Assembly (NCBI GenBank): GCA_022264855.1
Contig: JABYQU010000006.1
Location: forward strand, 124,001-188,000
Source: Lenzites betulinus
Taxonomy: Eukaryota; Basidiomycota; Agaricomycetes; Polyporales; Polyporaceae
DNA: 64,000 nucleotides
Reading direction: 5' to 3'
Part shown: one piece after another, positions 1-64,000 of the stretch
Layout of the letters: each line of letters opens with the position of its first letter
Numbering within the stretch: position 1 is the first letter of the stretch
Translations under genes and position numbers: made by a program
Notes under the pieces: generated by a model
What the model saw: the letters and a program-made list of their open reading frames with translations, nothing else
Database searches by the model: none
Told to the model about the DNA's origin: nothing

Positions 1-813
1 TTGCAGTCCAGGCCACCCTCCTCGCCGATTCGACCCCATCCTGCACACTCGGGATCACCGGCGAGAATTGTGCTCGGGCATGACGGAGAGGGGCTCGGAA
101 TGGAGGACGCGAGTACTCACATGTTGACATGGCGTAGTGAGTGGTTGCGACAGCAGCCCAAAGCAAATCTGGCATGTAAGCTCCGTCAGGAGCTCCTTCT
201 CTAGGCGACTCTGTGGGTCGTGGTCGGTGCGGTGAGGGGAAGCGGGGGCGCGGGCCGGTGAGACACGGCGATGCAGCCTGCGCCGCCGTTTGCGCGGTGG
301 GAGACAGGGGCTTGGCTGTGAGCCCGACCGAGCACAAGTCGGGGTGGCACGTCCGGATGTGTCGGGCTCTCGCGGGGTGGGCGAGGGCAGCTGGGACGAC
401 TCGGCGCTTGACGGCGACTGAGGGGGGAGCGGGAGGTACTCGAGGTCGGAGCCCAAGTCGGCCTTGTACTTGGAGTCGGTGCGGTCGTCTGGGTCGTCGT
501 GGAAGGCGGGATGGGAGGTGTCATCAGGGATTGGCGTGGTGATGATGTCGATGAGCTTGTTGATGGTGACGTTAAGGGGCGGTGCATGGGAGAAGGTCGT
601 GGGGGCCCGCGAAGACGACGAGCAGGTGGGCAGCGGACATGTGGGGAGGACAGGAGCGGCGTTGGGCGCCCTGGGGGCGGGGGGGCTGCTGGAAGAGGCT
701 AGGTGGGCGGCACAGAAAGTGTGGCCGCAGTGGAGGGTGACGGGGGCGCGGAGGAGGGCAGGTGGGGAGCAAAGCGGGCAGTTGAGGAGGGCGAGGAGGG
801 CACGGGCAGGCAT
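1..813 (-). CDS. LON-RING type protein (RING E3-like), 5' part; runs off the left edge
   Basis: The ATG is at 813-811. The N-terminus carries a RING-like half, CPLCSPPALLRAPVTLHCGH followed by TFCAAHL. A long Ser/Pro-rich linker follows, with the family-typical NVTINKLIDII stretch, and then the start of a second RING (ELTCQICFGLLSQPLTTPCQH). This order (degenerate RING, disordered linker, true RING, then a LON substrate-binding domain) is known from LONRF-type proteins, which act as ubiquitin ligases. The exon ends at 121, where GTGAGT follows directly after CQH, in the middle of the second RING. No acceptor in the remaining 40 bases restores the expected TFC continuation, so the next exon and the LON domain probably lie outside the window. 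Seen: the motifs and the donor site. Inferred: the LON domain and the ligase role. Confidence 0.72.
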
Positions 814-1134
814 GCGGGCGTCTTGGAAGCAGTCGGGGGAGGAGGGAGCAGGGGAGGGCGGTCGGTCGGGGCGGGGATGGTAGAAGTAGGGGGCGGGAGG
901 GCGTGATGGGGCAGAGATCGCGGCGGTTGCTGGGTCGAGTGCGCGCGAGCTCCGTCGTCTCGAGCTGGGGCCGGGAAAGAGGGCTGGGATGGGCGGCGAT
1001 GTGCTGCCTGCTCTGCGCGATTCGCACCCTCGTCCTCGGCCTCATGCCTGTCCTCCCAGCGATCCCCCCCCCGCCCTGCCGCGCTCCTCACCGCTTCAGG
1101 CCCTGCGCTTGCCTCCAAGTTGCACGTTCTCCTT

Positions 1135-1457
1135 TCAGGATACGGTCGCGAACTTGACCCTGTCCTTCCCCTTCTCAGGCTTGACATGCTCCTTCTCTTT
1201 CTCCTTGTTCGCGCGCGACGACCATGGCGGAATGACATCGGGCAGTTTTGATACTTCCTTGTCAAGGATAAGCGAGGATGTGCACGAGTGAGACACGCTC
1301 GTGGATTTCCCTGCGTATAGTGGTCAGTTACATCCCAACGCATGCCTCAATCACGACACTTACGATGGGAGGACGCAGAGTCCGCACCCGCAGTCCAGTA
1401 CGGGTCCATCATCGCATCGCTCGCTGTACACCGCAAGTCCGCATTCGGGAGAATCAT
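1135..1457 (-). CDS. small spliced gene of unknown function (89 aa)
   Basis: Two exons, 1457-1364 and 1310-1135, join in frame over a 53-nt intron. The donor is GTAAGT, the branch site TAACTGAC and the acceptor ACGCAG. The product starts MILPNADLRCTASDAMMDPY and ends in a charged tail rich in Lys and Glu (ANKEKEKEHVKPEKGKDRVK), with stop TGA at 1137-1135. The intron signals and sustained codon sense argue that it is real. The start is less sure: an in-frame TGA lies just upstream, but an upstream exon could enter through TGTACAG near 1425, which would make this the C-terminus of a longer gene. I recognise no domain. It is co-directional with the LON-RING gene and ends about 320 bp upstream of that start. 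Confidence 0.42.
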
Positions 1458-2599
1458 CCATCAACATCCGAGGAGCTTCTCTGCAGACTTTCTCATGCGC
1501 CACGCCCCGGCCCACTTAACGCGCAATGTACAAGCCCAGTATTTCTCAAGGTCGTCCTTCGTGGCAAAATGTGCCGCACTGCCGTTGAGTCGATAGCCCG
1601 GGAGCGCATTCTTTGCACGTTATGCTCCTTGCTGGCTGCTGCCGTGCACGGTACAAGTCACCGCTTCATTGCTGGCAGTAGATGCGTTACCTTCTCACCC
1701 CCTCCCTCGAACGTACTGACCTTTCGCACAGACAGTTATTCGACTGTTGCTTGCATTCGCGGCCTCTGATAACTGAGCGACAGGACAGCAGTAAAGGGTA
1801 GCGGAGAAGTGCCAGTGTGCAACAACTGGAACGCTCGCAGCCATTTGCGATCGCCCGGGTTCGAATTCCAATGACGCAATCTATCTCTGTCAGCTACGTT
1901 GTGTTCCAACAAAGGTTAACATGTCGGATACTGTCCGAGAGACTATTGATATTACTAACCTTGGCAAAATCGTACACTTCATGCAGTAGATATCAAACCC
2001 AGTATCGCAGATTGTAATCTTCGTGGTGTGGCAAGCATGGCGTGTCGAACAGGCGATACACAGACTAAACTTGAAGAGTACTTACATTGGGCTAAGGGGC
2101 GCCTTGGGCTGCGCCGAACCTATGGAACGCCGCGTAGAAGACGCACCTTTCGTGTGCATGAGCCTGTAGTACGTGGAGGTGAGTACAAACCAGAGGGACC
2201 GAAGATGCCTATGTGGGTGACGATAGTGGTGAAAGGAACCTAACCGGTATATAGAGGAACCTCGGTGAGTTGGCAACTCTGAGTCGGGAATTTGCCACTG
2301 GCCTGCAGGCGCTATACTGCTTGAGTACATTTGGTGTAATGGGAGTAACTCACCGTTATATGGAGAGAGTTGTAAAGGCTTACGAAGTATATGTGCTATG
2401 GCTTTGGTGGTGGCGGTTTTGAGAAAGGAGCGACAAGTCAGCGCCGGTAGCGCGCGAAGTGGCTACACTGGCACGGTCACCTGATTCCGAATCCAGGTGG
2501 GCTCGGCATATCACAACCGTTGATCGTGTACTACTCACTACTCACGGCAACGGTAGTAGGCCAGTGGGAAATATCGCAGGTGAGATTGTGGCAGAAATA
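1458..2599. other. non-coding stretch between genes
   Basis: The open frames here are short, lack splice-supported extensions and show no recognisable motif. The left part may hold the promoter of the small gene ending at 1135. The right part is the 3' flank of the Plavaka gene. No repeat or RNA gene was identified. Confidence 0.5.
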
Positions 2600-5500
2600 C
2601 TAGGTATGGAGCAACTTAAACGCGTGATGATCTATGTACTTATTCACGTAGAAGCGCTCAAAAACGTCAAGAGATCTATAGTACTCGAGATCCTCCAAAT
2701 CAACTCCACTACCCTTGTAAACACCAATCAAGTGAGCCGCGCGCACAATCGTATCAATATGTATGACAGACATCACCGGGGTGCGTCGAAACATCCTTGG
2801 CTGTACGATCCACATCCCTGTATCTTCGTCCGGGGCGTTGCCGACACAGCGGTACCAGTGGACCGCTGCACATCCATATTCTATCCCCTGATACTTGAAG
2901 GAGAGGAGACACTTGAGGCGCGCCACATCCATCCCCAGCAGCCCGTGCAAGCTTGAGTCCCTGTTCACGAAAACGCAGTCGTACCTGGGATGCTTTCCCC
3001 TCCAAGCTGAGGTAGCGCGTAGATGCTCGCGACGCATACCCTCCAAACCAGACGGGTCACTCGGTGCGTGGAATGAGGCTTCTGCCGAGTTATGCACGTA
3101 TACTTGCTGATCAAAAGCGGGGCACTGAGTGAGGCGGAGGGCCGCTCCTGATTGATCGCTGTCGGGATTGAGCTGGTGGAACAAGAAGCGACGGATCATG
3201 TCGCAGAGGGTAGGAAGTTGCAGTTCGTGGAGGGCGGTCAGGGTTTTCTGCAAATATATTTGTCAGCGTCGTCCTAGGGGCTCGGAGGAGGTGAAGAAGT
3301 GCACATACACCGCTGGATAACTTAACAGCAGCAAGGATATGTGTGGTGTTTGAGTCCAGCGCGGTGAAAGCCTGCAAGGCTGACTGTTGGCGGGTGCGGG
3401 CCCTTCTGAGCGGTGGTTGTTGGACATCGGGGCCTAAGGAGATGAAATCGTATTAGCGGCGGCTGCTCTGAGCTTCGACAAATGACGCCAATGCGAATGC
3501 ACCTAGTGTAGCAAGCGCTGCTCCTAAGCAAGTGCCTGTCAACATCCCGCGGTCTTCAAAGTAGACGCGGCTCATTGCAAGCTTGTCCATCCGTTGATTC
3601 GTCAGGAGCATCTGCCCTAATGCTTCGTAGCGATTGGACCGGCGCCATGGCTCTTTCACTGCTTTGATATGCTTGGATTCGGTAATTGACGAACATAGAC
3701 CATTCGGGGCACCGAACTCCCAGATACGTTTGCAGTAGTGAACCATCGAGTGCTGACGAGGTAATCTGAAGCCCTTGGTACGAACACCGGCGACACGAAA
3801 GGCCTCGCGATAACGGTGGAAGCGCGACAGTGCATCCTCGAGTCCAGCCAGTGTTTGAGGAGAATGAGCATGTCGTCGAACTGTGTAACAGAATTCTAAA
3901 AATGCACGGATTGCCCGCACCATGTCGGTGGTCACGATGCCTTGTATGGATGGCAAGTAAATCTGTTGGAGTGTTAGAGTCACACATATCCTTTGAGCAA
4001 CGCACGCTTAGAGTCCATGGTGGCTCGGAATCCGACGTACCTTCATGAGAGCCTTGGAGTCGTCGCCCGTCCATTGCTTGAAGCCTCGTCCTTCACGAAA
4101 GCGTCGCAGATCGGAGAAAGGGGGAACAACAGCAAGGCTATCGAGATCCATAGCTATCAGCCGAGATTGTACATGCATTTCAAGTCATGCGAGGAGGCGT
4201 ACCGTCGATCGAGCGTGGTCAAGACATTTTCGCCGCGGGTCTTACCATGTGTCTTGTAGATGTACTGCTCGACCCAGTCGACCAAATGATCCTTAAATGT
4301 ACCCTTGATCAGCTGGTGTAGGATATCCGGCGCGATAAGCTCGTGTATATCTGCACGGGGAAAGTCGTTCGTGAATGGCTGTCCAAGCGGCATAAAGTGG
4401 TCAGATAACAATCCTATTGCATTGCAAATAATCAGGGACGAACAACAACGTCGCCTATGATTCCATAGCCATCCCATAGATCTCCAAGCGGAAACGCGCT
4501 CACAAGCGTCTCTGTATGATCCCGGGACCTGCGGATGGCAGGAGCTTCGTCCGACTCCGTTCCGACCCTTGCAATACATCTTTGAGGCAGAATTATTGGA
4601 AAATCAACCAAGCAGGATAGAATGGACGTAGACCTACGTGGGACACCATCCTTGTACAATACAGGCGAGAAGGGCTTGCTCGGGGTAATCAGCAATATAT
4701 GGCCCCAGACTATAGATAACCCGGCGGTAGTAGCCGTCCGAGCAGAGAACAAGGTCTGGGCTCTCCATGAATTGTTTCAGCGAGCGGAGGATACGGGAAA
4801 TGGAGGAATGGAATAGTTGACGGCGGAATTTGCGATATGCAACGTTGCCAGAGTATTTGCGGGCGGCTTAGAACAATGGGTAAACAACGGCGAATAGTAC
4901 TGCTATACCATGCATCCGAGTCTGAGAGAAGACGACTCACATTTCGGGATTGCAAGGAAAGCAGCCAAGGCCACAGCATTGCGATGCGCCCTCCGAACTG
5001 AGTTGTGGACGTTGCCCAGCGAGACGTATAGGGGATAGTACTCGTTGCTCCCCGTTGCCACAGAGACAGTGGTCTTGTCGCTCCCTAGAATGACCGGGAC
5101 AAACGCTGACCCTATGTTGCCCTGCGTCTCCCCTAGAATATCCTGTGGGAGACGTCACATGCTGCTCTACTAATCAGGCACTGAGGAGCAACTTACCGCT
5201 TGTTTCCAGGCCCAGTCGCCACTCATGAAATCTTTGAGGCAGCGAGAGCCGTCGCTATAGTATTCCCGCAATGGTGCGTAGTCGATGTTGAGCTTGAAAT
5301 CCGGGTTTGCGAGCATACTCTTGACAATGGCGTGAACGTCGCGATACCACACCTCGTGCTCGCTTGTCATCCACGACGGGGCGCTGTCGATTGGTTTGGG
5401 GATGGCGTCCTGGGGATATTGCATCGTAAAACACTCCCACCGTACTTCACCAAGCGGGGTGCTGTCGATGGTGCGATACATGTCAGCGTGGCTGGGGAAT

Positions 5501-6822
5501 GGCGGCAGTTTGTCGTGATGGACAAGAGAGGCCCTCCAGAGATCCATAAGCGCGTCAATATTGGAAGCGCTCATCTGCTCTCGAGCATACAGAAGCTCTG
5601 CGACCTCGAATTCTAATCGATCCGCGTATGGAAACCAAGCGTTATCAGCGCTTGGGTCGGGGGGCGGGGCAGGGACGGCGTCTTCTCCTGCAAATTCCCC
5701 TGTAGCGTCGCATTTGCGGCCTATCAAGACTCAAGTGACTTAGCTACTAGTACATGCGATCATGGGTGCCAGATGCATCGTCGAATGAGGTACTCACCGT
5801 CGAGCAAGGGATGAAACTCTCGAATGCGTTCTCCTGGTGCGGAAAGTGGCTCTAAGACTGCTGCAAGAGGGACGTGTTGCTCGCGCAGAGTTGCCCTGGC
5901 ATTCGCAATGCCTCGAGCAGTTGGAGGACTGCACAAGGCACTGTCTATAGAAGGGGTGTCGCTCTCGGTTGACGTCTCCGCTGGTCCAGCATCTTCAGGG
6001 TCCGATCCATCCCACGCAAAGTCAACAGACTGGTAGCGTTCAGTTGGTGGGAGCTGGAAGTCTTCGGCGTCCGAGCGATGGGCACTGTCCAGCGTAGGAG
6101 AACGAGACCCTCGGTACGAAGTGGCATCCAAAGGGGCGTCATCGCCGCCGCTACGGTCTTCGTCGTGGCTGTATTCGTCGTCGTGCGTTGTCTGAGAGTC
6201 AGATGAGTCTGAACCGAGTGGCACTTCATTGACCATGTCACGCCAAGTTGAGTACGCGGGGGCAGCAAACCCCTCTCCGTCGTTTTGTCCGGGAACAAGC
6301 TGCCTGATATTTGACATACATTCAATAAATGATCATGCAATACTCCGGCGCAAAAGTTGCTGGCAAACTGGTACTCACGGCATTTCGTTAAAGTCCTCGT
6401 CAAAGCCGCCACCTTCCCAGGTATCGCCGCTGGCGATGCTGATGTTGTCATCGAAGCCTCGAGAGCTCGGGGATTGATGTGCGGAATCGACATCAGAGCT
6501 GGAGCTCGTCCCAGAGCGTGCCCGAGAGGAGCCAACTCTGGATGCAGCCCTATACATGCGTATTCAGTAAGCTCGTCTTCGGGGAGGAGTGAGACACAAG
6601 AACGTACTGTGAGAGAAGCTGACGGCTAAGAAGAGGCCTGTTGGCGGCGATGTCGCTCGGAAGGGCAAAGTTGGTGCTTTCTCCAGGGTGTTTGGCGCAG
6701 ATATGCTGACTATATCCACTCAGGTTCTTCAAGACGCGGTTGCAGCCAGGGAATGGGCAAGGGAAACCATTAGCTTGGCCAAGATCTTCGCCGCGACCAT
6801 GCGGGGATAGGTTGGTGTCCAT
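2600..6822 (-). CDS. Plavaka-type DNA transposase with N-terminal C2H2 finger (copy 1)
   Basis: A multi-exon gene read right to left. It starts MDTNLSPHGRGED and contains a C2H2 finger (CPFPGCNRVLKNLSGYSQH, then CAKH). An acidic linker leads to REFHPLLDG and GRKCDATGEF. The core domain follows in family order: WFPYADRLEFEVAELLY, DALMDLW, WMTSEHEVWYRD, FMSGDWAWKQA, FVPVILGSDKTTVSVATGSN, IYSLGPYIADYPEQALLACI, FTNDFPRADIHELIAPDILH, LCSSITESKHIKAVKEPWRR. The tail (YDCVFVNRDS to FYVNKYIDHHAFKLLHT) ends at TAG 2602-2600. Exon joins near 6605, 6375, 5800, 5197 and 4940 show clean GT-AG sites that keep frame. All blocks I expect are present, so the gene may be functional, though exons between 4640 and 4000 were not all closed. 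Plavaka belongs to the EnSpm/CACTA group; I could not find its terminal inverted repeats. Confidence 0.8.
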
Positions 6823-7167
6823 CTGGTTGGGAGTGGTTAGTCGCCTCCACTATGGACTGCGCTTTTATACTCGACGATATGTGCGGTACGGTGTAATATC
6901 GCGGTTGTAATCGGCGTAGATTCAGGATGCATGCGCACACTAGCACACTATGCGGAGCAAACCCGGAGTGTTACCGAGATTCTTAAGGCGGAAGTTGATA
7001 TGGAGTATACAGGAAGCGCGATGAAGCAAACACTCGAGGGACGTTGCTTGGAATCGCCCGTAACCTACTGAGCGCGTACCATAATATCGGTGATTCAAAT
7101 ACCTGCAGGCTGCAGTATGGTCAATGAGATGACGGGCTGCACTCTGAGATCAGAAGGACAGCGAACC
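6823..7167. other. spacer between oxygenase and Plavaka copy 1
   Basis: About 345 bp between the end of the oxygenase gene and the start of the transposase gene, both read leftwards. It presumably holds the transposase promoter. No repeat or clear TIR is visible. Confidence 0.4.
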
Positions 7168-8989
7168 TCAATTCTCCGACATCCCCCACAGCTCGTCTCT
7201 AGTGCTCCACATTGCGATGCCACGGCGCCAGCGTTCCTCGCCCGACATTGTGTACACGCCGCCTTCCTTGTAGAACTGTTTCTGAGAGATAAATCCGCAT
7301 TCCACCCATCGGAAGAGGCCCCCGGCAGAATACTGCGTGAACGAGTATCGATGCTCCTGTGGAGACACGGTAGTGTTTGAATGACGAAGAATTGCGGAAG
7401 GAATGAGTATGAGTGAGCCGGGTGGAAACTCGATGATCAAGCCCAGGTCCCATAGCACAAGATGACCGCCCTTGGTGGGATCGAAGTCGCCAATGGCTGT
7501 AATGGCACACCAGCCGGCAGGGAGATTCTGGTAGTCGGTGTGGACATAGGTAGCAACGCGTGGGCCGAGGTTGAATGTTGCAGCGCCGAAGACACTCTTC
7601 TTAAAGTTCGGGCGGAGCGTACGGTCTTTCGAGAGGATTGCTTGTAGAGTAGCTCCATAGTGACTATAAAGTCTCGGTGCGTACAGCTTGAAGGATGCTG
7701 CAGGAACATGATGTATTAGTTAATACTTAGTGCTCGATAGTAGTCCATGTTACCGTCTCCGAAGCCAGCCAGGCGCTGAATAGACCGATTCTTGAGCAAC
7801 ATCTCTGCAATTTCTGCGCAATTCTTTGGCTGTAACAAATTACTGACTTCCTGCGAAAGCGTCAGCAACACGCTATAGATGGTAGCGCAAATATACCTTC
7901 TGGCCGCCTCCATAGGATATTCCAACCGTTATCGCCGGATATGCACCACGGCGATGCAATGTTGTTTCGTGCGCGAAAGGTTGTCTTGCAGCTTCGAAGG
8001 CCTTCTGGGCTTCGTCGTTGACCTGCATCCACTCCTCTACATTCTTGGGCATCCCAACGAGCACTGAGAAAGCTCGACCTGCACTGTCGAGCAATAGGCA
8101 AGGTTCCCTATGAGAGACGATCTCAGTCTATACAGTGGCGAAGCCATATGGCAAGGATTTACCGTCCGTTCCACTGAACATACTTTAAACCCAGCGCGAG
8201 GACATCCGATAGCGTCATGTCACGGTGCTCGTCTTCACACCGTGGGGTTCTACGCCCAACGAAGCTGGACGACGCGACTGGATTGGCAAGAAACCCAGAT
8301 GGTCCTGCCGCGCCGGCTGTAGGCTGAGTGATACCTAATCGCGTTCCGAAATCAGGAGACAACATCGGAGGGCGAAGGATTCATGACAAACCTGAGAGAT
8401 TGGTGATTGTCGGCAACGATCCTGCAGACTTTCTGTACTTCTCCGCGACTGCCTTCACGCGGTGTCGCGCAACATCCGCAATACGAACGTTCCCCTCCTT
8501 CTCAATCCGTTTAGAACGGCGGCGGTCTCTGTAGCGTTGCTTACTCCTCTCTAACTTTTTGACATAGGTGCTTGATGTATGACCGCTGTCCGAGTCTGTT
8601 AAAGGCGAAGCTGAAGCGAGATGTACAGGGGCCTCCAGAGGCAGCGATGGGGGTGACAACCTACCAGCATACTATTAGCACACACAATCAAGGTTACAGA
8701 CGGCGGTTCAGACGTACATTGGCATTGTAGTCTCGATTCCATCTGTATCGCCTGCAAGAAAGACTTCCTCTGCCGCTTCTTCCGCCCGGGCAGCCAAGGG
8801 TGCAATATCGAAGTTGAGTTGCATAGCGTCAAGGATACCGCCCCATGGGGAGTAGCTGGCCCCAGATCGAGTCTGAACGAAGATACTTAGCGAGTCAAAA
8901 AGCATTGAGTGAGGACTTGTACATACGCAGCGTGCCCTTGACATCTCAATACTTCCGCTCGGACTGCGTGTAGCCGTACCTGTCATCAT
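7168..8989 (-). CDS. 2-oxoglutarate/Fe(II)-dependent oxygenase, fungal TET/JBP-like type
   Basis: A multi-exon minus-strand gene. Start candidates are the two ATGs at 8989 and 8986. Exon 1 ends at 8927, exon 2 is 8872-8718 and exon 3 starts at 8660, all in frame. The N-terminal part is low complexity with a basic stretch (KKLERSKQRYRDRRRSKR). The catalytic part has the HxD iron motif in TYVHTDYQNLPAGWCAI, the block GGHLVLWDLGLIIEFPPGS, the distal histidine in SAILRHSN and the arginine in HRYSFTQYSAGGLFRW that would bind 2-oxoglutarate. The stop is at 7170-7168. The motif set fits a double-stranded beta-helix oxygenase. Fungal relatives of TET/JBP enzymes are known next to DNA transposons, and this gene lies about 350 bp upstream of a Plavaka gene. 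Action on methylated DNA is inference; a protein or RNA substrate is possible. Confidence 0.7.
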
Positions 8990-9087
8990 ATCTTGGCGTG
9001 AGTAACAAAGATGCATAGAAGTAAGTGAAAAAGGGCATGATAAAATGTCATCTCTTCAGTGGTGGCGTCTCCGAGTCGAAAGCGTTG

Positions 9088-9108
9088 CCGGGTCCCAAGG
9101 TCGGGTCC
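9088..9108 (+). repeat. direct repeat copy 1 (21 bp)
   Basis: CCGGGTCCCAAGGTCGGGTC followed by C. It is identical to 9205-9225, a spacing of 117 bp. It lies upstream of the oxygenase gene. Confidence 0.85.
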
Positions 9109-9204
9109 TCTGGCGCACTGCCCACCACTGACGAGACTTAGCATATGCCGTGCCATGACGAGAACAAGGTCCTCGCGCGGCAATGGCGCGCGCGAATGAA
9201 TACT

Positions 9205-9225
9205 CCGGGTCCCAAGGTCGGGTCC
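9205..9225 (+). repeat. direct repeat copy 2 (21 bp)
   Basis: Exact second copy of the 21-bp block at 9088-9108. The sequences just outside both copies differ, so this is a discrete motif rather than a longer duplication. Confidence 0.85.
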
Positions 9226-10037
9226 ACAGGATGCTTGCATTTGCGGCGCCGTCTGCTTTGCAGGAAATAACATGGGTACAAAATTATATGTACTTACTTT
9301 CCTCAGGAAGAGACGGAACTGGGACGGTGTACGTGTCCCACAAGAGCTTGAATTTCCGCGATGGGCCGAAGGAAATAGCGATGCAGAGGACGTTGGGCGG
9401 GAGGCTCTCCACAGTGTCGAAGAAACTTGAAATCTACTCGCGCCGGAGGCCAGTCGGTTTGAGGTAGCAGAAGCGGCGTGTCACGGATGGTCGAGCAGCG
9501 CGAAATAAGCCGCTTCACGGCTCGAGGAATTCGGGAAGTCTATGTCGCAGGGATGAGGAGAGAGCTGCAGGTTAGGTTGGTTGGGTCACGTGCCCCAGCT
9601 GCGTCCAAGTCACGGTGAAGAGTCAGCAAGTTAGCGTCTTGTAGCAGTCCGCATGGAGGCAGACAACCGCGAGAAGTGCTGGCACAATGTCGTATATCTA
9701 TATCACTAGGAGTAACAAGGGAGGGGTAATCTCTATCTCTGAATACGCTATCTGAGTCTGTATTATTGTCCGAGAAGTTAGGAACGCCCGAGTCGGTGGG
9801 TCACCGCGACGTAAGTTGGAGAGTGAACATGCGATCAAGCTACAAAAGGGGAATCTGAGTGATATATGATGTCAGAAAAATGGGTACCTGGACGGTGGTT
9901 TGGATGTAAACTCACCCGCGCCCACGAACTCCATCAGAGCGATGAAGCACAGCGACAATCTGACAACATGTGAGCGACTGAACGACTTGCACAGAGCAGC
10001 ATTTCGCAACGAAGTTAGATGCCAGATGGAACATTAC

Positions 10038-11969
10038 TTACGGAATCTTCTTGTACTTCCCATCTCGAACGAACCTGAGCGTGTGTTCAAGAATCATAGT
10101 GAAATTGCTTTCTTGCAGAGCGTTCAAGAGGCTATTGAGCTCGACCCACGTAGTGTCTGACTGCCCGGCGTTCGTGCCCACGGAAGGAAGTCCTACATTC
10201 AACAACATAGGAAATGCCCATCGGAGCGCGAAAGCCACGTCGAGGAGGCCGTGTTGCAGCATGAGAACATCGGCGGAAAGGTGTCGCAAGTGGCTCCTGG
10301 GACAAGCAGCAATGGCGAATGAGCCTTCATCATTGCGAGGGATGGTGGCCAGAGCGGGGACGTGCAAGTATACGAGGTGAGGGCAGAACTTCATGATGTT
10401 CGGGATCGTTTGTTGCAAGTCCGCTGGGGAACTGTCACTGGGCGTGAGACCAAAGCTTAGATTGAGAGCTTCGAGCGCCGGCCACGCCCGTCCGAGCGTT
10501 TCCAAGTCATGTGCCGTGAACTCGAATTCATATCCTGGGAGGCTGATGGAGACATAGCGTAGCTGGGCGCAAGAAAGGAGGGCAGCAAACCCCTGAAGGA
10601 AGTTCCCGCTGGGAAAGCCCGTAACACCAAGAACTGTTGAGGAGACATCAATCGTCGAAAGTGTGTGTATGTTTGCGTGGGAGATGAGCAGGTTGACGTC
10701 GGCGATGAAGGTGTTTGTGGGGGCGTGGAACACGGATCCAACCGAGAGCTTCTTCAGATTTGCAAAGGAGAGTGCGGAGATGATCGCATGCATATCGCTG
10801 TCCCAAATCCATTCGAACTCGAACTCACGGACAACGAGTGGCAATCCCGGCGTTGCGCGCGAGCGGTATGTGGGCGGCGGCGGTACCGCTGTAAAATATT
10901 AGCCATTGAACACCGCAGGAATCAAACAATTTTACTCACCTGTGCCAGTGACATATAGCTTCATATCCAAGAAGTCGAGGTGTTCCAGATGGCGCAGGAA
11001 TGTGCAAGGTATGGGTGCGTAGAGAGGAGCCTCGAGAGTGAATCGCCTGAGAGTCATAGATTTCTCTGCGACGACGTCCGCGCACTGAGAAAGTATGGCA
11101 TTGCGAACTGCGACGCGGTGAGCCTCATCAACGTTCGGAAGAGAGGCAAAGCGGTAGGTAGGGTCGAATAGCAGGGCTATGTCGTTGAGAAGGGGAGCGG
11201 CACGTAGGAACGGAGTGAGCTCAGAGGTGTGAAGAATGAATGCCTCCGTCTGTATCCAGACTAGCTGTCGCAAGTAAGGGAACATTTGACGGATAGCTTG
11301 GGGCGCGTGGGCGTGTATGTACGATAGGAGCCCAGGGCCCGTGTCTCGGCCGTTGATTTTGACCTTGAGCCTTTTAATGCAAGCAGCGTAAAACCGGAAC
11401 CGCCGAAGGAAGGGGTTCTTCGAGCAATCGGCGTGCTTCAAGGTGCTCTTCAGGTAGCTGTTATGCGCGGGTGTGTGAGCAAGTTGCATGAGTTCACTGT
11501 GCCGCAATCTTACGTACTTGAGGTCATCTAGGACAATGCCCAGCCTACTTCTTCCCCAGTTATCCCCCACCTCGCGCCATCTGCTGAGCTTCAGCATATC
11601 CAGGACTCGTGTAGAGATGGAGACGGACTCCCAGGCAGCTGACATTGCTGGGTAAAAGAAGCATGTTGCCGCTCTAGCCAAGTGGTACAGGTCGAGGCGA
11701 CATTGCCGGGACTCGGGCGTATCTTCAAGCTGACCGGTCGTTGCAAATGCGGGCTTGGGCATAGCGTCGACAAGGAGGAGGATTATGTCGATGTTGAGGA
11801 AGGCACATTCACTAGGGGTTGCGACTGAGCGATATTTCTTGTAGTTCCAGAGGGGATACGAATTTATTAGAAACACAGTCCTCTGTAGATTACGCGCCAT
11901 GTGAGCCAAATGGAGGAGCGCAGAGTGTGCAGTGTTTGGGGAGAGACTTACAGAGATACCTGGTGGCAT
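10038..11969 (-). CDS. F-box/LRR-like protein
   Basis: Starts MPPGIS at 11969. A possible 69-nt in-frame intron (GTAAGT to TCTACAG) follows at once; it also reads open, so both forms are possible. An F-box-like helix NIDIILLLVDAM precedes leucine-rich, irregular repeats (DLKYVRLRHSELMQL, LRRFTLEAPL, LRHLEHLDFLDMKLYV, LRYVSISLPGY, LEALNLSFGL, LVYLHVPAL). The intron 10939-10889 joins VTGT to AVPPPPTYRSRATPGLP in frame (phase 1). The open frame ends at TAA 10040-10038, but a GTAAGT donor overlaps that stop. Splicing there would add about 17 residues and a different stop. The family is very common in Agaricomycetes and usually recruits substrates to SCF ligases; that role is assumed here. Confidence 0.6.
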
Positions 11970-12283
11970 TTCGGCGGGGCGATGGTGCAGGAGGAAGTCG
12001 TCCGTGGAAAAAGTGAGAACCGCAAAAATTAGGGCGGGTGAAAGGCGCGGGAACCCGACTACATTGTACTACATTGTCGACTTTCTTTCCACGTAATAAT
12101 CATTCTAGTTTTAACAGTTAGTAGAACTTGACCGGAGGACAAGCGACGCAGTGCAAGGCGCCGAAATATCCTGCCGCTCGACCTTGTCCTTTTCCCACCG
12201 AATAGCCACGTCGACCTCTGCCGGCGTGATCCCTCCTCGCCCCTTTTACGCATTTGGCATCCTCACCTTCTCTGCATTCCATC

Positions 12284-15200
12284 ATGGAAACACGACGTAA
12301 GAACAAGACCGCGCACCCCGGCTCCGTTGACCTCCCCGGCCCACGCCGGTCTTCCAAGGACGTCGCCGATAGCAAACTTCAGAAGGCTCGTGACAAAGAG
12401 GCAAGTCTTCAGCGAAGGGCGGCTGCTATTAAGAAGGTGTCTCAGCTGGAGGGTCGTATCCAGAAAGACGATGAGAAGGAACGCGCCTTGCGCGTTACCA
12501 AAGCCACCGCCAAGAACGCATCACAGAAGTCTAGCGGTGGGAACGGTCCTGGCACTAAACGGGTCCCTATCTCTCGTCAGGGTGCAGTGGCTGACCTCAA
12601 CGATTATGATGAGGTAACGCAGAAGGCCGCTCCGGGGCGCAAGAAGCCCGCGACTCGGAAGCGTAAGCTCGCCGAGGTGACCGAGGGCTCCGACGACGAC
12701 GTCAACGACCAGGGACGTGGATCAGACGATGAAGAAATTCTCAATATAGACGAGAGTGAGCTCACCGAGATCGAGGAGACCCCAAAGCCGAAGAAGAAGG
12801 CGAAGAAGGCATCGAAGGCATCGACGGCGTCGAAGTCGGAGCGCCCGACTCGGAAGACCAAGTCCGGCATAGCACTTCGCGAGTCGATTCAGGCGGCGCG
12901 AAAGGAGTTTTTGTTGGGGACTGGTTCCGACCCGTCGCGCGACGTATCTCAGGCGTTGAATCCCAAGGACGACGACCGCGACATCTCCCTGCAAAGTCAC
13001 GGGTTTAGCAATGGGGCGACGCAATCGGGTACAGCGCCGGAGGGGTGAGTCTATTTCTCCGCGTTGTCTAAACGCCAACCGTCATCGGATATGCACTCAC
13101 TGTGATGAACAGAAACGACTGGGCGAGCGCCGAGCAAATGGATGTTGATGATGATTCAAACGTGGTCAACATCTTGCAGAGTTGGCAGCGGGGTGCATCC
13201 ATGGCGTCTGTCGAGTCCGGCTCGGCGAACTTGAAGAGAACGGGCGTCACAGCCACCGGCGCAGTTGCAGCCGCACGCAAAACTTCTTCCGCATCTGCTA
13301 TTGTTCGTACGAAAGCTATTCCCTCTACGCCTTTCACTAAGACGACCTCGGAGTCCTCCCTCGTCCCCGAAGTCATGATTAGTAGCGTCCCAAAGTCTTC
13401 GCGAACTTCGAAGCCCGCTGCGGGACCGGCGCCTCAGACGAAGATATCTAAGTCCACCAACGTCGATGCAACACCCGCAAACTCTTCCTCCCGCAACGGC
13501 GACGCTTCAAACAAGAAGTCCTCTAGCAACAAGGCAAAGGGTAAGGCGCGGGCTGTTGAAGCGGCACCAGCCAGCGAAGATGAGGCTGTGGGTGAAGCGC
13601 CGGAGAAACCGAAGCCAAGGCCGAAACCGAGGCCGAAAGCACGAGCAACGACAACGAAAGCGGCAGAACCCATGGAGTCTGACATCAATCAAGTCATCGA
13701 CAGCGGTATCGTCAGGAGCGACGACGAGAGCGCTGAGCGCGACGCCGCCCTGTCTAGTCCTGTGAAGAGCACCGTCGCTCGGATGACGAGCAAGGTAAGT
13801 GCGACTAAGATATCCCCTTAGTTTCAATGCATATGATGCATGTCGTTTTAGAACATGGTTGCTATCAAGGACATCGATGTGAGCACGCCGAAGCCCGCCC
13901 GTCTCAAAACGAAGGTTGAGCCATTGTCGGGCGATGAGGACAAGGGGCCGGGAAAGGTAAGTAAGCATTTGAGTAGTATGAATCAAATACATCTAACATG
14001 TCTATTCCGCTGCAGAGTAAGGGTAAATCGGGCAGCAAGAAGCTTCCTGATGCTGGGAAGCCCACGAAGAAGGCTCCTCAAGAAGATGTCAAGAGTGCGA
14101 AGGGCAAAGGTAAGGGATCGTCTGCGAAGAACACAAAGAATGCCAGGGACCCCAAGGGCACGAAGGAGAACACAAAGGTGAGCGTGGAGAACATGCTATC
14201 ACAAAATATGGCGTATCGCTGATCTCTAGCACTCAGATCGCGTTGGCCGACGAAGACTCTGACATTGAGATGTTAGATGAACCGGCCACCGCACCTTCAG
14301 GCAGGAGTAGCACTGTCTCGAGCACCACGTCTAGTGCTGCCTCGAACCACAGCAAGACTTCCAAGACATCAAACGCCTCGTCCTCCAATTCCAAGAAGCC
14401 AGCCTCCGGGAAGAAATGGACAACCACCGACTTGCCTACCGGCGCGCAAGACAATGATCGGTGGAGCAATCTCTTTATCCCCACTCTCCTCAAGTATCAG
14501 GGGTCGCGCCATGACCCGTGGAGCTGGGATCCCAACGCTAGCGCTGCGGTGGTCCAGAAGATCTGGGACCACGTCTACGGCGAGACACTTCCTCACCGGG
14601 TCGTCGTCAACGACAATGTGCATAAGGTGGTACGTGCCTACATAATCAAACAACCGGTCGTTTTAGTTCCAACTCTGGCACCTATGCAGGCGACGCAGCG
14701 TATCTACGACTGGCGAAGTGGCATAGCATCTGCCGCGGTAACGGTCTTCGAGTCCTGTTTCAACTCACACCCTGCAACTCGGTATGTCGAGCACATTGTG
14801 GACGACGACGAAGACCCCGAGGAGGCGAAACAACGTGCCGACGCTGTTCGCGTCAAGGTCGAGGCCGCTCGCGCTAAGTTTTGCAACGCCATATACGAAG
14901 ATTTCCAGTTTGTTTACAGGAATCCATTGGACCGCAGCGACAAGCAGGTCAGTATCAATTCAATGAAGCTCAATGGCGGTATATGGCCCCAAAAACGAGT
15001 GTAGCTACTGATCTAACGGGTTTGCAGGGGCTCTTTCACAGCCCTTTCGTCCTCCCGCTCCTCGCCACGTACGTTGAACAGACTGCGCAGGCCCTTGACA
15101 TTCCGGAACTGTATGAGCCGAACCATCTCCAGCACCCCACGTTCCCCAATCGCCCTGTCGGCGTCATCGGCTTAATCGGCGCTGCGGTAAGTCCCAGCCG

Positions 15201-16022
15201 TGATATGTGCGCCACCAACTCACACATCTCCAGTGCGAGAGGGTTATCCTTCTCTGGGCCAATGGTCGGATCAAGTTCAACGCAGACGGCAAGGCGTTCT
15301 GCCCGAAGAAGCTCAACCACAACACGGGCAAGATGAGCACTGCTAGTACCGACTTCCGTGCAAACAACTTCCTCTCAAAGACGCACGACTACAAGGAGTC
15401 AGCGCTGATCCTCAGCCGAGAGCAGATGAAGGCGTTGATCACTGCCGCCGCCTCGTACATGAACCACTCCGATAGCAAGGACGTCCAGCCTCTCGCTGTG
15501 CAGCAGACCGCCCGACGTGACCGGCTCTGTGAAGGCGGTTCCGCTGCGGCTACCCGGGTGAACCAAGACTGGAGCGACGAGCAGGACAACAGCGGCGAGC
15601 GTAAGGACGGACAGGGTGCAGCGGCGGGCAGTGCAAGAGTGAAGAACGACGCCCCTCGCAAGCGTGACGCTGCTGGAAAGAACAGAGCCGGGAACAAGAA
15701 CACGATCACAATCAAGACCGAGGACGGCGACGCAAACGAGGGCAACGACGAGTCAGCGGATGAGAACGAGGACCAGGGTGCGGGTGACGGCGAGCCTGGC
15801 AAGGACGACGATAGGAACGAGGATGAGAACGCGAACAATGATAACGACGAAGACAACGAAGACGAGGCCGAGGACGAGAATGAGGCCAATGACGTGGACG
15901 CGTCCAACGATGCTGAGGACGACGAGGTGGGCAACGACTCCGATAGCAGCACTGACACTAGCGACGGTGAACTGTGGGCCAGGACCGCGAGCTCTAGTTA
16001 CGACCATCCGGACGAGTACTAG
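12284..16022 (+). CDS. large disordered, lysine-rich nuclear-type protein (1102 aa, 8 exons)
   Basis: Exons 12284-13044, 13113-13794, 13852-13956, 14016-14177, 14237-14629, 14690-14947, 15028-15186 and 15234-16022 close the frame exactly (3309 nt). The ATG in CCATCATGG is chosen. Residues 1 to about 580 are basic and disordered, with likely nuclear signals such as KPKKKAKKASK and RPKPRPKARA. A folded middle follows: DRWSNLFIPTLLKYQG, DPWSWDPNASAAVVQKIWDH, GLFHSPFVLPLLATYVEQT, PNRPVGVIGLIGAACERVIL and LLWANGRIKFNADG. The C-terminal 130 or so residues are extremely acidic (runs of D, E and N). The folded part has the rhythm of DUF6532 domains but I would not assign it. A nuclear, perhaps chromatin-related, role is inferred from composition only. 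Confidence 0.85.
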
Positions 16023-17363
16023 ACGTGAACTTGGGTGTTGTATTTTTCTCTTATCTTGACTTGCTCTACAAACTGACTGGAGTCTCTCGTCTCAGAACAA
16101 CTGGTCGCCATGTCCCCGAGCCACAAATTACAACCAAGCCCGCGGTGCTGGCGCCGAAAGGCTTGATTGTATTCGCCCTCACCACCTCCCTCATCGTCCG
16201 CCGCCTGCTTACTCGTCATCCCCCGCCTGCTCACTCACCATCCCACGCCCTCTCACTCGTCAGTGTCCGCCGCCCGCTCGCTCGCGGTCCGCCGCCCGCC
16301 TGCCTGCTCATGGTCCACCGCCCGCCTGCCTGCTCGCGGTCCACTGCCCGCCCGCCCGCTCGCTCGCTCCGAGTCGCCATCCCCACCTGCACGCTCGCCC
16401 TCCTCCGCCCGAGCATCCCCGAGTATGATACGCCCAGACCAATATTTCCACCATAATCCATGCAATCCGCGTTATGATTCCATCTTCAAGACGTTTAGGT
16501 ATACGATACATCTTCTCATGCGTTTCAATTCCAAGTTGAAGCTAGTTTTCGATACCGACACTATTTCTAACCATACTCGTTCTCCTTACTCTCCCCTAGC
16601 TGCATTTTCTGCGCTGTCTGGGCTGCTCCCTCGTCTCTATTACTTTAGATCCCGTCTATTCTCCGCTTTGCTGGACACCCCGTACATGCTCTCCTCAATC
16701 TCCTCCCATATGCCTTTCCTGCGCCGTCTGGGCTGCTCCCTCGTCTCTATCACTCTACTAGATCTCCTTTAGTTACCATTTTCCTGGACAGGTAGATTTC
16801 TCTGCACGACTCCTGGGTGTCGCTGATTAATTGTTCATTCACTGCCGGCGGTGTCCATTCTCTACTAGTACCTGGAGTCCTATCGCATCTGCAGCCTCCT
16901 CTGACCCATTGAAATCAATATGTTACCGAGTGCCTATATATGCCTGATCTGTGGACTAAACTGCGCCCACTGGTATGGTTGATCTGCCGGTCTGCCTGGA
17001 CAACCCGGACAACTGCGTCTGCTGCCCTCGCAGACTTGGTGTTGCAGCTGGGTGCCAACATTAACTGGCAGTGCTGACGCCTGATAGTGCATGCTTATCA
17101 GGCCAACTGAGGGGACTGGCGCGACTGGATGCACTGGAGTAGCTGGTAGTACCTGCAACGAGGGTACTGGTCTCACTGCCGCCGCTGGAGCCAGAAGACG
17201 GGTCAGAAATGAACACAGAGCTACGCGGTCAGGATACACGCAGAAAACCTGGTTTATTGAATGTATTCTACATACAAAACGGACGGCCCACAAAACGTGC
17301 CAGAGGATATCCGTAAAGCTCCAGAAAGCGCAAAACAGCACACAGGTTTCAACAGGAGATGTA
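16023..17363. other. non-coding, low-complexity 3' flank
   Basis: Contains a C-rich low-complexity stretch (about 16190-16400, repeats of GCCTGC, CTCGCT and CGGTCC) and an imperfect direct repeat (16607/16717). No conserved exon was seen. The remains of a transposase tail expected downstream of Plavaka copy 2 were looked for here and not found. Confidence 0.5.
16607..16751. repeat. imperfect direct repeat, 110-bp period
   Basis: A 35-bp block with core GTCTGGGCTGCTCCCTCGTC occurs at 16607-16641 and again at 16717-16751 with a few substitutions. Nothing marks it as part of a mobile element. Confidence 0.6.
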
Positions 17364-19990
17364 TCAGAAGGGGAAAACAGCGGCAGCCAGTACAGGGCAG
17401 TCCACAGAGCAGGTATGGAAAGGCAAACGGCGGGGAAAGAGGAGGGCAGAAGACGACCTAACTGGAAGAGCTGGACCATCTGGTTTGTCCTCGTGAAGCT
17501 CCAAAGGGGAACCCAGCCGCTTCCAGAAGTCCTCATATTTTCCTGATGTTTGTTGTGACCGTGGGTTTGCTGACGTTGACGGTGTGCTGCATGCGGCGAT
17601 TCTGTTCCGGTCCTCCGGGGCTTCTTGGCAAAGCGGCGGTGGAACCAAGGATGGCAGGACAGTCGGCGGTGATGGTCGGCTGTTCGCCCATTCAAGGTAG
17701 CATCCAAAACGGTAAACGGCTTCATGACGCTCGAGCCACCTTGTCATCTGCTGGATATAGTTAGATTGTTTGTTGCTTGCGCCATATGCGAGTTTCGCGA
17801 AGTCGATGTGCAGGCGCTCCGGGTGCTCTGTATTATATCCATCAGCCGTGCCGAGCGCGCGGATCGAGGGCTCATAGTGTTCAGTCGAATGACCCTTTGG
17901 AAAGTTGAAGTGCTCGCGTATCTCTAGTTCGACGAAAACGTGCTTGTGGGTGTGGAAGTCGCGCCAGGATTGATGGAGAGCTTCGAGGGAGGTGTCAGTG
18001 TGTGCTTCAAAGTGCGCCAGGTAGATGAAATCGAGGAGGGCACGAACGGCGCGAATGACACGTTCATCAGCCGCACCGGCTACGACACCCAAGAATACCT
18101 TCTGCATGTTGCGGAACTCGGTTCCGGTCCATTGGGACACCAAAGATATGCCGTTCTTGAAGTGCCGGAGGTCGGAATGTTGTAACATGGCCTTGAAACG
18201 CCGGTCGACCTCATTGGGACCATCCGGAATCGCCTGTGTGGCCCAGCTGACAAGGTGGTCTTTGAACACGCCTTTGTGGAGTTGATGGAGCAGGTCCGGA
18301 GTGAGCGCAGAGAAGATGTCCGCGTGGGGAAGGTCCTCCCAGAACGGCTCAACCGCCCGGAGTCCGAGGGCGGCAAAGTCTGGCGGTTTATCGCCGGCCG
18401 CGGCTTGCCTCAGGATATCTGACACGTGGGCCGGGTCCTTGAGACAGGTGAAGACAGGCTCGCCTTGTTCGTCTGGTGGGACAGGGCATTTCGGACAGAA
18501 GTTCTCCTGGCACGCAGCAATCAGACACTGTTCCGGGTGGTCGGCGATGTATGCAGCCAGGATAGGAAAGACACGGCGGATTCGACCGTCAGCACAGGTA
18601 AGCAAGATCCCTTCTCGTCCGGCAGCAACCAGTGGCGCAAGTAATTTCTTCATGCAGAGGTGAAAAAGACGGTATCCCTCCAGTGACCGCCGCTTATCAG
18701 AGAAGCATTCAAGCTTTGTGACCGGCAGATATCCGAGGAGGACGGTAGCATGTGCCGATGGCTTGCGGCGCTCGCGCTTGTCGATATTACCCAAGGTCAG
18801 ATAGACCGGCCATGCAGATTTGTCTCCACTCATGCGCGAGAGTGTTGTCTTGTCAGACGCGAGAATGACGGGGGCTACGGTCGCCCCGCGAGGGAGTTTG
18901 GCCTGGAAACAATGGAATTGTAAGTAAAAAAACATATCGGCGACTCAGACATGAATCTTGGATGCCTGGGATCTAACCTGTGTTTCCCACCACCAATCGG
19001 CAGTCCACATATTCTCATACAAGCGATTTCGGCCCTGCGCATCAGCGTACTGGCGCTCGGGAGCATATGCCAGCGAATCCCGGAGTAGCGAGTTTCCCAT
19101 CAGCTCCCTGACACAGTCCGCGGCGTCCCGGAGCCAAAGCTCTATTCTCTCCTTCTTCGGTTGACCGTCCTCCCCCACTCTGTCTCCCACCGCCTCCATG
19201 ACCTCGACCTTCCAGCGTGCACTGTCTCCCGTAGGCAAGGCATCGACCTTCTTGTAGAACATATGGTTGCTTTCGAACGAAGGCTTCGTGCGGCCCCGTG
19301 TCTGGCTTAGTTGGTGAGTACTAAGGCAGCGGTGATGTGGCAGTATACACTCACAATGTTGAGCTTTAGGAACTTGTCAATACTGGCCTGGGTTAGCCCT
19401 GAGGTTACCATCCAGCGTGCGAGGTCCCACTCCTCCAAGTCCTCGAAAGGATTCCACGGACTCTGTCCTTGAGCCTGCTGTTCAGCAAGTATGCGTTCAA
19501 ATACCGTCTGCTCTTCTCCAAATGTCTGACCAGGTGCCTCGCTGGCAGGGTAGTCCTCCACCCAGGCTTTCCATGGCAACCCGCCCTGCTCAATCTCCTC
19601 CTCCTCCTCCAGGTCGTCTTCTACCGTGGCACGATGACGGCGACGAGGAATCTCATCGCAGGTTGACCTCGGGGCATCGCTGCTGCCTTCGTTCAAGCGG
19701 TCATGGTCGTGATTTGACCACGCAGGTACGTCGAAGTCGAGTTGCATTCGCTCTGGGTTGTAGTCATCTGCTGATCCTTGCATACCAGCGTTGTCCATCC
19801 CTACAGCCGGTTGTCCGTGTATCAATAACGGGCCGAGACGACTAGCATTCTGCTGTCGGACGCTTCGAGCAGCTTCCTCAGCGAGGCGACACGGTTTGCG
19901 CTGGCTAATATGCGCAGCAACGCCTTGGGAAGTGGTGAGCTCTTTCAAGCAGTGTGGACAGGTGGTAGATGCAATGAAGGGAGCTGACAT
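17364..19990 (-). pseudogene. Plavaka-type transposase lacking its C-terminal domain (copy 2)
   Basis: Start MSAPFIASTT at 19990, then a Cys/His finger (CPHCLKELTTSQGVAAHIS). Exon 1 ends at KLNI with GTGAGT and joins TRGRTKPSFESNHMFYKKVD in phase 0. Exon 2 ends WWWETQ and joins AKLPRGATVAPVILASDKTT. The long last exon carries AAYIADHPEQCLIAA, CPKCPVPPDEQ, LPHADIFSALTPDLLHQLHK, GVFKDHLVSW, AVRALLDFIYLAHF and ERLHIDFAKLAYGASNKQ, then drifts into low complexity and stops at 17364. Copies 1 and 3 have a further domain of roughly 200 residues with an NDGTGG- or VNRDS-type centre; it is absent here and in the next kilobase. The core frame is uninterrupted, so the loss may be recent. If the short form is functional, pseudogene is the wrong label. 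Confidence 0.65.
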
Positions 19991-20257
19991 GTTGCCTAGA
20001 TGTAGAAGCAAAGGAGAAATGTCGTGTAGGAGTTATAACAGCAGTCACCACGAGGTTTGTAAGTACAAGCAGTTCTATTGCTCTGTTAGGCGCTCCTTGG
20101 GCTGACCCATGGATTGAACAGCCGGGCGTGGCCGCGCGCAACTCATCCGAATGCGTCCGCACTGTCGACGAGCCAATCCGCGCGTCGCGACGCACGGACC
20201 GCAATCACGTTTGAAAATCTCCGGCGCCGCCGCCTTCCCCTTTCTTCACCTACCATC

Positions 20258-23200
20258 ATGGCTCCCCGCTCAACCGGCCGCAAACGAGGCGGCAAGTCCA
20301 AGGCTCCGCCTGTTGAAGTCACTGATAACGGTGACATTGATGAGCTTGTCAACGACGTGGAACCAGATCACGCTGATGCCTCTTCGGAAGTGGCAGCTGA
20401 ACTTGTCACCCGTTCGATTTGTCAACGTGTGCCGTTGATACGCTCCACAGGCGTTCCAGGCCAGAAACCCTCCTTTTCCACCCTTGCGCGCGCACGCCAA
20501 CCACAGCGCGCGCAGAGCCCACCGCCCACCTTGGTGCCCCCTACGTCGCGCGCGTAGTGCGCGTAGCCATCGCGCGCAAGGTCAAGATGCGCGCGGGGCA
20601 CTTCACCACGGCGCGCGCGATGCCTGTCGCTATCCAGAGCCCTCTGCCCTAGCTGCTCGCGCGCGCGGGGCCGCTGAGCGCATCAGTGGCGCGCGCACGA
20701 GGCGCGCGAAGAGTCGGATCGCGCGCGGCAAGTGCGCCCGGCGCGCGAGGCATCCCGGGCCCGGTTTCCGCTTATCTTCCGTATGGTAGCACGTGTTTTT
20801 GATTCAGCCTGCGGGCATTCCTGTACATAGTCATTTCGGGGCATTCGAACCCCCCAGACAATCCACCCCTCACTCTCTCAACTGCTGGGAACGTGTCCCT
20901 CGCGCTTCTCGACGTGCAACAGCTTCCCCTTCAAGGCAGGACGACTGGAGACCTCTCCGCTGTGACAGCGTACCGTCAGTTGCGTATATTGTGTCTATTC
21001 CGTTGCTCCTGCGTTTCACTGCGTGCGTACTGCGTTGCGAAGCCCCGTGGCTGACTGCGAGCGTTGCGTTATTCCTGCGCGCGCTGCGTTACTGAGTTTA
21101 CCTCCGCGCGCGCCCTTCTACCGCGCCAGTCCGCACGCGCTCCCACTCGGTGCGCGAGAGACATCCCTCCTGCTCGCGCGCGAACCGTACACGGACCGGC
21201 CTACCAGCGAACCTAGGGAGCTCGAGACCTTACTCCCCTTCATCACACACCTAGACGTCCTCTACCCCTCGGCTATCGGCCGTCAGAGCACCTCTTACCG
21301 TATCATTTTGGAGCCCACCGCGAGGGGGTTTCAGATCTCGACCTACACCTTCGGAACGCACCCTAGAGCCGACTGCGCGCGCGCGCTGCTACAACGGCGT
21401 CCGACCTAGCTGCGGAACTGCTCGATAGTGCCTTGCGCGAGCTGCTCGCCATCGGATACAGCCAGTGCACCCCTCAAGACCTCCACACCGTCGTCGAATC
21501 CCTTTCCCTCTTCCTCAGTTACAGCACTCGGCGTCTTCGCTCGAATCCCACCACCACGTGGTTCCAAGAGTTGGCCCAGGCCCTCCCTAGAGAAGATTCG
21601 GCGCCTTCCTCACCAGAGGTTCCCCCATCGCCACCCTCGGACTTTGACTTCCCTACGAATCTACGTCGTTCGCGCCGTACCATCTCCACTACCGCGCTAC
21701 CAGCATCTTCAGAGAGGGACATTCTCGAATCCGCCGTCCCTACCCCGCTAAGCACTTCTGAAAGCGCGCGCTCCCCTAGCCCTCCAGCGCGCGATATGGC
21801 CGACGAACAGCATCAGGAACCGCTCGCGCAGCACGCGCGCGCAGCCATGCCCGCGCGCGGACATAGCACTGCACCCGTTTTCGACCCCGCGAACCCGCGA
21901 ACGCTCCGCCGCTTCTTCCAGGACCTGGAGTTCTTGTTCGAGCGCACAGCGACTCATGGCGATGTGGAGCGCAAGAGCTGGGTCGTTCGGTACCTTCCCA
22001 TCGACGTCGCAGACTTGGCGGAGGCATTGCCCGAGTCGGAGGGGGTGGCCACGTACCCGAATTCAAGGCCGCGCTCATCCAACTCTACCCGGGCGCAGGG
22101 GTCGTTAAGGCCTACTTCGTGCGGGATGCCCAAGCGCTCGCGCTCCGACGCGGCGCGTCCGTCATCAACTCTATCGCAGAGATGGCTGAGTACCATCGCG
22201 AGTTCAAGGCGATCACCGCAAGCCTCATCAAGTCCGGAGTCTACAGCCTCACCGAGCGCGACCGTCTCTTCATTGAAGGCATCAGCGAGCCCCTCCGCGC
22301 GCAGGTCAGGAACCGGTTGCAGCTCAAGTTCCCGGATCAGCCAGCCGACCAGCCGTACGACCCGGATAAGGTCCTCAGCGCGGCCGAGTATGTCTTGACG
22401 GGCGCGATGGTTAATCTACCGGCAGCCGCAGCCCCCGCACCGCAGGCCCTTCAGAATTCGGGCGCGCGCACCGCCGATCTGAAGGTAGAGGACCTCGCGC
22501 CGCTCCTCAAGCTTCTCGCGAAGTCCATGGTCGAGCAGAGCAGGCCCAGCAGCAGTTCCCAGGGTGTTAACCCCGCGGCGATGACTTCCGCACAGCGCGC
22601 GGCCGCGGGTGGCCCTATCGGCGGTCAGAACCAGTACGACTACCGGCCTAACAGTGGTTACTGCCACTACTGTGGCGACGCGGGCTGTCAGGTGCGCTTC
22701 TGCAGGCATGCCAAAGAAGATATCAAGGAAGGGCGTATCGCGCGTAATGGAGAAGGCAGGATCGTCCTAGCTAATGGAAGTTTCGTCCCGCGCAACCTTC
22801 CTGGGCTCACAATGCGCGATCGGGTCTTTGAGTGGTACCGCCGCTATCCTATGGCGTCGAGTGGGGCCCCTCCGGCCCCCGCTGCCCAGATGGTCCTCCA
22901 GGTCGTGCCGAGCGCGCCCATCGATGTGTCGACGTTCCAACTGTCCACCGGCGCACGCATCGACCAGTTGGAGCGTGAGTTGTACGTGCTGCGAGGCAAG
23001 CAGGCCTTTGACGGAGTCGAAATCACTTCTAGACCCCCACGAATCTTCCAGAGGCGGCCGGTGGCTCCCGCGCACGCCCACAACCGGACGCGGGCCCAGC
23101 GCCCCCTGTATACCCGGACACAGCGGGTGGCGAGGCCGCGCGCGCAGCGCGCGAGGCTGCTAAGCCGGACCTCCCCGCGCGCGATCCGCCGCCGCATCAG

Positions 23201-26200
23201 CGCGCGCCGATAGCCGCGCACACCTCTCCAACCCCTGAACCCTCGCGCGAACACCCCTTTGCGAAAGCGCGCGATGCAATGTATGCGCCTCCGCGCGTGC
23301 GCAACTTCGGTGCGCCGCCCGTACCGCCGAAGGACAAGGACACCGCCTACAAGACCCAAGTTCCGGTCTACCGCGCGAGCTTCGCGGAGGACATCTTCGA
23401 GCGTTCCATGAAGGCCCCTACGCTCACCCTGACACCGGAGGAGCTCCTGTCCATTTCCCCTGAGGTTCGCGCGCGCTATCGCGAGGCAGTCACGCCGAAA
23501 CGCATCCCTACCGATTCGCGCGCGCCAGTCGACGCGCGCGGTAGCAACGAGGGACACGCGCCGGATGATACGCGCGTAATTGCGATGGCGTCTTGCACCA
23601 CCATCGAGGAGGTCTTGGAGGAATACACCGACGACCCTGCCCTATTCTCCTGTAGTGGCGACCCGCTGCTCCCGGAGGGCGTGGTGGTGCCTGACCCCTA
23701 CGAAGTCTACCTCAAGCGGCTCGAGCCAGGTAGCGACCCCGATGTCCTGACTGTCGCCAAGGAGTCTCACGCGTTACGCTCCATCGTCGGCTGGTGGACA
23801 ACAAGGAGTTTGTTGAGGCAATCATCGACCCGGGCTCTCAGATCGTAGCCATGTCCGAGGACGTCTGCCATGCTCTTCGGCTCGCCTACGACCCGACCAT
23901 CGTCCTTAACATGCAGTCCGCCAATGGAGACGTGGACCAGTCGCTGGCTTGGTGCGGAACGTGCCTTTCGCAGTGGCGGACATTGTCTTGTACCTGCAGG
24001 TGCATGTCATTCGTCATGCAGCCTACGACATCCTTCTGGGTCGGCCCTTCGACGTTTTGACCAAGAGTGTCGTCAAGAACTTCACTAACGAGGAGCAGAC
24101 CCTGACCATCGTGTGCCCGAACACGGGAACGATCGCGACCGTGCCCACCATCGCCGGCGCCGCTTTCGTGCCTCCGACGCCGGACATCCCCTTGGACAGC
24201 CAGCCCTTGCTTGAGGTTCCGGATGGCGAGATCGCATGCGTAATCACTGTAGAAGATGGCGTGCCGCGCATCACGTCGTATACCCCGACTCCTGACCCAT
24301 CTCTGCCTCTTTCCGCGCTCTATTTCTCTGCCTGCAACGCACTACCTATAGAGGTGCTATCTCTGCTCGACAAACTTGAAAAACCACATGGAGACGCACC
24401 GCGCGCAACCCCTTCTCCCTCTACGCCCCTAAAACCCCATGAAGACGCCTATAGTGCGCGCCCGCCTCATGTCTTTGTTCCGTCTATGTCCAGTTCCGCT
24501 CCTCCGGTCGCGTCTATGTCTCCTCTAGGTTCCTCTCAGTCTCAAGGGCTCCCTAGCCCCTCTACTCCCAAGGCGGGCGCAACCCCAGCCACCAATACCC
24601 CCCGCGCGACCCATGTTATTGCGCGCGGAAGACACCGCGCGCTCGACTCCCATCGCGCGCAGCCAACGCGCGCCCCGCCAAGGCCAAACTGGCCTACGCA
24701 TCGCGCGACCGCCCCACCACCGACATGGACTTACCGCGCGAAGCCAATACGGTCGGGCGTACTTACCGAGGCGTACATCTCGGCCAAAAAGAAGTACAAG
24801 CCGGTCGCGCGCAAGGTCCGCCCGGTCCTCGGCACGTCGCCTGAACACTTTCGCATCGAGCGCAACATCACAGGCGACCCTCTCGCGAGCATACCGCCGC
24901 TCAGTCCTCACCCACCCGCGTTTGTACCTACGGGCCGCTATACGCAGGAGCGCATGGAGGCGGTCGACAAGGCTCACGGCGACGGCTTCCTCTGGCCAGA
25001 GGAACAGAAGCTCCTTCATCACTTCTTTAGCCAGCAGAACGAGGCCTTCGCGTGGAACGACGACGAGCGCGGGTGCTTCAAACCCGAGTTCTTCCCTCCT
25101 GTGGAGTTTCCGGTGGTCCCGCACACGCCCTGGGTCGAGCGCAACATCCCCATTCCTCCAGGACTCTACAAGGAGGTCTGCGACATCATCAAGAAGAAGA
25201 TCACGGCCGGCGTGTACGAGCCATCCAACTCCTCCTATCGCTCGCGCTGGTTCTGCGTCCTGAAGAAGGACAAACACTCCCTCTGTATCGTCCACAGCCT
25301 GGAGCCGCTCAACAAAGTCACTATCCAGCATAGCGGGGTGCCTCCTACACCCGACCACCTCGCGGAGCAATTCGGAGGGCGCCCATGTGGTTCCATCTTC
25401 GATCTCTATGTCGGCTATGACGAACGGCTCATCTCAGTCACTTCGCGCGACCTCACCACCTTCCAGACTCCATTCGGCGCGCTGCGCCATCGTACCCTGC
25501 CTATGGGGTGGTGTAATTCGGTTCCTATCTTCCATGACGACGTCACGTACATTCTGCGCCTCGAAATCCCTCATCTCACCATTCCTTACATCGACGACGT
25601 ACCGGTCAAAGGTCCCGCGACAGACTACAAGCGCGCGGATGGCACCTTCGAGACCATTTCCGCAAACTCCGGTATCCGCCGCTTCGTGTGGGAACACTTC
25701 CAAGACGTCAATCGCGTTACGCAGCGCATGAAGTACGCGGGAGGCACTTTCTCAGGGACAAAGTCAATGGTCTGCCGGCGCGAGATTATGGTCGTCGGGC
25801 ACCGTTGTACACCCGAAGGACGTCTCCCCGAGGAGTCGCGCGTCGAGATCGTCAAGAATTGGGGCCCATGCAAAGACCTTTCCGAAGTGCGCGCGTTCCT
25901 GGGCACCATCGGGGTCGCGCGCATCTTCATCCGCAACTTCACGCAGCGCGCGCACGCGCTGGTCCACCTGACGCGCAAGGACGTACCCTTCGAGTTCGGC
26001 GAGCCGCAGCGCACGGCCCAGCGCGACCTGATCGACGCGCTACTGGCCTCTCCAGCTTTGCGCGCGCTCGACTACGAGTCCGAAGCGCCAGTGATCCTAG
26101 CGGTAGACACGTCCTACATCGCAGCGGGCTTCCATCTATGCCAGTGCGACGAGGAGGACCCGCGAAAGCGCTACTACGCGCGCTTTGGATCGATCACGCT

Positions 26201-26231
26201 TAACGAGCGCGAGGCACGCTTCTCCCAGCAG
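20258..26231 (+). mobile_element. Ty3/gypsy-type retroelement relic (gag, protease, RT), frameshifted and 3'-truncated
   Basis: Order along the plus strand: a short N-terminal frame from 20258 (MAPRSTGRKRGGKSK); gag-like sequence from 21433 (FDPANPRTLRRFFQDLEFLF) continuing in another frame from about 22060; a zinc-knuckle-like CHYCGDAGCQVRFCRH near 22660; a DUF4100-like stretch (AEDIFERSMKAPTLTLTPEE) near 23390; an aspartic protease core AIIDPGSQIVAMS near 23820; reverse transcriptase from 24800 with RSRWFCVLKKDKHSL, LPMGWCN and the catalytic YIDDV near 25590; and RNase H starting ILAVDTSYIAAGF. The reading frame changes at least three times before RT. RNase H is cut at REARFSQ where element A begins, and no integrase or LTR follows. 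The sequence is unusually rich in GCGCGC compared with its neighbours. DUF4100 assignment is from memory of the family. Confidence 0.8.
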
Positions 26232-26240
26232 CTGTTGTAG
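23949..26240 (+). pseudogene. retroelement pol fragment: protease end, RT, partial RNase H
   Basis: The longest intact frame of the relic (763 codons, including non-conserved linkers). It begins inside the protease-RT linker (HAAYDILLGRPFDVL) and runs through RT fingers and palm, including FQTPFGALRHRTLPMGWCN and YIDDVPVKGPATDYK, then the thumb/connection VRAFLGTIGVARIFIRNFTQ and the first third of RNase H. The last codons CTG TTG TAG belong to the end of element A, so the stop is borrowed. RT residues look intact although the element as a whole is dead. Confidence 0.75.
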
Positions 26241-26891
26241 TTCTGATGTATCAGGTACCGGTAAATGGCCTGCGGCCTATTGCATTATGTACCGTAGGGA
26301 CTCTGATGCATCAGGACCTCCCGGGAAAGTGCCCGGAAAGCCTCCGGGACCTGCCTAATTAGGCAGGTGCCCCGGGGGAGCGCTGTTATCTATTGTTTTT
26401 ACTGATCTACTGCTTATCTCTTGTAGATTACACTCTAATCTTATCAGCCCGGCGCTTTCCCGCGCCCCACTGGCCTCAGGAAGCGGGCGCTTCGGCTCTC
26501 GGCTCACAACACCCCAATTAGGCAACTGCCTCCTCCTCCCTCCATATCACCCTCCTCCCTCCGGCTCTCCTGGGCTCAATTCCTGTCAGATCACCCTCGC
26601 GCTAGCACCGTTCGATTTGAATTTTTAGGGACTACAATCGCGCGCAAACGCGTCCAGAATCCGGTGAGTAATGACTGTTTTACATTAGATACAAAATGGG
26701 CTAGTGAGACGACGCAAAACGCGCGATATCTCGCGCGTTTCGCGTCGCCCCCTCGCGCGTAAGGGCTCCCCGGAAAGCCACAGAACGTGGCTTTCCGGCG
26801 AGCCCTTCACGACGCGAGACGGACCGGGGGCGGTGGAGATACCGTCCACCCTTCTGGGGTAGGAGGGTAGCTCCACCTCCCTGGTCCATAT
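26232..26891 (+). repeat. element A left inverted arm
   Basis: Begins with the imperfect palindrome CTGATGTATCAG at 26243. It holds the hairpin CCTGCCTAATTAGGCAGG near 26353, the hairpin 26710-26747 and a GGAAAGCCACAGAACGTGGC palindrome near 26773. It ends near CTCCACCTCCCTGGTCCATA. Confidence 0.85.
26710..26747. repeat. subterminal hairpin around CGATATCTCG (element A, left)
   Basis: A stem of about 17 bp with one mismatch and a 4-base loop, CGACGCAAAACGCGCGA paired with TCGCGCGTTTCGCGTCG. Its mirror copy is at 28165-28202. Element B has a sequence-divergent hairpin with the same centre at 35032-35069. Confidence 0.8.
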
Positions 26892-27395
26892 AATCTCCAA
26901 CTCACCCCCCAGTGCTTCAGAACTCTTGTATAATACCTCATATACATTTTTGACAGTGTACAGTACATTTACATAGCACAGGACGCGCTTGAACAGGCTC
27001 AAAACCCGTCGCTCTGGGGCTCATATAAAACATGACCATTTTGCGAATAATCCAACAACGCGGACATGCTGCGCAACGATACATATATCGCCGGAAAGCT
27101 GCATGCAGCCGCTTTCCGACGGTATATGTATCGTCGCGAGGCGATCACTCCTCGCATCGCTACTATTATTTATATGCATTTTCACTGCTCCTTCCACACA
27201 CTTTTGGATATTTCAATAGCTTCTCCTACAGTTGGAATATGCATGCTATGTACATCTGATAGTACTGAGATACATCTATTGAATGCACAAATAATCACAG
27301 GAAACGACCTGAAACTCCTGTAGGTATACACTATTGTATCTACACAGTGTTGTACTGTTAGTACTGTACTACACAGCTGCAAAACTCGTCTTGCA

Positions 27396-27409
27396 GCGTC
27401 TTAAGACGC
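27396..27409. repeat. central perfect palindrome, element A
   Basis: GCGTCTTAAGACGC, perfectly self-complementary. It is preceded by CTACACAGTGTTGTAC and GTACTGTAC, a series that recurs in the centre of element B. Confidence 0.8.
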
Positions 27410-28020
27410 TTTGTGGCTGTGCTTTCCGACATAGATTAGCAGATGTGGTGTGCAATATAGGCTGCAATCACTTGAAACTTCGCACACATGTACACCATGG
27501 TTGTCGCTATTCAGATCTGAAATTATATTCATAATCGGACGGGTTCTCGGCGCTCTGCAGGAATTGCTTCATTTCATACTGATAGGGTGTTGGTGTGGCT
27601 ACAATGTTACAGATGCACATTTTAAATACATCAGGTAACGCTCTGGGATGCTGTGCATCCATATGTGAAGTCCACTTGCGAATTGAAGCTGTTTTACAGA
27701 ATATATGCTGGAATTACTGCTCAAAGGGGGGAGGAGGAAGGGTAGTTGACAGAAACACGTACAGCGGTCGTGTCGCGGCGCAAAGTATACCGTCGGAACG
27801 CTGCGTTTAACAGCTTTCCAGAGATATACTTTGCGTCTTGTAGCGTGCTCGACTGGCGGCGCTATGGGGGAGACAGTCACCCTGTGTCTGAGCCACAGAG
27901 CAGTTGCTGACAAGCAGCTTTCAGCGCGTTTTGCGCCCTATTAACGACTGATACATGGCCCTATATGTATAAGTAATATTATATAAAGGTCTTGAAGTAT
28001 ACAAACATGTTTGGGGGGAT

Positions 28021-28680
28021 GTATGGACTGGGGAGGTGGAGCTACCCTCCTACCCCAGAAGGGTGGACGGTATCTCCACCGCCCCCGGTCCGTCTCGCGT
28101 CGTGAAGGGCTCGCCGGAAAGCCACGTTCTGTGGCTTTCCGGGGAGCCCTTACGCGCGAGGGGGCGACGCGAAACGCGCGAGATATCGCGCGTTTTGCGT
28201 CGTCTCACTAGCCCATTTTGTATCTAATGTAAAACAGTCATTACTCACCGGATTCTGGACGCGTTTGCGCGCGATTGTAGTCCCTAAAAATTCAAATCGA
28301 ACGGTGCTAGCGCGAGGGTGATCTGACAGGAATTGAGCCCAGGAGAGCCGGAGGGAGGAGGGTGATATGGAGGGAGGAGGAGGCAGTTGCCTAATTGGGG
28401 TGTTGTGAGCCGAGAGCCGAAGCGCCCGCTTCCTGAGGCCAGTGGGGCGCGGGAAAGCGCCGGGCTGATAAGATTAGAGTGTAATCTACAAGAGATAAGC
28501 AGTAGATCAGTAAAAACAATAGATAACAGCGCTCCCCCGGGGCACCTGCCTAATTAGGCAGGTCCCGGAGGCTTTCCGGGCACTTTCCCGGGAGGTCCTG
28601 ATGCATCAGAGTCCCTACGGTACATAATGCAATAGGCCGCAGGCCATTTACCGGTACCTGATACATCAGAACTACCACAG
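28021..28680 (-). repeat. element A right inverted arm
   Basis: Reverse complement of the left arm with very few differences over 660 bp. Its outer end, CTACCACAG, overlaps the last three codons of the DUF6532 gene on the minus strand. Confidence 0.85.
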
Positions 28681-31583
28681 CTTGTGCTCCAGAGACATAG
28701 CGGCAACATCGAGAAAGCTCTTGCGTGGCGCTCCAGCTGGGTTTGAGCTCCCCGCAGGTATGCTGTATAGTGCGTTGTTAATGGAAATTGCGGTAGATAC
28801 TTTGGCGAGTAAACGCACCTGATCTGCCGCCAAAAACCGTGCATCAAGACGTGGTACTGTACTGGCCCGCCCATCCGAATACTTGATAGTTCCTGGATGT
28901 GGTCCTTGTAGACGCCCCAGTAGTCGTTAGCAGTGAAGTCGCGTGGCTGCTTGTAGCCATGTTTGCAGTCCTCAATAGCAGCGTGGAGCTGATGCACACG
29001 CGCAGTCTCAGTATGCAGTTGCTACATAGTACTGGGATCAAACATACCGCTGTGGCTACAAGCGCGAGCATGGCTGCGGGGATCTCCTTCTCATCGGGCT
29101 TCTCCGGTAACGAAGACTCAAAATGCTTCGAGAGCTCGAACCCGAAGCTGGATGGACGTTTGAAAAAGGCGACACGGAGTGTCTCGATGAACACTGGGGG
29201 GCTGTAAGGCTTCCCAGCCTTGATTGTCTTCGTCTATGTAGGGAAAACCAGTTGAGCAACAGAACCGTTAACGGAATCAGAACGCACCTCATAATCGAAA
29301 GGATATATGTAGCGGAATCCCTCCTGAAGCCAATCACCCTTTTCCTTATCACCGGAGGTGAGGCCAAGAGCGGTGGATGGTTGGCCATCAACCAGTTTAC
29401 GCACTTGACCGCGGAACGCTGGGATACGCTGGGAAGGCTGTATCGAAACAGAGGTCAAGCGTACCACAAGGCGACCATGCAGTGAATAGTACTCACAATC
29501 TTTGATAGATCTGCAGTGTACTCATCCTGCTTCTTCAAACGCTTGACAAGATCGTCGTAGCCAAACTCCGCCGCGGCCTTGAGCAGAGCACGATGAATTA
29601 TGTGCCCTGACTTCTGGGGGCCATCCGGGAACGCATTCTTCAGACTGACATTGACGAGCATTGTGTGGATTCCACGCTTGACAACTCGGCGGACTCGGCG
29701 GTGCTGTTCGTTGAGTTTGAGCTTACCCTTTCGTGGAAACACAATCTCAATCCCCGAGTCTTCGGATTCAGACTCTGTTGCCGACGCATCATCGACAGCG
29801 GAGTCTTCATCCTCGTCCTGCAGAATGAGCGGTTAGCAAGGCGTACAGCTACTAATAAGAGGACTCCGACACGTACCACCACAGCTTCAGACACCGCGCG
29901 CGGTGTCCGATAGGATCGCGCCTTGCGGATGTGCGCTGGTATCGAGTCGGTCTCGGAGGGCGCGTCGTCAGCAGTATTGGGTTCCCGGAATTGTGGAATC
30001 TTCGAAAGGGTCAGTCTGTGTGACGAAGTTTGCGAATAATGTATTGATAGCATACCTCATCCTTGCGCTTCCATTTTGTTTGCTTCCGAGCTCCCGACGT
30101 TGCTTGTTGTTCGGCGTTTGTAGCAGACTTGCCTAGCATCCGAGAGCAATGTGTGCCTACTGAGTGAATACGAACGAGGACTCGGATGTGATTATCAGAT
30201 AATTTTGGATAGCTCACCGGATACTGATGAGAGTGTTTTGACCTTGGAACGGTGAGTATCAACTCCTTGAGCCGTCTTCTTGACAGGTTTCTTTGGCGGC
30301 TGCAAGGCTTCTATCAATGGCTGAACTGTCATAACACAGCGCACTTACTGGGGCATCACTCTCACGGTCGCTGTCGTCTCGTGCAGGACGCTTCTTGTTC
30401 GAAATGAGATGATCAGCTCTAGCACGCCGAGTTTTTGTCTGCTTCGGCACATTTTCATGTGAGGATACAGAAGGAGAGCGGGAGGTAGGGGGAGGCCGTG
30501 AGCTATGGCGCGAATGAGACACAGAAGATGGCGACTTTGGCGCGGGCGCTTGTGACTTCGAGCGGGCACGATGTTTGGAACGGCTAGGCCGTAACGAATT
30601 GTCTTCTTCGACCCAGTATGCGGCCTGTAACAATCATAATCAAAATGAATTGAAGTGGGAGGCAGGAAAGGTATGTGCGTATACGCGCAAGGTGCAGTGC
30701 TGGGCGCCTGTCGCAAGACTGGGGCTTACCTCCTGAGCGAACGTTTTCGCAAGCGCCTGCGGGTTCTTCTCCATCGCTTTGAGTTCTTCATCGTCCTTAT
30801 CCGTGCTCTCCTCCTGCCTGTCTTCAGACATTGATCCACTATCCTGGTCCACTTCGTCGTCACTGGAGTGTTCCTCATCGAAGTCTTGCGTGATCTCGTC
30901 GAACGCCGATGGCTTCGTGTTTCTTGAAAGCACTACTGACTTGGTCTGGCGAGTATGCGTCTGCGGGCAGTATTGAGCAATATGTAGTAAGCGTATACAA
31001 CATATACCAATACATACAGTTCTATCTGGATTGTGAATACCTGCACTGGTGGGTTCATCTTCGGACTCAGAGGATGCGTTGGGATCGATGTGTGGTGGAC
31101 GGCTGCTGATGTGCGATTTTCCAGACTTGACAGATGGTTGAGCACCGTCTTTGTGGTCACCGCTCTTCTTCATCGGTAGGGCTAATCAGATAATTGAGTA
31201 CTTGTATACACAGAAAGCAGAAAGACATTAGGCCCTTACCCTGGCGTTGGTTCGAGCCAGCCGGGGCAAGTTCCGACACTCCAGCATCGAGCTTCTTCTT
31301 TTTGCGAGCTTGTCCGGGGACTAGAGCCTCCCACTCTGGAACTATTGTGAGTGTTAGGCATTAATATTGACGTGTTACCTGCTTACTCTTCTTGGCTTCT
31401 TCCTTAGTCTTGCGGGACGCTGTTGAAACATCAATGAGGGCAGTGGCTTAGAGTATACCGGGAAAGCTGCTTACGTCGACTGTCCAAATCACCAATGGAG
31501 GGCACTGGCGAAGCAGCTTGAAGGTCCAACTCGGCCGCTGACTCGGAGTCATCCGAGAGGACAATACGTTTACGGCGCCCCAT
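28672..31583 (-). CDS. DUF6532-domain protein, disordered N-terminus (copy 1)
   Basis: Start MGRRKRIVLSDDSESAAEL at 31583, then many short exons of basic/acidic disordered sequence (KTKEEAKK, QARKKKKLDAG, DEVDQDSGSMSEDRQEES, SRSKHRARSKSQAPAPKSP). The folded C-terminal part reads VVKRGIHTMLVNVSLKNAFP, KSGHIIHRALLKAAAEFGYD, EGFRYIYPFDYE, YSPPVFIETLRVAFFK, EIPAAMLALVATAV, HAAIEDCKHGYKQPRDFTAN and VYKDHIQELSSIR. This is the DUF6532 pattern (function unknown, expanded in Agaricomycetes). The last exon, 28762-28672, joins in phase 2 and ends SLEHKLW. Its final codons CTG TGG TAG are the terminal bases of element A, so the original C-terminus may have been replaced. It is divergent from Plavaka copy 3, with about 360 bp between the two starts. 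Confidence 0.7.
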
Positions 31584-31941
31584 ACGACGAGTGGAAATGG
31601 AAGAGAAAACACAGGCGGCGAGAATAAAAAGAAAGTATGCTAATAGTTACTAGTATGTCCGATAATCCGAGGCTGAATGAACGTGTAGGTGGGAGTGGGT
31701 GGTACTGGTCTGAAAGAGGGGAAGAGATGGGAGTTGCGTGGTACGTTGCCACGTTGGTCCAGGTCGTTTCGGAACACCTCACGATTTCTCCCAACAGATG
31801 CTCCCGCTTTTGGTCACAGCCTAGGGTCACGCTGCACCCGTCGTGACTTCTTGTTCTCTGATTGCGACCTCCACGCCGTATTCTAAGTACTTCCTGTTTC
31901 TTTCACGACACTCTGCAATATATCAAGCTGCTTGTTTTATC

Positions 31942-34900
31942 ATGTCGTCCTCCCGGAAACCTGCTAAACCCAAGTTCTGCCCCGGGTGTCGCAAGCACTT
32001 TACCATTACTGGCTACGACTCGCACCTCAACCAGACACGCCAACCAGCTTGTGTTGCGGTTCGTCTCCAGGGATATGCTAGCCCTTTTCAGCGCTTTGAG
32101 GTGCTGGATGAAACTTCGACTCCGCCGGTTTCCCCACCAACAAGCTCTCCGGAACGCAGTGCTGCCGGGTCATACCCCGATCACAATGACTACCACGAGC
32201 ATACTGGCGATGAGCCTGCTGTACCCTTCGAAGGCGACTACTATGGGACCTACTTGGATGACGACTTCGACGACTTCGACGAGTACGGCACTGATCCGGG
32301 CAAGGATGGTCTCGAGGAGCTCTTGGACGACTCGGACGAGGAACAACGTCAGCGCGACAGCTTTGAAGATGAAGATGACGACAACGACGACGCCGCTAAC
32401 TATGAGGCCGAGCATGGTTGGGAACCTCCGGCCCCACCCACTCATCCTCTCGCCGGCGAGGGCTCATCTGGGACTCATGCGGCTGTTGCAGATCCTCAAG
32501 AGCCAGCAGAGAACGACCTACCAGACCACCATATCCCTGACAGATCTCAGCAGTCTCGCGCTAATGAACATCTCCGCACAAAGACGTTCAAGGTACCCTT
32601 CCCAGGTATCCGCGCAGGAGCTGCAATCAACACGCCACGTGAACGCTCTGCGTACGAGAAGTACCAGAGTCACATCGATTCAGTCATAGCAAATCCTTAC
32701 GCCCCATTCGTCTCTCGAATGGACTGGGAAGTGGCTCGGTGGGCTAAGAGGCGGGGTCCAGGTTCCACAGCAGTCTCAGACCTCCTACAAATCGACGGAG
32801 TACGTACTACTCTAGTTCCACCTGTTGCAGTGCTAACTATCCTTGTAAATAAGCTCGTCTCACTCCTAGGGCTGTCATATAAGAACTCGAGGGAGTTAAA
32901 CAGCATTGTGGATGAGCAGCTCACATCCGGACGCCCGCGATTTGTGCGGCGTGAGATAGTGGTCGGTGGCGAGGTTTTCGAGATATTCTACCGGGACGTG
33001 ATACAATGCATCCGCGTGTTGTATGGGGACCCCGAGTTTGCCGGGATTCTAGTCTTCACCCCCGAGAAACATTACGCTGACGCCGAGCATACAACACGGG
33101 TTTACTTTGACATTCATACTGGCAAATGGTGGTGGGAAACTCAGGTGAGTTGTCGATCTCAAGCATGCAAGTCTGCCGTGTTCACAACATTTCACAGAGG
33201 ATGTTTGAGAGGCGCATGCCCGGCGCAACCATCATTCCAGTAATCATCTCATCCGATAAAACACAGCTCACTACGTTCGGGTCGAAGACGGCATATCCAG
33301 TCTACATGACGATCGGAAATCTCCCGAAGGACGTTCGACGGAAGCCCTCGCGCCGCGGCCAAATCCTTCTCGCATACCTGCCGTCTTCGAACCTCAAGCA
33401 TATCCCCAACAAGGCTGCCCGCCGGCGCACGCTAGCAAATCTCTTTCACGCTTGCATGGCTCACGTGCTTGCACCGCTGCAGCAGGCAGGTCTTGAGGGA
33501 ATCGACATCGTAAGCGGCGATGGGATCACTCGACGAGGGCATCCCATCCTAGCAGTCTACATCGGCGACTATCCTGAGCAGCTTCTGGTCACCTGTTGCA
33601 AGAATGGGACCTGCCCGAAGTGCGATATCACCCGCGGGGACGTCGGCAACTCCACAGACACCCAACGACCCCTCCGCGACCTCGACAATGTGTTGCATGC
33701 CCTTGACAGCTTCGATGAGGGCCCCACTGCCTTCTCACGCGCATGCAGAGAAGCGGGGATCAAACCGGTCGTTAATCCTTTCTGGAAGGACCTTCCGTAT
33801 GTCAATATCTTCCGTTTCATCACCCCCGACATTCTCCACCAGCTTTATCAGGGGCTAGTCAAGCATCTTCTCTCCTGGCTGAAGTCCGCCTATGGTGCTG
33901 AAGAACTTGATGCACGCTGCCGCCGTCTACCCCCCAACCATCACATCCGACTCTTCTTGCGTGGTATCACGACTCTCCAGAAAGTCACAGGCAAGGAGCA
34001 TAGCGACATGTGTCGCTTCCTTTTGGGGCTTATCATTGGCCTTCCGCTGCCGGGAGGCTTTTCCCCGGTCCGCCTTCTTCGCGCAGTTCGCGGGCTTCTT
34101 GACTTCATATATCTTGCGCAGTACCCCGCTCACACCTCCGACACCCTTTCCCTCCTTCAGGATGCTCTCAAACGCTTCCACGACAACAAATCAATCTTTG
34201 TCGAGCTCGAAATTCGTACTCATTTCAAGCTTCCAAAGCTTCATTCCCTCGATCACTACATCGAGTCTATCAAGCTTTTCGGGACCACTGACAATTACGA
34301 TACACAGTACACTGAGCGTCTGCATATCGACTTCGCGAAGGATGCTTACCGCGCAACAAACCACAAGGACGAGTTTCCCCAGATGACGACATGGCTTGAG
34401 CGCCGTGAGAAGATAGCACGCCATGAAGCATTCATCAACTGGCGTCTTCGCTGTAATGCCCCCGAGCGACGAAGGGCCATTTCTCGCGCTTCCGAGCACC
34501 CTTCGGCCAGTACGCCACCGTTTGTTGCTTCGCTGACATCAAGCCCATCGGCACCGCCGGTATGTCAGCCCCTGTTGTAGTTCTGATGTATCAGGAACCG
34601 TTTAGGACTCCGCACCGCTTTACATCAGGAACAGGAAGTGTTCCTGATGTATCACGGGCGGCCGGGAGCGCCAGCGCTGCCCTCCGGGACCTGCCTAATA
34701 TGGTAGGCAGGCCCGGGGGACAGCGCTGGCGCCCCCGGGGGCCTCTAATCTCTTATCTCTCAATAGATTATGTCTTATCTCATCTCCCTGGGGCTTTCCC
34801 GCGCGCGCCTGTGCCTCCCTCGCAGCCACATCCCGATTAGGCAGGTGCACTCTTGTCCTCCCTCCCTTGCCTGCCTGCTTCGCCTCGTTCTCGCTCAGTT

Positions 34901-37900
34901 CCTGGCCGATTCGCCCCAAAACTAGCGCGTCTTACTCGGGCGATCTCAGGCTACAATCGAGCGCAAACGCAATGATAATTGGGTAAGTACTGATCGTGCT
35001 ACAGGAGATACAGTGAAAGTGCAGAAGAGGGCGACAAAGAACGGGCGATATCTCGTCCGTTCTTTGTCGCCTCGGCGCGCAAAGTACTTTCCCATGACGG
35101 GGTAAGCAAGCGCGTTAGAACGAGCCGTCATGCGCGCGAATCGGCCGACGGACGGTGGAGCTGCGCTCCGCCCACCCCGGGGGGAGTGCAGCTCCTCCTC
35201 CTGTGCTTGTATTTGATTCGTTTTTGCTTGCACTGGCTTTATTCGTTCACTCATACACTCTACTCCACAGGTAAAACGTCCTCTGAACAAACTACACCCC
35301 ACAGACACGTCGAGGAGGGTGGGTAGTAGTCCCACTACTACCCACCTTCCTCGACGCATAGCGCAGCCGTCTCTGCGCGTATCGCCGCGGAAAATGTACC
35401 GCCAGAAAGCGGCGGAACGCAGCTTTCTTTCGGTACCTTTTGCGCGGCGACGCGACCACGTAGCGCGTCGCTGTTGATATGTGCTCCTCCTGCCTCCCAG
35501 CTGCATCCCCTCCCCTTCCACCTCTTCACAGGAGCTGTGATATGCTGACATCATGTGTATAAACATCTAATGTAGTGTATACATCTATTAAATGATACAT
35601 TACATGCATCTGAACTGCACAAACAACAAAACTGAGCAAAACTGAGCAAAACTGTGAGTTTTGCACACTACTTTTGCTGCTACATAGCTAGTTACAAGTC
35701 CAATATATTTATACATCATCCACATCGATAGACATCGTTTATAGCTTCCAGACAAGCCCAAGAACATAAAAATCGGCCAAGAACTCGGATTGCTATGCTA
35801 CACAGTGTTCTACAGAGATGTCCAGTAATGTACAGTACATCCAAATTTGCAGAAGTTGCTCGAGACCGTCTTAAGACGGTGGGCGGCTACCTGCATCTGT
35901 GCACTGATAACAAAATATCTCCGTCAGTTCCCATCCGTTTCCCTTGCAATTTCGTTTACCGGTAGCGGTCCCACAACGTATTACTCGTGCCAGCTTTTGT
36001 GACAATCGGTGGGGCGGATCGTGCGCAGCAAGGATGTATATTATGACTATAGATAAGCAGATTGAACACCCAAACGGGCGCCGATTGTCTTGTACTTTGG
36101 TGTACACATAGCGATGGCCTATAAACGTATTTGGAAGAAGACAGGGTGTGATTTGAAGCGTTTTACATGAATCTATTGATAAAACATCTGGTTACAATGT
36201 ATAGAACACAGGATAGCCTCTTGCGAAGGTTTCTGCGGTCGAATCGCCGCACAAAAGGCACCGTTGGAACGCTGTGCTGCACTGCGTTCTGACGGTGCCT
36301 TCTGCGCCGCGATACGCGCAGAACTGGCAGTGCTATGCGTCGAGGAAGGTGGGTAGTAGTCCCACTACTTCCCACCCTCCTCGACGAGGTTCTAGCCCTT
36401 GTTTTGATTGTAAAACGTCTTTCCTGTAGCATAGAATGTATTAGTAACTAAATGAAACGAATGCGAGCCAAATTGAACGAGATATGAGCATAAGAGGTGG
36501 AGCTGCACTCCCCCCGGGGTGGGCGGAGCGCAGCTCCACCGTCCGTCGGCCGATTCGCGCGCATGACGGCTCGTTCGAACCCGCTGGACTCCCTCGTCAT
36601 GGGAAAGCTATTCGCGCGCCGAGGCGACAAGGAACGGACGAGATATCGCCCGTTCTTTGTTGCCTCTTGTGCACTTTCACTGTATCTCCTGTAGCAGAGT
36701 CAGTACTTACCTAATTCCCGTCCAGTTTGCGCACGATTGTAGCGTAGGTACATCCGAGTAACATGCGCTAGTTTTGAAGCGAATCGACCGAGAACCGAGC
36801 GAGGGAGAGGCGGAGGAAGCAGCAGGGGGGTGTGGCTGAGGGCAAACTTGCCTAATTGGGATGTGGCTGAGAGGGAGGCACAGGCGCGCGCGGGAAAGTC
36901 CCGGGGAGATGAGATAAGGCCATTATCTGTGTTAGATAAGAGATTAGAGGCCCCCGGGGGTGCCAGCACTGTCCCCCGGGCCTGCCTACCATATTAGGCA
37001 GGTCCCGGAGGGCAGCGCTGGCGCTCCCGGCCGCCCGTGATACATCAGGAACACTTCCTGTTCCTGATGTAAAGCAGCGCGGAGTCCTAAACGGTTCCTG
37101 ATACATCAGGAGTACATCAGCTGGTGGGTATGTTATAAGCTATATCATGTAACCGCGGCTGATGAGCTCGAGCTGATACTTCCTGCTGTTTGAACATAGC
37201 AGGATGATATGATTCCTTTACGAGAACGTGATCAATCTCATGCCGCACGGTCTACTGTCTGGACGCGCATCAAAATCACCAAATGGCCAAGCGTCAAGGC
37301 CCTATCTTTCGAGGCAGCGGCTGAGCGCTACGGTGCGCTCTATCTCACTGACGCACTGGCGCGATTCGTTGTCCAGTACCGCAATCCCGATCTATCCGCC
37401 GCTGAAGTCGAGCAAGAATCTCTTGCAGTCAGCTTTCGCTTTCGCAAGATACCAGCCTTTCACAAGCTCAAGTTCACCCTGGACGACGCACAAGACCTTG
37501 GCATCATGGACAGCATACAAGACGTCGCCCACGCACGTCCGGAGCGGAAGGACAAGCATGGAAGGATCGTACCTGGCAGGTTTGACTCTGTGCTTGTCAA
37601 TGATGGTACCGGTGGCGCGTCGGGCATTCAAGGTCAGTACGGTCCACTCTTCCTATACAAAACTAACTCTTATACACCAGGATATCATGTTGCACAACTA
37701 CGTCTTGTCTTCAAGCTCTCCCAGGCTGCATGCCGAGACCTCTTCCCTGATGTTCTTCCACCCGGTCACCTGGCGTACATCGAGCGCTTCTCCAGCTTCA
37801 CCGCTCCGGACCCTATTCACGGCCTCTATAAGGTTACTCGAAGTCGCGATCCAGCTGGTGCGCGCCTTGCAAGCGTGGTTGAAGTCCGGAACATCCGACG

Positions 37901-38033
37901 CAGCTGCCATCTTCTCCCCGTATCGGGCACGGTAGTGCCGCGGGAATGGACTAGTAGCACGGTGCTCGATTGCTCTGATAGTTTCTGGGTTAATCCTTTC
38001 GTCGACCTGCATATGTATATGACCTTATTCTAA
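31942..38033 (+). CDS. Plavaka-type transposase (copy 3), 1097 aa, intron 4 hosts element B
   Basis: Exons 31942-32799, 32854-33144, 33198-34559, 37203-37632 and 37681-38033 sum to 3294 nt with every junction in frame. Start MSSSRKPAKPKFCPGCRKHF gives a CPGC/H-type finger, followed by an acidic linker. The core has DIHTGKWWWETQ, ATIIPVIISSDKTQL, AVYIGDYPEQLLVT, CPKCDITRGD, LPYVNIFRFITPDILHQLYQ, AVRGLLDFIYLAQYPAHTSD and ERLHIDFAKDAYRATNHKD. The tail after the giant intron reads WTRIKITKWPSVKALSFEAA, FDSVLVNDGTGGASGIQ, HVAQLRLVFKLS, PDPIHGLYKV and NPFVDLHMYMTLF. The donor is CCG|GTATGT at 34560 and the acceptor CATAGCAG at 37202, both phase 0. If that 2643-nt intron is removed the protein looks complete; if not, it stops at CQPLL. 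Confidence 0.82.
34572..35200 (+). repeat. element B left inverted arm
   Basis: Contains the palindrome ACATCAGGAACAGGAAGTGT with its TCCTGATGT partner near 34623-34645, the AATATGGTAGGCAGG hairpin region near 34693, and the hairpin CGACAAAGAACGGGCGATAT at 35032-35069. Confidence 0.8.
35308..35356. repeat. inner hairpin, element B left
   Basis: A 23-bp stem with one mismatch and a 3-base loop: CGTCGAGGAGGGTGGGTAGT pairs with ACTACCCACCTTCCTCGACG. A mirror copy lies at 36338-36386 inside the other half of the element. Confidence 0.85.
35865..35880. repeat. central perfect palindrome, element B
   Basis: ACCGTCTTAAGACGGT, 16 bp, perfectly self-complementary. It lies about 25 bp from the exact middle of the element and shares the core CGTCTTAAGACG with element A. 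It is preceded by CTACACAGTGTTCTAC and GTACAGTAC. Confidence 0.8.
36338..36386. repeat. inner hairpin, element B right
   Basis: Counterpart of 35308-35356, with the same 23-bp stem design and CCC loop. It gives a second tier of inverted symmetry inside the terminal arms. Confidence 0.85.
36494..37120 (-). repeat. element B right inverted arm
   Basis: Inverted copy of 34572-35200 with scattered mismatches. The largest cluster of differences faces the left-arm segment near 35095-35125. Ends with GAGTACATCAG. Confidence 0.8.
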
Positions 38034-38218
38034 ACTCTATACAGACGTTCTTCCGGGCGACCCAGGTACCTTACTCTCACCGTTAGAGTAATTCTGAGCA
38101 AAACATAGTAATATATTGGTCTAAAATAGCGAGCCCCCGTCTTCAGATCTCACATTGGTACTTATTTGCCCGGCTGTCTCCTCAAGAGGACTCGGAAGTA
38201 ACCATTAGTACTAATTGG

Positions 38219-39211
38219 CCAGGGGGGTTTTTCCTGATGCGCCGGGGATTGCTGCTTCTTGGGCAGCGAGAGTTTGGGCAGATGTTACTCGCACTAATCC
38301 CGGACCTTTCAAGTATCAACTCACCAGCAGAATCGAAAAGATTGTACGTATCCATTCACCCCATTGACGACTTTGCTACCCCATTGACTTGAGCATCATC
38401 CCGTAGATCACCAGTAGAAACTCGCATGCACGTGGCGCCCTGCGCGATCGCGTACGCCCGCTCATCGTTCAGACGTACGGCCTGTTCGAAGACCTTACGG
38501 ACCGCGCCAAGCAGCATAACATGTCCACGTATACCTATCTCCTCGATCGTGATGGTCGGCACGCCCCCGAGCCTCGTTTCTACTTCAATGTAAGTTGTAC
38601 TTATACGCGTTTCGTTCACCGTAGTGTCTCTGATGATTCTTCAATTCAGGATGTCGCCGCTCGCCTCGGGTTCGCGGGGAACAAGATCATCAAAACGGTG
38701 CTCAAAGAACATTGGTTTGCCGGCCCAGAAGCTCCCGGCGTAAAGTATGCATCGCAGTTCTCGCCGCTGCGAGACGTCACGCTCGCACTTGTGTTCACCT
38801 CAGTATGTAATCGCTCACACTTCCCTGCGCACGCCCACACTAACATACACCGTGCTACAGATCGAGTACTGTCTGGATCAGTGGGCCACGGGCCATCTCG
38901 ACAGAGAACTGGCGTTCTCGAACAATGTATACCGGGTAAAGTATCAGCAGCACCTCCGGTGCATCCAAGAATGGGGCAGCCTCGACCCCGTCGCCTCGTG
39001 CGCTATCCGCCAGCGTATGCATGACCGCGCTAGGTAAGTGCTGTTATGATCTCATTACTTCTCAGGTATCACAAGCTCATGTCCTCTCGATCTCAGACGT
39101 TCTTCAGGGGCCCCGCCGGAGGTTCTGCCCCCAACAGGCCTCTCCGATGCCGCACGCGAACGCCTCCGTTTGGATATGGCGGCACAGGTCGCAGAGGAGT
39201 CCGATGCCTAA
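38219..39211 (+). CDS. DUF6532-domain protein (copy 2), 5' end unresolved
   Basis: A first recognisable exon ends at 38343 (DAPGIAASWAARVWADVTRT, then YQLTSRIEKI). It is followed by exons 38407-38589, 38650-38802, 38861-39033 and 39097-39211, all in frame. Motifs in order: ARGALRDRVRPLIVQTYGLF, APEPRFYFN, GNKIIKTVLKEHWFAGPEAP, YASQFSPLRDVTLALVFTS, IEYCLDQWATG and YRVKYQQHLRCI, a good DUF6532 match. The tail is LSDAARERLRLDMAAQVAEE and stops at TAA 39209-39211. A possible acceptor GGCCAG lies at 38213-38218, but no start codon or N-terminal disordered exons were found before the Plavaka stop at 38033. The copy may therefore be 5'-truncated by the transposon, or its early exons may be too short to see. 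Confidence 0.62.
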
Positions 39212-40087
39212 GGCCCTCCGGAGCCCGCGATTGTCTCGTAACGTAGAACGCGCCTGAACATGAGGCTGTGAATTCCCTGTATCAGACCCAACGTGAAATG
39301 CATATATGTCCCGTAAATTTTGTTTCCAACCTGAGTGCTTCGGTATCAAGCGCGGTATACAGTAGTTAAAGGATTGTTACGGACGCCTACGGTAGCGCTA
39401 CGGTCGATGTACATAATCGCCTGTGAGCGCCTCTGTAGCTGTGTATGCCACCTACATGTGCCCGGTAACCGGGGCTTGTCTACGACGCAACGGTAGCTAC
39501 ATATGCTACTGAGGCTTATGTAGCAACCCCGGTTTTTCCTGATGATAGTGTATATTATGTGTGCGTGCAGTGAGGGAGGATTAGAGTGAGTGAGTGAGTG
39601 AGTGAGTGTATTGTTTGACTGCTCGATAACGTACTACAACCCGAAAACCGTATGTATGCACCAGTATAACAAACAGTACTTAAGTACAGAAGAGAATGTA
39701 CAGGGCACCGCGCGATCGCGCGACGCGCCCGGAGTGTGACGGGTTAAGCGCCCACTATCGCAAGTTCGCCGAACGTTCTTTGCGGTTCCGTTCTCAAAAT
39801 CATCGCGAGTGCGATCCCCTGGTCACCGTGATCAAATTTTGGCTGGGCGTGATCTCCAGATCACGGGCAGCCGACCAGAGCCTAAGAATCTCTCGGGTTC
39901 TGTACGTACGAGTTGGCTCTGTATGGTACGTACATCTCGCTGCGATGTGGGGTTATGCGCCAGCCGCTGATTCGTCTGTAGGACATGTTGTGACCGTACA
40001 AAAACCGCCCATCAGTCCATAGAGCCTCCGGCAGTAGACCTGCGTCCTGTATACCCCTACTGAAGCCATTCCAATGGTCTGGAGAAA
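39212..40087. other. non-coding; GAGT microsatellite and an inverted-repeat patch
   Basis: 39584-39608 is a tetranucleotide run of GAGT. 39455-39535 has small inverted repeats (ACCGGGG with CCCCGGT, TACGGTAGC with GCTAC) that could be a short MITE remnant. No gene was seen. The right part is the 3' flank of the GPI-protein gene. Confidence 0.5.
39584..39608 (+). repeat. (GAGT)n microsatellite
   Basis: About six uninterrupted GAGT units in the spacer between DUF6532 copy 2 and the GPI-protein gene. Confidence 0.9.
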
Positions 40088-41030
40088 TTACAGAACAGCC
40101 CATGCCCCTGCACCCACCCCCGCCAACACCACCGCGATCCCGCCCGCGAGCGGCCCTTGCAGAGCATGCAACCCGGGCATCGCCCGCAGCGCAGCGTTGT
40201 TCGTCGGTGAGGTCGTCCCCCCGCTGCTACACAACAGTCCGGTCAGCCAAACGCAATCCGCACCTGGACCAAGGCCCACTCACGTCACCGTCGCGTTCCC
40301 GCTCCCCGACGCGCCCGCGCTGCCCGACGCAGGCGAGGTCGCCGACGGCTGGGATGCCGCGCCCGAGCCCGAGCCCGAGCCCGAGACCGAGGCAGAAGCA
40401 GAAGCAGAAGCGGAGGTAGAGGCAGCGGCGGTGAGCGCGCTGAGCTCGGACGCGACGTCGCCCGTGAACGCGGTGTACACGCTGCCCGCGAAGGACGTGA
40501 GCTCGCCGAAGCCGCTCGCCGCGAGCGTGATCGCTGCGCCGTTTGCGCTTTCGACGACCGTCACCGCTTCGCCGCCGACCGCTGTGGAGCGCGAGTGAGT
40601 ACATGCAGATATGAACACGCTCTCAAGTTCAGGGAGGGAGAGAGAGAGAACGTACAGGTGATGTGGGTGGCGAGCGCGCCGATGGCGGAGGTCGCGTCGC
40701 TGAACAGGGATCCAGCTGTACGAGGAGACGCACTGTTAGATATGACATCCAACTGCCCATTGGCACGGGACGAGAGGCCTCACCTTCGCCGGTGGCCTGG
40801 GAGAACGCAGAGCCTGCGGCGGACGTGAGCGAGTCCAGAGCACTCCCGACTGGAATCGTAATCACGGTGACCAATCAGTACGAGCGCGACACTCCGGATT
40901 CCGGCATGCATAGCGACATACCGTCCTGACGCACGTTCACCGCGCGGCGGTCCAAGGCAGACGCGTTAGCGAGCTGTGAGCCCGCGAGAAGAATGGCGAG
41001 GAGTGATGAAGAAGGGAGCTTCGCGAGCAT
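40088..41030 (-). CDS. secreted GPI-anchored-type Ser/Ala/Gly-rich surface protein (223 aa)
   Basis: Exons 41030-40922, 40849-40784, 40715-40656, 40581-40284 and 40226-40088 close exactly (672 nt). Residues 1-24 form a signal peptide (MLAKLPSSSLLAILLAGSQL), followed by a DRR processing-like site near residue 27. The middle repeats a loose amphipathic unit (GSALDSLTSAAGSAFSQATG, then GSLFSDATSAIGALATHIT). It is followed by an O-glycosylation-prone tract built from Ser-Ala and Ser-Gly pairs (STSASASASASVSGSGSGSG) and an NATVT glycosylation site. The C-terminus (ALQGPLAGGIAVVLAGVGAG, then AWAVL) is a hydrophobic tail without charged end, as in GPI-anchor signals. A cell-wall or membrane surface location is inferred. 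I recognise no catalytic domain. Confidence 0.8.
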
Positions 41031-42803
41031 CGTGCGGTATGCGGATGGGGTGAACTAGTGAGATGACGGGAGAAGGCAGGTTTCGCTCTCACTCGAGGCT
41101 TGCGCACGGAGTCCAGGCTGCGGAACGTACAGGGGTGCACAGGAATGCAGCATTTATACCGCGCCCCTCAAGCAGGCCCGGACATTTGCGCGCGTCCTGG
41201 ATCGAGGCTCTGCACCGCCGCAGTAGGTGCAGTGCGCACCCGAAGCTGGAGGACGCAACTTACGACTGCCATCAGCGTCGGATGTGTGCCCCACATAGGC
41301 TCCTGTCATATGTGGTCTGCGACTAGTCTGCCGTCGTGCGCTCGTCACCGTTGCCGCTGTCGACGCTGGGGCTACGACTGATTGGGGCGCCTGTATTCGC
41401 ATGGGTGCGACGGGAGAGCAACTGCGATCATGAACGTCTCTCGGGTCCCTTCCAATTCAAGTTGTCGGCTTGGATTGAAGAGCTACAGCTGCCCAAACTC
41501 ACTTCTTCTGCGAGGCGACTGGCAGCGATCGAGCTTGGCTGAGGTAAGACTGGAACTTACGAGCATGCTCCGTACGATGCAGGCTGTCGTGCACCAAACA
41601 CATCCATATTCAAGCGATGCGCAAGGCAAGCAGCCAGGCAAACAATAGGCGGCGCCACGGGAACGGACCTTTACGTCCTCCCGCCCTCCGCCTCCACTGT
41701 GCCTGCACGCTCATGCTAATGTTGTGTAGAGCGCAATCTTCGTGACCACAATCCGTGATGGACATGAACGCGCAGCTCCAGACCAGCCCGGACTTGGTGA
41801 CATGACTACCCGCGTAGAGGCGGGGAGGGGAGGCACATTGTATCTTTCCGGCACGGAGGTTTGGGTGAGTTCGTGCGATAGATGGTCAATTTCAACGCGT
41901 GTGAGTCATGTGGATCCGTTCGTGAACCAGCTGCCACTTACTGGGTGAAGTAGGGCCCTAAGGTGTCGTAAGATACAATTTGGCGAATACTGGTCGGAGA
42001 GGGCATTCAGTTTGAGGCCATACTGCTACTCGCGCGACTCCGAGAGTGTCCTGTCCATGAGGACATACCTGAGGATGGGAACCCGAAATTGCGCATATCC
42101 AACATGCTCACAGAACATTCAAGTGGGGGACCAAGCTGAAGAGCCGCGCGTTGAGAGCCTACTGTCATTGTTTGAACTGTCAATGTGACGTCTGAGCTGT
42201 TGACGGCGTCACTAGGGGTCTTCTCGGGTGGATGTTATGTTCCCCATTTGTGATGTTCATGAAGTACAGAAGAACAGTTGCAAGGCTGGGATTACGAGGA
42301 CGGAACGTGGTCGAGGGACAGTACGACGAACGGCCACCGCGACCAAGAGGATTCGGCTAATGCCGGCGCTCGCAAGCGCCCGTGAAAGCTAAGCGTTGTG
42401 AACTGGACCCAACCTGCCGCTCGTCTGTTCAGCTTTTCTTTGTGCCCTTCGATAGCTGGAGTGCGCCTTCGAGTGGGCCACTCAGACTGTCCGATATTAA
42501 CGAGGACGAGAGGGGCGGTGAGGGTAGCACTGGGCCACTATCTCGGAAGACCGTCGATCACATCCGAGATTTAGATCTCAAAACAAAGGCGAATTGGCCA
42601 AGTCTTAGTTTGAATGAAACGCTTTTCTCTTCAAGGTCTACCACCTCGAAGTCAAACTACAGTCACAGTTGCCGTGGCGCTCATGTAAGCATTGCTTCTC
42701 TAGCACATTCAAGTTCTCAATGCGAGTTTTCGTCGGACGCTGAATGCCGGCAGCCCCCTATCTAGCTCAAGCCCGCTCAGTATCAGTGGCTAGCAATATC
42801 GCA
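41031..42803. other. intergenic and promoter region of the BTB array
   Basis: No gene recognised; the frames present lack splice support. 42541-42803 shares blocks with the region upstream of BTB gene 2 (CGTCGATCACATCCGAGAT, and CAGCCCCCTATCTAGCT close to the ATG) and so is probably the duplicated promoter. Confidence 0.45.
42559..42580 (+). promoter_or_regulatory. conserved block upstream of BTB gene 1
   Basis: CGTCGATCACATCCGAGAT followed by TTAGATCTCA. The same block stands upstream of BTB gene 2, and a weaker form (CGGGATCTCAGATCTCA) upstream of gene 3 near 45870. It may be a shared regulatory site or only a trace of the tandem duplication. Confidence 0.4.
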
Positions 42804-43911
42804 ATGTCCATGTCAATAGCCAATAGCGCCCCCGCAGCGAAGCGGAAGAGAGGAGATGAGGACGTCAAGACCACCCCCGGCGGATTCGAATTCGAGCGCG
42901 ATGCGGAGTTTTGGCTTGAAGACGGAAACCTGGTCCTCGTCGCCCGAGATACGGGTTTCCGTGTCTACCGGGGGCTCCTCGCCTCTCAGTCAGAGGTCTT
43001 CGGGGGCATGTTCGAAGCGGCAAGCCCGAGCACTGGCGATAGCTTTGACGGCTGTCCTGTTGTACACCTCTCCGGCGATGCTCCGGAAGACTTGCGGCAT
43101 CTCCTACGCGTGATTTTACCAAAGACTCAGAGGAGGTAAGACGATCTTTCGGACGATGTCAAAATCGCATTCACTCATCGGTATATGCGCAAGGTTCTCT
43201 GCACAGCCGAAGAAGGACATAACATTCGGCCAACTCTCAGCCATCGCACGCCTCGCCCACAAATACAACATCGCCGACCTCGAGACACAAGCTTCTGCCA
43301 TGCTCCAATCGGCCTACGTGCCAAAGTACAGCGAGCTCGACCGCCTACAGGCACTCCGCAAGCTTGGCGAGACCGCTCCCGCCGACGGCGGCGACAACTA
43401 CGTTTTCGACGACATCTGCGCGATCGGTGCCGTCAACTGCGCCCGCCTCCTCGATCAACCGTCCGTCTTGCCTTACGCCATGTACATCTGCTGTGGCCTC
43501 GGAGGCCGCGTCCTTGACGGGTGGACGCGCGAGGATGGCACGGTCGAGCGGCTCAGCACGGAAGACACGAAACGCATCATGGACGCCTGCGAGCTGCTGG
43601 CGCAACACGCGCAGCGTGCCTTCTTCACAATCTTCAAACTCGCCCCATGCAAAGGCGCGTGCGATACGCCCGAAGATTGCACTGATGCACTCGCACAGAT
43701 TTTGACGGCGGCGGGGCGTAGCATTGGCACCCGGCGCACGCACGACACACTGCACTCGTGGGAGGCTGAGATCAAGGCCATGAGCTCTCGCACCGACCTC
43801 TGCCAAGTTTGCGAGGATGTGATGGTGATACATAGCGAACAGGAGAGGCAAAAAGCATGGAAACTTTTACCGCATTTCTTTGGCATAGATATGCTTTTGG
43901 GGCTCAGTTAA
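42804..43911 (+). CDS. BTB/POZ-domain protein, tandem copy 1 (349 aa)
   Basis: Exons 42804-43135 and 43194-43911 join in phase 2 (AG|G). The start MSMSIANS is chosen by comparison with copy 2. A basic KRKRGDEDV patch near the N-terminus resembles a nuclear signal. The BTB core follows: EFWLEDGNLVLVARDTGFRV, YRGLLASQSEVFGGMFE, DGCPVVHLS and DLRHLLRVILP, then ITFGQLSAIARLAHKYNIAD. The C-terminal part has conserved cysteine pairs (CGLGGRVLDGW, CKGACDTPEDC, CQVCEDV) and ends with a HFFGIDML motif. BTB proteins dimerise and often serve as cullin-3 adaptors or transcription factors; neither role can be shown here. Copy 2 has an exon 2 of exactly equal length (718 nt). Confidence 0.85.
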
Positions 43912-44461
43912 TGAGAGCTTTGTTACCCATGTTGTGGCCAATATGTACTCAGGATTGTATACTTACATGCGGTCCAAATTGCCACTCACTCACCCACTCG
44001 GTACTTCAAGAGCGCCGGTCTGCGGTGGCTCATCCTTCCCTCAAGTTAATTTTTTGCAATTCGACGTGCCTAAATAGACGACGGCGACAGTTCAATGCGG
44101 CGGATCGGAGCTGGTCAGGTAGCACCTAATTTGCTCTCGAGGCTACGGTAGCGGAACACCGTCGATCACATCCGAGATTCCAGATCTCAGAAATTAATGT
44201 CAAGTCTAACTAAAATCTGCAGAGGACTCGCGCGCGTTTGGTGGAGCTCTACTCTCTTAAACGCCTACCATCCCGAAGTTGAGCTCAATCTTTAGCTGCG
44301 CGGGCCCTTCATGTGAGCATTGTTTCTGTATCGTGCAGACGCTCCTAGTGCAACAGCGAGCTATCCACAGCTCACAGTCTTCCCACCCAGACGTCGGACA
44401 CCGAGTGTCAGCCCCCTATCTAGCTTAAGCATACTGAGTACCCGTGCCAAGAAATATCGCC
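43912..44461. other. spacer and promoter of BTB copy 2
   Basis: Carries the duplicated block (CGTCGATCACATCCGAGAT at 44159-44177) and CAGCCCCCTATCTAGCT just before the ATG. No other feature. Confidence 0.5.
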
Positions 44462-45558
44462 ATGTCAATTGCCAACAGCACCCGCGCAGCGAAGCGGAAG
44501 AGAGGAGACGAGGACGTCAGGACCGTCCCCGGCAGATATCAATTCCAGCGCGATACGGAGTTTTGGCTCGAAGACGGCAACCTCGTCCTCATTGCCCACA
44601 CCACCGGCTTCCGCGTGTATCGGGGGCTCCTCGCCTCCCAATCGGAGGTCTTCGGGGGTATGTTCGAATCCGCAAGCCCGAGCACTGGCGATAGCTTCGA
44701 TGGTTGCCCCGTGGTCCATCTCTCCGAGTCTCCCGAAGACCTGCGGCATCTTTTGCGCGTGATTTTGCCTGCATCCCAGCGGAGGTAAGGAGTCTACTCG
44801 GAACTGTTGCAGGTCGGCTGCTCAACGGCGTATGCGCCAGGTTCTCTGCGGAAGCGAAGGACATGTCGTTCAGCCAGCTATCAGCTGTCGCCCGCCTCGC
44901 ACACAAGTACAACATCGCCGACCTCGAGACCCAAGCCTCCACCGTGCTCCAATCGGCCTACGTGCAAACATTTGCCGACCTCGAGGCCCTCCAGGCCTTC
45001 CGCGAACTCGAGGACCCCGGCCCCGCCGACGGCAACTTCCCCACCTTCGACGACGTCTGCGCGATTGGCGCCATCAACTACGCCCGCCTGCTCGACCAGC
45101 CTGGTGTCCTGCCCTACGCCATGTACACATGCTGCGGCCTGGGGGCCGACATTCTCGACGGGTGGACACGCGAGGACGGCACGCGCGAGCACCTCAGCAC
45201 AGAAGACCTCAAGCGCGTCGTGAACGGCCGCGAAAAGCTGGCCATGACGGCGCGGCATGCGTTCCTCCGCATCTTTGACCCCGCTAGCGGCGAGTCACCG
45301 TGCTCCTGCGAGGCGGCGCTGGTGGAGCTCATGATGGGCGCGGGGCTCTCTGAAGGACCCGCTACGCACGACGTGCTCTCCTCATGGGAGCCTGACATCC
45401 GCCGATTATGCTTTGACTTCGATATTTGCCAATTATGCGAGGACGACCTGTTGGCGCGCGACGACATGGAGAGGCGACAGATATGGGCACGGCTGCCGGA
45501 GTTCTTCGGCCTAGACGTTCCTGGGTGGAGTGTTTTAAACCAACCTTACGATAATTGA
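44462..45558 (+). CDS. BTB/POZ-domain protein, tandem copy 2 (346 aa)
   Basis: Exons 44462-44784 and 44841-45558 join in phase 2 at the same residue as in copy 1. Start MSIANSTRAAKRKRGDEDV. The BTB core is nearly the same as copy 1 (FWLEDGNLVLIAHTTGFRVY, GLLASQSEVFGGMFESASPS, DGCPVVHLSESPEDLRHLLR). The C-terminal region (FSQLSAVARLAHKYNIADLE, AIGAINYARLLDQPGVLPYA, HLSTEDLKRV, CQLCEDDLL, LPEFFGLDVPGW) is full length. Copies 1 and 2 are clearly the closest pair, pointing to a recent tandem duplication that included the promoter. Confidence 0.86.
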
Positions 45559-46149
45559 GATCCACAGCCGAGGCCTGCCCAAACCGATGCTGCTACTATG
45601 CATATGTTATATGAGCCTCTTACTTTGTATTTCTTGACCTGCTTCTCAGATTAATGTATCAAGTCAGCGTAATGGCCAGCGCGCGGTCTCCTGCCTCAGT
45701 ACCTGCTACTTCTGTCGCCGATTAGTGTGCGGAGCTGTCGACGACTTACTTGCAGTGTCTTTGTAGGCCTCCAAGGTGACAATGGATCCTACTTGGACGA
45801 ATTGAGCAAGCAGAAGGCCAAGCTACCGGCGGCTCAACTCGGATCACGGCTTTAGACCTCCGTTCGTATCCGGGATCTCAGATCTCAAATCTAGCGGTAC
45901 CTTCCAAAACTGGGTAAGCCAGTTTCATTGTCTTTCGCAATACACCACGCGCCGAGCTCGCACTCTGTAGAGACCCAGTTGGCATACGTGAACGTCGTCC
46001 ATCCGTACACACTAGCTTCACCAGTAAGGACTGGTTTTCGTTCCGTAACGAGGGTTAAGTAATTATCTAATGTTCGCCTACCAGCGTCTTGAACCGTTGG
46101 GTCATTCACATTCACACAGGCTACGTGTGCGCTTTCGACGAATACCACT
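45559..46149. other. spacer and promoter of BTB copy 3
   Basis: No coding exon. A weak relative of the duplicated upstream block (GGGATCTCAGATCTCAAATC) lies at 45871-45890. Confidence 0.4.
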
Positions 46150-47280
46150 ATGTCCAGAGCAAGTGGTACGCGCGCTGCTAAGCGCAGGAGAGGAGACCAA
46201 GACGCCGCGATGGATACTTCCAGAACAGCGAGCACGGTCCCCGGCGGCTTCCAGTTCGAGCGCGACACAGAGTTCTGGCTTGACGACGGAAGTCTCATAC
46301 TCATCGCGCAGACCACGGGCTTCCGTGTGTATCGCGGGCTCCTCGCCTCGCAGTCTGAGGTCTTCCGCGACATGTTCGACTCCGCCAACCCGAGCACTGG
46401 CGACAGGTTCGAGGACTGTCCCGTTGTCCACCTCTCCGACTCGCCCCAGGATCTGCGCCACCTCCTGCGCGTTATTGTTCCTACTTCCCAGGATAGGTGA
46501 GTAGGAACACAGAGTGTTAGATTGCGGCTGCGCATCCTTACCCGTCGATACCGCAGGTTCTCTATCAGTCGCCAAGGCTGCAAGTCGTTCGACGAGCTGT
46601 ATGCCATCGCACGCCTCGCAAACAAGTACAGCATCCCCGGCCTCGAGGAACAGACCTCCGTCACGCTCAAACGCATCTACGTCAAAACGTACCGCCAGTA
46701 CGTAGCGACGATGCGTGAAACCCCCAACATGCGCCGCCTGGACGACGCCTGCGCCATCGGCGCGATCCACTGCGCGCGCCTTCTCAACCAGCCGAACATC
46801 CTCCCCCACGCCATGTACACGTGCTGCCGGCTCGGCGGGAGCATCCTCGACGGATGGAAGCGCGAAGACGGGATTGTCGAGCACCTCAGCACCGAGGACC
46901 TGAAGCGCGTCATCGACGGCCGGGAGAAGCTGGCGTGCGAAGCGAGGCGTGTATTCGGGCAGGTTTTTGAACCCGTGCCCGGCGGTCTGTGCGATGACTA
47001 CGGGGGATGTGAACGTGTGGTGACCAGCTGTCTGGAGGACGCGCTCGCCCGCTCGGTGTTGTCCGATGCCGCCGCGTACGATGTATTCGGCCCGATTGCC
47101 AATCCCAACGGCCTGGAGTACGATGCTCTATGCGACCCGTGCGCGGGCTTGTTCGACATACGCCACCACATGCAGATGGAGAATATCTGGATGCGGCTTC
47201 CGGAGATCTTCGGTCTGAACATTCCTGGGTGGGGCAAAGCAGATAGCCAAGAGTCTATCAGTGTCTTCGGCGCACACTGA
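46150..47280 (+). CDS. BTB/POZ-domain protein, tandem copy 3 (356 aa)
   Basis: Exons 46150-46496 and 46557-47280 use the same intron position and phase as copies 1 and 2. Start MSRASGTRAAKRRRGDQDAA, with a longer N-terminal linker (MDTSRTASTVPGG). The BTB core FWLDDGSLILIAQTTGFRVY, SQSEVFRDMFDSANPS, DCPVVHLSDSPQDLRHLLRV is followed by FDELYAIARLANKYSIPGLE, AIGAIHCARLLNQPNILPHA, HLSTEDLKRVID, CDPCAGLFDIRHHMQ and LPEIFGLNIPGW. It is the most diverged member and probably the oldest duplicate. The cysteine pairs are kept, so a zinc-binding C-terminal region is possible. Confidence 0.85.
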
Positions 47281-47889
47281 GAGGTGGACAGTGTACGCTA
47301 TGACGGAGAGACATTGAGCTACCGCAGCAAAAAGCAAAATGATTTAGAGGTGCGTTTTGAATCTACTCGGCTGTAGTGCTGCACGAAAAGGACCTGTGCT
47401 GATAATGTATGTGTACAGGAACTGGTTCCGATTTATGCTTGCTTCATCTAATTGCCTTGTGTACGCGCATTCTTATCGACATTCGCCTCTCTGCGGCACC
47501 AGTACTGTTCGTAATCTCTGAAATTTACACAAATGATCGCACGTACCGTGCCCATTCTGATCCCTTGTTACCGTCGTGCCCGTGAAAGCTTGCTACAGGG
47601 ATTGATAGGGGGTCTTGTCAGCAGCAATCGTGGACGCAATATATCATTCGAGTCGGGCAGATCCCCCACCCCCGGCTCCGGCTGTTCGGGGCTCGGGAAC
47701 GGCAGTGTTCCAGTGGGCGCGCTGCCCAACGAAACACCGGCCACGTCTGATGTGCATTTGGCAGGCGTACGTACGGCTGCGTACGGTAGTGATCATAGTA
47801 CACCCGACGAACGCCGATGTGGCCCCTCCGCGATCTCGGAGGTCGACAAGTACAAAAGCCGCGCGTGGGGCGCTGGAGGGCAAAAACCT
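47281..47889. other. intergenic stretch
   Basis: Open frames on both strands overlap one another without motifs or splice support; no feature assigned. Confidence 0.4.
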
Positions 47890-47969
47890 TACACTGAGCG
47901 GGAGTCGAACCCACGCCGCTTGCTGTCGGCGAATGGAAGGCAAGCATGATACCGTTTCACCATCAGTGT
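47890..47969 (-). tRNA. tRNA-Gly(UCC) with a 9-nt intron
   Basis: All arms fold: acceptor ACACTGA with TCAGTGT (7 bp), D stem GTG/CAT (one wobble pair), anticodon stem CTTGC/GCAAG, anticodon loop beginning CTTCCA (anticodon TCC), T stem GTGGG/CCCGC with loop TTCGACT, and discriminator A. Between position 37 and 38 there is an extra 9 nt (TTCGCCGAC), the canonical site for a nuclear tRNA intron. The mature length would be 71 nt before CCA. It decodes GGA. Confidence 0.9.
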
Positions 47970-48325
47970 GATGACGACATGGCCCTTGAGCACTTCACCA
48001 CCAGCACAGGCTCCCATTCGTAGAATGACTTGAGATGTGGCCCGGGGCTGACTATTCATGTCATGGTATTCGTTACAAGCGGTAGTCAATACACAAGAAA
48101 GAGATAGGAACGTATTTAGTGGAAGAATGCGTACACTCCTGGGCAAGCAACACCCCGGCAGGTTGGATCAGCGGCCTCGCGGCCTCGGTACGATGGTAGT
48201 ACACAGTGGGCTGTTGGCAGCGCAGGAGCTGTCAGAATACTCACACTAGATACGGCAGGGAATGCAAACTCGGGTCCGCACAGGCGCAGCTCCTTCGTTC
48301 ATTCGTCGGCCAAAACTAGTAGGGT
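47970..48325. other. spacer between tRNA and P450 gene
   Basis: 3' flank of the P450 gene and 5' flank of the tRNA. No feature seen. Confidence 0.4.
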
Positions 48326-50568
48326 TCACGCGGAGACGATGTTAACCGCATTCATGTGCTTGACGAGGTCGTGCACGCGGTCTGAGCGCGGGCGGAAGGA
48401 GCATGTGAAGTCCTTCGGGTGACTGCATAGCGCAGTCAGGGTTCAGTGCTAGTCTCGGGGGCTCGCGCGGTGGACTTCCTCACCTAACAAAACCCGAGAT
48501 GAAGATGGGCTCCGGGACGATGTCCCGCCCTGCGCGGTCCTTCGAGAAGGCGAGGTCCATGGTCGCGACGATGTTGGCCGCAGCGAGCCACATGCTCGCC
48601 TCTGCCAACGCTTGCCCGGGGCAGACACTGCGAGACAGGTGTCGTAAGCTCTGGCCGCACGGACGTAACCAACTGCCACACTCACCGCCGCCCGAACCCG
48701 AATACAATATTCCGCGGGTCAAGTCGCTCTGCGTCCGCGGGCGACATGCGGAGGTGCCGCTCGGGGTCGAACTTCTCCGGCTGGGCATACACCTCGGGGT
48801 CTTGCGTCATCCACCTTAATAAGGTGTTCAGGAATGGAAGCGCGTGCTGCAATGTATGGGGACGGCATACCATATATTCGGGATGATCATGGCGCCTTCC
48901 GGGATCTCATATCCGCGATAGACGTCGTCAGACTGAAGCCGGTGAGGTACACCTGTCGTCACACACCCTGTCAGCATGCTGGCCAGATGACGACAGCGAC
49001 GAGAGGGCTTACCGAGGGGCACGGGGGCATTCCAGCTGACGCACAACTCAGTCAATGGCCAGCGGTCTCATGGAAGGCGAAGCGCGTACCGGAATACCTC
49101 CCTGAGGACCGCGTCCAAGTATGGCAGACTGTCCTTATCTTCGAAGTCCGGGAGGCGGTCGGAACCAACCACGCTATCGATCTCAGCCTGCGCCTTGCGG
49201 TAGACATCCGGGTGCAGCACCATCGCGAGCACGAAGGTCTTTACCGCAGTAACGGTCTAAAACACCAGATGAGATCCCAGCAGGCTCCTGGGCTGTGTAT
49301 GATGCTTACCGTGTCGGTTCCGGCTTCAGCGGATCGCATCAGATGCGATGGTAAATGCGGCAGATATCGAGCTGGACGTACCTGCATAGATCACTCCCGC
49401 CGCGCCCTTGATGTCCTCTTCATGCTCGGCGGTCAGATCTCCGGTGCCGGTGGACTCCTCGAGAAGGGTCGCCGTGAAGGACGGGTTCGCGGTGCCCGAG
49501 CGCTATACGAAAGATGAGTCTGCCGGGTAAGATACCGAGCACTATCAGCAAAGCATACCAAGCCTTGCTTGACCATCTCGAACGGTGTGTTCAGGGTTTG
49601 ACGGACGAGGTCGCGGACGTAAAATGCGCGATGCTTGAAGCCAGACCCGGGCGCCCATAGCGGAATGCCCTTCACTGAATACGACGGCTCAGAAGGAGAC
49701 ATACAAACGTGCTTTGCCACTCACAGATCGGGAAAAAGTCGACCAGCATCGAGCCCGGGCTACCCGCCCGCACGGTCTCGACGGTGGTCTTCTCGGCGAG
49801 GGCGATGTACTTGTCGTCCAGCGACGTGACCCGGTGCCCGTATGCGATTTCCATGATTATGGCCGCGGCCCATCTGCCCGCATACCGTCAGAAGGGGCGT
49901 GTGGCTGGAGCGAACGACTTACCGCTTGATGTGCTCCATAAACAGCTCCGGCTGCTCGCACAGACCGGACAGGAGAGTGTACGTCTCACGCCGCTGGATC
50001 GGGCGGTAGGTAGCCACAACGCCTTTCGAGGCGAACGCATCCTGCAGCCACTTGCGGTGCTTCCGGAAGCGCTCGCCGTAGGGGAGGTTGTTGAGGACGC
50101 TGTCCCAGCCCATGCTGTGCGATGTCAGCCCGGGCTTTTCATCATCGGAGGTCGGGACACTGACAGTTCCTTGAGAAGGATGAAGCGGGGCCTGTCGGAG
50201 TATTTGGAGCTGCGCTTCTCCATCAGATCCACCGCCGCCTCGCGCGAGTTGAGTATCACGGCCGGCGTGCGGAAGAATAGCGCGAAGACGACATCCCCTG
50301 GTAGAGATATTGTTTAGCATGCCATCGAGCGCGTAGGGAATATACGATTCGTACCGTAGCGCCTTCCCCACTCGGCGAGCTTTCGTTGCTGGTAATCCAC
50401 AGGCAGCTGATGTACATTCCCCAGCAGCGGAACCGCGGGGGGACCGGGGGGATGACGGCGCTTGTCGTCGTTGGTAAAACGAGCGGACGCAGCCCGGATC
50501 ATGACAACGACGAAGGCGAAAACCGACAGCGCCGAGGCGCTAGTGATCAGCAGAGACTGGACGGCCAT
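48326..50568 (-). CDS. cytochrome P450 monooxygenase
   Basis: Start [20 protein letters not shown] at 50568 gives an N-terminal membrane anchor, then the proline hinge [17 protein letters not shown]. Exon 1 (50568-50355) joins exon 2 (from 50297) in phase 1 giving [17 protein letters not shown]. Later blocks: [20 protein letters not shown] (helix C), [13 protein letters not shown], the I-helix AGTDT split by an intron, the K-helix ExxR in LREVFR, the PERF-type EKFDPERHL, and the heme loop [20 protein letters not shown] whose cysteine binds iron. The stop TGA is at 48328-48326. All signature elements are present in about a dozen exons, so the enzyme is probably active. It would sit in the endoplasmic reticulum membrane. 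The CYP family and substrate cannot be told from reading. Confidence 0.88.
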
Positions 50569-52482
50569 GGTGGGCGATCCAGAGGCGTTGTACAAGAGAC
50601 GGGGACGGGCGGTACATTCATGTGTACTTATACACCGCGCGCAACGCAATGTTCAAGCTCAGTGAAAGCGGGGAATCACAACGACAACCGACGTGACGAG
50701 CGGCAATGATCGGGGTAAGCAGCGGACTGAGTTGCGGAGGCTTCTAATCCGCCCGGCGGCACTCCCACCTATCGCTTGGCGCTGGGTGTCAAATACAATA
50801 TACAGCGCTGCGAACACTCGGCGCAAAGATACATACAGGCTGAGTTTGAATGATGCGTTTGCCGAGCACATTTGGCGACCTGATCTAACAATTTCGGCAA
50901 CCTGGCGAGCAGTTTCCGTTCGGGCGCCGTTCTAAACGGATGCTGTGAGCCTATCGCATGTGACGGATCTGCCATGGGAGCCGGCGTTGAGCACAAGTTT
51001 ACTCGACGAGTCGTTATGCCCGAGATGCCTACCCACAAGCGTATGATGGCACCCCCCCTGCGGGTCCATGGACTTAACTCCTTCGGTATTACGTGTGAAT
51101 TCCGGAGGATACGTGTCGAGGGCGGCCCATATACACCACATATTTGATTCACTGTCAGTCTGGAAGGCTGCGGTGTGGCCTATGTGGGTGTTAGACAGCC
51201 TGTCAATGCATCCGTGCCGAACGCCTGCTGGTACTGTATAAGCACTTACTTAGACGGTGTCGTGAATCTCTCGTAAGGCAAGGAGTCTTGCGCTTCCAGA
51301 CCGCCGACAGATTTGGTTGAACGGACGATGAGTGGCAAGAAAAGAATGGTGTGTCGATATCAGTGCGGTGACGTAATGTTGGTCGTTGGAGACCGCAGAA
51401 CTGTGGCGTCCGTGTGATGGTGGCGAATTAGTGTTCAGTAGAGGCTCATATGCACCCCGAGGAAGAATTTGCGTAAGCGTGTTGGCCCCGCACCGTGAGC
51501 GTTCGGGGACAGCCCTAATGAGGTCTTCACAGGATGCTACGAACATGAGTAACACTTCACGCAAGACATGCACCGACCTTTGATGGAGGAATATCGTTCA
51601 TTGAGATGATAAGTTACCGGTGTAGACTCGCATCTGATCCACGAGCTCCACCAGACCGCTGGCACGACTGCACGGTGGCCCACTAGAGGGTCGTGTCGCT
51701 GAGGTGAGCTCAAATCGCAAAACAGTAACCTTGCCGAGTTATGTTTTGACGTGAATGAGGAAAAGCCACGCTCGAAGCTTAAAAACGTGTCCTAGATACT
51801 CAGGTTTAGATGCAGAAACCTGTTACAGCGAGATGGAGGCAGCAGACGATGAACAAAACAGGCGCTTACTTGTAGGTCCAACCTCCGATATTACTATCGG
51901 CATTTTCCGACTGACCGGTCCATGGGTACCGGTCCCCGACTCCGACGCCGGCTAACGGAGTCGAACGTTACGACCACATGCACCAGCATGCACCCCCACA
52001 CACCAACCACGACTTGTTGAGCACCCATCTCTGTACTGATTGCCGAAAGAATCTCGGATGGTATATCATACGAGGTAACCAGGTAAGGCTACCTTCACCG
52101 TCATGACCTGCCAGTGTATTTGATCATATTTCTTGACTTATCCTTCATAACAGCCTCGCATAGCTCACTCGTGATACAAGGTTTAGCGAGCTAGGTATGC
52201 GTGGGTACCTATCAAGTAGCATCAAGGTTCCTAGTTAACTCGGACGTGTCTGACGCGCAGACGCAGCTGGGCGCAGTCAGGAACTCCGCATCTTGCCAGC
52301 AGTGCTCCCAGACCACGATCAAACCCGTCTCGCACTCCTTTCGTTCTGCCGACCACCGAGACTACTCCTCGAGACCCGCTAATCTGTGAAATGGGTATCC
52401 TGTCGGAGGTAAGACCTGCTGTTTGATGATCCCGCTACCCCCGTTACTCAAGGCCGTCGGATAGACGGTTGGAGTTTCTAGT
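50569..52482. other. long intergenic stretch (1.9 kb)
   Basis: Read on both strands: the open frames are short, without splice-supported extension or recognised motif. It separates divergently transcribed P450 and beta-lactamase-like genes, so both promoters should lie here. Confidence 0.45.
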
Positions 52483-54740
52483 ATGACTGCCTCGAACGAA
52501 AAACGCTTTCAGGGCATTCGCAAATATACCGCGTTGCTCTTGAGCGCCATTGTTGTATATGGGATACTTCTGCAAGTCCTGACATGGGTCGATACACGAC
52601 GCCTGGGCCCCCAGCTCTCAGTCCATCCAGTGCCGATGCGCCCTGACAATTACAACGCGACTCGCAAGCCGGACGCCCCCGCGGACAAAATCATCACTCC
52701 GGAGTTCTCCGACATTGCGCAGAGGCTGATGAAGAGATCAAAAGTCCCTGGTCTCTCGCTCGGCATCGTACGCATCGGCTCGTCTGGGCAGTCCTTCCCT
52801 GACATCGAGTTCGGTTCATGGGGCACCATGTCTGAGCACGGCGCCAATGTCACTGCGGACGTAAGTAAAGACTGCGCTTCGGGCATTCTCGTGGGACCCT
52901 CATACTGATTGCATGACTTCGTAGACGCTCTTCAACATCGGCTCGTGCTCCAAGGCCTTCCTCGCAGTGACGATGGGAATTCTCATGGAGGATTTCCGGC
53001 TCGGCCAGAACAATACGCCTCTCCCCGCTGGCCTGACCGCGTTCGACTGGAACACCCGCATCAGTGACTTACTACCTGAAAGTGAATGGGGCTTAGAGGA
53101 CGAATGGGCGACAAAGGAAGCGAATGTCGGAGACATTCTGAGCCATGTCTCTGGACTGCCGCGGTCCGTCGCTTTCAGTCTGCGTTGCTTATAATTCTTG
53201 TGACTGACGCTATAATTAACTCACAGCCATGACTTTGCGTGGAACTACGCAGATTCAACGCTTGACGTTGTGAGGCGTCTGCGGCACCTGAAGATGACGC
53301 ACGGGCTGCGTATGCAATGGGATTATAACAACCAGGTATGTGCGATCTACTCATGGTCCTCAGCGCTTTCTTAGCCCCGTAATCTCTTTAGATGTACATC
53401 CTGGGCTCGCACATCATTTCCAGATATGCAGGTAAACCGTACACGGAATATGCGACAGAACGTGTCTTCAATACTCTCCATCTCAACTCAACGACATTTG
53501 AACCAAAGGTCGCAGAAAACACGGGCAATTTGAGCCACGGATGGTCCTACACTGGGAGGCGCATTCCCTTGTGGTTTGGTTCCGACGCTTCAGAGATGCT
53601 ATCAGGGCCTGGCGGCGTCATTTCGAGTGCACGAGACATGGTACGTACTCATGTATATTTTCAGCTCAGACTACCGATATCTATAGTACCTCAGACCAGG
53701 TGGATCACTGCACTTCTTCCCGGGGTGCGGACCCTGCGTCCAATCGACGCTTCACTCCCTGCACGCGTTTTGTCCGACGTCACCGAGGCGCGTGCCATTG
53801 TGTACAGTCGTTCGCCATTGCCAGGTATTTCCATCCTCGCCTATGGAATGGGCTGGATGCGTATGTCTATCTTCGGGAATGAGGTATGAATGGCTCGACC
53901 TCATGCGCACAACACCGCTGATCACTGTGTCCCTTACAGATCGTGTTCCACTCTGGAGCAATACCAGGATTTACATCGACAGTGATGCTGCTGCCGAGAG
54001 AAAATGCCGGAGTTGTCGCGCTCGCAAACAGCGACGACCTGTTCATGGTGAACCAGGTCATGGCTATGAACGTCGTCAACACGATCCTCGGGCTCCCTCT
54101 CTTGCCCGAAAGACCCGACAGCGAGGTATACCTCCAAAAGAACACTGCGGGTTTTCTCCCCGCTGTCGCCTTTCAAGGCTACCCACGAAGGGGCTCGCAT
54201 AGTGCATCCGAACTGCACAAGGAGGACGCTGTGGAAACCGCTCCCCGGCCTCAAACCGAGATACCATTACCACTCGAACCCTTCGCCGGAACATACTCCA
54301 ACCTCGGTTACGGGAACCTAACATTCTGCGCACCCACCACCGCTTCCGCGTACTGCGACCGCGTCCGCGCCGCATTCGAGCTCACGCACACCTCCAACCA
54401 GACACGCGCACCTGCTCCAGCACTTCTCGCCGAATGGCCGCGTCTGCTCGCGACGCACATCCGACTGGCACAGGATCCACTAGAACTTCCTTCCAACACC
54501 TTAAGCTTCTGGATGACGACGCACTACATGTTCCCGGAGGGTTACGGGTCAGACCGGTCTCCGTTCGACTACGAGCTCTTCCCGATCGGGAACGGGCTGC
54601 ACGTGGAATGCGCGACTACTAGGTGGACCGGGGAGGTGGTGGGGTGTGGCATGTTCTTGTCGGAAGGGACGTATGCGCGCAGGAAGCCGGATCTGCCGCT
54701 TCGCGAACAGGCGGATGTTTGGTTTGAAAAGATTGTCTAA
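52483..54740 (+). CDS. membrane-anchored beta-lactamase-fold serine hydrolase (654 aa)
   Basis: Exons 52483-52860, 52925-53163, 53227-53335, 53392-53640, 53695-53883 and 53940-54740 close exactly (1965 nt). A signal-anchor helix (KYTALLLSAIVVYGILLQVL) spans about residues 15-34. The penicillin-binding/class C fold shows its three motifs: SxxK in NIGSCSKAF, YxN in WDYNNQ and HxG in FHSGAIPGF. Other family blocks are DILSHVSGLPRHDFAW, SGPGGVISSARDM and GMGWM. The C-terminal 200 residues resemble a lipocalin-like extension (PFAGTYSNLGYGNLTFC). Fungal members are known as esterases, lactone hydrolases or LACTB-like enzymes and are often secreted or vacuolar. The substrate is unknown and no antibiotic-resistance role is implied. 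Confidence 0.86.
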
Positions 54741-55984
54741 GAAAAGCTAGCAGCGCAACAGCGGGCACGCAGGATGTACGAGGGGTTGTGGTGTACTACA
54801 ATCACCGCCCAACGCGGTTGCATAATACTAGAAACTTGAACGCCTCAGAGGAGCATGGCAGAACTTGTATACAATGTACGGATGTCGATATTGTTTGAAA
54901 CCGAGTCGAATGGTTTCCGCCAGTTAACGCCCGTAGGCTTGTGTAGCCACAGCACAGGCGCCTAGCTTCTCAAACTTCTTGACGAAAACACTTACTTTGA
55001 ACACATGAAATGTTTCTTGTTCTCCTCTGTGTGCTCTTGAAGTAGACTTTTTGGTGTCTATGTCGAAGAACCGATATCAGCAAGACGCGATGCGCTCCCG
55101 GAAAGGCCGAGCGTGGCGCCATAGAGTACGGCCGGGAGCTCACGCGACGAGAACCTATTCCATCGCAACTGTCTCATTCGACACCAGACCGCGTGAGCAT
55201 CTGCATTCTCCAACGCGTTACTACGTTACATAGTTGACATGATTCAGCAGAACGCACCCCCGCGTAATCTCGTATCCTTCCTGATCATCGTTTGCAGCTG
55301 TCAGCCTGTGCATATACCGCTATACGAGCGTTGACGAAATATCTTCGAACGAGCTGCGGTACATGCAAAAAGGAAAAGTTACTTCTCTGTTTGGCCTGGG
55401 AAGTGTGCGCTGATGGTCAAGAACCCTCTCTGGTCGAGCTCCGGATCACGTTATATGGAGCTGACGTTCAACGAGGCTAGTATGAGGTGGGTGACCTATG
55501 AGATTGACTAAAGGTCTTTAGCACTATCATATAGCCCGCACTACGTGTATTTACCGTGGAAGAAGTAGTAACGGACACCGTGGATCAACGGCAGGAGATG
55601 TTTACGCTGTGCATGTATCGCCGTGGAACAAGCTTGGTATCATCGTCGCCACCCCCACCGCCGATTGTGAGGATATTCCACCTCATGCTACAGCGTCGTA
55701 CACTGATCATGTCACATGGCACCATCGCTGTATATAAAGTGAGGTCGCGTTGCAAGGAAATGAGTAGCCTTAAAATAACCACCAGTGACAGGGAACCTCA
55801 TGTCGTTCCGCTATGAGGGCTGAGCTCAGGACAACGCCGTCAGATGGTTCAACTTGTGAAAGCCGGTATCATACAACGAGAATGAAGGTAACGCGATAGA
55901 ATCAACGCCGTCGCTGGCGTTCCTATCGTTTAAGAGGTACATCCGCGTCGCGGGAACCTCAGCTCACCACGCACCCTTTCACTC
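54741..55984. other. intergenic stretch (1.2 kb)
   Basis: No coding exon, repeat or RNA gene recognised. The right part should hold the promoter of the DUF6533 gene. Confidence 0.4.
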
Positions 55985-57758
55985 ATGTCTGCGCAGACGT
56001 CTGAGACCTCATTCGCAGGGCTAACATCCCTATACGAGAACGCGTGAGTCACACACATCCATGCGTAGGAGGCCATCTCATGATAGTACGACGTGGTTAG
56101 ACGGTCCGTTAATAACTGCGGGATCGGGCTTGCAGGTAAGTGCTGCCATGGTTCAAGACTTTGGCATCGTACAAAACACTGATGCAACGAGTACATTTCA
56201 GTACTATTGGCGTATGATACCCTTCTCAACATGGAAAGGGAAGTGAGCCTCGTATGGCAGTCCCAAAAATCCTGGGTTTCGCGCGTCATATACGTGTTAA
56301 ACCGGTACACAATGCTGTTTTCTTCCCTACTACAGCTTGGCGTCGTCCCCTCTATATCGGACAGTGTAAGTCGCGGATACAATTCAAGCACAGACGAACT
56401 AATTCCATTCTAATACAGAGGTAAACACAAAATGTTGCATTGGCCCCCGCGAGTCCTAACATCATGTTTGTGACCAAGATGCAAATATATATACTGGGTG
56501 TTCACAGTCACCGGTATCATGACTTTGGCCGGTTCTGCTAGTGAGTCCCATACATAAAATCCGCCTCTTCATGGCAATTACCGACCATTACAAGTGTTTA
56601 CGACCCTACGGGTTTATGCACTCTCCAATAGAAACAAGATCCTCGGCACCATTGTGCTGCTATTGAGCTTTACTCCATTTCTTGTCACCATCGTTCGTTC
56701 CGTTTCTACAGGAGATTCTACACCTTTACTCACGTAAACTACAGAGTACAGCGTACCAATCTCCGCCAATCAATCTGCCCTCCCCGGAAAACTGCACATC
56801 TCGCAATACCGTAGTAAGCATGTCGGTTTCCTTAGGGTAAGTCTGCAACGCGCAGTAAGAGTTTTGCATTAACTACCAATCATTGATGTGCGACACGGTA
56901 GATGTAAGTACTGCTTAAAGTGAATCAGAGCATTGGTGTTTACCTACGTCTACAGTGCTCATTACCTCAAGGACGTCCTCGATTATCACCGAGGTAGTTG
57001 CGGTGTTAATCACATGGCATGCCACACAATGGCGGAGGCTGGGATTGGGAGATATCGGCTCACGACCATCCTTAGAACGAGTCATGTGGGACAATGGTGA
57101 GCCATATCACTCGAGTGTTTAACCCGTAGCTGATCGTAACTTTGTGCTCAATCACTTCAAAGGCAATTTGTATTTCCTGTGAGCTTTTTTCCAGCTCACT
57201 GTACATTGCACGCCATACTCAAACTGTCATTGATTCACAGCGCGCTTGTCTCCTTGAACGCGGTGGACATCATCCTGGCTGTATGCTCTGTGCGTAGTGA
57301 GATCGTTATGCATCCCCCAATTCCATGCTAAATACCATAGTACAGATTAATGTCCAGACTGGAACTGGCGTAGACTATGTCATGATTCTTATAGACCCGT
57401 AAGATATTCTTCGTCGTATTCTTAGCGTATGCAAGTTACGAGTAACCATTTCTCCCCTAGCACCAGCTCCATACTGAACAGCCACTTCCTACTCGACCTC
57501 TACGATACGACCGCACGACTCCGCAGAGGAGGTGCATCGACCTCTTCATTCTCTCTCACCCCAAGCAGCTTGAACTTCGCCCATCCGGAGTCTGCGGACT
57601 TCTCGGAGTTCCTCGCACCGTTCGCGGGTCCATTACAGCACTCAGCTCTTCTGGAGCTCGACGAAGGTCCAGAGCTGTTGCGCGAAGAAGGGTTTAGGGG
57701 AAGATGGGATGAGCTTGGAGCTTTGGAGGGTCGCCTGGAAACAGAATCAGAAAGATAG
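55985..57758 (+). CDS. DUF6533-domain multi-pass membrane protein (356 aa, 13 exons incl. two 2-nt micro-exons)
   Basis: Exons 55985-56043, 56101-56135, 56202-56365, 56419-56420, 56479-56540, 56595-56692, 56745-56836, 56902-56903, 56956-57096, 57163-57178, 57241-57289, 57346-57398 and 57461-57758 sum to 1071 nt. The DUF6533 pattern is clear: VLLAYDTLLNMEREVSLVWQ followed by RVIYVLNRYTMLFSSLL. Further TM segments follow (YIYWVFTVTGIMTLAGSA; then FTTLRVYALSNRNKILGTIV; TEVVAVLITWHA; LALVSLNAVDIILAV), and the tail SILNSHFLLDLYDTTARLRR is typical. The two 2-nt exons (AG and AT) each lie between strong GT-AG signals and are the only way I found to keep frame into conserved sequence. The function of this Agaricomycete family is unknown. 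Confidence 0.78.
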
Positions 57759-59418
57759 CACTAGTAATCTCGGTTTCGCCTGCTAACTTCTTGACAGATC
57801 GTACATCTGTAGCCAATAACCATCCTAGATTACGCAGACAGTATATACCGCAAAAACACTGAACGCGTTGTTTGTGCATCAAGATATCGGAAGATAGTAC
57901 GGTCATATATAGTTTCAAGGTCGCCATAAGATTAGCTCTTCCCCGGGCCGGGCCTCCTCGGTTGTTCTTCGATCCCCGCCCTTCATAAGCTACCTTTTTG
58001 CGTAGACGAAAGCCCGTATGACATCTTGGATTCAGAAGTCAAGTTCAAGTTCAGTCGACTCCTCCCGGACTACCAGAACTTAGCGAAACTTGAATTGAAC
58101 TCAAACCTCGCCGAGTCCGGGGCTAGGTACCAGGATAGCATCGCAAGCACCGCCGGGCGCTTCACACACCTTGTTTGCAACCACGACCCATGCTGACACA
58201 ACTATCATAATCTGGCTCAATGGGACGAGTCAGCTGCAGCCTGCTCGACCGCATTGGATTTTGTTAATGTGAGTACAAGGAGTTGTAGATACGTGTATCA
58301 AAGCTAACCCGCGCAAGTGGTAGCACATGAGTTTCGTTAGGGCTATATAGGGCCTAAGTCACGGTCCTCAGCACACTACGAGTCGTTTTGATATTGCTCT
58401 GCTCTGGCGCCGTTTACTCTTGACCTCCTATTTTTCGGGCTTTACCATTATTGACGTTGAGCTCCCAGTGAATCGCCAGGATCTATTCGACTCACTCAGT
58501 AGGAGCGCATGGAAATCATGCCGCCCGGTACTCCGGTTGCAGACCGCCGCCCCGTTTCACATACATGTGTAGCTGCCGGCACGCTACATATTTGAGATAG
58601 GTAGGCCGGGCGCCATGCTACGAGACTCAAGGATGCCAAGTCGGCGTAGGTCATAGACCGTCCACCTCGCCCAGCTCTCGCCGGTGCGTTCCGGTGGTCA
58701 AACTTTATGACAGCGGATTGTGCGGATACCATTAAATTCACAGTAGTATCTCACCACATTCTTCATATAGGACTTTCCGTTGGACGTCATTGTGAAGAAG
58801 CAGAGCAGTTACGCTGCGATCTGCCGTCTAGTAGTGATGAATCACTTGCAGTGCCCGAGGCATATGTCACCGAGCATAAACCACCCACGGCTGCCATTCC
58901 TGTGCTAAGAAGCCTTTGATTCTGAAGCTCTCGGTTCGGAAGCAATATGACAAGCTCACGTCCGTTATCGCACGTGAGCGTCCTTCAAGGCGTCTCGTCT
59001 CGGTCTCCAGGGGATGCGTGTACCATAGTGTTGGCCCGCGGTCTCATAGAGGCTATGTATGACTCTTCCTCGAAGTTTGTTGATCTCTCGTCCAGAGCCA
59101 CGCTATTCGCACGCACCGACGAAAGAACCACATCACGCCTCTCCGCTCTCTTCTCACAATCAAGCGAACACCAGCCTCCATCTCACCTCGCCTATATTCC
59201 TGGCAGGCTTCAAAGCATCGCGTGTGAGTCGAATCAGTCAATTAAAACGCAGGTACGGAAAGGTCTGACATGTGCGATCTCAAAGAGTCTGGTGATGGCC
59301 CACTGTCCGGGACAACATATACCAGCGCGCTCCCGCACAGTCCGCAGAGGCCTGTAGCCCTTCCCCCTCCTACACGGGCAACGGCTTCCCTCCTTCTCCC
59401 CGACATCATCTCGCACCT
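57759..59418. other. intergenic stretch (1.7 kb)
   Basis: Nothing supported. A plus-strand frame of 136 codons at 58947 lacks any motif and probably overlaps the 5' flank of the next gene. Confidence 0.4.
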
Positions 59419-60968
59419 ATGGCTGATTCGGAGGTATGACCCCTCGGTCCCTTGCTAACCTCCTGCTGACCCCTGTACTAGTTTAACATTGCTCGCTCAA
59501 CCCTTCTCTCGAGCTTCGTTTCGCTCTTTTTGGAGGCACTCTTTTTTGGCGTGTTCACTATCGTATATGGCATCACGACCTGGATTCTACTCTTCAGAGA
59601 AAGACCACAGGGCCGGTTGCGTAATGACTTTCTCCTCTTCGGAGCAAGTACTGTGATGTACAGCCTCGCACTCTCGGTGCGTGCTCATGTTCAACATCTC
59701 TCACTCGAAAGAAACTGACATAATAAACACTAGCACATCGCCATTGACCTCCATATCGACCTTCAGGGCTTCTTCCACGAGAATCGCGACTTCCCGGCCA
59801 TGGCGCACATCCTCGATACCTTCAACGGCCTGGTGGATCCTATTGGGGCTGTGAAATTCTCCATCTATGTGACCCAGACACTTATAGGCGATGGCTTCAT
59901 GGTACGTATATCCTCGCTCTAGCATATGGTCCATATGTGTGCTAAATTCTGGCCTCCTCAGATATATCGCGCCTATGTCGTGTGGAATCGTAGGTGGATC
60001 GTGGCCGTCGTTCCTAGCGTCCTTCTCTTCGCCGAAGTTGGTGCGTATTTTCTCCGGGGCAGACACAAAACTGCATGCTGACGGAGGATCAGTCCTAGGG
60101 TATGTGACGGCGTGCTTAGGAAGATTTGGTACCAGTGCCACTCGAACGACCGCCTGTGTGAACGCGTTCTTCATCCTGTCGGTCGTAACCAACCTCACGT
60201 CCAGCGGTAGGGACTGTCATGCTGATACACCCGAGTTCTCCGAGTGCTAATTTTGGAGGTGACAGGCCTCATCATGCAGCGTATCCTCTCCCAGTCGCGA
60301 AACACTGCTCCGCGCAGGCAACCTACGCGTGGTCCGCGATCGCAGCCCAAGACCGTGAAGTGGCGCGTTGTCGAGTCTCTGGTCCAGTCCGCTGCCATCT
60401 ATTCTGTCGCGTCTATCTCTCTCGCAGTCACCTCCTTCCTCAGCCCGGCTATTGGATTCCCGGCGTGTCACAGCGCGTTCCCGTCCATCATCGTGCGTCT
60501 AAGTTTCTCTGCCTCAATCGACCCTCGCCCGTTCCCTTCTACCGGGCGACGTGTTTGTGTGTGCGCCGCTGATATGATTGCGCATCTGCTTCATAGGGCC
60601 TTGTCTTCGTGCTGATCGTGATCCGCATCAGCTTCAACACAGGCGCAGAAGCTCCGAAGCAGACGCTCCGGCAGTCAGCTGCAGCAGGGATGTCGCGCAC
60701 GAACCTTCACCATCCTGGAGCGTCTGCGCACGCAGCGGCGGCCGTCGCGCCACCGCGCGTCCATCTGCCCACCATTGTGCCGGGGCGTCCCATTGCGATC
60801 CAGGTGTCGGTGTCGACGACCTCGGACGGCGCAAGTGCTGTGTCAAGCCACCGGACATCAATCTCTACCGAGATTGACGCACACACGCCATTAGATGGGA
60901 AGGAAGAAGATTACGATGACAAGGTGTGTCCGATTCCGTCGCCGGCGGACGTTGGGCGGCTCACTTGA
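59419..60968 (+). CDS. seven-TM-type fungal membrane protein (389 aa)
   Basis: Exons 59419-59433, 59482-59676, 59734-59901, 59962-60040, 60093-60206, 60266-60492 and 60597-60968 close exactly (1170 nt). A 15-nt first exon encodes MADSE. Hydrophobic segments: SFVSLFLEALFFGVFTIVYG, FLLFGASTVMYSLALS, FSIYVTQTLIGDGFMIYRAY, WIVAVVPSVLLFAEV, NAFFILSVVTNLTSSGLIMQ, SAAIYSVASISLAVTSFL and GLVFVLIVIRISFN. Loops between TM3 and TM4 keep YRAYVVWNRRW, a hallmark of a large unnamed Agaricomycete family. The C-terminal 110 residues are hydrophilic and probably cytosolic (SVSTTSDGASAVSSHRTSIS). A receptor-like role is often guessed for such proteins; nothing here proves it. It lies about 1.7 kb downstream of the unrelated DUF6533 gene. 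Confidence 0.84.
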
Positions 60969-62865
60969 GTTTGTATAGCTGGAGCACGCATCGATGAACT
61001 ATCCAGGGGAGAGCCCTCACTCGATCCTTCACATCTCGGACCCTCTGCACGACGACCCCGTGTGAGAATGGGTTCATGGTAGGGGAGAAGAATCGGGATG
61101 GGTACATATTGGTTTCTGGTTTAGACTCGAAGCTTGCAGTTGAGTTGTCTTGACGATGTACGGTCCAGCGCGCATGTGTTAAGTTATTAGCTATGATAAA
61201 CATGCTCATGGATGTACATTTCTTGGTAGAGCTTGGTGTCATCTATTGGAGTGCCTGATCGCTACGGTGGCGTGACAGCAGTTGCCGAGAGAGAGAGTTG
61301 GCGTCGCGGATGAGACGCGTCGTTCAAGTCGCACACCACTAACATTCTGCTTGGCCTTGGTACGTTGAGCTGTACAGTGGCTCAATACACACGTTATCAT
61401 TATATACAGGCCTGAATTGACCCTGATTTAGTCTTCTAGGTCTTTGATCGAAGCAAAAGCGAAGTTTTCGGCGCTCTAGGCTGACAAGGCTACCACATTC
61501 AATAGCTTGTACTTCGCCCTCTTTCTGTTCAGACAGACTACCACCTCTCCGAATGCATCATATACCGTTGCGGAAACCTACCAAACACCAAACAGATCTC
61601 CATGGAACTGCCTATACAGCAATAAGCGCCAGAGACTTGACTCCGACGGTGGGCCAGTTCTCCGGCCTGCTTGCAGAGGCTCACACAGGTCATATGCAGG
61701 CTCTGAGTCGTCCGAGGCTGAATTCCGAAACCCCAGAGTCAACCTTCCTAAGTCGTTGAGGTAGTTATTGCACTCGAAGGGCATGCCGCCCCGAACGGAT
61801 CTTAGTAGAGGGTGGACGTTCAAACATTTCACGTTCCATTTGTCCATGTCAACACTGATATTGAACGACATAGTGGGACTCCCAACTACAGAGCTACAAC
61901 TTCACAAGAGAACACCCACGAACCAGCGAAAAGAATTCCACCTACCTGAAGCGCAATTTGGTTTCCCCACCGGCGCGCCGCCAGGACGGCGCGCGGGCAG
62001 GTACTTATCCCGAGGACCACGAAAAGGTATGCGCCAGGACGACAGTCCCTCCCTCGGGACGCACCTTGACTGGAGCGGCGGACGGCTTGCTACGGGTGCG
62101 CGACCCGGGTCCCTAACGCAGCCTGAAAGCAAGATCACGACGAACCGATGAGGGGCCCAGAGAGACTGAGCCGCACCTTCTGGGCGGCGGGACGGCTTGC
62201 TGCGAGGTCCAGCCCCGGGTCCCGAGTCGCAGACTCGCCGCGTCACAGGAGAAACGAGACAGACGGACGGACAGACGACCGACCTTCCTGGTCTTGAAGC
62301 TTGAGATCTTGAGACTTAACGCGAGGCGGACGTCGACGGCGGACGGGACGCTCGGAGACATAGAAGATATCAGTATGAAGCAAGCGGAAAGGGAGGAAGG
62401 GGAGGGAAAACGCACCGCATGTGGGGGAAGGAGAGCAAGATGAGAATGGGCAGAAGGCGCGCTCCTGCCCGCTATTTATCCCCTGGAGGAGGCCTCCGTC
62501 AGCGGGAGGTTGACTGTGCCAGCCTCCAATGTCACCCGCCGATTGCGGTACTACTCGGATCGCTGTGTAAACGGCGTGCCCAGACCTGTGTCGAAGCGAA
62601 CAAGATTTATGCCCGGTCCGGGATGTAACCCTTCACTCGCACTCTCGGTGGAATGGCCGTTTATTGCAATGGTTGGGGTAAGCCCCGCCAAAGGATGAGA
62701 ACGACATTCGATAATTTCATCACTGATATTCCACATGCAGACCACATGCCAAAACAAATATCGCATAGAGTTGAATCCAGCGCCGGATTCTCACACACAC
62801 ATACAACACCGAACTTGAACGGGTCGGGACGCTTAACGCCAGCCTCTCACTCACTCACTCACTCA
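60969..62865. other. intergenic stretch with a local imperfect duplication
   Basis: 62080-62245 holds two related blocks (GGACGGCTTGCTACGGGTGC at about 62082 and GGACGGCTTGCTGCGAGGTC at about 62190), each followed by CCCGGGTCCC. A minus-strand frame at 62113-62415 could be coding but has no family feature. The end, 62846-62867, is a TCAC microsatellite. Confidence 0.4.
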
Positions 62866-62867
62866 CT
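62846..62867 (+). repeat. (TCAC)n microsatellite
   Basis: About five tetranucleotide units abutting the stop codon of the minus-strand gene that follows. Confidence 0.85.
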
Positions 62868-63869
62868 AGTCCTGGGTCGGCGCCTCGAGGACGGTGATCT
62901 TCAAGTTCCCGCAGACGGTCTTGACAAGCTCTGCGCGCGATTTGCCCGGCCTCGGGTACTGCGACGCAGCGAGTTCGAATGCTGCCGCCGCGCGTTCCTG
63001 CAGAGAGCGCGATCGAGTCGTCAGAAAGGACTTAGGGCACACCCTCCACGCGCGTCACGCATGGGGGGAAACGAAACGGCGGTCGACTCACCCACTGCGC
63101 CCTGATCTCCGCGACGCGGGTCGGCGAGAACGAACGCAGCCACGTGTGCAACGCCTGCGGGACAAGGGTGCGAGGGACCGGTCAGAGCGCGCATGCGGGA
63201 GCGGGGCGGGCAGGGGGAGCATACCCAGATCGCGAAGTGCAGCACAGTGATCAGCTGGCCGACCACGGCGCCGTCTGGGGCAAAGGGGCTCCCCGGCGAG
63301 ATGAGCAGGTCCTGCGGGGGGGACGGGGGCGCTGTCAGCGGCGCAGACGCGTCCGGGGTGGGGGTGGGAGACTGACGCGCTGCTCGGCGAGCGCAGCCAT
63401 GAGGTCCCTGCCGGGCCGTGAGCAGACTGCGGGCGTGGGTAGGTGGGCAGTGGATGGCGGCGGGCTTACGCGTAGAGGGTGACGAAGATGGTGAAGTCGG
63501 CGACGACCCTCCTCACGCCTCGAAGCGCGTTTGAGAGAGCTGCGTCAGGTGCATGCATCTGCATCAACACCAACTCGGAGGCGCATATGTGTCGGGTGAA
63601 CAGCAAACGGACCTCGCTGAGCACATTGGTCCAGCCTGCCGCATTTATGAAAGTACCGGCGAGGGCGCTCTGGATGCCCTGTGAACAGATGGAGACACCG
63701 TTAGAATGCATATACGACACAGACAGAGCGGGGTCACGCCTACATCGCCCTGGCCGGAGAGATTGGCGGGAGTAGCGTCGCGGGTGATGTTGCGCGCGCC
63801 CGTCGTGTCCACAGTGAGCACATGGATGCTCTCGAGGGTGACAGCGAGAGAATGGTGTTGGGTGCTCAT
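62866..63869 (-). CDS. unknown protein (215 aa, six exons)
   Basis: Exons 63869-63744, 63678-63470, 63407-63377, 63311-63225, 63154-63092 and 62997-62866 give 648 nt with all junctions in frame. Start MSTQHHSLAVTLESIHVLTV. Notable stretches: ARNITRDATPANLSGQGD, IQSALAGTFINAAGWTNVLS, VRRVVADFTIFVTLYADLMA, GAVVGQLITVLHFAIWALHT, WLRSFSPTRVAEIRAQWERA and GKSRAELVKTVCGNLKITVL. Part of exon 2 (63612 to about 63525) could instead be an intron, since a CTGAC branch and CAG lie inside it, but it also reads open. No signal peptide or strong TM segment is seen; the protein looks largely helical. I do not recognise the family. The stop TAG sits at the edge of a TCAC microsatellite. Confidence 0.68.
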
Positions 63870-64000
63870 GGTGCTCTTGATGGGGGCTGGAAGATGCTCG
63901 TGCCAGTGCGGATGGCTACTGAAGCTCTGTAGAACGTGAGGTTTATATCTCTACTCCCGGCGTCAAGACACCCACCGAAGAGCTGGTAGGTACGTACTCA

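Follow-up and report, generated by a model that had tools for sequence, protein, structure and literature searches.

The closest described systems are DNA transposons with KDZ domains. Kyakuja elements of this kind have 7-bp target-site duplications and 5'-CA..TG-3' ends, according to their description (Kojima 2025, PMC12730594). The same text places TET-positive Kyakuja DNA transposons in Agaricomycotina, with Polyporales among the orders reported, and gives two Laccaria families as lacking inverted repeats (PMC12730594). In Cryptococcus neoformans, the elements KDZ1-KDZ3 are presented as 9.2-11 kb long, with inverted repeats of 139-241 bp, 4-8-bp duplications and a CxC1 domain (PMC12810828).

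Here we describe two elements, A and B, found in the window, i.e. the whole analysed stretch of 64,000 nucleotides from the polypore Lenzites betulinus; both belong to dispersed non-coding families. MITEs are small non-autonomous elements of up to several hundred bp, with termini in common with an autonomous partner. Like MITEs and deletion-type passengers, A and B are non-autonomous, and family A and half of family B have termini in common with a gene-carrying partner. Unlike MITEs, they are about 2.5 kb long, their interior length is kept, and diverged copies carry fresh duplications, with no single burst.

The likeness to Kyakuja (PMC12730594) lies in 7-bp duplications, 5'-CA..TG-3' ends and partners with KDZ domains and a putative TET/JBP-like dioxygenase, while A and B differ in being gene-less, about 2.5 kb long and equipped with long foldback arms. 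All elements studied here have inverted repeats, in contrast to what is said of the two Laccaria families. With Cryptococcus KDZ1-KDZ3 the gene-carrying partners share a KDZ transposase and long inverted repeats; the partners here, however, carry CxC2 and not CxC1, and the available part of that source makes no mention of foldback passengers (PMC12810828). Long inverted arms with internal structure and non-coding copies are also features of Galileo (P superfamily) and Tm1 (Mutator/Foldback), in which the transposase of the relatives is a different one; the hairpins of A and B are discrete and in fixed order, instead of forming repetitive arms, and element length is constant. A literature search found no study of passengers of KDZ/TET-dioxygenase transposons.

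Organization of elements A and B

Ends, arms and end modules are as follows (window coordinates; strand is given where assigned).

26226..28686, element A, non-coding foldback transposon, 2461 bp, left-type end first; ends set against other copies and the C19 twin
26230..26890, plus strand, A left arm, 661 bp, 100% complementary to A right arm
28022..28682, minus strand, A right arm, 661 bp, 100% complementary to A left arm
26226..26297, plus strand, A left end module CAGCAGCTGTTGTAG..., resembling E1/E2 ends (91-94% over 66-67 bp)
34566..37126, element B, non-coding foldback transposon, 2561 bp, left-type end first; GGTATGT at either flank
34559..34565, B target-site duplication GGTATGT, left copy (flank comparison)
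37127..37133, B target-site duplication GGTATGT, right copy (flank comparison)
34566..34657, plus strand, B left end module, B1 type, CAGCCCCTGTTGTAG..., 98.8% mean identity within B1 and 74.8% to B2
37035..37126, minus strand, B right end module CACCAGCTGATGTA... (end-module comparison)

An earlier reading of the sequence only had proposed a common terminus for A and B, and had seen in the ends no likeness to CACTA, Helitron, Tc1 or LTR ends. Shared boundaries are indeed present, although they had to be moved 6 bp outward on each side, because target-site duplications were found directly outside that position. At these positions the ends are 5'-CA..TG-3' and are accompanied by 7-bp duplications as published for Kyakuja, and KDZ relatives reside in the genome; the idea that the ends fit nothing known is not supported. 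CA ends, 7-bp duplications and inverted arms do not suit a Helitron, which makes no duplication, an LTR element with its LTRs, or a CACTA element with CACTA ends and a 3-bp duplication. Element A in the window is without a duplication (flanks CTTCTCC / CTCCAGA); its 99.8% identical twin on contig C19 has the duplication GCGCGAC. Regarding the arms, formerly estimated at about 660 bp in A and 630 bp in B, the first value holds, but B arms are longer and extend over about 890 bp, with an identity of about 83%. A left-arm query matches the right arm (C65:160237-161120) at 83%, and the inverted-repeat comparison breaks this match into pieces (I2-I5).

Internal hairpins and palindromes are listed below.

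26710..26747, A hairpin around GATATC (sequence comparison and DNA fold)
26761..26807, A hairpin GGAAAGC..GCTTTCC (DNA fold z -8.6)
27072..27138, A inner hairpin (inverted-repeat comparison and DNA fold)
27397..27408, A central palindrome CGTCTTAAGACG, 53.5 bp off the element midpoint
28105..28151, A right-arm mirror hairpin (inverted-repeat comparison)
34662..34738, B hairpin with CCTGCCTAATATGGTAGGCAGG at its tip (DNA fold z -8.5)
35030..35071, B hairpin around GATATC (DNA fold z -7.1)
35308..35356, B hairpin CGTCGAGG..CCTCGACG (DNA fold z -10.1)
35382..35450, B inner hairpin (DNA fold z -7.3)
35867..35878, B central palindrome CGTCTTAAGACG, 26.5 bp off the element midpoint
36243..36313, B right-arm inner hairpin (sequence comparison)
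36621..36666, B right-arm hairpin around GATATC (sequence comparison)

The order of palindromes is the same in both elements, as had been noticed from the letters: an outermost CTGATGTATCAG is followed by a CCTGCCTAAT hairpin that bears a G-run, then by a CGATATCTCG hairpin, by inner hairpins and, close to the centre, by CGTCTTAAGACG. The stem previously cited as matched on its other side pairs at 13/14 positions in A and likewise in B, with one mismatch each. In DNA folding, seven window hairpins were each better than all 200 shuffles, with z from -3.8 to -10.1. Both elements are non-coding, in agreement with the earlier view: a coding role was rejected on longest frames within the range of shuffled sequences and on variable sites showing no triplet rhythm.

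Copies and end modules

Many further copies with the same boundaries exist in the genome, establishing the dispersed multi-hairpin foldback family that the sequence-only reading had suspected from two members. Copies were aligned for their ends and duplications. Among 37 two-ended copies, defined as having one left-type and one right-type end, a perfect 7-bp duplication flanks 31; the other six comprise two with an 8-bp duplication (L037, L058), one with 6 of 7 positions, and three with none (window A, L050, L064). The 5'-CA..TG-3' termini of A and B copies were placed by the duplications, except that one duplication-scanning script required CA at the termini, so that CA is not independent there. 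Each element has two unlike ends, CAGC..CTGTTG and CAC.A.CTG, and in the B family two end sets (B1, B2) are mounted on similar interiors. Element ends are exchangeable modules, and for one of them a matching transposase family resides in the genome. The copies were inserted recently, yet they are old when compared with one another.

Truncated copies with a single end (L022, L023, L048, L049) and one D copy of only 2.10 kb indicate that the interior can be lost in some copies. C98:82599-82686, a perfect A end, was a candidate for a gene-carrying partner, but a second end could not be recognised in the stretch inspected, and it was treated as a truncated end. C17:365077, with 185 bp of a B end, was likewise taken for a fragment.

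Gene-carrying relatives

A larger relative with genes, which it had been proposed to look for, was found in the same genome in the form of three Kyakuja-like families of 12.6-14.4 kb with KDZ and CxC2 domains (E1/E2, E3 and F). Sequence shared between large and short families is confined to the terminal 66-92 bp and concerns A, the B2 half of B, and D. A and E1/E2 have 66-67 bp in common (91-94% identity), B2 and E3 about 92 bp (83-92%), and D and F about 85 bp (80-92%). KDZ and CxC2 were detected in E1/E2 and KDZ in E3, and both profiles match at E3 and F. E1, E2 and E3 are flanked by 7-bp duplications, and their ends have the left/right polarity seen in the short elements. The F element at C51 has no duplication, and its second end lies at C51:6984, 322 bp from the position predicted by midpoint symmetry (~ 7306). 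The E1 dioxygenase has the HxD motif and one relative named JBP1/TET oxygenase; it is without a Pfam match, and comparison with solved structures gave no naming match. End-pattern searches of the genome found no gene-carrying partner with B1 ends, the type of window B, and none for family C. The 77 KDZ matches in the genome count against naming one acting enzyme.

A and B are probably moved by the enzyme of the far larger Kyakuja transposons in the same genome. We consider it probable that they belong to the Kyakuja branch of KDZ elements as non-autonomous members, moved in trans and structurally constrained in their interior, a placement based on duplication length and ends.

The central palindrome

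The palindrome CGTCTTAAGACG has 56 genomic sites, against 1 for a control. In A, in B and in the large elements alike, over sizes of 2.4 to 14.4 kb, it is placed close to the middle, in an assignment that covered 50 of the 56 sites, 6 of them by assumed spans around a single end, with 8 sites without an assigned element. All 20 B copies have it, 24-28 bp off the midpoint, with one base changed in one copy. There is about an even chance that this sequence is only an inherited site, serving the large elements as promoter or regulator, and positioned at the midpoint by chance or shared ancestry. In E1 and at C51 it stands directly after the dioxygenase gene and before the next gene, in a gene order common to the large elements, and in D, where copies are known from coordinates alone, it lies 5% off centre. 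Such an origin is, however, at odds with its preservation in gene-less A and B copies, amid a centre diverged by about 25%.

Paired changes and possible copying between arms

Selection on structure, as claimed from paired changes in hairpin stems, is upheld in part: paired changes exceed an evolutionary null scaled to observed divergence, but they are strongest between the long arms, where copying between arms could suffice without selection. For local hairpins of A and B, significance under this null is reached by the paired share and by the compensated share, while raw double-changed cells are not significant (B, 40 vs 24.6 ± 9.9; A, 52 vs 41.7 ± 11.0).

Copying from arm to arm is a possible source of much of the paired change. 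That all of it is unselected, due to gene conversion or template switching in the foldback, with the same slippage perfecting small hairpins, is a serious possibility, somewhat short of an even chance. Arms are more alike within than between copies in 11/11 A and 19/20 B copies, arm identity over 650 bp reaches 100% in L052 and 98.5% in L057, and the compensated share peaks in long arms outside hairpins (54% in A), in addition to the non-significant raw doubles. Within-copy likeness is nevertheless seen in only 2/6 C copies, and copying leaves unexplained the low indel count of B's unpaired centre (2.1 indels vs 185 substitutions per pair, at ~ 25% divergence).

Length constancy

Hundreds of substitutions with few indels between diverged copies are the sharpest sign of constraint, and one absent from the list of the sequence-only reading. 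A elements measure 2406-2468 bp and B elements 2548-2564 bp (20 copies, sd 4.4 bp). Three A copies, L017, L019 and L021, are each exactly 2457 bp long; a pair of them differs by about 262 substitutions but by no indel.

It is unlikely that this scarcity reflects an alignment effect, or assembly errors in the close pairs used as a baseline, with no constraint involved. The baseline is small, 14 indels in 10 close pairs, and several contigs break off inside foldbacks, so indels in close pairs may be assembly errors. Raw lengths of B and of the three equal A copies are nonetheless alignment-free, and assembly indels would also inflate the count in diverged pairs.

Proposed mechanism

In the preferred reading, resident Kyakuja-like elements of 12.6-14.4 kb would produce a KDZ/CxC2 transposase that acts in trans on A and B. 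It would recognise the terminal ~ 66-92 bp with CAGC..CTGTTG and CAC.A.CTG, excise the element and insert it elsewhere, leaving a 7-bp duplication (8-bp in two copies). The interior, with its fixed length, hairpins and shared palindrome, may have a role in cis, for which spaced binding sites, or folds that draw the two ends together, are the likeliest forms, and the arms would stay alike mainly because one is copied from the other inside the same element.

A more far-reaching view takes the ~ 2.5-kb interior itself as the selected unit. It would be an old, long-lived non-coding DNA architecture of paired arms, hairpins, fixed spacing and near-central palindrome, remounted on ends of changing Kyakuja families and working as DNA folded about its centre, with the palindrome acting in cis in Kyakuja transposition at large, as a centre of pairing, replication or regulation. 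We put this forward tentatively and give it limited credence; we know of no cut-and-paste transposon that requires such a central cis site.

A mover from another superfamily with 7-8-bp duplications, namely hAT7, Zisupton or a P-type element as in the foldback-like Galileo, is very unlikely. Published duplications are 7-bp for hAT7 and 8-bp for Zisupton, and L037 and L058 would suit the latter length, but KDZ and CxC2 are the domains carried by the elements whose ends match, and the nine E1/E2 frames scanned gave these two domains and no hAT or P match. It is hardly credible that the structure is kept at the RNA level, be it in a hairpin transcript, in a source of small RNAs or in a viroid-like molecule. 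Stable hairpins and two long arms would speak for this, but against it stand that G-T and A-C mismatches show no difference in number (distinct pairs 44/46, 105/113, 57/44, 95/106) where selection on RNA should favour G-U on the transcribed strand, that an Rfam search of A and B gave no match, and that ends and duplications are of DNA-transposon type. Paired changes without G-T bias indicate that pairing of arms and hairpins is apparently kept as DNA.

On the usual view, a passenger of a cut-and-paste transposon requires no more than its ends, and its interior is free to shrink and decay. A and B are unusual among them in that interior length and DNA-level pairing are kept while the letters diverge. 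If the interior acts in cis, KDZ transposition would require more than end recognition. The families also provide ready-made substrates on which transposases of this group, known for its TET-type dioxygenases, can be tested.

Structure and boundaries of the foldback elements

Elements A and B of the window are well supported as non-autonomous elements of the Kyakuja type, a branch of KDZ DNA transposons, and their ends and duplications suggest that they would be moved in trans.

Elements A and B and their surroundings in the window
23910-26237 (+), frame weakly matching a retrotransposon RNase H, broken by A and not resumed in the right flank (28687 onward)
26226-28686, element A, foldback arms of 661 bp, 100% complementary
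28690-31600 (-), probable gene with introns between A and B; Pfam scan of its longest frame (30640-31182) without match
31825-34577 (+), gene for a Plavaka transposase (second part matching PF18759 at E 1.5e-89), inside which B sits
34566-37126, element B, foldback arms of ~890 bp, ~83% complementary
38407-39021 (+), DUF6532 domain (PF20149)
42731-46935, three direct repeats of ~700-900 bp, 68-76% identity

Self-comparison of the window elements bore out the foldback arms and the common order of palindromes described in the sequence-only reading. CGTCTTAAGACG lies near the centre of each element, and in DNA folding each of seven window hairpins was better than all its 200 shuffles. The shared boundaries in that reading also stood, except that they were placed 6 bp too far inside: copy comparison shifts the ends outward to CA...TG, with target-site duplications immediately outside (the later duplication scan of copies itself demanded CA at the ends).

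In total, 39 two-ended copies were assembled (12 of family A, 21 of B and 6 of C). A perfect 7-bp duplication surrounds 31 of the 37 copies having one end of each type, while L037 and L058 have a perfect 8-bp duplication, six of seven positions match in L027, and none was found at L050, L064 or window A. The insertion site of window A looks rearranged after insertion, since its right flank does not continue the interrupted frame and the duplication is missing. Two right-type ends without duplication, found in L052 (C98:296803-299352) and L060 (C63:90935-93328), likewise suggest rearrangement after insertion. Four truncated copies have one end (L022, L023, L048, L049), and others are cut by contig ends. 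Contigs C50, C64, C65, C66, C76, C82 and C91 start or end inside or near these elements; foldbacks seem to break assembly. An A copy on C87 (L013) carries a nested insert of ~1.07 kb at 2530-3600, with its own 67-bp inverted repeats (97%).

A mismatch is found at one of 240 positions in the 34 duplications, against a divergence of ~20% among B copies, so the divergence is mostly older than the present insertions. We infer that lineages of these elements kept moving.

Gene-carrying relatives

The sequence-only reading proposed a search for a larger relative with the same ends and with genes. Such relatives exist for A, for family D and for B2, one of the two end types of family B, and were not found for B1 and C.

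Large elements with KDZ and CxC2 transposase domains
E1, C87:1688-15875, ~14 kb, duplication GAATCGG
E2, C87:20955-35024, ~14 kb, duplication ACACTGC
E3, C22:87335-101694, duplication CACAAGA, KDZ (E 1.3e-31) and CxC2
F, C51:6984-19594, KDZ and CxC2 matches, no matching duplication around it

The ends of E1 and E2 match the terminal 66-67 bp of A at 91-94%. The two elements are 99-100% identical across long aligned blocks, and encoded in them are a CxC2 domain (E 3e-40), a KDZ domain (E 8.5e-29) and a dioxygenase. The dioxygenase has 1263 database relatives, and among the best 120 one Trametes entry is named JBP1/TET oxygenase by its source; Pfam gave no family name to any scanned dioxygenase sequence. 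Inside both ends of E1, the outer ~900 bp (L009, L010) hold a G+C-rich repeat array open in several frames. The terminal 92 bp of E3 match B2 ends at 83-92%, and ~85 bp at 80-92% are common to F and family D, known here from coordinates alone (six two-ended copies of 2.10, 2.46, 2.49, 3.05, 3.85 and 19.7 kb). End-pattern searches of the genome gave no gene-carrying partner for B1, the end type of window B, or for family C. With 77 KDZ matches genome-wide, any one of several KDZ enzymes may act on a given element.

In the accessible text of Kojima 2025 (PMC12730594), Kyakuja is characterized by 7-bp duplications and 5'-CA..TG-3' ends and is the sole TET+ lineage in Polyporales, 8-bp duplications belong to Zisupton and one Dileera family, and "non-autonomous" is used once, of TET/JBP genes. 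Two Laccaria Kyakuja families are said there to be without inverted repeats, unlike the Lenzites elements. As duplications of 4-8 bp are reported for Cryptococcus KDZ elements in the accessible text of PMC12810828, duplication length alone cannot settle the KDZ branch. A literature search, little of it in subscription journals, found neither KDZ foldback passengers nor the CGTCTTAAGACG palindrome described.

Pairing of arms and hairpins

Pairing was compared with a null of 100 runs: sequences descended from the window copy by simulated evolution on the tree, with rates set site by site and the overall divergence scaled to that observed. The comparison covered 12 of 20 B copies (leaving out the reference, near-duplicates and L052) and 8 of 11 A copies.

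Pairs kept, compensated share of changed pairs, and double-changed cells (null in brackets)
B, local hairpins: 91.4% paired (77.8 ± 1.8); 13.9% compensated (3.9%, maximum 7.3); 40 cells (24.6 ± 9.9)
B, long arms outside hairpins: 87.7% paired (72.6 ± 1.2); 24.5% compensated (5.3%, maximum 8.6); 242 cells (maximum 141)
A, local hairpins: 78.0% paired (57.7 ± 2.4); 15.4% compensated (7.1%, maximum 10.9); 52 cells (41.7 ± 11.0)
A, long arms: 88.0% paired (58.1 ± 1.1); 54.0% compensated (7.9%, maximum 11.1); 595 cells (maximum 221)

Paired changes in stems, noted earlier from A and B, persist as paired and compensated shares above the null, while raw counts of double-changed cells are significant in long arms and not in local hairpins. 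The main rival to selection on structure is that paired changes arise from arm copying. The two arms of a copy resemble each other more closely than they resemble the arms of other copies in all 11 A, 19 of 20 B and two of six C copies, a pattern that for A and B points to copying from one arm to the other. Between G-T and A-C mismatches, counted as distinct pairs, there is no difference (44/46, 105/113, 57/44, 95/106), and hence no indication of RNA.

Central palindrome

CGTCTTAAGACG occurs at 56 sites in 37.4 Mb, against one for its reversed control, also a palindrome of the same composition. Among the 50 sites listed, 25 are in A or B copies, four in E1-E3 (two in E3), one in F, six in D, six near single ends (span assumed) and eight outside known elements (C24:183603, C40:101529, C40:107443, C52:278490, C76:966287, C87:54100, C87:130886 and C87:138753); the last eight possibly represent further families.

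The palindrome lies 24-28 bp from the midpoint in 20 of 20 B copies (one with a changed base) and 43-69 bp in 10 of 11 A copies (exact as a 12-mer in five of them, the other five having one or two variant sites), the remaining A copy, L027, having it 46 bp away on the opposite side. Offsets are 89 bp in E1, 31 in E2, 17 and 64 in E3, 161 in F (length 12.6 kb) and 123-125 bp, or 5% of length, in two measured D copies. Family C is without CGTCTTAAGACG. It has TGTGAGACGCGTCTCACA, whose distance from the centre is 69-80 bp in five of the six copies. Midpoint palindromes of the large elements are not independent cases, because gene order is common to them, and the second end of F is 322 bp away from the position expected under exact midpoint symmetry. 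As CGTCTTAAGACG comes immediately after the dioxygenase gene in E1 and at C51, it may be a regulator site passed on to passengers.

Length constancy and modular ends

Length in the 20 B copies ranges from 2548 to 2564 bp (sd 4.4), with identity of ~80%, and L017, L019 and L021 are 2457 bp each, with ~262 substitutions and no indels per pair. In pairs with more than 60 substitutions, there are 61-311 substitutions (A and B) or 45 (C) for each indel, against 13 (185:14) in ten close pairs. On the B tree (length 1.343, ~3440 substitutions, 43 distinct gap intervals), the ratio is 98:11 in six close pairs and 3340:32 in the rest (Fisher p 4e-8, each gap interval being taken for an event); some of the recent indels may be errors of assembly. 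Among the two-ended A, B and C copies in the end-pattern lists, whose patterns miss diverged ends, none is clearly shortened; one D copy measures 2.10 kb.

Left-terminal identity was compared across 13 representatives of family B (seven B1, six B2): it is 98.8% within B1, 93.6% within B2 and 74.8% from one type to the other. The corresponding values are 84.6%, 87.0% and 85.3% in the interior (93-900), and 74.2%, 79.3% and 74.7% in the centre. B1 interiors differ from each other as much as from B2 interiors, B2 copies being somewhat more similar among themselves; B interiors therefore hardly follow end type.

That the interior is itself the selected unit, an old DNA architecture of ~2.5 kb whose palindrome near the middle would be a general Kyakuja cis site, is an unlikely reading, slightly weakened further by the missed prediction for F, the off-centre position in D and the short D copy. 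Based on the length data, the best reading is that the interior of A and B has a role in cis.
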